NCBI GenBank assembly: GCA_034190875.2
Contig: CM067354.1
Coordinates: 50,534,119-50,598,118 of the forward strand
Length of the DNA: 64,000 bases
DNA from: Urechis unicinctus
Lineage: Eukaryota > Annelida > Polychaeta > Xenopneusta > Urechidae
Direction: 5' to 3'
Shown here in pieces: positions 1-64,000 of this stretch; the first letter of the stretch is position 1, and each line of letters opens with the position of its first letter. The position numbers were made by a program, and so were the translations under genes. Below the pieces are notes generated by a model, which had not been told where the DNA came from, ran no database searches, and saw only the letters and a program-made list of their open reading frames with translations.

Positions 1-385
1 TGGATCAACAGTCCCATGTGCTTTTGTTGATTTTAGGGTTGCGCTACCTGACGACGGTAATGTGTTTTACTCATTTGCATATTTGCATTTTACTGAATAG
101 CCCTCTTTGCGTAGCTGTAAACTCTTTGGTATTTGTCATCATGTTATTTAATATATTCGCTGACATTGGGATTAACTAATATTCAAACCATCGATATTTC
201 ACAAATTCCCTTGTCCTCAAACTTAATAGTGACCGCCAATCGTTACATTAGACTTCTATTTCATTATATATGAAAACAAGTGCTATTTCCATTTTCATAT
301 TGAACGCTACTGTGAGTGTGTCTTTCAAAAACTATTACAATTATCTCAATTAAATAATTAACCAATAAAACATCGAGTGACTCAC

Positions 386-425
386 CACAGGCCGACAGCA
401 GAATGAAGGTCAACAGAGTGTTCAT
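386..425 (-). CDS. Ly6/uPAR-family gene, exon 1 only (gene C, partial)
   Basis: This is the signal-peptide exon of a third Ly6-like gene; its other exons lie beyond the left edge. Minus-strand translation gives MNTLLTFILLSAC plus one base of the next codon. The exon ends at a consensus donor (GTGAGT on the minus strand, plus 380-385). It matches exon 1 of the two complete genes at 5551-5590 and 16800-16839. The start is the Met of this hydrophobic peptide, not an in-frame upstream Met, because a TATAAAA box on the minus strand (514-520) places the likely transcription start downstream of that upstream Met. Secretory function follows from the complete paralogues. Confidence 0.8.
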
Positions 426-426
426 G

Positions 427-1323
427 GTTCCTGTAGGGATGAAGCGCTTCTTGTTGAGATGTGAAGTTGATGGTCCACAATCTTGGAATGACTTCACCCC
501 TGGTTTACTTCTGTTTTATACATATCCATCGACATGCGGTTACTAAGGGTGCTCAGCCAATCACTAGTAAACAGCACCTACCACTCGACATTGAAAAAGC
601 TGATTTAAAGATTACTTGGCACCCAACGATCAGGCCCTTCCTTAACGCGGCTGCCGAGTAACAGCAATCTGATGAATGAGGAAGTGTGTGAATGCAGTTA
701 TCACACCCTGCAAGCTGTGATATTCTCGCCATTTGACAAATTAATTGCAATAGATGCTCACTTAATAGAGATTATCGAATCAAGTGAATCCTCAACCGAT
801 ATACCAAACCAGGTTTACCACATTCACAACGTCGAAAACACTGCTACATCTCATCTTTTCAAATTTATTGAATCAAACAGAGAATCCACTATCAACCTGC
901 ACATGAAATTATAATCACCTATTAAATAAACCATCAGCTGCACATATTATTATCAGCTCATCGAATCCTATTACCGATTTGCACAGATTTCTCATTGCAC
1001 AGGATTCTACTGCACATAATGAAATTCAAGAATGTCATCGATTATCCCTCCGGAGATTAAGCTGTAGCAAGACCTCACACTGTCATGTCTGTGGCCTTTT
1101 CATGTTAAACAATGAATAATTCTCACAGACATGAATTCTCGATACCACATTATTAAATAAATGAAATGAAATGATAGCGTGAAGAAGATCATAACGGTAT
1201 AAAATCATAATGATCCTGTCCATCTCTTGTAATACCAAGGTACATATGTGGCCTTAGTTATGCGGGACGAAGTTAGAGATGGCAAGCTAATGTAGGGCTA
1301 AGTTATATAGGATTTAATTGTAC
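427..1323. other. Upstream flank of Ly6 gene C inside the duplicated unit
   Basis: This stretch is shared with 5592-6493, and its first part with 16841-17169. It holds the Ly6 promoter (TATA at 514-520, and an inverted CCAAT in the shared block near 553-560). Short open frames at 461-914 are conserved between units only as far as the whole duplication is. I see no splice signals or protein family in them and do not call a gene. The end (about 1245-1323) is the start of a degenerate minisatellite. Confidence 0.6.
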
Positions 1324-1325
1324 TA

Positions 1326-2664
1326 CAGTGCAACTTCGTTAAAGGGGACGCCTCTGTGGCTGGTCGAACATCCCCTTTAACGAGGCTTCCCCAATAGCGA
1401 GGTCCCACCAACCTACGCAACTAAAAAACATGCAGGTGTCCACAACCAACAGAAAACTACAGGGCCCGACCAAACGCACAAAAGCAAGTAAAATGCTGTT
1501 TCAGTGAACAATTAAATCATCTCACAACTTGAATTTATTATTTATTACAAATTACAAAAAAAAAACATAGACAACTGTGTACAATATACATTAGATAAAA
1601 TCGGCTTGGCTTGTCCCATCAGAGTTCGTATTGTATTTATACATCCTCATATTCATGCGGTTTCTGATTACTTTTGAACAATTGGTCCAAACGCGATTGG
1701 GTGGTATCTTCGACACGTCTTTCCATTGACACGTTTTAGGCGTGGCGCAGACTGTAATACACAACATAATCTTCGTCGTAGCCTTGCTCTTGAGCGAATC
1801 GTCTCAAATAATCCACGAGCATATGTCTTCGTTATGCGCGGGCTTTCGTCGTCGTCAGAGTCGTCGTTGGTGTGGGCAGCACGTTTTTGACTGACTTGCT
1901 CAAAGAGAGTGGCATCGTCGTATTCACCGCATGTTGGAATGGTGTCATCGAGTGACACGAGTCGATCGAATTCCTCTCTTGGCATGGCTGGCGTCAAAGA
2001 TACGTCGCACAGGTCACCGTCGATATCGTCAACGGCGGGTTGGTCGGTTCAAGTGAAGCCGGCTTTACGGTAGCAGTTTGCGATGGTCACGGCCTCTACC
2101 CTAGCAGGCAAATAGCAGGGCTTGTACGGATTCGTCAGCGTCGAGGGCGTTTATGAATCGTCCATTCAACGCGCTGCGGTAATGTCCTTTCCAGTTACGT
2201 ATCACTCCTCGGTCCATCGGCTGTATCAGACTGGTGGTGTTGGGCGGCAGGAAGTGTAAAATGATGTTGGTCCACGTCACCTTCGGCGAGTGGATTGAAC
2301 AGTTTTCGAAAACCAGACAGACTTTCCGTTGGTTGAAGCAGAGCTTTTGGTCCCATTAAGTCAGCCAGTTTGTGAAGATCTCTCCCGTCATCCATACGTT
2401 TTTCGAAGAAGCGTATTCGACCGGCATTATTGTGAAATCTTTCGGAAAACATAGCGGGCGATGACGAGCTGTGGCAGCTTCTCCGATCCGCGGGCTGACT
2501 GTGTCCCTTGTCAGTAAAGGCCCAGAGAAGTAAAGGGCCGTCCCTTCTGTGTTGAATATGTCCTGGTCACGAAAGACGGCGGCAATTTCAGGCAATTAGC
2601 CTTGGAGCCAGTGTCGGACGAACAGGTTATTGGCGTCTTGGTCCCGTTTAACGAAGTTGCACTG
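1326..2664 (-). mobile_element. pogo/Tigger-type DNA transposon, copy 1 (non-autonomous, decayed)
   Basis: A 1339-bp element bounded by terminal inverted repeats of about 24 bp, starting CAGTGCAACTTCGTTAAA, with one mismatch between the ends. It is flanked by TA on both sides (1324-1325, 2665-2666), the target duplication of the Tc1/mariner-pogo superfamily. Inside, the minus strand encodes pieces of a Tigger-like DDE domain. A second, perfect 12-bp inverted repeat lies at 1337-1348 and 1371-1382. The element is far shorter than an autonomous Tigger (commonly 2-3 kb), and the N-terminal DNA-binding region cannot be seen, so an internal deletion is likely. Confidence 0.85.
1668..2595 (-). pseudogene. 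Tigger/pogo transposase fragment (DDE region)
   Basis: Read on the minus strand in shifting frames, three blocks typical of Tigger/jerky transposases appear in order. One is a block ending ASSKNVWMTGEIFTNWL (2356-2595). Next is a VFENCSIH block that corresponds to the second catalytic Asp region. Last is LPPNTTSLIQPMDRGVIRNW (about 2180-2250), a hallmark of the family. A low-complexity acidic C-terminal part follows (1668-1997). The usual Asp in the first catalytic block (NADETGL in relatives) reads NTEGTAL, and the second block has Glu for Asp. With the frame changes, the protein is dead. No HTH/CENP-B domain is seen upstream. Confidence 0.8.
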
Positions 2665-2666
2665 TA

Positions 2667-3843
2667 CTAAGATACATATAGGGTCTAAGGTATATGGTAC
2701 CAAGTGAGATAGGGCAGGGTAATATGGGGCTAAGTTATATCAGTCGTAGTCTTGTGTAATGATGTAAGGCGAAACTATGTACTTCTTAGTTATAGATGGC
2801 GAATTGGTATAGCGTTTACTAATGTAGGGCGAACTTATAAAGGGGCGAACTTACAAAGGGCTTAGTTATAAATGACAAAGTTGTGTAGTGATAAGCTGTA
2901 ATCGAGGGAGCTATATAGGCAAAGTATTAAGCAATATATGAGTGTACTAAATCAGTTATGACTAGATTCATTGTAACTGAAATTAGGGCGTGGCCACATT
3001 GTGAATAATAATAACATCATATTATTTGACTTCACTCATCATCTTCAGTCTGCTTTGATTCAGTGTAAAACTCATTCAGCTAAGTTGAAGCTGTCGCTTT
3101 CTAAACGAAGTCATTTTTGTCTCAGATATAAATGAAGTGCCGTCTGTAGTTGGTTTTAGTTAACATGCTAAATTAACATAAGCTGTCGTCGTCTTGATAT
3201 GGGTGATGGTTTCACTGAAGGTGCATCTGAAGTCTGCCAGACTAATGGGTCGCCGTGTCCTGGACCAGAGCAAGCGGCAACATCTCACCAATGGAAGCCA
3301 GTTGTGAAAGCGCGCTATTACAGATGGCAGATGACAATAAGACTTACGTTTTTGGTTCCAATTTTATTAAAGTAAGTCGCTATTTTTGGCTAAAAATGCG
3401 GGTCCAAGACTTGAGCGCAAGTTATTTATATTCGCGAGTCAAAGCGAAGTGAGTTATCGGGGAAGAGCTGTATATGAAAAATTTGCTTTTCAAGTAACAC
3501 TTCTGCAGAGGATGAATTTGGGTGTCTAGAAAATTTGACACCTGGACCTGACAATACCAAGCGGCACCAATCAAAGAAGCCAAAGAATTGAAGAGCGATG
3601 ACAATTTTATTTCAAGATCATTCAATAAATAGATATTTCTATATACAGCTGCATATATGTCCGAGTATAAATACAAGGAATATATAGGATAACAAAACAA
3701 GGGCATTGCATAACATTTCCAGCGGCGACTAATATTACAAGAAATATACAATGTTCATTTCCTGATTTTTATCACAGATCAAATGCAAACATCCAATCGT
3801 TGGATGTCTGACATCAATGTTCCTGTCCTGAATGTCAGAGCTC
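2667..3843. other. Non-coding part of the duplicated unit, Ly6 3' flank
   Basis: This runs from the Tigger element to the Ly6 stop codon. The first 300 bp are degenerate minisatellite. From about 3000 it is unique-looking sequence shared with 14080-15298. A probable polyadenylation signal for the Ly6 gene (AATAAA on the minus strand) lies at 3606-3611, about 235 bases after the stop. Unit 2 contains 383 extra bases between the positions equivalent to 3278 and 3279. Confidence 0.6.
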
Positions 3844-5590
3844 CTAAAGCACATTCTTTACCAAGGCGACGATTGTAGGTACGCAGAGAGCAGTCAGACT
3901 TAAGACGACGCTGGAGGCTCCATTGCAATAGTCCTCTTGGCAACAGGTGTCTTTGGAAGAAATGCCGAACAAGCTGAAGGAGGATTCAGTGCATGTGGTC
4001 TCGCAAGAACGCGAAACTGTGTACACACCAGCTGCGCCTGCTCGGTTTTTCTGTCAACGTAGCAAAAGGAAAATGTGTTTGTACAAAGTGAAACTAGGGA
4101 TTGAATCCCAGAAAAAAACCACGTAGCAAAAGAAAATTGGGACTGCACAAAATGAAGCATTGCATTCAAAGGCAAAGAAATAACCACATCAGTACGATTG
4201 CAATCAGTCTACTTGTGAATTGATTAGACTACTAAGTAACGACGTCACCAACCCGTCACACCCCTCGTTAAGCCCGTGGAGAGGTGTGAAAAACGCCGGG
4301 AGGCTCTATAAGCAGGGTCATAAAATCGCACAGCTTTGTAGGATACTGACAAATTACAAAAGGTATTTTTTCTTTGAAAATACATCGTTAATCAACCGCG
4401 AATATGTTGATGCTTAAGACATTCTCTAAATCACAATGTGAATTTGTTACTTTTTCTATTTCATGTCACCGAGACATGCCCGAGATTTTAAAGAGGTGCA
4501 AAAGAGCCAAGGACGACAGTCATCGGCGATGTGACGTCATAATGAGTAGCCCTATGGTCAGCTTTGCAGTAGAAACAAGCTCTCAGCATCATGAAAGCCT
4601 TCAATCGACCGGCATCTTAACTACTGGAGTCAACAGATCAATTAATAACTTGATAGGCCAAAGTTCCCCGAAGGTGCTAGGAAACTTACCTTGCAGTAGG
4701 TGCAGCCTGTAGAGTTTCCCTGATCGGACTCGTCGAAAGTATCAGAGCACAGCAGGCAAGTGTAGCAAGTGAGGGAATAGGCGGTGGCCACTGAAACATT
4801 TATGCTTTGATTATTTCGGATATTTCTAAAGCGATTGACTGATATGATCGGACAACTTGTATGTCCCATATGTCAATTCACCTCTATTCATGAAACCTTA
4901 GCTATATCACAAAAGCGTTTATCGCTATGCTACAAGGGCGCTTGCGTCACCATTCGAGAATATATGCCAACACACCACCAATGAGCAGCGTGGTGTTTTG
5001 ACATAGAGTCTCTTAAAATTATATGGAATTTCAGATTGATTAGGGTCGTAGTCGCGACGACCAATCAAAAGACTATAGATCTTCAAGATTAGAGAGCAGA
5101 TGCCGAACCCCGAGTCCCATGTGCTTTTGTTGATTTTAGGGTTGCGCTACCTGACGACGGTAATGTGTTTTACTCATTTGCATATTTGCATATTTACTGA
5201 ATAGCCCTCTTTGCGTAGCTGTAAATGCTTTGGTATCACTCAATGAGTCATCATGTCGTAATTCTGTTTAATGTATTCGCTGACATTGGAGTCATCCATT
5301 AACTAAATATCGATCAAACCATCGATATTTCACAAATTCCCTTGTCCTCATCACTTAATAAGTCACCGCCTTATAATCGTTACATCTAGACTGAACGATG
5401 AAAGGAAATAGGGATTTACTATTGGATATATAGAAAACAAGTGACCAATTTATTTCCATTTTCATATTGAACGCTACTGTGAGTGTCTTTCAAAAACTAT
5501 TACAATTATCTCAATTAAATAACTAACCAATAAAACATCGAGTGACTCACCACAGGCCGACAGCAGAATGAAGGTCAACAGAGTGTTCAT
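3844..5590 (-). CDS. Ly6/uPAR-domain GPI-anchored protein (gene A), 3 exons
   Basis: This gene encodes a predicted 115-residue cell-surface protein with a three-finger Ly6/uPAR fold. Exon 1, 5551-5590, gives the signal peptide (residues 1-13). Exon 2, 4690-4790, covers residues 14-47. Exon 3, 3844-4050, covers residues 48-115. Donors (GTGAGT, GTAAGT) and acceptors (TTTCAG, TTGACAG) fit, and the phases join. After cleavage near Ala17 the mature part begins YSLTCYTC, the classic LU-domain start. Ten cysteines (22, 25, 28, 43, 46, 63, 67, 83, 84, 89) match the family, ending in CCQEDYCN. A hydrophobic tail (95-111) after the small residues Gly91-Ser94 looks like a GPI-anchor signal. There is one N-glycosylation sequon at Asn39. 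The ligand is unknown. A TATAAAA box at 5679-5685 supports the start used here rather than an in-frame Met at 5662. Confidence 0.88.
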
Positions 5591-5678
5591 GATTCCTGTA
5601 GGGATGAAGCGCTTCTTGTTGAGATGTGAAGTTGATGGTCGACAATCTTGGAATGACTTCACCCCTGGTTTACTTATG

Positions 5679-5685
5679 TTTTATA
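5679..5685 (-). promoter_or_regulatory. TATA box of Ly6 gene A
   Basis: The minus strand reads TATAAAA here, about 90 bases upstream of the gene A start codon. The same box is kept upstream of gene C (514-520) and gene B (16928-16934). An ATTGG (inverted CCAAT) lies about 40 bases further upstream. A start site about 30 bases downstream of the box would fall after the upstream in-frame Met, favouring the shorter protein. Confidence 0.6.
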
Positions 5686-6861
5686 CATATCCATCGACGT
5701 GCGGTTACTAAGGGTGCTCAGCCAATCACTAGTAAACAGCACCTACCACTCGACATTGAGAAAGCTGATTTAAAGATTACTTGGCACCCTAAGACCAGGC
5801 CCTTCCTTAACGCGGCTGCCGAGTAACAGCAATCTGATGAATGAGGAAGTGTGTGAATGCAGTTATCACACTCTGCAAGCTGTGATATTCTCGCCATCTG
5901 ACAAAATAATGGCAATAGATGCTCACTTAATAGAGATTATCGAATCAAGTGAATCCTCAACCGAAATATCAAACCAGGTTTACCACATTCACCAAGTCGA
6001 AAACACTGCTACATCTCATCTATTCAAATTTATTGAATCAAACAGGGAATCCAATAAAGTATCAAACTGCACATGAAATTATAATCACCTATTAAATAAA
6101 TGATCAGCTGCACATATTATTTTCAGCTCATCGAATCCTATTACCGATTTGCACAGATTTCTCATTGCACAGGATTCTACTGCACATAATGAAATTCAAG
6201 AATGTCATCGATTATCCCTCCGGAGATTAAGCTGTAGCAAGACCTCACACTGTCATGTCTGTGGCCTTTTCATGTTAAACAATGAATAATTCTCACAGAC
6301 ATGAATTCTCGATACCACATTATTAAATAAATGAAATGAAATGATAGCGTGAAGAAGATCATAACGGTATAAAATCATAATGATCCTGTCCATCTCTTGT
6401 AATACCAAGGTACATATGTGGCCTTAGTTATGTGGGACCAAGTTAGAGATGGCAAGCTAATGTAGGGCTAAGTTATATAGGATTTAATTGTACTACAGTG
6501 CAACTTCGTTAAAGGGGACGCCTCTGTGGCTGGTCGAACATCCCCTTTAACGAGGCTTCCCCATTAGCGAGGTCCCACCAACCTACGCAACTAAAAAACA
6601 TGCAGGTGTCCACAACCAACAGAAAACTACATGGCCCGACCAAACGCACAAAAGCAAGTAAAATGCTGTTCCAGTGAACAATTAAATCATCTCACAACTT
6701 GAATTTATTATTTATTACAAATTACAAAAAAAAACATAGACAATTGTGTACATTGTACATTAGATAAAATCGGCTTGGCTTGTCCCATCAGAGTTCGTAT
6801 TGTATTTATACATCCTCATATTCATGCGGTTTCTGATTACTTTTGAAGAATTGGTCCAAAC

Positions 6862-6873
6862 GCGATTGGGTGG
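6862..6873. repeat. Target site duplication of LINE copy 1, left
   Basis: GCGATTGGGTGG occurs exactly at the left edge (6862-6873) and again at the right edge (12772-12783) of the LINE. The uninterrupted Tigger copy in unit 1 has this sequence once (near 1693-1704). This fixes the LINE ends at 6874 and 12771. Confidence 0.93.
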
Positions 6874-7141
6874 CTTTCGGAGGTGATCAGAGTGACAGAT
6901 TAGGAGACACACACGGTTCGAGGGTTCGTGAATACCGCTGCCAGTTACCCGTGAAATCCACCACTACCACTTCATTATACTTGAGTCTTTAATCTTTTAT
7001 TATTTGTTCACTGTCATATTATCGCACATTTTTCTGGCGCATATCTGGTTTTGTCTTTCTTCATATATCTTCAGTTACTTTATCCTCAGTTGTCATCCAT
7101 ATCTATTTCATTTCATTTTCATTATTTCAAATGTTTTCGGT

Positions 7142-8483
7142 ATGGAGGAACCACTCTCCATAGCAAATCTTCAATCTCATACTGACTTGCACCCCATGGC
7201 CCTTTCTCCGGCCAGATCATTCTCCTCGTGTCATTCCTCTCCTGACTTATTAGAAGATTCCTCATCACTTTCATCTGACTGTTCTTATCATGAAACCCCA
7301 GTCAAAAAAAGACGTCGGTCACCTTCTGTATCCCCAAATCAAACCATCATCCCTGAAGTTGTAAAAATAAACATCTTCTGTCCTCGAGTCAACATTGCTA
7401 AGTTCAACCCAATTGCAATCCACAGTGAAATCTCCTCCCTCATTGGTCCATCCTTCAAAAATAGCCAAAACTGGTTCGTCAATTACACTCTACGTTTCAA
7501 AAGCTCAAGCTCCCCTCATCAAGTCTATCCAAAAGCTCTGCAATCTTTCTATCAACACAAAAGTCATCTCGTCCAAAGCTAAAGAAACTAAAGGAATCAT
7601 TCATGGTGTATCAAGAGACATTTCAGACAGCCAATTACTTGATGTCCTCAAACAGTACAATGTAACAGCTATCCGCAGACTTGGCAAAGTAAATCCTACT
7701 GAGTCAATTGAACTCTCCTTCTCCACATCTCAAATGCCCTCCAAAGTTCAAATAGGATATTCATTCCATAATGTCAAAATTTACATCCCCCCTCCAATTA
7801 GATGCTTTAAGTGCAATCAGTTTGGCCACACAGTAACCTATTGCCCTAACACAACCTCTTGCCCAACTTGTGGGAAACATCATCAATTTTCAGAATGTTC
7901 TACATTAATCAAAAAGTGCTCAAATTGTGGTGAATCCCATAGTGCTGCCTTCAAAGGCTGCAAAGCATACGTCAAGGCAAAAACTATCACTGATATCAAA
8001 ACAACAAAGCAAATAACATATGCACAAGCTGTTTCTCTCGTCCCACCTTCCCCTCCTCTCCAACCCCCTGCCCATACATCTCTTCCTACTAAGCCTGCCC
8101 CCAAGGCCCAATCTCAACCTCTTGATCAACCCCATCCTCCAATCACTCCGCTTACCTCATCATCCATCTCAACCTCTGATCTTCCCAAACAAGTTTCTCC
8201 AATTACATCCCCTCCTCATCACTCTACCCCCTCTTCATCTCCCCCTTCAGCTAACATTGCTCCGACACAACAACTATCTCAACTCTCAGATTTTGTCTAC
8301 TTGTCAACAGCCATCTTATCATCTCCCCTATCTGCTGAAACTAAATCTAAAACTCTTGCCATTATTGCTTTTGAACTCCTTAAAGTCAACATTGCCTCTC
8401 ACACAATTGCTTATGCCATAAATCATCACGTTCAAGTCACCAGTCAATTACACCAAATCATCGAACATTCCTCTTCTCAGTAG
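7142..8483 (+). pseudogene. LINE ORF1 (zinc-knuckle nucleocapsid-like protein), one frameshift
   Basis: ORF1 of the LINE encodes the RNA-binding protein that packages the element's RNA. It starts MEEPLSIANLQ at 7142, followed by a Ser-rich stretch and a basic KKRRRS patch. The frame changes in a run of A near 7459-7463. The copy at 27406-27440 has one A fewer there and stays in frame, so the extra A is the mutation. Downstream, the frame opened at 7395 carries an RNA-binding region and three consecutive zinc knuckles (7803-7942: CFKCNQFGHTVTYC, CPTCGKHHQFSEC, CSNCGESHSAAFKGC). A long Pro/Ser-rich tail follows (8030-8280) and it stops at 8483. Confidence 0.85.
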
Positions 8484-8555
8484 ATCGAATACACTTCAAT
8501 CTGAATCTTTTCCCATTCACCGCTAACATTACTATTCTTACAACCCTAATTATAG

Positions 8556-11500
8556 CCTTCATGGTCAGTTCCCCCAATATTTCACAATCAAACCCAACCG
8601 TCCCTTATTTCAGACCCAGTTATCAATCATCACTTAACCATATGGTCATGGAATTGCAGAGGTATCCGCTCGCAATTAAACGAATTCTCTAATTTTCTTA
8701 TTAAAACAAATCCCAAACCTAATGTTATTTGTCTACAAGAAACATTTCTTAAGCCTAATTCTTACTTTAGCCTTCCCAATTATTTAACCATTAGAAATGA
8801 TCGTCTCTCTTCTCATCATGGAGGTCTAGCTATGCTAATCCATAAAGATATCCCCTTTTCCATTATTAATATACCATCAGTCATTGAACATCAAACCATT
8901 AAAATCAACATTGCTAATCAAACATATCACATATCCAATATTTATGACAACAATCCAACTATTGATCCCAACCAATACCATCCTATTTTTGACCTCCCTC
9001 ATTCTATAATAATGGGAGACTTCAATGCCCATCATTCCTTCTGGCACCACTCTTCCTCTAATTGCAAAGGTAACTCTCTTTTCAAAATCATTCAGGATAG
9101 CAACCTTACCCTCCATAATGATAACACTCCCACTCACTTTCATAAATATGGTACAAATATTTTAGATTTATTTCTCTCGTCTAATGATATTTCCCACAAT
9201 TTTTCTTTTCTTAATTACCTCAACACAATGGGAAGTGATCATTCTATTATCTCAATGTCTAATAACATCCCTGTTCAATCTAATATTCCTTCTCCTCAAC
9301 CAAGATGGAATATCAAAAAAGCCAACTGGCCTCTTTTCAAACAACTATGCTTAAAAAAATTAACTGCTGCCATCATTTCATCCGATCCTCTCACTTCGTA
9401 TGATAATTTTTACAAGGAAATCATTAACATTGCTCATAAATCTATTCCCTTTACATCACGCAACCAAAATCAACCTAAGGCTCACCCATGGTGGACTGAC
9501 TCCTGTTCTTCTGCCATTAAATCCAGAAACAAAGCAAGAAATAAATATTATCATCACAAAACCCCTCAAAATTATATTCAATATAAAAGAGAATCAGCCA
9601 TTGTTAAACTCACTCTAAAACAAGCAAAATCCTTCTTCTGGCACAATAAATGCTCATCTCTTAACTCTCCAAATCTTAAAGAGCTCTGGAAAACAGTAAA
9701 CAGGCTCAAAGGTAAATATTTTCAATCTCGCATCCCTCCTCTTAAACTTCAAAATGAAAACTTTTTCACTGGGAACAACCAACAAATTGCCAATCTTTTA
9801 GCTGAATATCATGCACAAATTAGCTCTGATACAAATCTTCCGTCAGATTTCAATCCAGAGTCAATTTCATATACTCAATCTAATCCTTCTAACATTAACT
9901 CCCCCCTCAATGAACCTTTAACCCTTAAAGAAATCTTATCAGCTGTAAACAAAACTAAAAAACTCCGCCCCTGGTAAAGATCTTTTAATCTACCCATTTT
10001 TCTACCACCTTCCCCACGATTCCCTTGAGGTACTCCTTCAAATATTTAATCAGTTGTGGATCTCATCAAAAACTCCTCCTATTTGGAACACCTCTATCAT
10101 TATTCCCATTCTTAAATCTGGCCAAAATCCCCACCTTTCTTCTTCATACCGTCCCATAAGTCTTACTTCTGTTGCTTCTAAAATTTTTGAATCCATCCTT
10201 AATAACAGAATCTCTTGGCACTTGCATCATAATAACCTTTTTAATCCCAAGCAATCTGCTTATCGTCCTCACCGCAGTACTATTGATAACATCCTTCTCA
10301 TCTCCGACTCCATTAACAAAGGTTTGATATCTAACAAAAAAACACATGCCATATTTCTTGACATCTCCAAAGCATTTGATATGGCAAACCGAGCCTCTAT
10401 AGAAATCAAAGCCCAACAGTTAGGTATATCAGGTTTAGCACTTAATTGGATCCACAACTTTTTATCAAACAGAAATTTTCAAGTTAAAGCTAATAATACC
10501 TTATCCAATCCTCACAGTACAGAAAATGGAGTACCTCAAGGAAGTGTTTTATCCCCTACTTTATTCAACATCTTTATAAATGATATTCCCATTCCTTCTT
10601 CTGCTTCTGTATATGCTGATGATATTACCATCTGGGCTACTGGCAAATTATCCTCTAAATTAACCAAATCCCTACAAACACGTCTAAATAGCATTGACAA
10701 ATGGGCCTCTAAATGGGGAGTCACATTTTCTCCATCAAAATCCAAAGTTGTACATTTTGGTACAAATAAAGCTCACAACACTCCCACTTTCTTCATTGAT
10801 AATAAACCCATCCCAGAACATGATTCCGTTAAATTTTTAGGTATCATTCTTGATAAAGGTCTTACCTGGAGGGAACACGTGCAGCTCACAGTAACAAAAT
10901 GTCAGAAGGTTACCAACCTCCTCAGATTCATAAGCGGCACCTCCTGGGGCGCAAACAAGGAGACATCCTGTAAAATACACGCAACCCATTCTTTGCAACA
11001 TATCCTTTATGGGGCTCCAGCCATAGTTACTGCATCTAAGACAACCCTCCTCAAATTAGAGAAAGCACAATCAGCCACGCTCCGAGCCATTACAAGAACA
11101 CATCGATCTACATCTATAAATTCCCTTCAGGTATCCACTGGTTTTCCACCCATTCCCCTCCAAATACTCAGAGCCACCCTTAGATATCAAGCTAGAGCTG
11201 TCACATACAATCTCCCCACCAAATTCATTTTTAAAGAAACCTGGTATTCTCACACTTCTAGACAGCGTAAAACTATCAGTCATTTCACCATCCCTTTCTC
11301 ACGACATCTTCCTATAATATCCTCTGAGTCTCCCTGTCATATTCCTCCTTGGCATCTTTCTAATCCTACTATCAATACCGAATTATCAGAAAAAATATCT
11401 CATGACAATCCATCATTTAACAAATCTCTAGCGCTTGATTTCATTGACAACCTACCAGCCAATTCTACCCACATTTATACAGATGGTTCCAAAAATAATA

Positions 11501-12334
11501 TCAGTACTTCCTTTGCTCTAACTATTCCGTCCATTCAATACACCAAATCTACCCGAATTCAGCCCTTCTTTTCTATCTTTACAGCTGAAGCACTGGCTAT
11601 TATCAATGCCTTAATATTAGCTCTTCAATTACATTTCATCAACCCCATAATTCTCACAGATTCCCTATCAGTCATTACAGCTTTTAAAGGTAAAATCCTT
11701 AATCCCTTCATTAAAGAAATCCAATATCTTTCCTCCTTACTTTCTTACCAAAATTCAACTGCTTCAATAATATGGATTCCAGCACATTGTGGAATCATTG
11801 GTAATGAAATTGCAGATTCGGCAGCTAAACAATCACATAATGATCCCTTTATTCAACCCATTTCTCTCGACTTAAATACTCACTATCTACTCATTAAGAA
11901 TCTTGTCGCCCAAACCTGGCAACAAGATTGGGACTCATCAAACTCTTCATATAAACTAATCAAACCTACAATAGATTTTAAACCCCAAATATTTCATCCA
12001 AATACTCTTTCCGATCGAATCCTAACTTCAATAGCTTTGAATAACCCCCCCTCTCAATTTCTATAAAGCAAAATATAATAACAACCAAAATCCCAATTGT
12101 AACTACTGCCATTCCCCTGAAAACATTTATCATTACATGTTTGTATGCCCGAAATATCATTCCCAGCGCATTCCTCTCATAAGCAAACTTAAACAAGCTA
12201 AATACTCCCTAAACATTAAAAATCTTTTCTGCTCCAATATTATCAAAAAACTACCATTACTTATATTCTCACTACCAAACGTTTTGTTATCAACAATTAA
12301 CTTATCGCTACTTCCCTCCCACATTAATTGTTGA
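8556..12334 (+). pseudogene. LINE ORF2: endonuclease, reverse transcriptase, RNase H (two frameshifts)
   Basis: ORF2 drives target-primed reverse transcription. An APE-type endonuclease starts near 8640 (WSWNCRGIR, CLQETFL, MGDFNAHHSFW, GSDHSI). The frame breaks near 9960-9970. The RT follows in the next frame, with the YADD catalytic box at about 10612-10623. RNase H motifs follow: IYTDGSK (about 11477), TAEAL (about 11581), TDSLS, and WIPAHCGIIGNEIADSAAK (about 11774-11830). A second shift lies in a C run near 12045-12052, after which a Cys/His cluster (CNYCHSPENIYHYMFVC) and a short tail run to a stop at 12332-12334. No good ATG opens the first frame: a stop lies at 8553-8555. All catalytic motifs survive, so the copy is young but not functional. 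Confidence 0.88.
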
Positions 12335-12771
12335 TCCATCAAATTGGTATCTTTCATCCTCTTCCAATCATCTCTGCACTTAGTTTTCTTCTATCCCTCC
12401 TGAGTTTTTTCCTATTAAGGTACCCCCATGCACATCCAACATGGGATCTTTAGGGCTCCTTTTATTTCTTACTTTAATGCACTGGAGTAGCCCCCAGTGT
12501 GTGAAATCTTCTTATATGCATTTTCTTACACCCTTGTAATGTGCACTTCATTCATTGTTTTCTCTTCCTATCATTTAAATTAATGAAAAACCAAGAGGCC
12601 CATTTAAAGCTCCAAACTTCTCTGCTCTTACATCATAAAAATAACCCTTCAATATGTTCAACTATCTTATTTGTCCTGTGTTAACCAGAATCATTTGACC
12701 GCCTTTCGCTGTACATGGCCAAAAGAAGCCGAACAGCGTTAAATTTTGAATCAACAACAACAACAACAACA
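12335..12771 (+). other. LINE 3' UTR and CAA-repeat tail
   Basis: Noncoding 3' end of LINE copy 1. Part of it (12380-12590) recurs in inverse orientation at 45330-45520, confirming that it belongs to the LINE. It ends in about six CAA repeats at 12753-12770, just before the target duplication. Confidence 0.8.
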
Positions 12772-12783
12772 GCGATTGGGTGG

Positions 12784-13674
12784 TATCTTCGACACGTCTT
12801 TCCATTGACACGTTTTAGGCGTGGCGCAGACTGTAATACACAACGTAATCTTCGTCGTAGCCTTGCTCTTGAGCGAATCATCTCAAATAATCCACGACCA
12901 TATGTCTTCGTTATGCGCGGGCTTTCGTCGTCGTCAGAGTCGTCGTTGGTGTGGGCAGCACGTTTTTGACTGACTTGCTCAAAGAGAGTGGCATCGTCGT
13001 ATTCGCCGCATGTTGGAACGGTGTCATCGAGTGACACGAGTCGATCGAATTCCTCTCTTGGCATGGCTGGCGTCAAAGATACGTCGTACAGGTCACCGTC
13101 GATATCGTCAAGGGCGGGTTGGTCGGTTCAAGTGAAGCCGGCTTTACGGTAGCAGTTTGTGATGGTCACAGCCTCTACCCTAGCAGACAAATAGCAGGGC
13201 TTGTACGGATTCGTCAGCGTCGAGGGCGTTTATGAATCGTCCATTCAACGCGCTGCGGTAATGTCCTTTCCAGTTACGTATCACTCCTCGGTCCATCGGC
13301 TGTATCAGACTGGTGGTGTTGGGCGGCAGGAAGTGTAAAATGATGTTGGTCCACGTCACATTCGGCGAGTGGATTGAACAGTTTTCGAAAACCAGGCAGA
13401 CTTTCCGTTGGTTGAAGCAGAGCTTTTGGTCCCATTAAGTCAGCCAGTTTGTGAAGATCTCTCCCGTCATCCATACGTTTTTCGAAGAAGCGTATTCGAC
13501 CGGCATTATTGTGAAATCTTTCGGAAAACATAACGGGCGATGACGAGCTGTGGCAGCTTCTCCGATCCGCAGGCTGACTGTGTCCCTTGTCAGTAAAGGC
13601 CCAGAGAAGTAAAGGGCCGTCCCTTCTGTGTTGAATATGTCCTGGTCACGAAAGACGGCGGCAATTTCAGGCAA
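12784..13674 (-). pseudogene. Tigger/pogo transposase fragment, copy 2
   Basis: Same broken DDE remnant as in copy 1. The FTNWL-type block is at 13435-13674, the LPPNTTSLIQPMDRG block around 13260-13330, and the acidic tail at 12784-13076. The tail continues into LINE-derived sequence only by accident of the insertion. No intact transposase is possible. Confidence 0.75.
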
Positions 13675-14358
13675 TTAGCCTTGGAGCCAGTGTCGGACGA
13701 ACAGGTTATCGGCGTCTTGGTCCCGTTTAACGAAGTTGCACTGTACTAAGATACATATAGGGTCTAAGGTATATGGTACCAAGTGAGATAGGGCAGGGTA
13801 ATATGGGGCTAAGTTATATCAGTCATAGTCTTGTGTAATGATGTAAGGCGAAACTATGTACTTCTTAGTTATAGATGGCGAATTGGTATAGCGTTTACTA
13901 ATGTAGGGCGAACTTATAAAGGGGCGAACTTACAAAGGGCTTAGTTATAAATGACAAAGTTGTGTAGTGATAAGCTGTAATCGAGGGAGCTATATAGGCA
14001 AAGTATTAAGCAATATATGAGTGTACTAAATCAGTTATGACTAGATTCATTGTAACTGAAATTAGGGCGTGGCCACATTGTGAATAATAATAACATCTTA
14101 TTATTTGACTTCACTCATCATCTTCAGTCTGCTTTGATTCAGTGTAAAACTCATTCAGCTAAGTTGAAGCTGTCGCTTTCTAAACGAAGTCATTTTTGTC
14201 TCAGATATAAATGAAGCGCCGTCTGTAGTTGGTTTTAGTCAACATGCTAAATTAACATAAGCTGTCGTCGTCTGGATATGGGTGATGGTTTCACTGAAGG
14301 TGCATCTGAAGTCTGCCAGACTAATGGGTCGCCGTGTCCTGGACCAGAGCAAGCGGCA

Positions 14359-14741
14359 GTCCGTTTTGGCATAAATGAATAAGTACCATCCGCATTTCCA
14401 AGCCCATAGTAAAAACGATGTTAAGTGGGTCAAAGGCATCAATGGAAGGATGCCTTGGCGCTATACAGCTCTACTCCAATGAGCGAATTTGCTGACGCCC
14501 CTAGCGAACATAGGGAAAACCAGTTGGCGCGTCATCAGCCCTTTTTGTGGGTTAAACTTGTCAGTATGATTTTACACGGATAAGGATTGAGAACGAATTT
14601 TATCATATTGAATTTATTTTAGAGGTGATGGTCTAGGGCAAATTCAAAATGAGCTGATTCCATCGAGTTGTGAGCTGGTTTATATACGCCCCTAGCGCCA
14701 AATGTTTTCTCACCTTGTTCTTACCTTATTCATATGGCGCA
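14359..14741. other. 383-bp segment present in unit 2 but not in unit 1
   Basis: Both units read AAGCGGCA and then ACATCTCACC, but unit 2 has 383 bases between these. The segment contains a direct repeat of CGCCCCTAGCG (near 14497 and 14686) and no coding region. It ends GGCGCA while its left flank ends GCGGCA, so deletion from unit 1 by short homology is as likely as insertion into unit 2. Confidence 0.75.
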
Positions 14742-15298
14742 ACATCTCACCAATGGAAGCCACTTGTGAAAGCGCGCTATTACGGATGGCAGAGGACAAG
14801 ACTTCCGTTTTTGGTTCCAATTTTATTAAAGTAAGTCGCTATTTTTGGCTAAAAATGCGGGTCCAAGATTTGAGCGCAAGTTATTTATATTCGCGAGTCA
14901 AAGCGAAGTGAGTTATCGGGGAAGAGCTGTATATGAAATTTGTTTTTAAAGTAACACTTCTGCAGAGGATGAATTTGGGTGTCTAGAAAATTTGACACCT
15001 GGACCTGACAATACCAAGCGACCAATCAAAGAAGCCAAAGAATTGAAGAGCTCTGACAATTTTATTTCAAGATCATTCAATAAATAGATATTTCTATATA
15101 CAGCTGCATATATGTCCGAGTATAAATACAAGGAATATATAGGATAACAAAACAAGGGCATTGCATAACATTTCCCGCGGCGACTAATATCACAAGAAAT
15201 ATACAATGTTCATTTCCTGATTTTTATCACAGATCAAATGCAAACATCCAATCGTTGGATGTCTGACATCAATGTTCCTGTCCTGAATGTCAGAGCTC

Positions 15299-16839
15299 CT
15301 AAAGCACATTCTTTACCAAGGCGACGATTGTAGGTACGCAGAGAGCAGTCAGACTTAAGACGAGGCTGGAGCCTCCATTGCAATAGTCCTCTTGGCAACA
15401 GGTGTCTTTGGAAGAAATGCCGAACAAGCTGAAGGAGGATTCAGTACATGTGGTCTCGCAAGAACGAGAAACTGTGTACACACCAGCTGCACCAGCTCGG
15501 TTTTTCTGTCAACGTAGAAAAAGGAAAATGTGATTGTACTAAGTGAAACTTGGGATTGAATCTTAGAAATAGCCACGATGCAAAAGGAAATTGTGATTGT
15601 ACAAAATGAAGCATTGTTTTAGATTAATGCCTTCAAAAGCGAAGAAATAACGACCTCATTACGATTGCAATCAGTCTACTCGTGAAGTGATTGGGCTACT
15701 AAGTAACGACGTCACAAACCCGTCACACCCCTCATTAAGCCCGCGGAGAGGTGTGAAAAACACCGGGATGGCTCTAACAGCTTTGCAGGATACTGACAAA
15801 TTACAAAAGGTATTTGTACTTTGAAAATACATCGTTCATCAATCGCGAATATGTTGGTGCTTAAGTCATTCTCTAAATCACAATGTGAATTTAATACTTT
15901 TTTCTATTCCATGTCACCGAGACATGACCGAGATTTTAAAGAGGTGCATAAGGGCCAAGGACGACAGTCATCGGCGATGTGACGTCATAATGAGTAGCCC
16001 TATGGTCAGCTTTGCAGTAGAAACAAGCTCTCAGCATCATGAAAGCCTTCAATCGACTGGAATCTTAACTACTGGAGTCAACAGATCAAATAATAACTTG
16101 ATAGGACAAAGTTCCCCGAAGGTGCTAGGAAACTTACCTTGCAGTAGGTGCAGCCTGTAGAGTTTCCCTGATCGGACTCGTCGAAAGTATCGGAGCACAG
16201 CAGGCAAGTGTAGCAAGTGAGGGAATAAGCGGTGGCCACTGAAACATTTATGCTTTGATTATTTCGGATATTTCTAAATCGATTGACTGATATGATCGGA
16301 CAACTTGTATGTCCCATATGTCAATTCACCTCTATTTATGAAGCCTTTGCTATATCACTAAAGCGTTTATCGCTATGCTAAAAGGGCTTGCGCCACCATC
16401 CGAGGATGTATGCGAACACACCACCAATGAGCAGCTTTGATATAGAGTCTCTTAAAATATTATGAAATTTCTGATTTATTAGGGTCGTAGTCGCGACGAC
16501 CAATCAAAAAACTATATATCTTCAACATAAGAGGGCACACGCCGAACCCCGAGACGTTGGATCAACATTCCCATGTGCTTTTGTTGATTTTAGGGTTGCG
16601 CTACCTGACGACGGTAATGTGTTTTACTCATTTGCATATTTGCATATTTACTGAATAGGGATTTACTATTCGATATATAGCAAACAAGTGACCAATTTAT
16701 TTCCATTTTCATATTGAACGCTACTGTGAGTGTGTCTTTCAAAAACTATTACAATTATCTTAATTAAATAATTAACCAATAAAACATCGAGTGACTCACC
16801 ACAGGCCGACAGCAGAATGAAGGTCAACAGAGTGTTCAT
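15299..16839 (-). CDS. Ly6/uPAR-domain GPI-anchored protein (gene B), 3 exons
   Basis: This is the tandem paralogue of gene A with the same structure: exon 1 at 16800-16839, exon 2 at 16138-16238, exon 3 at 15299-15505, with the same donors, acceptors and phases. The predicted 115-residue protein differs from gene A at only two places by my reading, both in the region just after CCQEDYCN (Ala92 to Gly, Val95 to Leu), where the anchor would be attached. All ten cysteines, the sequon at Asn39 and the hydrophobic tail are kept. Intron 1 is shorter (561 versus 760 bases). A likely polyadenylation signal is at 15061-15066 (minus). The expected role is a secreted, membrane-tethered Ly6 protein; the partner is unknown. 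Confidence 0.88.
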
Positions 16840-17169
16840 GGTTCCTGTAGGGACGAAGCGCTTCTTGTTGAGATGTGAAGTTGATGGTCGACAATCTTGG
16901 AATGACTTCACCCCTGGTTTACTTCTGTTTTATACATATCCATCGACATGCGGTTACTAAGGGTGCTCAGCCAATCACTAGTAAGCAGCACCTACCACTC
17001 GACATTAAGAAAGCTGATTTAAAGATTACTTGGCACCCAACGATCAGGCCCTTCCTTAATGCGGCTGCCGAGTAACAGCAATCTGATGAATGAGGAAAGG
17101 TGTGAATACAGTTATCACACTCTGCAAGGTGTGATATTCTCGTCATCTGCCAAATTAATTGCAATAGAT
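16571..17169. repeat. Segmental duplication, unit 3 (truncated)
   Basis: This matches the beginning of units 1 and 2, including exon 1 and promoter of the Ly6 gene. Similarity stops at about 17169, inside the sequence equivalent to 743-746. The DNA that follows is related to LINE copy 2. Confidence 0.75.
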
Positions 17170-18031
17170 AATTCGAACGAAAAAACAAACAGGTTTGCGT
17201 CGACAAGATGGATCCATACGGCAGTGTTAGAATGTGACACTGAGTGATTTAAGTATTGAGTCATTAAAGCAGAGCATTGTATAGAACCCGCGCACCTACG
17301 GTAGCTGTCAGCGGGATCGACTCGACGAAGCTCGAAGTACTAACACGTATTCGATATCTGCTTAGATTTTTCGCGCTTTGTCGGTGTTTCTCTTTTGTTG
17401 ATTCAGTTTTTCTTGGTTTATTAGTTTTTGCTTAAGTTGAGGCGCAACTATTCGGTGATTATCCTTGCTTGTTATATTATATAAGGACAAATACAGTTTT
17501 TGTTTATTCCGTCATAGTCGCCATTGACTGGGCGGCCACCCTCTTTCGGCCTGCTTTAGCCAAGGTGTTAATTTCAGAGATTAAGCCGTTCTGTCAGCTT
17601 CGTTCAACACCGCTGCCAGCTACCCGTGAAAGCTACTACAACTACTTCATTATACTTCAGTCTTTAATCTTTTATTATTTGTTCACTGTCATATTATCGC
17701 ACATTTTTCTAGCGCATATCTGGTTTTTGTTTTCTTCATTTTTCTTTAGTTACTTTATCCTCAGTTGTCATCCTTATCCATTTCATCTCATTTCATTATT
17801 TCAAATGATTTCGGAATGGAGGAAGCACTCTCCATAGCAAATCTTCAATCTCACACTGACTTACACCCCATGACCCTTTCTCCGGCTAGATCATTCTCCT
17901 CGTGTCATTCTTCTCTTGACTTATTTGAAGATTCCTCATCACATTCATCTGTCAGCTCATATCATGAAACCCCAGTCAAAAAAGACGTCGGTCACCTTCC
18001 GTATCCCCAAAACAAACCATCTTCCCTGAAG
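17170..18031 (+). mobile_element. LINE copy 2, 5' part (5' UTR and start of ORF1)
   Basis: From about 17598 this matches the 5' UTR and ORF1 start of LINE copy 1 (6930-7352). ORF1 starts at 17816 with MEEALSIANLQ. One A is missing near 17980 relative to copy 1, which shifts the frame after the PVKK stretch. Upstream, 17534-17597 is loosely alignable with the very 5' end of copy 1. The region 17170-17533 may be extra 5' UTR, but I cannot prove it. The LINE is cut at 18031 by the KDZ transposon and resumes at 27318. Confidence 0.75.
18025..18031. repeat. Target site duplication of the KDZ element, left
   Basis: CCTGAAG at 18025-18031 is repeated at 27318-27324, on either side of the inverted-repeat element. 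The uninterrupted LINE at 7351-7357 has it once, within the same ORF1 sentence (CATCCCTGAAGTTG). This gives a 7-bp duplication. Confidence 0.9.
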
Positions 18032-18164
18032 CACCCGATACAACTTGGGGTCGGCGTATACTATAGGATACTGGGAGTCGCCGGTCATGCGTATGCCATA
18101 GGATGACAGTAGCGCCCTCTGGCTACTGGAAGACACCCCCGTCAGCCTATTGATACGATGGCAG
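18032..18164 (+). repeat. Left terminal inverted repeat of the KDZ element
   Basis: About 133 bp, reverse-complementary to 27201-27317. The outermost bases are CACCCGATACAACT. An insertion of about 13 bases near 18082 makes this arm longer than its partner. Confidence 0.88.
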
Positions 18165-18879
18165 CTCCCGAATCAAGTGGTGCACATCAGCTGCATTTAC
18201 CTCTCGAGACGGAGAATTCTTTGTTTTATGAATATATCGCTCAGTTTCATAATGAATATAAGTGAACAACCTTGGTTATTATAGTACAAGACCACCTATT
18301 GAGAGTTGACTCAAAGACAAAATTAGCTACAAGGAGTGGGGATGCGAAAAGGCAAGGCAAACCAACCTGCGACGTATTGGAAATGTCGGGTGAAAACCCC
18401 ATTCTTAAGATAGACATAATGAACCAATGACGAAAGAATTAGGTGTCATGGGGCAAAAAATTATAGAACTGCATCCTGGTTGCTTAGAGATGCAGCGAAA
18501 ACGCCACCTTGTCTATGGAATGGGACTAGAGCATGAATTAAAACTCATTTTGAAGTAGAAAATGGCGGACTCTATTCACTCGCAGTGTATGAAGTAATAT
18601 TGTGTCAGTAACGTCAGAAGGTGAAACTTGCTCGTTCGGATTACAGAAACGCCTACTATTGGCTACTGGAAGACGCTTCTGTCAGCGTATCGAAACGATG
18701 ACGTGTTGTTACTCTTGTCATTAGTCCATCACTTTCCTTCAGCGAATAAACGTCCATAGGTATGTCAATCGGAAGAAGAAAATGGCAGACTCTATTCACA
18801 TACATACAGTTGTGTCAATAAGTAAGTACTTGTATACAGAAACGCCTATATATATATGATATATATATCCATATATAAC

Positions 18880-18881
<2 letters not shown>

Positions 18882-18969
<88 letters not shown>
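18882..18969. repeat. (AT)n microsatellite, 88 bp
   Basis: Uninterrupted AT dinucleotide run of about 44 units with looser TA-rich sequence before it. Apparent open frames across it are low-complexity artefacts. Confidence 0.95.
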
Positions 18970-18972
<3 letters not shown>

Positions 18973-19455
18973 TACGTTTTTGGAAATGTTAATGATGCTT
19001 GTTTGATTTGCCAACTGCTGGATCTGTCATATTTGGTCTTCCAAAATTGTCGTCCCACCAAAATACTGGGTAAAAGTGAATGGTAATCGGATGCGCCATA
19101 CAGATTAGTGTGTTGACTCTGGTGGTTTTAATTCATGCGCAAGACGTTAATACGTGACATGTGATGCGGTGCACGCGGGACTACGTGACATATGATACAC
19201 GTTGAAATATGATGCGCGGACCGTTAAGACTTTGCCCATGTGGAAAGGTCCGACTCAATACTCTATCGCATTTGTTGTGCCCAGAAAGGTATACTCTATC
19301 GCATTTGTGTATATATAGATATATCGTGTGTCGATGGTGCCTTTAAATATTGCACATCTGTGCATTCATGCAATTGGCTAGGTGCATATGTTGGAAGATT
19401 GACAAGCATACTCAAAGACTGACAATTTTCTTTAATATATATTACATAACACAGG

Positions 19456-19509
19456 CACTCGAGTTCAGACATCATGGAGCTAATAAATCATGATGTCCGA
19501 ACTCAAGTG
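19456..19509. repeat. Hairpin-forming inverted repeat, 21-base arms
   Basis: Arms at 19456-19476 and 19489-19509 pair at 19 of 21 positions around a 12-base loop. The position is about 170 bases downstream of the transposase stop codon, within the KDZ element. Confidence 0.75.
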
Positions 19510-19675
19510 ACTGTGATACATAACCAATTGTTATCTGATGTTGAATGCTGGTGTAAATGGGTTGTCTGCTTGGTTTGATAAATCTAAGAAGTGGATACAA
19601 ACAAATTGGTTCAATACAGGCAGAATTTTATTTACATAACAGACCACAAGCTAAATATCTGCACAAATAAACTTA

Positions 19676-22600
19676 TTAAATTTCATCGTCACTGGAAATT
19701 TCCTCATTATCTGGAAATGCCTCAATATTGACAACAATCGCAGAAAGTCCATCCATTTCTATATCATTAATACTGAAAAGATTATAGACAAAATGCTCTA
19801 AATTTGAGCACCCTCTGTCTGTGGATGTTTTGATCATTATTTCTTCAGCGTGAAATTGGTTCCTCGTTTCCTTAAGATTTCTTGAAACCACTGACAAAGT
19901 TCCTTTATCAATGCTAGTTTGGTCAGTTTGCTGTTTTATGGCATCAATGGTATTTGCCAGCTGTTTCACCCTTGTCACTGTTGCCTTGTGCAGGCATGCC
20001 ATGTCTCAGTTCACCAAGTCTATTTCCTCAATACCACTTTCATGTAGTCTGTGATTGTTAATAAGCTTGCACTTCATGGGGAGTGGCACATCAGAGGAAA
20101 CAGAATTGAGTGGTGAAAGGTGCTGCTACACATCTGCATCAAGCGTTGTAACATCAGAGCGTTGTAGAACCATGTGTTGGGATACTATTGTAGCTGTTGA
20201 TAACCTTGTTCAGTTTCTTGCTTGTGAGCAGAATTTGGCGTGTAATACACTTTGCCACTGACTGGCCCCTGTTGACACAACATTGTAATTACTCATCAGC
20301 ATTTCATAATAATCCCATTCTGACCTAGGCTGACGGACATAAATATTTAGTTTATTGGAAAAACGACATAAAAATAAGGTGACTTCAAAACTCACTTGCA
20401 TACGTTGACTTAACTGTAACAAAATAGTTGTACAGTACCACTGCATCTCTCAACTCTTCCATATGCAAGAGGTTAGGGGCCTTTTCTTTTCTTTTCTGCC
20501 TCTCTATTTTTTTCAGAGAGGCATCTAGTCTGCACACAAAGTGATGAATGACAAAATTTAGTATCAATGACTGGTAGAAAAAAAGTTATCTCCATATCTA
20601 GTCATATACATTGTTTAATTTGAATAAAGAAAGAAACAAAGGGCCTTGAAGATCTGCTACTGTTGACAAGATTTTAAATAACAAGTTATGTCAAGATTGA
20701 ATTTTGAAGAAGTTAATGGTATAACATTATATTCAATGAGACACCAGGGAAAAACACTAACCACAAAAACCATTTGCCGGGTCAGGCAAGTGTCCTTGCT
20801 TGCTGTATTACAAAAGGTGACATCAAACTTTCAATAACGCCTTTCAAAGGTCATGAAGGGCTAATGTAAAGTTTAGGAGTGACAATTCTTTTTCCACAGC
20901 AAAGATATATGTTATGGTATACTAGCAATTATAACAATATCTAACCATCTATTATAATTATGTATGTAACTATTAAATTACCTGGCTGCTCTTCAGTATC
21001 CTCTGTGTTTAATGCATCATCAATTTCACCAACACTGCAGCCAGAATAAGTAGATAAAAACATTAATATCACTCCAATAACAGGATTGGTCATCCTTCTC
21101 CTGGCAGGAGTATTACAGATACATCGCAGCACCATTTGTGTATTTGATAAAAATCCACATTATCCAAAGACCCAACACATTGTGAGAATAGAGTTTACCT
21201 CAATGAATGGTACAGTTACAACATCAATGCATATGTGCATTCCCAAGGACACACAAAGAAAAGGATTAAATAAATTGTGAGGTTCCACATTTGGCAGAAA
21301 TCTACGACAATTAATTAAATCAAACTGCACATTTGTGTCAGAACAGCCTTTTATCATTATGGCTCTGCACCACGTCGTTCCCTTCTGAACACCAGTCATG
21401 TACTTGACCTATGGTTGCTCCTGTTTGAAGCCATTTTGATAACATTGTGTGGGCTTACCATATAACTTCAACTTTCACAATATTCACAACTGCAATTACA
21501 TGATTCAATAAAATTTGTAGATGACATTGGTTAGATGAAGCAATGCTTATTAACTATATTCACAGCATGTATGGCACCCCAACAACAAGGATACATTACA
21601 AGTTACTAAACTAATTACAGCCTTGGAATACCAATGACAATACCTTGTAATAAAGCAAGATACTCCTCCATTTCCTTTGATGTACTATCTCTGATAAGCA
21701 ATGACAATCTCTCATTCAAGGTATGGCCTTCAAAACCATTTAAGTAATCAATTTATTAAAAAATAATATAATTTGAGTAGTAGAAAGCGAAAAGGAAAGG
21801 TACAGGTAGTTATACTTGCATATTTTAGAAGTAATTTTCTGTCCATAGTTCAGGAGTGATTCCACAATAGGGTCTGACCTATTTTCTGGGGTATTTTCTT
21901 TTGTGATCTTGCTGAATTTGCCCAAATAGATCCAGCATCTCTCTGTTCCTTCACCATCAAAAAGCCCAGCGCCTTGGGCTATACTGGATTTACGATTTAA
22001 AACTATCTGATGTTTCAGCATGACCTTTGCTGGTAGCAATGGAATTATTAATAAGGATATTTTAATATATATATATCATATCACACATTATCACACAAGT
22101 ATATTAATCAATATGATATTCCTGTAACTTTAATTTACATTCTTACCTTACATGACATGTTGTGACCATACACATTGAATATTGGTATGGCAAATGTCAC
22201 TCCAGCACTTATGACTTTTTTGCTACATATGCAGGCCAAAAATACTGTTTGTCTAAAATTGGCAACAACTTTCAGCATTAGGTTGCATAGTACAAAAAAA
22301 ATGTGTTCGGTTACCTTGACAACAGTGCTTAGTAAACAGCCCAAATCATACAATAGGATGTCCACATTCTCCAAGTTTTTCATCATTAAAATACTGTATG
22401 CCATGCTGTTAAGAACTGAAACAGGGTTAACAGTATGTTAAAGATGTCCAGGTGGGTAGAATCTAAAATATCAAACCAACAACAACCAAAGCCACAACAA
22501 CAATACTGTTCACATGCTTCTTCATTAACTATAGCATCACAGAAAGCCCATTCTCCAAAGTCATTCACAATGGTGTGATGTTTCTCCTATGATACAAAAT

Positions 22601-25600
22601 TATATATCATAATGGGGAAATCATCATGTATGGTCTCAAATGTAAGTTATATGTACCAGTTGAAATTCAACTGAAAATTGTTAGATCTGCATTTTTATAA
22701 ACTTCTCCACAAGCTCAGTTATAAATCATAAAGGTCTAGTCCTGCTACATGCCACCGTATATGGTCATATAATGAAAGTTTGGCATCAAAAGCCCATGTA
22801 TATGTGATTGCTGTTTTTGTTCCTGCATGAAACAAGAAATTGACACATGACATGACTAACTCATGATGTAATAGATGGACAAATTGTAGCTTAGTTTGAT
22901 TACACCAAAATATTGACATTATGACACATATGTGTCTACCTGTGGCAAATAAGTTACTTGATTAAGGGTGTCTGGATGTACAATTATTACATTCTACAAA
23001 CCATATTAAAACTATACAAAAAGAGTTGATCTTACCGCTCCCCATGTTCCATGTAAAAAATCTTGCAAGGGAAGTCACAGTAACAAACAGATGTAAATGC
23101 TCCAGTAATGTCCAGCTTAGCCGTCTTGTTTTTGGCACGGAGAACGGACCCAGCTTGAAAATTGCTACAGTTCTACAATAGCAATATGAGGATAAGGTAA
23201 TCATAAAGATGGTCAATGCAGATCTACATCAAAATATTACATCACTAAAGTAACCAATCAATTCAGCTGACTTGTCTATACATACATCAGTTAATGACAC
23301 AACAAATGTTAATATTCACCATATTTGACAGTATTTGATATATATATTCCACACCCACCCGGTCCACAGGGTTGGCTATGTCACTTTGGTGTCCGACAAA
23401 CTGGTCTATCTCATTCTGAGACAGGAAGAAACAGCCTTCATGTATAGGGGCTCTGACGCTATGTCCCGTTTTTGACGGCCAACTCAATCAGATTTCGTTA
23501 AAAAAGTAGATTATTTTATGTGCATAGTGGTTATTATCATTGGTAAGGCAATGGTATTAATTGGTAATCTCTTTGCATTCAAGAGTCTACTGAGGGCAAA
23601 CAGGGCACTGAGATCCATCTGGGAATCCTTGCCCAGTGAACAGCAAGGTGCCAAAATTATGCACAACCCAACAAAAGTTCAAGATTCTGAGCTGATGCTT
23701 CTGTGCAAATATTGATATTTGGTTTGCATTTTCAATTATCACAGTTATTGAAAGAAGCAAACCCAAGCATTATTCAAAGAATCAGTTGTCACATGTTTAC
23801 CAATTCCTGATCTGCACTCTTGCATGCCAGTGAAGAAGTCATAGATGCTTATCTGTCCTTCCAACAGCATGGCTCTCAGTGTACGCTTGAAATCAAGAGA
23901 AAATGCCACTATTGGACTAGATGGCGTTGACACCCAATGTCCATATTCCAGTAAAATGACTGGTAATTGCTCACAGTGGCACACATTCAATCCCTGTCTT
24001 TTTGCTGTGGCCAGCCATTGCCATAAGTTATTGGGTTGCCATTTCATAAATTGAGATGCTACAATATTCAATCACAAAATACAAGCTAATTAACACAGCC
24101 TAGTTGAGTACAGTTTAACAATATTTATGTTAGGGTTTCAAGACTGTGAGTCTCACACAACACTGAGTTTTGTAGGCTGAATGAGCAGATTAATACGCAT
24201 TACAAAACAATACACCTGACCATCTCTACTTATTTCAATTTGGGGCCAATTGTAATAGGCTACAAAGTGCAAGGTAAACACTCCTGTGCTATTCAATGTT
24301 TAAAAGAACAAACCTCAGGATTCCATTTTTCCAACTTAAGCATGACTCATGAGTATTGTTCTGTGGTAACTCATCGGTTACTCATGCAATTGGCTTCATC
24401 TGGGTCCAGGGCTGTGTCAGATATGTCATGGTCCATACCTATACAGAAGCAAAATAAATTCTCAACAACTTGGTAGACATGGGTTGACAATAGATTATAT
24501 CAGATACATACCAAAGCATGCTATCAGTTTTTTGAAGTGACTATTTGTTACACACAATTTTTAGTGTCATAGGCCGGTGCCAGACCTACTGCACACCACG
24601 GAAGAGTGGCCAATTGCAAACCCGTCTCGTTGTGACAGGGCCGTTCTGGAATGTTTGGTAGTCTCACATAAATGACCATTGGCATCAAATGCAATGAAAC
24701 ATTTTGTATACTACAAATGAAGAATAGTGTTTTCGCTCAATACCATTTTGTTATCCTTGGGGATTTCGATATATGTACCTAAGAAAGAATTGTCACACTG
24801 CTTTATTCTTCATTCAATTGACATCTTAATTACACCAATATGTGGAAGAATGAAAGTGATAAGCAGATCCAAGTGATAATTGATCAAAACTGGATAACCC
24901 TCTGAAACAAGCATTTTTGTCAAATATCACTAGCATCCATATCAAGGAGACTCTACTTAACATATTGGTATGATAATCTCTAATGGTACAGTCAATTTAA
25001 AGACACTATGTACCCAGCTTACTTTCCCTGTGAAATCTTTTAACACCAAAGCTACGGCTCCTTGGTAATGGTCCAAGTCCTAGGGGCTCAGGGCGATTTC
25101 ATATTCAACTATGTCAAATGGAAGCAAGACTGAGTATTTGTGTATTAGGAAGTTTGGCAATATGGAATTAAACTGATACACAAGTCAATTGAACTGTTGT
25201 AGTCAATTGCATGATTCACAGATATTTGGTTAGCTCCGGTCATAACGGTAACATGAATTTATACCTCTACTCGGACGTCTTGTAGGGCTAATATTTGGTG
25301 TGTGAGTGAAACTGTTAACATGTCATCCCATTGAACCTTTCAACCCTGAAGTGATTATTGGAACATCCCAATGAACTTGGTGACCTGCATCGTTTGGAAA
25401 CTCTTCTCTTCTCTCCATCCCGTTTCGCTTGAGAAATACGGCAGACTCAAATTGTCATGAAACTCAAAATGCGACAAAGCGGGTATTATTCGAGGGATAT
25501 TCTCACTTGGGTAAACGTAAGGAAACTATCTGGGGAATAGGCAAGGCACTTGTCCCTGGTGTTTTGATTATCTGATGCCACCTACAGGTTACAGCGCGTA

Positions 25601-26059
25601 TGCAGGTATGTGAGAGATCGAAAGTAGTAAACAGGGTAAATCAGTAAATAGCGCGGACGCTGTCAGCTGGTCAGAAGCGAAGCGTCTTTGCCTATCTGGG
25701 GAATAGAACGTTTATCTTTCTACATGGCAGAGTCCGTTGAAAACGATTCCCTGAGAAAGACAATAATATAAGTTTGAATTTTGCTATACCGTCATTGGGT
25801 CCTGGGGCTGTGTGAGACTTGTCACTGCTGACACTTGACTTTTCGTTATCATGATCGTGGCTGGGCCTAGCTCCGGTCGAATGGTAACATGAATTTAGTC
25901 TACTCAGATGTCTTGTAGGGCTGGCCCTGGAGCTCCCATGTCGCGGTTAAGCACTGGTGTTTCAACTGGATACCACACACATCTTCCGCTCTCATAAATG
26001 TACACACCGTCTGGCTCGAGGTTAAGGTTGGCTTGCCGCTTACGTCTCTTAGATGCCAT
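19676..26059 (-). CDS. KDZ (Kyakuja-Dileera-Zisupton) family transposase, multi-exon
   Basis: This gene encodes the enzyme that would move the surrounding element. Exons, in reading order: a possible first exon from 26059 (MASKRRKRQA, basic); 24058-23801, with CHCEQL then YGHWVSTPSSPIVAFSLDF, the KDZ cysteine-cluster region; about 23720-23580, with CPVCP; 23172-23036, with AGSVLRA then KLDITGAF and MEHGER, the first catalytic Asp block; 22415-22315, with LLYDLGC; 22252-22147, with AIPIFNVYGHNMSC; 22024-21816, with GAGLFDGEGTERCWIYLGKF, the block holding the catalytic Glu; then exons near 21730-21645 and 20567-20400, and a last exon to 19676 with an acidic end. Most junctions have GT and AG signals. 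One exon pair (22315/22252) does not join in phase with the sites I chose. Boundaries are approximate. Confidence 0.82.
24480..25900. other. KDZ element, long intron or spacer with an internal duplication
   Basis: No conserved protein segment is seen. The stretch 25230-25295 (TTAGCTCCGGTCATAACGG onward to CTTGTAGGGCT) is an imperfect copy of 25866-25920, which overlaps the end of the proposed first exon, so part of the gene start has been duplicated inside the element. Confidence 0.5.
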
Positions 26060-27200
26060 GATCTACCACCTGAATCAAAAAGGCTAATTCGAGCCGAAAA
26101 GTTCAAGAAAAGTTGTTGTGAACATGTTCCTTTCATAGCGCATGCGCAGCGCGGTACAATTGGGAGCATGCATTAATTTTTTATTTTTAGGGTCATCGAA
26201 GTTATCGCGCCCATAAGCAAATAAAAGGGTGACAATTTTTTTCATGGTTTGTTGAATAATAGTTCTTCTGAGGGTTCTATGGGTGGTGGCCTCGTTTAAG
26301 TTCTTAGGAAGTGTTAACATTTTCCAAGGATCACTGACTGAGCTCATCAGAAGACAATTAACATGTCGAGAGCAGAGTCTTCAATCTTCGTAAAATTTCG
26401 AAATCATGAGAAATGTAAAATCATAAATTACTGATAGTTTAACTTGCAAGATGTAAAAAAACACCATAGATTGGCTAGATTGGCGCTTGCATTGTCCTTG
26501 TGGATATTTGGCATGGCTGTAATCTTTCATCGTGTTCGTGCATCCCCTCAGTGTCTCAGTGAGCATCCAGTTTTGTTTCACATATTTCAAGACAAGATGG
26601 CATTAATTTCATACATATAAACCTCTTCTGTCTCTTTTGAAACGTATTTAGATATTTGCTGAAGCGTATAGTACCACTCGTGCTCTATGTGATTCGATAT
26701 ATCTTGATTAATCAGTCGATCATGCCTATTAAAAGGAGATTTTGAATGAATAATAGGATTTGTTAAGTTCAATATTCACAGATTAACTCATCCGTTATAC
26801 TGTCTGCCAATCGACTCTCATACGGGGTTATCGTTTCATATATCATTCCCAATGAGAGTAGATTAACTTATTGAATAATATTCTATATCCTTATTTTGTT
26901 TCATATCTTAAGCATTTATTATCCGTATATATGTGGGAAATAGAAATCGCATTAATGTACATGATTTTACGCCTACTTTTATAAGAATTTTGTATACATG
27001 ATGAAAATTACTGGATTGTTTGTCCATACCAGAGAGGTTTATCGTTTCCGTTCATGTCATCAGAAAAGTGATTCCTAGTACGCGACCGCTGTTTTTCTGT
27101 TGACGTTCTTATACTTAACGATGACATCCATCATTTCGTTAAACAAATGGACAATAATTAAATTGACATCTGGTTCGCCCGAGCCATTTACTCACTAAAT
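26060..27200. other. KDZ element, 5' noncoding part
   Basis: This lies between the first recognised transposase Met and the right TIR. It should hold the transposase promoter and perhaps further 5' exons. Short open frames on the minus strand (26084-26347, 26381-26590, 26587-26772) match nothing I recognise. Confidence 0.45.
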
Positions 27201-27317
27201 CTGTCATCGTATCAATAAGCTGACGGGGGTGTCTTCCAGTAGCCAGAGGGCGCTACTGTCATCCTATGGCGACTCCCAGTATCCTATTGTATACGCTGAC
27301 CCCAGTTGTATCGGGTG
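27201..27317 (-). repeat. Right terminal inverted repeat of the KDZ element
   Basis: About 117 bp, the partner of 18032-18164. Read on the minus strand it starts CACCCGATACAACT and ends near ATACGATGACAG. It is followed outside by the second CCTGAAG and the continuation of LINE ORF1. Confidence 0.88.
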
Positions 27318-27773
27318 CCTGAAGTTGTCAAAATAAACGTCTTTTGTCCCCGAGTCAACATTGCTAAGTTCAACCCAATCGCAATCCACAATGAAATCTC
27401 CTCCCTCGTTGGGCCATCCTTCAAAATAGCCAAAACCGGTTCTTCAATTACACTCTACGTTTCAGAGGTCAAGAACTCCTCCTCAAGTCTATCCAAAAGC
27501 TCTGCAATCTTTCTATCAACACAAAAGTCATCTCGTCCAAAGCTAAAGAAGCTAAAGTTATCATCCTTGGTGTATCAAGAGATATTTCAGACAGTCAATT
27601 ACTTGATGTCCTCAAACATTACAACGTTACAGCTATCGGTAGACTAAGCAAAGTAAATCCTGCTGAGTCAATTGAACTCTCCTTCTACACATCTCAAATG
27701 CCGTCCAAAGTTTAAATAGGATGTTCATTCCACAATGTCAAAATTTACATCCCCCCTCCAATTAGATGCTTTA
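27318..27773 (+). mobile_element. LINE copy 2, continuation (ORF1 middle), truncated
   Basis: This continues LINE ORF1 after the KDZ insertion and matches 7351-7812. It includes the A run where copy 1 has a frameshift; here the frame is kept. Other small lesions are present, including an in-frame TAA near 27713. Similarity ends abruptly at about 27773, just at the first zinc knuckle (AGATGCTTTAA); no ORF2 follows. Confidence 0.85.
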
Positions 27774-28253
27774 AAGTGTCTATCGCACGGTTATAGGTAC
27801 TTCGCTGAAATCAATTCATTATGTGATCAATAAACTCAAACCGGTCCAATAACCGTCGCATCTGATCAGTTAAGGCCAAAATTTGATAAAATAGCAGTTC
27901 AAATTAGCGCGCCCGACAAAACGTTGCGGCATCCATTATCTAGGTCAACCATGCGTGTCACGTCAGGTAAGGTAGGCCTGTTCTCACGATCTCCTTGCGC
28001 ATCGGCTTCTGCGCATGCTAGGATTCGCCTCTGCACCACACAGATCGCTTTGGGGCATATTCGGGCCATTACGCGAGAAATATTGATACGAATTATCAAC
28101 TCTTAAATGTTACAAAAAATAGTTTCTACTGTGTTCGATTAGAAGAATAACATACATTTTGTTATGGAAAACTTTTCAGTAGGTCCAAAATGAGGCATTT
28201 ATCGAAAAAAAATAGTTCCGCGGACGTTTCATGGCCGTCAAGCGTTTCTAAAA
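27774..28253. other. Unassigned noncoding sequence after the LINE break
   Basis: I see no gene or known repeat. The abrupt LINE end at 27773 suggests either an insertion or a deletion junction here; I could not find matching inverted ends or a target duplication. Confidence 0.4.
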
Positions 28254-28553
28254 ATGGCGGCAGTCAGATGTGAAAACGAATTTGTTATCGAAAATCGACT
28301 GAAAAAAGCAATAGAAAGTTACAAGCCGGGATTGGAAATGACTGACAAGCAGCGATAGTGTTTGGAGAAGTTGTTCTTGGGAAACGACGTTGTTGCTAAT
28401 CTACCAACGGGGTATGGGAAAAGCCTGATATACCATTTGCTCCCAGATTTGCTGCTCCACCCCCCCGTCCCCCCTCCCCCACCATCGATGGGAGTTCACA
28501 TGTTTTATGGAAAAAATAAAAAGACACACAACCAAAAAAACTTGGACTGCTAA
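28254..28553 (+). pseudogene. RecQ-like DNA helicase, first-exon fragment with in-frame stop
   Basis: From an ATG at 28254 in good context (AAAAATGGCGG), the frame reads about 34 codons to a TAG at 28356-28358. It then continues in the same frame with LFLGNDVVANLPTGYGKSLI (ending about 28425). The piece around the stop (EMTDKQR, then CLEKLF) and the Walker A motif (LPTGYGKS) resemble motif 0 and motif I of RecQ helicases. After LLPDLL comes a C-rich tract and unrelated sequence up to a stop at 28553, so the remaining helicase motifs are missing. The stop replaces what is usually a Gln-type codon. It may be the start of a mobile or multicopy helicase gene that was cut. Confidence 0.7.
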
Positions 28554-29364
28554 TGTTAGAATAAGATTTGCCAAAATTTAATACTTGTGACTGCAGGGCC
28601 TTGGTTATATAACCTAAATAACTGCAGCGTATAACGCATAGAAAGTTCATAATCAAAGACATCAGAATGCTGCCTTTGTGGACAGTAAACACAGCTTTAT
28701 TTCCCATGGAAGGGCTTACTTCCGAGCTTTCACGATAAGCTTCATTCATGTGGACCATTCATGTTTGTTTATGTTTGACGCGCGCTGCTTGTTATCGCCC
28801 GGTCAGAGGTTAAAACCGGGTCAAATCGAATGCGCTCCGTTAACTATTGCAGAGATGTTATGTTAGATTTGCGTCAAACATTTCTGCCATGGAGAGTGCC
28901 CTTTTGCGAGAGGTATTTCTCAGCGCCCGGGGGCATTTTATCCGGTACGGCTACGAAAAATCGGACTCGCCAGTTGGGCGAGTTTCTTTAAAATTGCAGT
29001 CGCCCAGATCGGAAATAGGTCGCCATTGGCGAGTGGGCGAGTGCTAAGTTATATCCCTGTAATAATCACCAGCCTTAGTTGTTTAATTGTCGGTGTGGTT
29101 TAGAGGAAAGTTCATCGCGTAACCCATGCAACAGGTGAGGATTACGGGCCGGGTTGTTTGAATCGCTGCGGGTGCGGCACTCCAAATGCAATGTGGCTCG
29201 AGTCCCCGTAATTTAAGCCTGCGACGTAGAATGCTGACATTTATGCATTAACCTAATTGGACAGCGTCAACAAGATGGTTACCATGGAAGCGTCCAGCTC
29301 TTCCACCTAAGCGGATTATTCATACGGATTGACGTCGGATATTTTGGTTATCAGTATGCAGATT
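28554..29364. other. No recognised gene
   Basis: Mixed sequence. At 28955-29045 short alternating motifs (TCGCCAGTTGGGCGAG, then CGCCATTGGCGAGTGGGCGAG) form overlapping imperfect inverted and direct repeats. Short open frames here have no support. Confidence 0.4.
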
Positions 29365-29590
29365 TGCGGGGCTAGACAAGGGGGTCCTGGAGGCCCCATC
29401 ACTCCCAAATGTGCCCCCATCCTCACTTCATCCCAATACGGACTGGTGGGACTGGATCAATGGTCCTGGAGGGCCCCTACCCCAATGGCGACCTACAAGC
29501 CCTCTTCCTCCCAATACAGACTTGCGAGGCTAGACCAGAGGGCTCTGGAGGACCCCACAAACGCGACCCCACCCATCTTCATCCCAAAGT
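29365..29590 (+). repeat. GC-rich minisatellite, about three units of 75-80 bp
   Basis: Three imperfect copies share the order GGCTAGACNAG-GG, then CCTGGAGG-CCC, then CATC or CTTC followed by TCCCAATACGGACT. Copies start near 29368, 29449 and 29527. The array keeps two plus-strand frames open, but I read this as a minisatellite rather than a gene. Confidence 0.6.
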
Positions 29591-29660
29591 AGTCTCTTCA
29601 TCCAAGAGTTCGCCCCACCCCCTCGGCGGGCTCCTGGACCACACCTTGGGGCCTATATAC

Positions 29661-30516
29661 ACATAAATATTACCTCTTTTGAACCAAGCTCTTTTGCGTT
29701 CCCTCTTGGTTCTTGAGGAAGGCGTAGCCAATGTAGACAATTCGCTCATAAGTCCTTACGATGTCCACTTGGTTTAACTAATCCTATTTAATAAGCAATC
29801 AGTATTATCCACAGCATTAGAGTCTCAGGAAGCGCAATAACTTGTAAATATACATAATCGTCTAAAATGTGGGAGGCGATTAACTTTTCCGACTAAATTC
29901 TAATATGGCGGCGAGATTGCGCAACGCATGTCGGATGGAAACGGACTTGTTATGATGCTGAATAAAGGAGAGGAAAGGGCAACTAGGTCGGAAAGTTATA
30001 AGGTATAAATCTAGTATAAACTGACTCACCTGTGAAATGCATTATCAGACAGATGATGGTATGATAAAAACGTCATGCAAAAGACCGGTTGTTGACAACC
30101 ACCAGAATTCGGTGTGGAATTTCGCCTAAAAGTTAGAAATTAATCGAATATCAAGTGTTCTCCCGGAGATTTGTTAAAAAACCCATATCAATTAAATTCA
30201 GTTACTACTTTCATCGTAGGTGGCTCTAAATTGTTCTCAGTTCGTATATGTAACGTGATAAGTGATGATAAGTTGAACATGTTTGTCAATCTACCGATAA
30301 AAGTGAGTACCCGATCGACTGTTGGTCTGTTGGGCTAATATCTATGAGCATATGCTCAATCATGCACAAACAAAACCCACGTCAGCCTAATAGCAGGGCC
30401 TTATTTCTAATTAATTGCATTTACGCTGCATATTTCAAGGCGATCTCTAGCAACAAGCTTGACTGGAACCAATTATTTATGTTCGCGCATTTTTCTTGTA
30501 TGCGTCATGGGGTTGT
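29661..30516. other. No recognised gene
   Basis: AT-rich noncoding sequence on both strands; nothing supported. Confidence 0.4.
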
Positions 30517-31400
30517 TTAATTAAACAGCTTGTTCTCCTCACTGGCTCGCACGAGTCTTGCATCAATACGCTTTCTTAGATTCTCCATTGTCTTGTCAAA
30601 GACGGAGATATTCATCAGATTGTACAGGTTTTCGTCAAAGTCGTTGGTTGACTTAGTTCGTGGCTCGGTGTTTGGTCTGCTGTAGGGCTCCATCCATGGG
30701 CTCTGATCAAAGCGGGGGGGCCTGGTGGATCTTCTCCAGGCGCATGCCTGCACGTAGCGTTCCCTGTTGCAGAGGTTGGGAGCAAGCTTTTCAACCTGGG
30801 TTGGCGCCACCCCAACACCTACCAGGTTGTGCGCCTCCCGTGCTGCTGCAGGAATGTCTTTTGAAAGGCTTCAAACACGTCGGCTTGAAGAAGGACATCA
30901 GTGCGATTATACAGGTCGTGGTGGTCTCCCAGCGTGCGGTACCCACAGGTTTACCAGACCCTTTGGGCATGGTTGTAGTCCTCCACTGAAACGTGCTCCT
31001 CTCTCAGCCTGCTGTAGAAGTCCTTCTTTGGTTGTAGGCTGGGGTCTTCTAGCTATTCATATACTCGTTAGGGTAAACGCCCTTACGTAGCAGCAGTATC
31101 TTTTCGCTGTTGGTTGCATGGTCAGCTGTTACTCGGAAGGCTTCTAGCGGGTTCAAAGCCACTAAATTGGGCGCTGTTGATAAAGCCCAGCTGGCCAAGG
31201 GGGAAAGAGGTAACTTTTTCTGCGTTGTTCGCGATCCAGGAGACGCCACCTTCCACTTTGGAAATTGTTGGCATAAGAAAGTGGCAGTCATAGCCCCGCA
31301 GATTGTGGAAAACAACCAATATAGTCGTGGTTTGGGGGCTCAAGCGCAGCTGGAGAACCAGTGGCGGCAATGGTTGGCGACATGGCTTTAGAGATATTTC
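30517..31400 (-). pseudogene. Polinton/Maverick-type family B DNA polymerase relic
   Basis: Minus-strand pieces in more than one frame match the protein-primed type B DNA polymerase of Polintons. In reading order they are FHNLRGYDCHFLM (about 31300), the 3'-5' exonuclease Exo II-like block; GQLGFINSAQF; REEHVSVEDYNHAQRVW (about 30960-31010); LYNRTDVLLQADVFEAF (about 30870-30920); and NLMNISVFDKTMENLRKR (about 30570-30625), a polymerase palm-side block. Stops and frame changes interrupt it, a segment before the last block is lost, and the catalytic palm region beyond 30517 is absent. It is a dead fragment of a large self-replicating DNA transposon. No other Polinton gene is seen nearby. Confidence 0.8.
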
Positions 31401-31482
31401 TAGGTAATAGCTTTTGAACTATTTCCATCATTGTCACACTGAATGCTCTTTTAAATTCAATCATTCCTCCTAAGTGAGGCAA

Positions 31483-33948
31483 TGTAGAAATACATGGTGG
31501 AATTTGAGTCCAGGTGTACAGTTCAAGATCATCAACGCCCTAGCATTGATCTTGTGCGATCAATCAAGCGATATATGTGTCATTCTAAGTATACAATTAC
31601 ACATGTCTGTGACGTTCGCTTTCTGATAACAGAAAACCCCAATACAATAGCGTTTATATGATACCAATCATTTTTCCTATGAACTTTTAATTAATCATTG
31701 GACACATTAATGAAACACCTACTGACATGCCACGGAAGTAAGAGGTTGGTTTGTTAACAACCTGGTATAGATGTAAACACGGGAAATTGCTTGTAGATTG
31801 GCAAATAAAGCATCAGCCAGTTAGTTTGCACAAAGAATGTTTTTTGGATGCAGTACAAATCCACCGTGCGAAAACAATTATGGCTGATTGGGTATTACAA
31901 ATGGTACAACATAAAGACGGGGGTTCGATCAGAGCAAAATAAGAATCCTTCAGGACTTTAAAATGCCTGGTCAGTTGCGATGCATTAGTTAGCTATTTTC
32001 TATTTATTTATTTGAATCTTAATATGGAAATATATCCATTTAAGTACGTTAATGGGGAAGGCAGAGAATGAGCAGAAGTTCTAAGGTTTGACTGTGTTGT
32101 GTACTTTATCTTTCGTGTAATTTTATAATCGTCACGCAGCTTGCCGTAGCTATAAACTCTTTGCTCGAGACCTTCACACCCCCCCCCCCCCCTGACATGC
32201 CAAAAATGTCGACCCCAGGCCAGTTCCCTCGCTTCAGACAGTTATTGACATTCTAAAAATACTATCCACAGTGCGGATATGAAAGATCGAGGATCGTAAC
32301 CTGCGCGGACTGTTTTCGATAGGTGTACCCCATACGGGTAATTAATCATGTTTTACTCTTCAGCTAGATAAAAAAAATTGGAATATTCCAATCAGTAAAA
32401 GATGGGTTCCAGCCCGATATCGGGAACGCGGTTGCTTAGCAAGCTACTTGGCAACCACACCTTGGAAAACTAAAGTTTAAAATTTTAAGACTTTTAGTCG
32501 CTGCACAGCTCTGCGGTCTCTGTAAATAAAAACATCGCCATTATTGTTGTCGGAAATTACGCTTGCGTTCTCGTAGGACTCATGTTGGTAAATTGTTGTC
32601 ATGGAACCGAAGACTAAAAATCGATTATGATGATGTTATCTTTAACCCATCCTGGCTGACCTGGCTAATAATAAATTGCCCGCCCTTTATTGGAAATTTC
32701 GTGAACATCACAGTCGAGTTGTGGCTGCGGAGCGGAGACAGTGAGGTTTCGTTTCAATTTCAAGCGAGCGTTGGCACAATATAAGTCAAGTGACGACGAA
32801 TACAGTGCTCCAACTTTTATTTTGTAATTGAGAGCACCATATGGTGGCACGAAAGGTTTTATTTAGACTGTGAGTGTGGCCTGCAAATCTTATTAGTGAT
32901 GAGTATATGAAATCTACATTTTGTACCCTAAGCAAAAGTATACACAGCAGCATTAGTGAGTTAGTTATCGGGAATGATTTACAGCCACCATTCATGCGGT
33001 TCTTGGTTTTAGGGAGGTGCTGTTTATCAATGAGCCAAACGAAAGAGAGTTTTCATGGTACATCATGTGTATACCAGCATGATACTAATGTTGCAAATCG
33101 ATCAGCATATATTTTACAATTTATAATCCATGTCTTGTGCTGTGAGTATGTTATTTTGTTTTATAAAAGGTTTTAATCAACGATCAGCCTGCCAATTTAA
33201 TCTCCTTCTGCTGTGATGCGTTTCTTGGCTAACGTCAGTCAGAGTATCTCCATCGGGTTCCCTATGCTGCCTCAATCTGTCTTCGTGCATGATAAATAAA
33301 CTGTGATGAGCTCATTCGCCAAACATTGCGTTAATTGGCACCATAAGTTATTAAATCTGCCGTACCGTCATAATCTTGTGTGTCGTGTCTCTCCCCCTAG
33401 TTATGCGACTGTTTACGTCTCCAGCGTTTGCAATACAAACACGAATATTCATCCCATATCATATAACCCGATCGTGTTTTGCTGATTAAGCAAAGCGTGC
33501 ATCAATACTACACCCTGGTATTACCTTCCTGTGTTAGCATTGTTCCGTGGTTGGAGTGCAGCATCACTGTTAAAATCCAACTTATTTAAATGTGTGATTG
33601 GCAGCGTAACGTTACACAACGGGTATTGTGCGTCATTTAACCGGAAATGAGCGAAGGAAATTGTAGATCGTCAGATTCCCATCAATTCAAAGCGTCGTTA
33701 TAGTGAATAGTATTGCGTCTCTATTCTGCATTTTGTAATGATGGGGATGGATGTGTAATTAGTGGCACTAACAAGGCAATCTTAGGGAACGTAGTAAGCA
33801 ACATAAACGCTTCCTGTTGTATGCTATTGCATTGCGCGATAAATATATCCCCATATCTAAGTAACTGATAATGTGATAAATATATCCATGTTTTTGTAAA
33901 ACACGTTGCAGTGCCTTCACGATATGACACCAGAGGGAGGTAGTGGCA
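31483..33948. other. Intergenic DNA between the Polinton relic and the GPCR gene
   Basis: No supported gene. There is a C run at 32180-32193. Short open frames at 31751-31942, 32563-32784 and 32874-33176 have no recognisable domain. Confidence 0.45.
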
Positions 33949-34010
33949 GTGGGCGTGGTCCGATGCGCGTTAGCGTCACAACAGGAGGACGGCCATGAAG
34001 CCTATATAAA
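33949..34010 (+). promoter_or_regulatory. Promoter of the intact GPCR gene (GC-box-like motif and TATA box)
   Basis: GTGGGCGTGGTC at 33949-33960 lies about 40 bases before a TATATAAA box at 34003-34010. The start codon at 34123 is about 110 bases further on, leaving an untranslated leader of roughly 85 bases. The same arrangement recurs at 43190, 45032 and 62172, which supports it as the promoter of this gene family. GTGGGCGTGG resembles binding sites of KLF/SP- or EGR-type zinc-finger factors (inference). Confidence 0.7.
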
Positions 34011-34122
34011 ACAGACGGCCACCTTCTGCGTAGGCGCTCGTGCTTAAAAGACAGGATAATAACGGCGGGCCCAATATAGTACGGATATCGATGTTTTCCC
34101 TATTATTCTTATTCGGAGAGAG

Positions 34123-35226
34123 ATGAATACACAACTATCGAGCTTGGCGCTTAACTGCTCAGTGGGGCCAGATATTCTAACCGGAACTCAACCATCAGAT
34201 GTTGTCATCACCGAAGCGCGCACACAACAGAGCCCTCTTGTCATGTTTGTGGTTTCATTCATAAGTTTAGGCATCGTCGGCAGCAATGTGATCAATTTGG
34301 TAATTTTGTCAAAGATTCGCCAGATGGCGTGGGCTACCCGCGCCTTCCTTATCAATCTCAGTATCTCAGACCTCGGTGTGGGATTAGTGGCCTGTGCACC
34401 AGCCGTCTATGCCACTGCCGTAGGATACTGGCCTTATGGCGACACCTGGTGTCAGATCTCTGGTATCATGCATGGTACATCTGTGACTATATCCATCTGG
34501 AGTATATCCATGGTAGGTGTTGAGCGATATATAGCGACGACTAAACCATTCAAATACCACCACTACACGTCGAGGAAGCGCTGCTGTCTCGTCCTCGTCG
34601 TCATGTGGCTGATAGCCATCATGACCTTCATGGCTCCCAACTTTACAAAGTCGAATTTCATATATTACAAATACAATACAGCACAGCATATATGTGGCTT
34701 ACATTGGGAATTCCCTGCTTACTGTATCATCACGGCGCTTTACATTCCTCTGTTGGCCGGGTCAGTTCTAATTTTTACAAGTTATCACATTCACAAATCA
34801 CTGAATGTGCATAATGTACGGACTTATGGTAACGCGTTATCAAGTGTTGGCCTCATCCAGACACCCCGGCCTCGTGACACTAGGATAAGCTTGAGCAGAA
34901 GAACTCTTCACGTTCTTGTTGCCACATCTGTGGGCTATTTCACGTGCTGGGGACCTTACGTCACAATGGTAGTCATCATGGCAGCAAGCCAAAGCAGCTC
35001 CAAAATGATCAATCCGTCTCCATACATTCAATTCTCTGTCATGTGGCTGGCTAACTTCAACAGTATGCTCAACGTGTTTATATATTCGAGCACCAACTCA
35101 CATTTCAGACATGTGGCCAAACGTATATTGATGGGACGTTCTGTCCGACATTGTCTCTTATGTCAAAATACAGCTGGCGCAGACGAATCCGTGGATCACT
35201 ATGAGAGACAATGGTTCCCAAACTGA
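34123..35226 (+). CDS. Class A (rhodopsin-like) G protein-coupled receptor, intronless
   Basis: A predicted 367-residue seven-pass membrane receptor in one exon. It has a sequon at Asn11 in the N-terminus. TM1 has GSNVINLVIL (Asn55); TM2 has LSISDL (Asp83). Cys110 and Cys191 form the likely extracellular disulfide. TM3 ends in ERY (134-136) in place of DRY; Trp162 is in TM4 and Pro209 in TM5. CWGP (275-278) is in TM6, and NVFIY (317-321) in TM7 replaces NPxxY. Position 3.32 is His117, so the amine-binding Asp is missing. The TM7 lysine of opsins is also missing (Asn311). The ligand is therefore unknown. Cys344 and Cys347 may be palmitoylated. The C-tail appears shortened by a frameshift. Broken paralogues lie in the same region. 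Confidence 0.92.
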   Translation: MNTQLSSLALNCSVGPDILTGTQPSDVVITEARTQQSPLVMFVVSFISLGIVGSNVINLVILSKIRQMAWATRAFLINLSISDLGVGLVACAPAVYATAVGYWPYGDTWCQISGIMHGTSVTISIWSISMVGVERYIATTKPFKYHHYTSRKRCCLVLVVMWLIAIMTFMAPNFTKSNFIYYKYNTAQHICGLHWEFPAYCIITALYIPLLAGSVLIFTSYHIHKSLNVHNVRTYGNALSSVGLIQTPRPRDTRISLSRRTLHVLVATSVGYFTCWGPYVTMVVIMAASQSSSKMINPSPYIQFSVMWLANFNSMLNVFIYSSTNSHFRHVAKRILMGRSVRHCLLCQNTAGADESVDHYERQWFPN

Positions 35227-35410
35227 TGGCAACGCCATTAGTCATGATATTCAGAATACCTTTGATCACGTGGCACTACACCTGGAGATGCAGGAACGAA
35301 GCAACGAGGTACACTTGACAAATAACGTTTAAGCGAAATGTACCTCATGAAGTCTACAAGCACACACACAAGCACCCATTCACAAACAAACACACATAGA
35401 CATACATATA

Positions 35411-35592
<182 letters not shown>

Positions 35593-35599
35593 TCATATT

Positions 35600-38500
35600 T
35601 TTATGTATAAATACATTCTATATTTGGTTATTTTTTCGTGTGTATCTTTTAGTTAGTTACCTCTTGCCGACGCTAATGTCATCCATAGACTTCGTCGCAT
35701 TGATCTAATACATATCAATCCTCTGTTAAAACATTTTGGATATATCAACTTGTTGTATTATGTCATGTGGGCATTATTATAAGGTCACTTAAACACCCAT
35801 CTGTACAAATTGAGAGCTACAAATGGGATACTATCGATTTTCTCTGTTTGAAAATAATCTCTTCCTCAGAAGCAGCCAAATTTGATTCATTATATTTAAC
35901 CTTGATCGGTCACAATATTTCCTTGCATGGTTCATGTAGTACACTTTTCATTGTGATGTGATGTCTCCTATATCATCGTTCATGAGTTGCAGTACGAGTG
36001 GCCGTGATTGTTACTTATTTATGTTTATAATCCCACTCATAATTATGTTATGGCAATTATGCGCAGCAGTATAACAGCTTTGCACTTTTCATTTGGTGGC
36101 ATCAATTACTTTGGTAGTACACGATTGTTCGATGGCTATCTTTGCGTGGAACGTTTCTGTCGCTGACGACATAAACAAAAATCATTTTATGTCAAAATGA
36201 AAAATTTCCGTGCAATTACCGATTCACTAGACTATTTAACATAATTACTGATTATGACAAATACGGGCAACTATGGGGAATTTCTCCTGATGTTAGACAT
36301 CCACGGGTACAAGTTCAATCATAGGTGCAGATGTAATTGTTTGAACGACACACCGTCATTTTGTTTAGCGCGATGCTACAATTAAGTATTCACCCCAGCC
36401 CGTTACACGGAATGGCTTCAGATTGTTATCATGCGATGTTGCAACCTATAATCCCTTACCAGCTAGATCAACAGAGGTACAGCTGGTGCTGAATAAATGT
36501 TTCATGGCTTTGTGATCAAGATTAAATCTTCTTGGCTGATGTCCGTTGTATTATGTTAAACACACTAACCAGAATAAAACAAATTCTCCATCGGATTGAT
36601 CATGTTGCAATCTTCTACAACACTGTCTGTCCTCATTTGTCTTCTTCCATGAATATTATTATTAAATAGAAATGAGGACCTTCGCAAATAAGACTATTGA
36701 TACAAAGCAAAGCAGTTTTTATCTTTGAGACATAAATCTTGTCTAAGCAAGAATAGAATTATAACAGTACGTCCAATGGGTTGGTCAATACGAATGAATT
36801 CTATTGCATGATCAATTAAGCTGACCGCATGTTTGTATTAATGAATAGAATATCGAGCAGCGACATATATCTACAATTAACTTATATAATGAGGACAAGC
36901 CGACTGATACACACGCCCAAATCGCTAATTGGCGCGATTTAATATGTCACGTTAACCCTTGTTTTTCATCCGATCGACCTGTACAACGTCAACTGGTTTA
37001 GCTCCTGACAAGAGATAATTGCTGATATTATAATGCCCCTCATTGTCATCGTCGCATTTAAATTGCTAACGCAATTCTTTAACTGCATTGTAAGGACTTC
37101 AACGCCCGCCTGACTTAACGATGATAGCATCTACACGATATGTATATTCGCCATCTTTGTGCATTCAAGTGGGCCTTTGTATTGAAACTGCATTGTTATC
37201 GACACGTGAACAGCATAACCATTGCCATTTCGTGATTTCGAACTGCTTCAGTATAAACATTAATAATGTTTGAATGGCTATTGAATACGATAAGGGAAAT
37301 AACTTGGCTGTTGTCATACAAGGCGGACGTAAAGTGGCGATATTGTGTTGTTTTACCTAAATCATAGCAATTGTATATTGTTCATCATATTGCTCATGCT
37401 TCACTCGGCAGCCGAATCTAAAATTATCTCTTCATATGCAGTATTTGACAATGTGACAATGGCTAATGATGCACCACGGTTTATTTCATTCAATATATAC
37501 CATCAAATGTGTGTCTGTGGTTTCTCAATATGGGCATATTGCAGTTTTATGATGTTGCATGATGACCAAAAGAGTAACAGCAATATGTACAAAATTTGCA
37601 CTCGGTAATGAAAGATAATACTGATTGCTTAGGCCTAGAAAGACGCATCATTACCAACTTATGCCTTTTGGGAATGATAGATATGTCTCTCACAATCCAC
37701 TTCCACAACAGAGCAGCGTAAACAAATAATGGGTCGCATATAATTTGGTTGATTCTGCTGACAAAATGTATTTTTCATCTATTTACAGAAATTGTAACGT
37801 AAAAAGACCGAAGGGTATCCAAGTTTAATTAATTTAACGCAATAGTCACGATATGAGATAAGATATGCTACTCATGAAGAACAGCAAAATGAATTATGAC
37901 ATACGCATTTGTGATACCAGATATATATATACCGTATTGTATTTTACCTCATGATGATATTTCGAAATATGATTAAAACGTACATATACAGAACGCTATA
38001 GAAGATTAAATGAAGATAAATAACATGTCATAATGATTATGTCATGCGACAGGACATTCGCAGTTGCGCGACTGTCTCTTTATATCCAAGCTGTTTCGAG
38101 TATTAGGGAAGAGATTATTGTTATGAACATTTATTTTCAGAAGTACTGTAGGCCAGAGTCAGCCATGGTTGGTCAAATTGAGATCCATGTGTCGAAAAAC
38201 GAAATTACGTTCACAGTTTGCGTTATATTGGACAAAGGCAGTTTAACCAGATTTCCCATTTCACCATATATGCTATCTATGTAGTACAACAAACGAAGAC
38301 ATTTAGACATGCCCCTTATAAGTATTCTCTGTTACGATATGAGAAGGAGAAATCCCCATTATGATTTGCTATTGAAATAGTTGAGCAGTTTATCCATTAC
38401 ATTTCGTGTACTATGAATAAAAGTTATGCATTTATAAAGTATCAGTGAACCTAACCATGACTACAGGAATTCTACAACCATCAAAAATATAAACACCAAT

Positions 38501-41500
38501 AGAACATAAACTCATGACAAAGAACAATGTTCATTAGATAGCTATCTGCGTAATCTGGAAAGTAAAGTATCATTCAATTCATAATACCCAGCTTAGTTCT
38601 ACGCAAAGTGTATTCAAACCTGTGAGCTCTAAGTAAATTTCCAATGGCTCTCCAATAAAATCTTCTTTGCACCCTGGCACGTGTCATTGATGTGATGGTA
38701 GACTGTACCATTTAGACTAAAACATTTGGTGCCTTTCAAATCAATTTATCCTGAATTAACTTATTTACTGTTTGAAATGGTACACTAAATAATACAATCA
38801 GCTCAGGCCTTGCTCTGATTTCCTTGCACCTAGCTTAAATGACGGTGCGAATCGTACTATTGACTTAGGATTTAGGGACAGGAAGCTTCTCACTGGCTGC
38901 AAATCTATCTTGACAATCCAGTCGACTTCAATTAAGTAATTATAAGGGCGCTCGACAGCCATTTTACTTTCCTAGAGGTTCTATCATTTTGTCAAATGAT
39001 CGTCATTTGATCAGAGTAAAACATCATGTTTTTTATTACCCCAGTGAAATCAGCTCATTTCTGAAATTAAGCCTTACATTATTTTTCACCTTAAAGATGA
39101 TCAAAAACCAAACACGAGCAAAACTGGACAGAAGATTATCGCTGACAAGATAGGAGACATTCTTTGTCTGTTTAATTTCCATTTTTTGAAATGCTTAACT
39201 ATGAGGCTATTAAGTTGTTAGCAATATATCAGTTACACGATAAACGCACGTAGAGCAATGAAAGTTCATTCAACTGTCTTATTGATGAGTTGATTACTTT
39301 CGAAGCTCATAATGTGAAGCAAGATGATTTAGATGCAGATACGCATTGGGTATGTTAACAGCACATGATGGCAGTAAACGCAATCAACCCTTTTCCATTG
39401 TGCTGACAGTCTTTAAAACCCAACTGGCGTGCGAATGGGATGCTTCGCAGTTCATTTAACCACTAGTCATGAATTTATATTTAGTGCAAGGAACCCAACA
39501 AGAAAAGGATCTAGCTTCTCATGAAGTCACGAAACGACCCAACCCAAGCCCACACCCTCTTTGAGAGAAATCAATTAGTTTTTTTACGGCGTTCGAACTC
39601 CAGCTCAGCAAGGACTCTTGTGCTGGCACCATTATTAATGCAATTCCAGAACCTTGTGTAGTCAACCAGCAGAAGCGAATCGGATGACAAAACAGATGTA
39701 TGTACCGCTTGAGAGGGATTATAAGATTTTTACGACAACAAATTAATTCGTATTTACCACAATGTATCTTTTGACATTTGTTGAAAGAATTATTCACTAA
39801 CTGCTGAAATGATGACACAGTAGGTAATGGCAACGCGAAATTACAACACACTTTATATTAAATTTTGACTCCGAATATTCGTCCACAGGAATTAATTAAT
39901 CATTAAAATGAATTACAATCCTTTGTGTTGAACCAATAGACGCCCTGAAGAATGATTTAGATTGCCCAACTCTTAAACAAGTCTCTGCAAATGGTACCAT
40001 ATCTCAATGTTGGAAAAGTGTGTCGCGTATATTACAGACAGATTCATCCATGGAGACGACGATGGCAGACATTTTGCCAGAACAACTGTGTCTATTGCAT
40101 TATAGAGAAAGGACAACACTTATCTCCGAATGTTTGCTCATATAACAAAAGCCAAACCATGTCACATGTAACACGGACACAAAGATCCACGTAAGACATG
40201 CGTAGGACACTGATGTTACTGTGGAAAAAGTTAATTTCACCACAAAACACGAAGGCGAAATCAGACTATGGACGATAAATGACTCTGTAAGTAACCTCAT
40301 TTCCAAGATTTTGGCAAGGTCACATGACTATGCCAATTAACATGTAATGTCTCACGTGTGTCTCACTCTAAGGATATTCCAGAGAAGTATTCAACCAATT
40401 TCAGCATTTAGTGCTACTGTACGAACGGAAGTTGTTGTGATTTTGCCTCAGCGTCCCTAGAAGAGTGTAGAGGGTGGGGAGGAAAAGGTGAAACAGACGC
40501 TGAAAAATTTCGCAGTATGCTCATATTATTTTCTTACCAAGTCATTATAGTTCCAATTGTTCGTCACATGGTATCATAGGTGAATAAATAAAATATGATT
40601 GCAATTTGTTTGGCAAAACAGCCATGAGCAAGCGCTACTCACCATCTAAGATAATCGACGTCTCAATACATATGATCACCAGTCCCTATATATCAAATGA
40701 TGCATAGTACGTAACGCCACCAGTGAAAGTGATTGCTATATAAGTCACATTCACACAGCCGCTGACTCCAAATTGTGCGTGACGCAATAACTTAAGTGCA
40801 CACAGCATTGATACAAATAACAAGGTATCAGTCGAGCATCCGGTCTTTTATGATGTTGTCCGCCCAACAAACTTCCATCTGATGCATATGACGCAAATCA
40901 GTTCCTCGCTGAAACGCCATGGATTTTTTAGCATTTATTATTTTGTAAGTATTGGCACACTGCATATGTTTACACTAGAAGTGCGAATCAACGGTATGTA
41001 ACATAATGAGCGTGTAAGTTCCTTTTGCTTAGCATCAGTCTGAGCTTAATGCGTCGTTTTGTAAAAGCTGACCGTTTGATTACCATCCGAAGCTTTTTTC
41101 CTATATCATCGTGCACAAGTGCTCTACTATTGACCGTGGTTATTATTTCATAACACACCATTCTCATCATGCCATTGCACTAAAATGTCACACAAACCAT
41201 AAATTATGGTCGCTTTAAATGTTTGATTCAGTCTTACCAAGTATTCACTACATTTGTGTGGCACTGTAAGGGGCACTTTAACGGTTGGTAAAGTAGTAGT
41301 TGTTGGAGAAATGAATGCGAATGGAGAAATTAAAGCGAATAAAATCATGTAGATAACTGCACCCCTTTTATATGTCTGGTGCGTCCAAGCATTGATATCA
41401 ACATTGTTAAACATAACCACTCCCTTAATCTGTATATCTACATCAGGGAATAACCACAGGAAATATTATATCATTTTACCCTATACAATGTCCTTGAATA

Positions 41501-43185
41501 CGTTCATTGGGTTTTGCAGCATTCATGTATGTGCATTCAGTGTCATTGTGAGGAAATGCCTGTTGCCGAAGAGCTATGTATCACGACATGCGTGTAGTAT
41601 TTCGTTTCCATCTACATTTACTTACAACTCTGCACTCGTAATATAATTGCGTTGTGAATGCAAATAAATAGCAACTCGCGAATATTCAGAGCAAAATATT
41701 ATTTCTACTATGATTCACATTAAGAAGTAAGCAATTATGTTTACAATGTTCGTTAGACTCTAGTATTGTTACAGTTCATCACAGCAATGTAATAGCAGCT
41801 CAATAGGCCCATGTGCACAAGCCGCATCAAACATTGATTGATCTAGTGTAAAATTGGCGAGGAGGCGTCTGGCGTTTAGATTGACTATCTGACATTGATT
41901 AATGGGCAATATTAACCGTTCGAACAGTCACATATTACAGTCACTATGATTCGCGAGTAAGGTAAACATAGGGCACACCCTCTCAGTGTAGGTATGTCAC
42001 GCACAATGAAAACATGTATAAGATACCGATGTTACAATTAAAAAGGTCATTAAGTAACAGAAAGAAATCCAAATATTGTTTTTCCCGACAATCATGCCAC
42101 TTCGTTCAGTGGAACTATGCAAAAAGCAATTGATGTGTCTTGGCGTTACGTCTTACGCATAGTGCAACAATCAAATGAATATTTCAGTTCATGGTGCACA
42201 AAGAACAAATTGAACGATAAAGCATGCAGTAGATATTGTACGAGCATGAACATACATTTAACATGAAAAGGCTGCAAGCAGTTACTCTCTGATAGCAAGC
42301 CATTGTCACTTGCGTGCTATAAAAAAACCATCGATGACCTTCTGCACACCTATGACTGAAACAATATGTCCTCTACAGACATTGTGAATTGCCTACAAAT
42401 GACTTTAAGCAACCTTGGAGTGCAAAACAAACTGCTTGATCATAAAATTTGCAAGAACATTTCTCCATCCGATTCTGAAACCTGCAATGCTAAGTAGCGT
42501 GTGCAAGTCTCCATCTAGCAATACCAATAGGCTTTGCAGGTCGCCTGGGAGGAAAATAATTAAGCAGCATAGCCTGGAAACGTTTGCGTCACATCATTAC
42601 CCAATTATTCTGGTAACATGCTATTTTAGGTGTTTTTCATCATAACAAATATCCACCCGATGCACATGACGCACGTCATTCGCATGAGTGAATATTGATG
42701 GTGTTAAAAAGCAAACCGGAATATAATTTAAATCAAACATTCGGAACCAAATCATAAGCACGCATAATCAAATCCACTTCTCGGCGTACTATATGACATC
42801 GTAATGAGATTGATAGGTCTCTATGTGAATAGAATCTTGTCTCGGAATGAATGAAAACGGGACGTGGGAAGGTTAATGGACACTGAGACACTTAGACGGA
42901 TACTTGTAAGCATGGACAGGGCGGAGTTGTAATAAGAAGTCATTATTTGTAATCGCCCCTGGTTTTTGTTATATGTTTTATGTAATCGTTCCATGTTACT
43001 GTTAATTTGATATATATTTACGTAATTTCGCACTTTGTATATATGTATTTCAAATGCATCCCTCGGCGATCATCTACCTAATATGGGTTAATTAACTGTT
43101 GTAAGGGAAGGGCGTGACGCATTTACAATGAATTGCGTAACGCACAAGCAGTAGGAAATTGATATGACACATGAAGATAGGACCG
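35600..43185. other. 7.6-kb AT-rich noncoding region
   Basis: No gene, repeat family or splice pattern that I can support. A CTATATAAG box occurs near 40737, with a GC-richer stretch after it, but without the GTGGGCGTGGTC motif and without any downstream coding sequence. Short open frames (for example 37345-37608, 39519-39851 minus, 41392-41646) show no domain. Confidence 0.5.
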
Positions 43186-43190
43186 GCTGT

Positions 43191-43355
43191 AGGCGTGGTC
43201 TGATGTGCATTGCACATTACCTAGAGGCTACTACTGATGCCAATATATAACAGATCGACAGCTTCGTTGTCAGTGACTATCGTCGGCTGACAGGATAATA
43301 AAGGCTTCGTGGCGCTTCTCACTAGCTTTCAATTTATCTCATTCGAAGAGAGATG
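43191..43355 (+). pseudogene. Orphan copy of the GPCR promoter and start codon
   Basis: AGGCGTGGTC at 43191-43200, TATATAA at 43244-43250, GACAGGATAATAA near 43290, and GAAGAGAGATGAATGCAC at 43346-43363. This parallels the intact GPCR from its promoter (33949) through GACAGGATAATAA to its ATG (34123). The receptor sequence does not follow, so only the 5' end remains. Confidence 0.7.
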
Positions 43356-43363
43356 AATGCACT

Positions 43364-44180
43364 ACGTTATTGATCATTACATTCATAACACTCGCGTTTG
43401 CCTCCACTTTGACTTGCGGTAACGCACCTTCGATGTTCATTTATCAAATAACACAATGGCGAACCACAACATGGATAGTCCATGATATAACGGATAGAAG
43501 ACACACTCATATGTATCTGTAGCTGGTGCTTGATCACATTGCTATCGTGCGTGATTGCAAATATTGTGCGACAAGACAATTAAATTCGCAGACAATAACT
43601 TTCAAAATGGGTTCTGAAACAATATTTTATTTGTTGCGGCTTTATAGAGCTATAAAACATGATGTCCTTCGTTGATGACTATCATCATTGGCTCTTTTGC
43701 TCGTTATCTCTGTAACAATCAGGTTACATATACAAGTGAACATAAAAAGCATAAACTCTATCTAAAATACGTGATTATGTAGAGTACAAGTGGGTCTATT
43801 ACATGTAGATATAGATGTTTCAAGCATTACAATCGACGTGATAGAATGACCCCGCCCCTTCCTCTTCTCATAGGAAGAGCCAGCCCGGCGGTTTTTGCAA
43901 CTGTGATAATGCCCACGCAATGGCAGGTGCGCGGGAGGTGAAGGCTGTCAAATTGCAGTCTGACCCACAAGTTGTGGTTTCAATCATAAGGCGTAACAAA
44001 CTGATTGGACGCTCATGACTTGGATGATCACGTGACGTTGCTGTCCCATCTCTTACGGAGGATGCAAAAGATTTCCTAAAGAGAACTTGTCCTCTAACAG
44101 TGACCACCCTCACGTAAAAGCCATAAACACACGCACTCACACATATACACATATTTACATATATGCATATGTATGTATAA

Positions 44181-44270
<90 letters not shown>

Positions 44271-45031
44271 GTACTATATGTATGCAAATGGTTGTCATGC
44301 TGCCGCTGATGTTTCCAGAAAATAATATCATAATGCTCGATAGTCTTTGCTTATGAGCCTACCAGGAATCACCTAGATATAACCTTCAGCATTTTAATCC
44401 AATCATGTCTATTCCGTTTGTCAGGGTAAATATGACCTAAGTTTCGAATGAAAGTTGTATCATCACTATAGTTACTGGGTTGCACAAAGCGGAGTGGCAT
44501 CATTTGGCTTCCTTAAATTATAGTGTTATGTTAGAATTGGACCCGTTTTAGAAGAAAAGAACAGAACACTGTAATCGCGTTAACATTTCTGTATATGGTG
44601 CATTAATAACAGACCCAGTTAGCCAGCATGTATATTGCACGAGCACACAGTTGCATTATCTGGAAAAGATGGCACAGGCTACCAACTAATGTCTAGCTCA
44701 ATTTTTAATTTCTTATTATAACAACCCCCAACCAGCAACCCTCCAAGGATACAATACATGCCCACGAATCGCAAATACTCACATGACCTCAATAATTAGC
44801 CAGTCAGCAATACATTTGCGTGTCACACGTGAAATCTAATGTCAGTGTTAATGAAAGAAGGGAAATGGAAAGCGACCTGATATCATATCAATCAGAATGT
44901 AGGTATGCAATTTTGCAGGAAACCAATGTTGACATAGTCAACAAATTCAAAGAAAGCAGAAGCCGGATACTGCTATTATGTCCTCGTTATCCCCCCCCCC
45001 CACCTCCGGTTGTTACATGTGTACAATTGAT
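43364..45031. other. Noncoding region with a TA microsatellite
   Basis: No gene supported. A pure AT run of 73 bases lies at 44188-44260 and a C run at 44991-45001. Confidence 0.5.
44188..44260. repeat. (TA)n microsatellite
   Basis: Uninterrupted TA dinucleotides, about 36 units. Confidence 0.94.
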
Positions 45032-45125
45032 GTGGGCGTGGTCTCGGGCGCATTAAAGCCTAATCAATGGACAGCCCCTGATGCAAATATATAATAGATC
45101 GACAGCGTCGTTGTCAGGAACTTTG
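45032..45125 (+). pseudogene. Second orphan copy of the GPCR promoter
   Basis: GTGGGCGTGGTC at 45032-45043, TATATAA at 45088-45094, then AGATCGACAGCGTCGTTGTCAG, which closely matches the leader of the copy at 43250. No receptor coding sequence follows before the LINE fragment at 45310. Confidence 0.7.
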
Positions 45126-45309
45126 CTGGAGAGATGCTGTTGTTGGTTTTGTGTTTCCGATTTTAACGCATTTTGGCTTCTTCTGGCCATGTACAACGAA
45201 AGACGATGTAATTGATTTCGGTAACTTGCCACGAAAGGTCACCATTGCAGAAGAGCGGGATATAATGGACTTTTTGGGATGTATGAGAAGATAGTTTGCG
45301 GGCTGTACA

Positions 45310-47170
45310 CAGGCCTTCTTTTTCTGTTTAATAATTAATTAAATCAATAAGAACGAAGTGATATGAAGTGCACCTAACAAGGGTGTAGTAAAGTGCAAAT
45401 ACAACGATTTCACACATCGGGGGCTATAGGGCATTAAAGTAAGAAGAAAAGAAGCCCATGTTGGATGCGTATACGGGTACCTTAACAGGGAAGAATTAAG
45501 GAGGGATAGAAGAAAACTGTAAGTGCACAGATGTCGGGAATAGTACAAATTTAATAGAAAAACAATTCAAATGAGAGGAAAGTAGTGGTAATGAGTTAGT
45601 TGTTGTTACCAAACAGTTTGGTATTGTGTATATAAGAGGCGGCAGATTTGATAATATTGGTGCAGAAAAGATGTTTGATGTTTAGGGAGCATTTGGCTGA
45701 TTTAAGTTCAGCTGTGAAGGTACACCTGAAGGACTGTATTCGAGGAGATTTGATGTAGTGAATTAAAGGAAAAGTTAGAGCGAATGAAGTACTGACATTA
45801 TTTTTGGAACCATCTGTATAGATGAAACTGGATTTATCTGGTAGGTTATCAATGAAACGAATGGCAAAAGATTTATTAAGTGACGGATTATCATGAGTTA
45901 CCTTTCAGATAATTTGGTATTGATAATTGAGTTAGAAAGATGCCAGGGAGGAATAGGACAAGGATACTCAGAGGATATGATAGGAAGATGCTCTGAGAAA
46001 GGGATGGTGAGATGACTGACAGTTTGATGTTGTCGAGAAGTGTACGGATACCAGGTTTCTGCAAAAATGAATTGCGTGGGGAGATTGTATACGACAGCTC
46101 TGATTTGATATCTAAGGTTCATTTGAGTATTTGGTGAGGAATAGGAAGGAAACCAGCAGCTACCTGAAAGGAATATTTGTAGATGTAGATCGGTGTGTTC
46201 TTGTTATGGCTCGGAGCATAGCTGATTGTGCTTTCTCCAATTTGCAGATGGTTGTCTAATGTGCAGTGGTTATGGCTCTAGCACCATACAGGATATGTTG
46301 CTAGGAATGGGTTGCGTATTTTGCAGGATGTCTGTTTGTCTGCGCCCCATGAAGTGCCTCTTATATATCTGAGATGGTTAGTGACCTTTTAACATTTTGT
46401 TACGGAGTGTTGTGTGTGTTTCTTCGAGGTAAGACCTTTATCTATAATGATACCTAAACATTTGACGGATTTGTGGTTTGGATGGGTTTATTATAAGTGA
46501 AAAAACTGGGTTTTTGGTGAGCTTTATATGTACCAAAATAAACTACTTATGATTTGGTGGGAGAACATTTCACACCTCATTTAGAGGCCCATTTGTCAAT
46601 GTTATTAAGATGTGTTTGTAGGGTTTTGTAAATCTCGGGGATAATTTGCCAGTAGACCAGAGGGTTATATCATCAGCATATCAAGTAAAGAAGGACGAAT
46701 GGGAATACCATTGATAAAGATGTTGAGCGAAGTTGAAGACAACACACTGCTTTGAGTTATTCCTTTTTCTGTTCATTGAGGATAAAAAATGGCATTGTTA
46801 GCTTTAACTTCTGTTTGATAGAAAGTGGTGGGTCCAGTTAAGGGCTAAACCTGATATACCCAACTGTTGCTCTTTTTTGTAGGCTCGGTTTGCCATACCA
46901 AATGGAGATATCAAGATGTATAGCTTGAGTTTTCTTTGTTAGATATTAGACCATTATTATTGAAGGATGAGAAGAATGCTATCCATAGTACTGCGATGAG
47001 GACGAAATGCAGATTGCTTGGGATTAAAAAGGTTATTGTAATGCAAATGCCAAGAGAATCTAAAGAAGCTACAGATGTATGACTTATAGGAGTTTGGACA
47101 GATATCAGAATGGAAATGATGATAGGAGTAGTTTTTGATGAGATCCACTGTTTATTAACGATCTGAAGGA
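45310..47170 (-). mobile_element. LINE copy 3 (3' half, decayed)
   Basis: Inverted and 5'-truncated relative of the LINE at 6874-12771. It starts on the minus strand at about 47170, just upstream of the RT region that reads WISSKT in copy 1. It continues through thumb-like sequence (for example YNLPTQFIFAETWYPYTSRQ, 45980-46060) and a partial RNase H with internal deletion near 45700-45800. It ends in the 3' UTR at about 45310-45520. Many frameshifts and stops make it older than copy 1. Confidence 0.85.
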
Positions 47171-49566
47171 GTGTCTCAGGCGATAGTTATTAAAGATTTA
47201 TGTAGCTTATAAGATTTTGAAACTATCTTTAGATTTTCTTTGCAAAATATGGTTTTTACGGCGTATCGTTTGTGACTGAGAAGCAAACCAATGATGCAAT
47301 GCTTGACAAAGGTACATAACAGAAAGCAACATGATATCCGCAATGTAAATAATTGAGAGTACTGCTTGTTTCCTTATTGTAGATCGACATGATATTAGGT
47401 TATTATTGCTAGTCTGTTGTCCATACAATCCATATACAGAGCATCATCCATCAATATATAGCCATGTCAGGTTTTCGTTATACTTGACCTTGTGATGAGA
47501 GACATGTTGCTTTCATTACTTCCATTGACAATGTTAAACTGTATCAGAAACACGGAGCATTGAATTGGCCACGAAAAAGAAAAGATTATGTCCCCGTGCG
47601 ATTTCACATCGTTGCTTTAATGATAATTTAAACGTGTTCAAATTAAGGCCCATATTAATCGTCGTCGTCGTGAGTTTATCGAAAATATTCGAAGAACGTC
47701 CAACAGTAGCGTACATTGAAAATGGTGGGCACTATATGGATATCATTTATTGTGAAGATCAAGTGACTGCGTATCAAATATGTCAAGCATGTGCGCCTCA
47801 TCTTAAGGACCTTAAGGGCCAATTGTGCCTACAGTGTTTCTCGCTAGACGTTGCTTAAGGTGACGTTTGGCATTAGGAATTCATATGAAACCTAGGCTAC
47901 CGCCTTTAAGGGACTTTAATAGCTGCTGACCTTGAAGCAAACGGTGGACAATTGGGCCGACTTCAACAGACTAGCTGAGTAAGACCGTACGCAATCATCC
48001 TAAAATTGTTTAATGGGATAGGTATGTGCTACGGCAAGCAACACATATTAATTGAAGTAATTTATCGTCAACCTAGAATAATGAAGTAAGTATAACCTGT
48101 ATGTAATATGGCCGTTGCTGGCACAAATGGAAATATAAAAGGCTCACATAATTAATTCTATATTTTCATGATAAAACGTAGATCATAGTAGACAATAATT
48201 AGCCTTTACAGTCGAAATAAGTTCCCATGCTGGCTTTGATTTGATTAATGGACAAGCCAAGTGATTGATGTTGGATACGATCAAATATATACACAACAAG
48301 ACTAACACCATATATTTCAACTAGACGAATTTTGAGAGTTTCATATAATGACAGTGTGCTAATTTTAACACTACAAACCCCTATAACAGTTAATAAATTT
48401 ACGCATTCACAATCAATACATCAGTTCATTGAGCACATGTGTTGTTGTAGAATATCGCCTTTAGGGATCTTATCATAGTTCTACCTCACCACAGCCTGGC
48501 CTTGTAAGTTGCACTATGTTTGTGTTGCCTCAGAATTTTGATAATGCCAAGCAGCGACGTAATTGCAGCGATAATTGCATTGTTTACACGACAGAGGGGT
48601 ATATGAGAAGCCGATACCCTTGTTTCTCCACAAACTTCAAAGTGATGAAAATATCTTTTTAATTAAGTGAAGAATTTGCAATATTTACTCTATATCTACA
48701 CAAACATCTAATGCATCAATAAGCGTCTATTACACATAATATAATTCATACCAGCGCGCGTTAAAACCGACCAAATCTGCAATACAGCCAAATAAGGACA
48801 CCCGAGATAATACTTCATACACATCCAGCATTTCGTTCGCAAGTAAAGAGCAAAGAGAGACTTTTCGTTTATTCAGAAAATGTTTTTATCATCGATTTGG
48901 TCATGCGGTCGGTCGGCTTTCATTTCCGGTTTGTTAGGGTTACGCCAACAGTAATTCATTCAAAGGACTATGATTCAAGAATAAAGTCACAATTCTGAAG
49001 CTAAGGCAAGCATAGTGTGTTGTTTCCTGTACTTCTGGAAGGGGTGCTATATATAATGAGTTCAAAGCAGCCTGACTCAATTTTAAAAAATTATGCCAGA
49101 GGAACCATAGCAACAGTTAAGTGATGCATTGTTTATATTCTAACAGCACAAAACCTGACGTTTGTTATGTTGGCTAATTTAACGGGAACATGAGCTAATT
49201 TACAGAAATGGCCAATCGTGGCATCTATATACTTGTGAAACGCATAGTTAATCCATTACTATCACATAAAAGTGTTTTGCACTAAAATATAAAGTCATGA
49301 TACGATGTTAAGTGTCCTCAGATAAAGTATGCTTCATGGTGGCTTAATTGATTTATGCTGGCCAAATAGTGTTGGTTTGAAATATTTGTTTGTCAAATTA
49401 ACCTGTCAGGTCAGAATATAAAGAGTGGATGGTATATTTAAAATGCTGCAAGTTTAGATACAATTTATTTACTCATCTTGATGTAACTTTCTACTTGGCA
49501 CACAAAATATTTACATTGTTGGAGTGCATCCATCATATATTATAAATGCACCTCTCGTTAAATTTG
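47171..49566. other. No recognised gene
   Basis: AT-rich noncoding sequence. An open frame at 47565-47858 (plus) begins without ATG and shows no domain. Confidence 0.4.
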
Positions 49567-50040
49567 CTACCGGTCCGTTTGGAATCCATTGTCTCTCGTT
49601 GTCAACTGTGAATGATCCAGTTCTCGTCCAAGACACATAAAGCACATTAGACACAAACTACTACTGAGTGCATGCTTGGCTACTTTCCGAAAATGTGTAT
49701 TGGTGACTGGATATATGAAAACATTAAGCATACTGTTAAAATTGGCCAACCACATACAAATGAATTAGATGAATGCAGATGATCTTATTACTTTGGGGCT
49801 GCTTTGATTTGCTGCCATGATAAATGTCCTTATGATGTACGATACCCAAAATGTGAAACAGCCAACTAATGTAGCGACAAGTATTCTCAGAATTCTCTTG
49901 CACATGCTTATCCTAGCTTTGTTTGTATGAGGCCTTTACTCAATAACGCCGCCTCGTTCACTCTTGATTTGTGCGCATTTAGTGCTTTATGAATGTGATA
50001 ACTATGTAGTACTGATATGTAGGGCTTTAATAGACGCTCA
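49567..50040 (-). pseudogene. GPCR pseudogene (TM5 end to C-tail), minus strand
   Basis: A broken paralogue of the receptor at 34123. In reading order: SYHIHKALNAHKSR (about 49970-50010), GLIQT, a stop, then LVATLVGCFTFW (TM6), ending in MWLANFNSMLNVFIYPVTNT (TM7, about 49695-49755), HFRKVAKHAL and a tail TTRDNGFQTD before a stop at 49567. An in-frame stop also lies before TM7. Everything upstream of TM5 is replaced by unrelated sequence. Confidence 0.85.
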
Positions 50041-50899
50041 AGATGCGGAAGAGTAATATCTTGGGGAAGTATGACAGGATGATGAATGAATATGCGAGGT
50101 GATGGCTGGATTAGAACTTGATCTATGTCTCGTGGTTCAACGAGATTAATGTAGATAACAGTATGCCGAGTGGTAAAGTGCGCAAAAAGGGAAAAACATA
50201 AGAGTTGCCAAAGCGTCATTACTCGTCTTCTAACGAAACGTTCACTTTTGCTGACTCAAACGAAATCTTTAGGAGGCAAACAATTAATCTTGAATACTTC
50301 GAGCTTATGGTGGCGCCTTCCGCCAACAAGGTGTAGTTGATCTCGATGCATATACACTTATGCTGTGAATCTATCCATAAATGGTAATTAATTCACTTAG
50401 GATGGGTGCAAATATTTTAGGGTGAGGCACTTGTGTAATATTTGAACAAAAAACGGTAATAAAACGGAATGTGTAGATTGACTAATTCGTGCGTCAAGAA
50501 AAACGCTGAGGTCAAAATTGCACCAATATATGTTAATGAAACATCCGTAGCTAAAATGGCAGCATTGGAATTACACCATCAATTTTTTTTTTGCATTCCT
50601 ATATGAAAATAGAAAATGTATTCTTAGTACTGTTGACCTACCCCCAAATTTTCCTTCTGTTAAGATTGTTGAAAGCTTGTAAATGAACAATTGAAGAAAG
50701 AGTCTTTTTAAAGGCAGAGGTTCAAATCGTCAATATTAGAGATTATCGCAATACTACATATTTGTTACCTTTACTTTCATATAACCAGAGTATTTGTTAC
50801 ACAAAATTGCACTTTTGAGTTAAAGTATTTTCTTACCACTCAGCATGCCCTATAATGTCTTGGATGATAATTATATATTTTTGCCAAATCCTGTGATCC
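50041..50899. other. Noncoding block related to 56655-57030
   Basis: Short matches in the same order: GATGGCTGGATTAGAACTTG at 50100 versus GATGGCTGAATTAGAACTTA at 56663, and CTCGATGCATATACACTTATG at about 50343 versus CTCGATGCATATACGCTAATG at about 56858. This looks like an old local duplication. No gene supported. Confidence 0.5.
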
Positions 50900-51140
50900 T
50901 CAAGAACTATAACTGCCGTCCTCCATCTTCCTTACCTTGAACAGCATGAGTGATTGAGGCGTCAACAGCCAAGTCAGATATGACACCATAAAGCAGAGGG
51001 CACGTAAACAGCTTGTTTCTGTGACCCCATAGATTAGTGAAACATAATACAATGGGACAGCAATAGATTCATTATCCTTTGTTAAAAAAATAGACATTTG
51101 TGACACATGACACATATCCAGTACCACCTACCTGACCTGT
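50900..51140 (-). other. Possible exon or exon relic, unrecognised, membrane-like
   Basis: The minus strand has an open stretch with a hydrophobic segment (around RALCFMVSYLTWLLT) followed by MLFKV and a consensus-like donor (AAG|GTAAGG, about 50937). A diverged relative in the same orientation lies at about 63207-63350, where the donor is lost. I cannot name the family; it could be non-genic duplicated DNA. Confidence 0.3.
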
Positions 51141-51733
51141 TACAGGGTAAAAGTTTTCGGACATGATGTTTGTATCAATAACAGGGAAAATGTTGACAGC
51201 AAAGGCAGTCTTAGATCAGCAAATCATGATGTCTCCTTATACAGCTACTTGTACTTTAATCCGTGAGCTAAAAGTGGACGGAGTGTAAAATGTTATGATG
51301 CTTCATACCTAATATTGTCATTTAAAAGGACGACCTAGGATCTATAGACATGGAAATACTTGACAATAGGTATTTGCATTCTCAGCGCAATAATTACACT
51401 TTTCAGAGATGTTTCATTTACTCCATGATTTGTCAATGGCATATAGCTGTAATTGTACATTTTGTTCTTGTCTGCACCAAATATCACCGAGTCTTTATTC
51501 CATTAAAAAATCTTGAAGGTGACTTTGTGCATATATGCCTTTCCAAAACCCCTTCACAATCCTTTATGTAAAAGATGGTCTGACAGACAATTTTCATAAA
51601 TGAGCCAATGGGCCCGCATACTTACCCGCCAAACCTCATATTTCGTACTGCTAGAATAGAGACAATGTATCGCTTAATTTCTGCTTTGATTCAACCGCTG
51701 GTATTCAGAGAAATTGAATAAATTATACGCTCC

Positions 51734-54603
<2,870 letters not shown>

Positions 54604-54709
54604 TCAAAGCAGAGCAGCATATTTAATCTTGCTTACAAAATTCATTACTTTGATGATGGATATCACATCCTCCATGTTGACTTCAGAAAATAAATGCAAA
54701 AAGTGCATA

Positions 54710-54920
54710 TCACAGTAGAAAAAAGAAAATGTAATCAGAAAGGTGCACCTCGTTGGTTCTTTCCCGCATCTCCAAATGAAGCACGACAACACCAGGTGCA
54801 ATCTGGAGGTAACCTTTAATAGCTTTGTCATCTCTTGTGTTGACAAGGGACTCGTCGGCACCATTTTCATTCCGACACATGACGCACTGTCGAAAAGCTA
54901 ATCCCATTAACAAGCGTTAT
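54710..54920 (-). pseudogene. GPCR pseudogene, C-terminal tail fragment
   Basis: Minus strand reads MLMGLAFRQCVMCRNENGAD and later VLHLEMRERTNEVHLSDY. The first part matches the receptor tail after TM7 (ILMGRSVRHCLLCQNTAGAD). The second matches the sequence just after the stop codon of the intact gene, in another frame (LHLEMQERSNEVHL). TM7 upstream (54920-54970) is barely recognisable. Confidence 0.8.
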
Positions 54921-54970
54921 GATTATATAAACGCATATTATTCATATGCGAGTCAAATTGGTTTTACTAT

Positions 54971-57900
54971 GGTATGAAACGCCATTATTTGCAAAGGCGC
55001 TTGGTAACATTGGGATATGAGATTCATTGAGGAAGACGGGAAGAGAAAAGAATGCAGTACATGTCCAACTGAGCAAACGTTCTTGGCCATTCTGGGTCAT
55101 TTGCATGACAAATTGCCAACGGTGTCAGTCAAGAACGAATTCACAGACAATGGGGCGCTAGCATGTAGCATGCTCGTTGTGGAATAAATATCTGATTGCT
55201 AACAAACATATCACGAATATTGCACGATAAGTCTATCTGCCACAGAAAGACGCTTGCCTGATAATGAAATTGTTTCAAACTGCACATGCATAAACTCCCT
55301 GATGGACGTCTTCAAATCATCTTTTGTTTTACTGGTTTGCAATGTTATCATATGCTACGGTGACGGATATTTTGCTATCGACGATGGCCTCAGGGAGTCG
55401 TTGGTATATATCCTGTCTTCAGGACCAGTAACTTGACCAAGAGGCAATCATATATTATAAATGATGGCGACATTTGGTGACTTATATCTTTGAAAACGCG
55501 ATTGGACTATTCATTTGTTTATAGGAGTGTGGGTCGGCCTGAATGTAGACGTACGTTTATGGATGTTCTATCAATAATCACCGCTTAACTAGATTGTCAA
55601 TGCAAATTATACTATTAGTTCCAATTTCCTCGATATCCAAAACAGGAGAGGCTCATCTTAAATGTCAGGGAAATAACCGATGGAGCAATGTCGACTCAAA
55701 AAGATGGTTTATTATATTCAACTTACATAGTGCGGTGTTTACATTGACACATTACAGCTTGTCTTCAGTTATTCCCCTTTTATCAATCATGTTGACATGG
55801 TAATATATTAGAGTATCCAAGCATCTGGTTATTATTTCACCGTGTTAACATAGCAATCAGTAAGCGAAACGCACACGACTTCTCACATGACATCCTTGCT
55901 ATTATTTTATCTAGCATAAACACACCTTCCCTCTTTGACAAGACTGTAAGCCTTAGTCAATGCCACGACTGTATGACCCTCATGAACACTTGATTTGTAT
56001 TACATTTAACACTAAGTCTAACCACATCATTGCTAAAATCATATTATTAGCATCTGCCTATCCGAGATACCCATGTATAATTTGATGGAAGCTAACGGCA
56101 TTTACGTTTTGTATCGCAGGACATATCGGAATGTTAACACACAGTGCGTGATAAATGTCACTGTTTAAACATTCACATACAGATCGACTAGTGTGATAGT
56201 CTAAGTATACATCACAATAGATCAGTATTGACACAATGTTTACTGGCTGTTTAGCCTTAGCAATTCACAGCACTGACACATTCCAGGCTAGTTAGGTCTG
56301 TCACACTTCTCTACGTCCATTCATCGCTACAGTAGCTAACCTCCTTTAATGTCGGAAAATACCAATCAAATATGAAATACAAAGCGGAGAAATGGCAAGA
56401 TTTGCATCAAATCTGCGTACAATAATGGTTTGAAATTTATTAATCGATACATCAACAACACCAGCTAACACGGCTGTTTTGGCTATTTTTGTCGTTTGTG
56501 TTGCAACTTTGCAATGTTGGGCCTTAAAACGATAGCAAGAAAATATATTTTTAATGTTTTGGTTTGATGTTGGCGTTTGTAGTAGCAATCAATAGTACTG
56601 AGCTTAAATAGATGCACAACGGAATAGAATTCTTTTGAAAGGACAGTGAATGTACAGCCGAGGTGATGGCTGAATTAGAACTTAATCTAATGTCCTGTGA
56701 TTCATAATGTATTAAGGCAGCAGTATGCAAATCGAGTAGGTGTATACCAGATATCGGATTAATAAATTGTGCATCATCAATCTAAACATGTATATCATTG
56801 TAGTTTCAGTGGCAAAATATTCGGATATTTTAGATATGCTATAGGGTTTGGTTGCTCTCGATGCATATACGCTAATGTTGTGTATCTAACCTTGCATTGT
56901 AATTAAGACACTTGAGGTAAGACCTGTCGATGCACCATAAAGTCTCAAATATTAATGTGGTGGAATAGTCAAGCCACAAAAACAAATGTGTCTTCCAGGA
57001 CAATGTCAATATCATTGTGGCAGAATGTATGTATTTAGCTATCTCTCCGCCATCTTAGGAAACTGTGCTTTAGCTAACTTGAGATAATAGCACGTACTTA
57101 TCGTGGTAATTAAAATGGGATACTGGCGAAATTTAAGCTATTCTCCTATCTACAGAGAAAATACGTTTACATGCTTTTCAATCGAGTTGAAGTTTGAAGA
57201 AACACAAATATATTCTTAAAGAAAGGAAACTTAAATGTCAGACTGGGCAAACAAATCGAATCCTCAAAGGGATATACGATCATACAGCAGAATCCAATCT
57301 CATTTGGCTCTCATCTATTGATCAGCGCCCGTCTCTGAAAAGGATATAGATGCGTTTATCTTTGCAAAAGGGTGTAAATCTCATTACAAGACAGTCTCCT
57401 AAAACGGGTAATTATGCTTATAAAGAGACTTCACATATTGTTTTTGGGGCATTGTGTAATAGATTTTTTGGCATAACGACCATGATTACAAGCTAATGTT
57501 TGCTCAAGATGGCGGTAAATGAGCCCTGTGCCAATACTTACAATTTTATCTCGAACAATAAGATTTTTGTATGCATTCACTGACATAAACTTAACAGCTC
57601 TGGCCTTGTGTTGAAGCATATCTCCCCTAAATTCAATTTAGCTTGCAGTGCAACCAAAAGTGTTCTATCTTACAAAACTATGTACTATCTTGTTGATATC
57701 CCCGATGGGATGCTGGCAATTCACATTGTTTGTTTAGAGCTGATTCCTCATGGGTATAAAGTGCGCATTTTATCGTAACGATGTCGTCAACGGATTTCCT
57801 ACTGTTCCAGTTGATGAAGTTACACGCATAAATATTGATTTACTAAGCATGGTTGCTCTTATGAGTGCGCTTTTGATGCATCATAGGCTGAAATATTTAA

Positions 57901-60058
57901 GTATTTGCAATGCAATTTTCATGTCCGCCAGCCGCATCAAAACGACTGATGTTTGTTCAGAAACGATAGGCGCAGCAAAACAAAAACCGTATCCGGATCC
58001 CATATAATATGATCAATGCAAAGCAATTGACTTTGTCATATATTGAAATTAGGTCATGCAAAGATAGTTTCTATCGAAATTTGTAAATTTATTCAACATC
58101 GAAAACTGATTCTGCTTTCTAATTAGGTTTCTTTCCCAGTAAATATAGTATTTGTGATAATGACACTAATGTAGTTTGCAATTTTTCATGGCTTGTTGTG
58201 GAAAATCTAAACATGATGTTTTTCAACCGGACTATGGAATAAGAAGAAACTCGATATATATCCCGGAGGCCGAAGAAGGTTTTGTCAATTCCACATAGGT
58301 TGATTTCGTACTGTGATTTCTCATATTCCCACTTCAGATTAAAAATTTGGTTATTTCCTCAGTATAGGTGTTATGACAATCCATATAATACGATACACGA
58401 TGTCCGGTGATTAGCAGCTAAAGTCAACGGGGTATATGACCTCGATGCAGTGTCACACTTATGCACTCACCAATGCGGTGACACATTTATTGAAGTCGCT
58501 GTGAGTTTATTTGGCGATGTCGAATAGGCTTAAAGGCAAACTCTCGTTTTAGACTTCTAGATAAAGCAACATGAGATTCCGAATTCGTCTACATCCTACC
58601 TATTTGCTATATTCGTCAGACATTTTATATGCCTGTCAACGAGAGAGTGACACCACTTCTACAATAAAAACCCTAACACCTACATTCATGAATGGATGGG
58701 TGGGGAAGGTGTTGACAATCCACATTCAAAGCCTTATTAGAAATAGATATGCTGGACGAAACATTACTAAACATTTGTCGTATATCAAGCACGCAGTTCA
58801 GCATAGCTTACATAAGTTGCCTCGGCATTCAGCCTGTCACGATTGTGGTTTCGTTCATGTTGCCAGGGGAGATCGTAAACATGCCTTTTACGAATAGTAA
58901 TTTACAAAAATCATGAACAATACCTATTATATGGCGCATTACACTAAGCCATCGTGCACAATGTTTTTGCTCTGGTGACGTTAATGTGTAGCTGTGCATA
59001 ATTGTTACCCAGGAAAAATTATATGACTGTTGTTGTTTTTTTCTAGCAGCAAAAACGACCCAAAAGGCCTAAATCTTTGAATAATTATCATCATTTGCCG
59101 TTGTGATATATTAATACGCAGTACGTCTTATGTGTGCCAGATAAGTTACATGACTAAATCGCGTAACAACAGATGCAATCGAGGCAATAAAAACCTAAAA
59201 CTGAACATGCATAGTAATTTTGACGTATGTTGTAGTGAATTAGTCAGTGTATTTACAACAGAACTTTGATAATTTTTTGCGAATAATTACGTGGAATTTA
59301 AGGACGCTAACTATACTGTGGGGATTAGTCTTTTAAGCATAAAATATGACAAATCAAACGTGTACATATCGCAATTATTTCAAACAAACTCCATCTCAAT
59401 TGACGTACATTAAACAAGAAGATGATTAAACATGAATAATTTACCCAATTATTACCTATGGCATAACCTCGCCACCAACCAATTCTAGCATCTAGGCAGA
59501 AATGTTGTGATATATATATATGCTAAACGCTGATATTCAGATCTATATAAAATTCCTACAGTATTGTTATTACTAGGGGGCCTGCTGGGTAGTACATCCT
59601 ACATATTGAACGGAGCTTCTTTATTGTTTGAATCAGACAGGGTGGTTGCGAACGTGCACAAATATGATGCTTTACATTTGCAATTCATGTATAACATCAG
59701 GCAAGGACTTGGCATTCAAAGAGCTGCTATTATGACCTGATGTAGTAATTAGCAGAGGCTTCGTAATCAATAATACATGCAGCAACCAACGAATATGTTT
59801 TCCGAGAATCAGAGGTATTACAAAATGTTTTCGTTTGAATCTGGCAACATTGAATTAATACTGCTAATTTGTATGCTTCGATAAGCAGTCGTACCTCAAC
59901 ACTACCATCACCTGGTCGTGACACGTGTCGGAGTCTGCAGCAGACAAACAAAGAACAAAAACAATGAAATATTAATAATTGACATCGAAAAAAACCAATG
60001 CTATTTTAGAGCACATAAGAATATACATTGTAAAGGTTTACACACCGGTCAGTAAAAG
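54971..60058. other. 5-kb AT-rich noncoding region
   Basis: No gene supported. The stretch 56655-57030 is related to 50090-50560. A short piece near 58437-58470 (CTCGATGCAGTGTCACACTTATG) is a third, weaker relative. Open frames such as 57750-58007 and 58571-58897 show no domain. Confidence 0.45.
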
Positions 60059-60480
60059 GTATACTGCTGGTGGTGGTGGTACACTTCACTGCCACTCTCC
60101 CGCTCCCTCTCCTTCTCTTGGTGTGTGTCTTTTCTTCCTCGGGGAGCTTCTTGTGAGTGCCGTCCGGGAGGAGCCCTCCCGACGTCTGAGCGGCCTCCAG
60201 CCGACATGGCGGCGCCCGGTCAACATCTGGGTTGTCGAAAATTGGTCACGGTGCCCAGGTTGTCTGGGTTGTCCAAAATTGGTCACGGTGCCCGCCCGAT
60301 TTTTGCGATGCCCTGCCGGATATCGGCCAGACATCGGCCGGTTAATTGGCGATCAATTTGCGGCACCAGGTTTGTAGTCCGTTTTAAAAGTAACCCGATG
60401 TCCAAAAATGACCTGGCAGCCACAAATGAGTCTGGTGGTGCCCAGGCGAAACATTCCAGGACACCTGTCGCAAACTACTT
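60059..60480. other. GC-rich island of unknown origin
   Basis: A sharply GC- and CpG-richer stretch in AT-rich surroundings, beginning with GGT repeats (60069-60080) and a CT-rich part. It contains a direct repeat, AAAATTGGTCACGGTGCCC at about 60238 and 60277, and a palindromic CGGATATCGGCCAGACATCG area near 60316. Two overlapping plus-strand frames stay open, but neither resembles a known protein. It could be the end of a mobile element or a CpG-island relic. Confidence 0.4.
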
Positions 60481-62150
60481 GCAAGCTAATTATGACGGGG
60501 GTATTCGATCAATTACTAGGTTGGTATCAAAGACATGAAATTCTAACTACCAAATAAATGGATGTAGTCATTACCTCAATATTCATTTTTTGTGTGTAAT
60601 GAACCTCAAATAATATATATGCTTGGATTATGGTCACATAATATTGAAACCAGATATCTATGTGAATATATTAACTTGAAATGTATATTGTTGACAATTT
60701 AAACCTTACTGAACCTTACTGAACCTGTCCTGTCATTCTACACAAGAATAAAACGCAGCGATTGCTACTGCATACGCCGTGTAGTAATTAACATGAACAA
60801 AAACTTGATATACACGATTTTGAATTGCCCTTTAATGCATCACAAATAAAAGCAACTTTTGGAAATGGATCACAGAAGCGGTGTCAACTTACTTTGTTGT
60901 CATATCGATTGATAGTTCTAGTGTGTAAATCATTATAGAACCCAAAATCATTTGAATATTACAAAATATTCTCAGCTCTGCATGTTACTGACGAGCATTA
61001 ATGAACGTCAACTTCCGCTTTTATCTCGAACGACTTTTTTGACATTCATATATTACCTGTGACTTAGAAGCTAGCAAGCAGTTTGGTTTAATAATATAAA
61101 TGTATGGGTAACTTGAACAGTTGTATGCAATTAATATATTTTCTGTAATTAGATGGGTTTTCTTCGATTGTTAAAAGTAATACGACTCAAGCAGTGATGA
61201 GGGCGATGCCATGATGGCATTAACCGCAGTGTTATTGATGCGATGGGTTAGGTCTCTTCACGTAATCATGCCACTTAATGACAAACACTTGTATTTGCTC
61301 TTCATCGCTGAATGCTGGTTTGGCCCTGTTCTGGTGTTTCTAAAATTTGCACAATGAATCCAATACGCGAGTTGTGCAATTGTAACAAATATGTTTGCTA
61401 AACATGATAATTCTGCCATTTAATCCAAAGCATTTGGGTGTATGAACAACCATGCAAAGCCCATAGCATTGTCATTTCGATGAACTGCGTTTATGCTAAT
61501 GTGGTCGTATGATATGTCACACTTCTTTGGCATGCTGATGACTATACATATGTTGGCGAGATAAGAACCTGTAGTAAGAAACTTGAATCTCTATTCAGGC
61601 TAACAAGATTGTTTATATAAGCGACCAGAAAATTACATGCATTGATCTTTTCATTGAAGTATCAGCTGAAGAGAAAGACAGCAAAGGCAAATAAATGTAT
61701 TCCTCAATAAAACATCCCGTTACACAGAGGAATCTAATTTCAGCGAAGACACTAAGACGTAAATATCAACAGCGCATTGTGTCAGTTGAACATAATAACT
61801 CTTTATTCTCCGTGGAATTGTTTCAATACGTCATTTCCTGGCAGTTAAAGATACCCGTTCTTATGCTAGATAACCAAGGATATTTGAACAAATGCTAAAA
61901 TTCATATAGAAATCCCTTCTCACACCCCCATATCTGCGGGTCAAAGTGCCGTAGATTTTGCTCTCATAGGTGCTATCCGGCCCAATTACAATAATTCGTT
62001 AAATATCAGACACGTCCTAATCAAATTCGTGACGCAAAAAGCGCAGATAAATATATTGTCACTCTTTCCCCATGAATCACTTTGAATACGCCTCCCACAT
62101 GTACAGCTAGAAGCATGGGTAGCTAGCCTCGCTGTGGCTGCTCTTTATGA
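60481..62150. other. No recognised gene
   Basis: AT-rich noncoding sequence; nothing supported. Confidence 0.4.
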
Positions 62151-62171
62151 CACCAGGGGGAGAGAGCAGTA

Positions 62172-62250
62172 GTGGGCGTGGTCTGACCAGCATAAGCTCT
62201 ACACTGGGAGGTCACCACTGATGTCGATATAGAACAGATCGACAGCTTCT
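62172..62250 (+). promoter_or_regulatory. Decayed promoter of the 62.4-kb GPCR pseudogene
   Basis: GTGGGCGTGGTC at 62172-62183, preceded by ATGACACCAGGGGGAG as in the intact gene (ATGACACCAGAGGGAG). The box that should be TATATAA reads GATATAGA (62226-62233), and AGATCGACAGCTTC follows. The pseudogene starts about 170 bases downstream. Confidence 0.7.
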
Positions 62251-62418
62251 GTGTCCGTGATTGCATTGGATAAAAAAGATATTTACGCAGACCTAACAAA
62301 ATGTGGGGAATTGTCGATGTATTCCATAGGGCATTCTATGCAGTAGATAATGCGATGTTCCCAATTAATTCTATTCAGATGGCGATGACTGCAAAGTTAG
62401 TGAGCGTGATGGTAAGTG

Positions 62419-62990
62419 AGTCCAGATATTCTCCCGGGATATAACCCCTGACCAACTAATGTAAAATCGCACACACAGCAAACACCTATACTAACGATTA
62501 TGGTTTCATTCATAAGTTTGGGCAGACAAGTAATCAATTTGGTGATTCTGTCAAGGATCCGCCAGATGACATGGTCTACCCGTACCTTTCTCATCAACCT
62601 CAGCATCTCAGACCTCGTTGTGGGAACAGTAGCCTACCGCCGTAGGTTACTGACCTGATGGCAGCACATGGTGTCAGATCTCTGGTATCATCCATGGTAC
62701 ATCTTTGCCTATATCCATCGGGGTATATCAATAGTAGGCGTAGAGCAATATATAGCCGCGACGAAACTGGCTAAATCACATGTTGGGGACTATACCTCAC
62801 AATGACATTCCTCATGGCAGCAAGTCGAAGCAGCTCCAAAATGATCGAAATATCTCCATCCATTTAGTTCTCTACCATGTGGCTGGCTTATGTGGTTAAT
62901 GTGTTTATATGTTCCACCGCCATTTCGGCAAGTAGCCAAACAAACATTTACCAGAAGTTTTGGTGGCTGGTGTTTCTTGTTTCTTTAATC
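62419..62990 (+). pseudogene. GPCR pseudogene with TM1-TM3 fused by deletion to TM6-TM7
   Basis: A broken paralogue of the receptor at 34123. It has TM1 (VSFISLGRQVINLVILSRIR), TM2 (LINLSISDLVVG, 62593-62630), a frameshift in the first extracellular loop, then VGVEQYIAATK (the ERY motif reads EQY). At about 62770 the sequence jumps to TM6 (ITCWG-like DNA), so intracellular loop 2 to loop 3 is deleted. TM6-TM7 DNA follows with stops, and MWLAYVVNVFIC stands for the TM7 motif. Similarity fades after about 62950. Confidence 0.85.
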
Positions 62991-64000
62991 AAAAGCACAA
63001 TTGGTAAGAACACATTGTTTGATTGCAAGAATGCAATAATCAACCATCGTCACCAATACACAGTGTCGGAATATAATCGTTATTGAAGAAGTACTTATTT
63101 GTGTTTCAACTTTTTCTTGTCGTCATTATCAGTGATATACTGCAGTCTGAAAACGTTGCTCGTTCCACTTCGCCTGCTATGATCAATAGGTTTCTCCTCC
63201 ATAGTCCCCCAACATCCCTGTCCTCCATTATCTTGTAACCTGGAACAGCATTAGTAATAACATCATTATAGGCAGACTGTATCTCATGACACCGGAACAG
63301 CTTGCTTCCATAACGACCCCATTATTATGTCCACAAACATCTTGATGGTACATTAGTATGTTCAGTACTGCAATATGGAATGTGATACGCCATTAACGTT
63401 AATGCACAACTATGCAGATCTGTGTGTATGCATTAGCTAGGGACATCACCTTTACTTAATATCACATTACGTTCGTTTCCATGACGACGTTTCCCACTAA
63501 TCAAAGGCTGGGCACGCACAAGTTGAAATACATTCCTTATATCAGTATAGCAAGTTCGAGTGTTTCAAGGTGCTGTACTAACCTGAACGTAGCATGCCAC
63601 TGTAACGCGACTCATTCAATAGGAAAGTAAATTTATAATCAACCATAAAATTTGGGAAATCAATAGGCTATGATCGAAATATTATTATTGGTGGATGATT
63701 GGCATACACGTATTCCTTGATTATTTACCTGCATTCTTTTCTGTATTCAAGCTTGGGTATTCATCAGATTCCTCTAACCACCCAACACCCCCGCACTCAA
63801 CTTTCACAATATGGCAGCAATTGATGCTTCATGTGATATACTGACAATAGTATCATAAATACCAGCGTCTGGCATAACACTAAATCGCATTTCTGGGATA
63901 TACCCCTGAAGAGCTTTTTACACTTAAACAAATCCTCTGAACATGGATGTAGCATTAGTGTTTATTTAGCTTTTTTCCGTTCAAGGCCATGCAACTATTA
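62991..64000. other. Noncoding end of the window
   Basis: Contains the relative of 50900-51140 at about 63207-63350. No gene supported. Confidence 0.4.

Follow-up and report, generated by a model that had tools for sequence, protein, structure and literature searches.

A KDZ-superfamily DNA transposon with a broken transposase gene and a 7-bp target site duplication in the genome of Urechis unicinctus

The stretch of Urechis unicinctus DNA analysed here, 64,000 nucleotides long and hereafter called the window, contains a LINE split by a long insertion that carries the remains of a transposase gene. The locus raises the questions of which group of transposons the insertion belongs to, and whether its own gene could have moved it. 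The insertion occupies positions 18032-27317 (9,286 bp) of the window, which lies on contig C13 of the 1.19-Gb assembly. This 9.3-kb element is a cut-and-paste DNA transposon of the little-studied KDZ superfamily, and we are confident that it is a non-autonomous, gene-bearing copy of its family.

The element is bounded by terminal inverted repeats (TIRs). The left TIR (18032-18164, plus strand, 133 bp) starts with CACCCGATACAACT, and the right TIR (27201-27317, minus strand) is 117 bp long and has a 15-nt gap relative to the left one. Apart from this gap, the alignment of the two TIRs contains four substitutions in 117 columns and a single 1-nt indel. The inverted arms 18095-18164 and 27201-27270 are 97% complementary over 70 nt, and the arms 18046-18082 and 27268-27304 are 95% complementary over 37 nt. 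The outermost bases of the element are CACCC...GGGTG, and its left end has one extra T relative to the end sequence of the family. The heptamer CCTGAAG, to which no strand is assigned, abuts both ends (18025-18031 and 27318-27324) and constitutes the target site duplication (TSD). The preliminary description of the locus had reported both TIRs and a 7-bp duplication within a LINE; its placement of the element is exact to the base, and its assignment to the KDZ superfamily is correct.

The interrupted LINE, copy 2, can be compared with an uninterrupted LINE in the same window, copy 1 (6925 to about 12767), which codes for an endonuclease, reverse transcriptase (E 5e-41) and RNase H and has a CAA-repeat tail. 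The portion of copy 2 preceding the insertion (17599-18031, plus strand) is 91% identical to 6925-7358, and the portion following it (27318-27778, plus strand) is 91.6% identical to 7352-7813. When the flanks were joined with a single CCTGAAG, 814 of 892 columns (91%) were identical to window positions 6925-7813, where the heptamer occurs once, at 7352-7358 on the plus strand. The match of copy 2 is confined to about 890 bp at its start. The uninterrupted site belongs to a sister copy of the repeat and is not an allelic empty site, a distinction that does not affect the inferred 7-bp duplication. Reversed fragments at 45136-47061 (minus strand) are 77-82% similar to the 3' part of LINE copy 1. 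LINE copy 1 itself interrupts a repeat with a period of about 5.1 kb that covers positions 1-17169, in which 10-1704 recurs at 5113-6873 and 1690-5204 recurs, with an insert, at 12768-16658; CGATTGGGTGG flanks LINE copy 1 on both sides, and two minus-strand frames of the repeat had no Pfam match. The window also contains an intronless plus-strand frame of 387 residues (34063-35223) that encodes a GPCR domain of the rhodopsin type (Pfam 7tm_1, E 4e-34).

Further copies with the same TIR were sought in the assembly with a 20-mer from the family end, in the form without the extra T of the window element. It occurs exactly 71 times, and the control 20-mer, reversed but not complemented, does not occur at all. 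Every adjacent pair of a plus-strand and a following minus-strand end at most 100 kb apart was evaluated, which gave 13 facing pairs, or 14 with the window element. An exact 7-bp duplication flanks 8 of the 14 pairs, window element included. In this count, a match on C13 falls within a CATA repeat, and the C8 pair represents a single insertion sampled from both copies of a duplicated locus. A ninth pair, on C16, has the duplication with one mismatch, and pairs on C4 (2,651 bp and 25,443 bp), C7, C10 (C10:39524489) and C15 lack an exact one. Exact flank matches of 6 or 8 bp were found in none of the 14 facing pairs, and when the partners were swapped, none of 182 combinations matched at 7 bp. 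The duplication seen in the window is thus repeated at other copies. All 22 distinct ends that were printed start with CACCCGATAC, which partly reflects how they were selected, since the match had to start at the first TIR base.

The C8 pair was also considered as a composite transposon or a product of macrotransposition. The ends at C8:11366121 and C8:11461777 have the same 7-bp flank, GCAAAGG, and are 95.7 kb apart, with two copies in the same direction between them. This candidate was rejected because a flank of each copy is repeated at the other: the 1333 bp adjoining the first copy on its left are found again near the second with 99.4% identity, and sequence to the right of the second is repeated next to the first (1098 bp with 99.8% and 170 bp with 100% identity). 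The region is a duplicated locus or a pair of unmerged haplotypes, and each of two copies in it (C8:11366121-11461777; loci L002, L007, L009, L014 and L055-L062) is missing one end. Two trios of ends with identical outside flanks, at C9:43102505, 43106456 and 43110520 (about 4 kb apart) and at C3:2228040, 2234114 and 2245704 (6-12 kb apart), are local tandem duplications of flank plus transposon end.

The transposase gene lies on the minus strand, where the motifs KLDITG, YDLGC, YGHNMSC and GLFDGEGTER named in the preliminary description were all found. A candidate first exon (MASKRRKRQ..., 25905-26058), whose placement is uncertain, is split by extra sequence in this copy. It is followed by the remnant of an exon with an upstream cysteine cluster (24290-24460), the part encoding the CxC1 domain (23755-23990; Pfam PF18802, E 5e-7) and an exon containing ...GHSVRAPIHEG... 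(23358-23487). The KDZ region consists of the exons KLDITG...HGE (23037-23172), YDLGC (22300-22422), YGHNMSC (22146-22215) and GLFDGEGTER (21833-21973), and a C-terminal reading frame ending in ...EISSDDEI is located at 19679-20005. A stretch of about 43 bp is present twice in the window copy (25244-25289 and 25880-25922), once splitting the candidate first exon, and may be a copy-specific duplication. In another copy, L015, the candidate first exon encloses foreign sequence of about 1.5 kb, at roughly 0.9-2.5 kb in that copy, which contains open frames.

Single minus-strand reading frames matched the Pfam KDZ profile (PF18758) with E-values of 6e-5 and 0.01, both below the curated cut-off, whereas the spliced exons, joined by hand into a draft that mixes pieces of the window copy with pieces of other copies, matched it with E 2e-24, in line with the earlier assignment. 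The CxC1 domain exceeded its cut-off in the single frame 23745-24071 (30.2 bits versus 26.9, E 5e-7) and was slightly under it in the draft. A search with the catalytic part of the draft, run at E <= 10, returned 18 relatives, none with an E-value above 1e-23; ten of them are from bivalves, all carry PF18758, and the best match is a Pecten maximus protein (P0001, 45% identity). A second search with six relatives as queries retrieved 108 proteins, which come from numerous animal phyla as well as some fungi, and a rough tree without support values or labelled references placed the family among animal proteins. P0001 matches the window exons colinearly, one by one, including KLDITG...HGE (52%, E 2e-10), YGHNMSC and GLFDGEGTER (66%, E 2e-15).

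Residue D225 of P0001 is present in all 54 aligned relatives, and D343, E398 and E401 are present in 53, with one gap. In the predicted structure of P0001 (pLDDT 88), D225 is on strand 219-227, D343 is just past strand 337-342, and E398 and E401 are at the start of helix 399-414. From this model, we infer that D225, D343 and E398/E401 are the catalytic acidic residues, placed as in a DDE core. The YDLGC exon holds the counterpart of D343, and the GLFDGEGTER exon those of E398 and E401. The counterparts of all these residues are retained in the sister copies L015, L020 and L022. The family thus combines PF18758, a CxC cluster, invariant acidic residues in sister copies and defined ends with a TSD, and it is a member of the known KDZ superfamily.

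Within the superfamily, the domain order of the window gene, CxC followed by KDZ, is the same as in P0001 and in proteins from Mytilus (P0002), Branchiostoma (P0011) and Patiria (P0014), which are 45%, 48%, 42% and 40% identical, respectively, to the catalytic region of the draft. These four relatives match CxC1/CxC2 and are known here as genes, named uncharacterised or KDZ-associated, whereas the window gene is broken. Membership of the Zisupton branch proper, with a TSD of deviating length, is unlikely but is the alternative that survives best. The KDZ domain is common to both, as are TIRs, and PMC9297572 describes Zisupton as first reported from fish and files related animal elements under it. 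However, the Zisupton TSD is 8 bp according to PMC12730594, in agreement with the value given in the preliminary description, and this length was seen in none of the 14 pairs; the 8-bp TSD of Dileera (Zisupton-1_PGr) is equally unmatched. Platyfish Zisupton also contains a CxC7 domain (residues 1333-1393; PMC12062965), which was found neither in the frame 19676-20005, a degenerate C-terminus (E <= 1), nor in the four animal relatives (E <= 0.01).

Two other groups resemble the window family in different respects. The fungal elements Kyakuja-1_LB and Kyakuja-2_LB from Laccaria have 7-bp TSDs and 5'-CA..TG-3' termini, as the window family does, and they are described in PMC12730594 as having a TET/JBP gene and no TIRs. 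No TET/JBP gene was detected in five reading frames of the element that were scanned. Because it has TIRs of 133 and 117 bp, the window family was not filed as Kyakuja. Cryptococcus KDZ1-KDZ3 (PMC12810828) are similar to the window family in size (about 9-11 kb), in their long TIRs (241, 139 and 169 bp) and in the combination of CxC1 and KDZ; they have been shown to be mobile but differ in their TSDs (8 bp for KDZ1, 4-8 bp for KDZ2 and KDZ3).

It is very improbable that the TIRs belong to an unrelated element in which the KDZ gene is nested as an older insertion. The same ends do flank short derivatives, one of 2,119 bp with a TSD and one of 233 bp, outside the 14 pairs, which has GTTAGAC on both sides and has lost three bases of its left end. 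However, several long copies contain the same ends and the same KDZ gene in identical arrangement, and elements with CxC1, KDZ and TIRs of 139-241 bp in 9-11 kb are known from Cryptococcus (PMC12810828).

The preliminary description saw few obvious stops in this copy, considered that it may be recent and regarded its spliced transposase as readable in one place; none of these impressions survived comparison with other copies. A deletion of about 350 bp removed the upstream cysteine cluster from the window copy, L015, L020 and L022, and an overlapping deletion is present in L014, so that among six copies with sequence there only L010 keeps the cluster. The exon with ...GHSVRAPIHEG... lacks 40 bp, present in L010, L015, L020 and L022, that code for the D225 counterpart. 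An 11-bp deletion upstream of GLFDGEGTER, common to the window copy, L009, L014, L016, L021 and L026, breaks the frame, and a TGA precedes the C-terminal frame in eight of the nine aligned copies with sequence there. Three deletions and a stop thus break the gene, and no full version of the transposase is readable from the window copy. The copy is dead rather than nearly intact, and its own enzyme can no longer be made. Nor was an intact transposase gene found among the copies that were read, L010 also having stops. The window copy is 93.6-94.5% identical to eight of nine other aligned copies and 88% identical to the ninth, whereas pairwise identities among L015, L020 and L022 are 99.3-99.9%. 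The dN/dS values between the window copy and eight copies are 0.49-0.88, as expected for copies that mostly decay once out of the active lineage. A recent, autonomous insertion with an intact transposase, which the legible motifs and the scarcity of internal stops in the KDZ exons had suggested, is the least probable reading, given these lesions and dN/dS values.

All defects of the window copy except the 40-bp deletion also occur in copies inserted elsewhere. L015 and L020, located on different contigs and each with an exact TSD of its own, have 99.3% identity across 7,196 aligned sites; L022 has 99.86% identity to L015, its outside flank is a different one, and its pair shows no TSD. This sharing of defects makes it probable that broken copies are mobilised in trans, by an enzyme supplied by another copy, and since its own transposase gene is broken, the window element probably also moved with the enzyme of another copy. 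According to the proposed mechanism, an intact transposase, acting through DDE chemistry on an RNase H-like core, would have excised the element, with the CxC cluster probably helping in DNA binding. Insertion into the LINE through a cut with a 7-nt stagger, followed by gap repair, would have produced the two copies of CCTGAAG.

Copies of the family also differ in a subterminal repeat with a unit of about 220 bp, of which the window element has slightly more than one (18552-18804, plus strand). Part of the unit, 41 bp, is similar (83%) to TIR positions 89-129. Units of at least 110 bp are present in 12 of 28 fetched loci of at least 2.8 kb each, with 1 to 25 units per locus when adjoining stretches of one place are counted separately, and one array consists of 23.8 tandem copies. 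Expansion of this repeat in other copies accounts for part of the length range of the family. Arrays within DNA transposons reportedly feed satellites elsewhere, as in Tetris.

Transposases of the animal CxC1/CxC2 KDZ type are seen in molluscs, lancelets, echinoderms, cnidarians and others. Only Zisupton is called well characterised among KDZ groups in PMC12730594, and nematode elements are reported in PMC9297572 with TIRs and no TSD. In the literature compared, with Repbase and the founding papers outside the comparison, a TSD length was found for one animal KDZ group, the 8 bp of Zisupton. We tentatively speculate that the animal CxC1/CxC2 branch generally cuts with a 7-nt stagger and is a TIR-bearing counterpart of fungal Kyakuja rather than a part of Zisupton, and that its broken copies spread in trans in this genome, multiplying TIR-like sites in the 220-bp arrays that may serve as additional transposase-binding sites. 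The general picture of cut-and-paste transposition is unchanged by this locus. The useful fact is that a 7-bp duplication recurs among the copies of an animal KDZ family, which also helps in classifying the animal KDZ branch. With its defined ends, replicated TSD and near-identical copies, the family provides a test case for the cleavage geometry of KDZ transposases.
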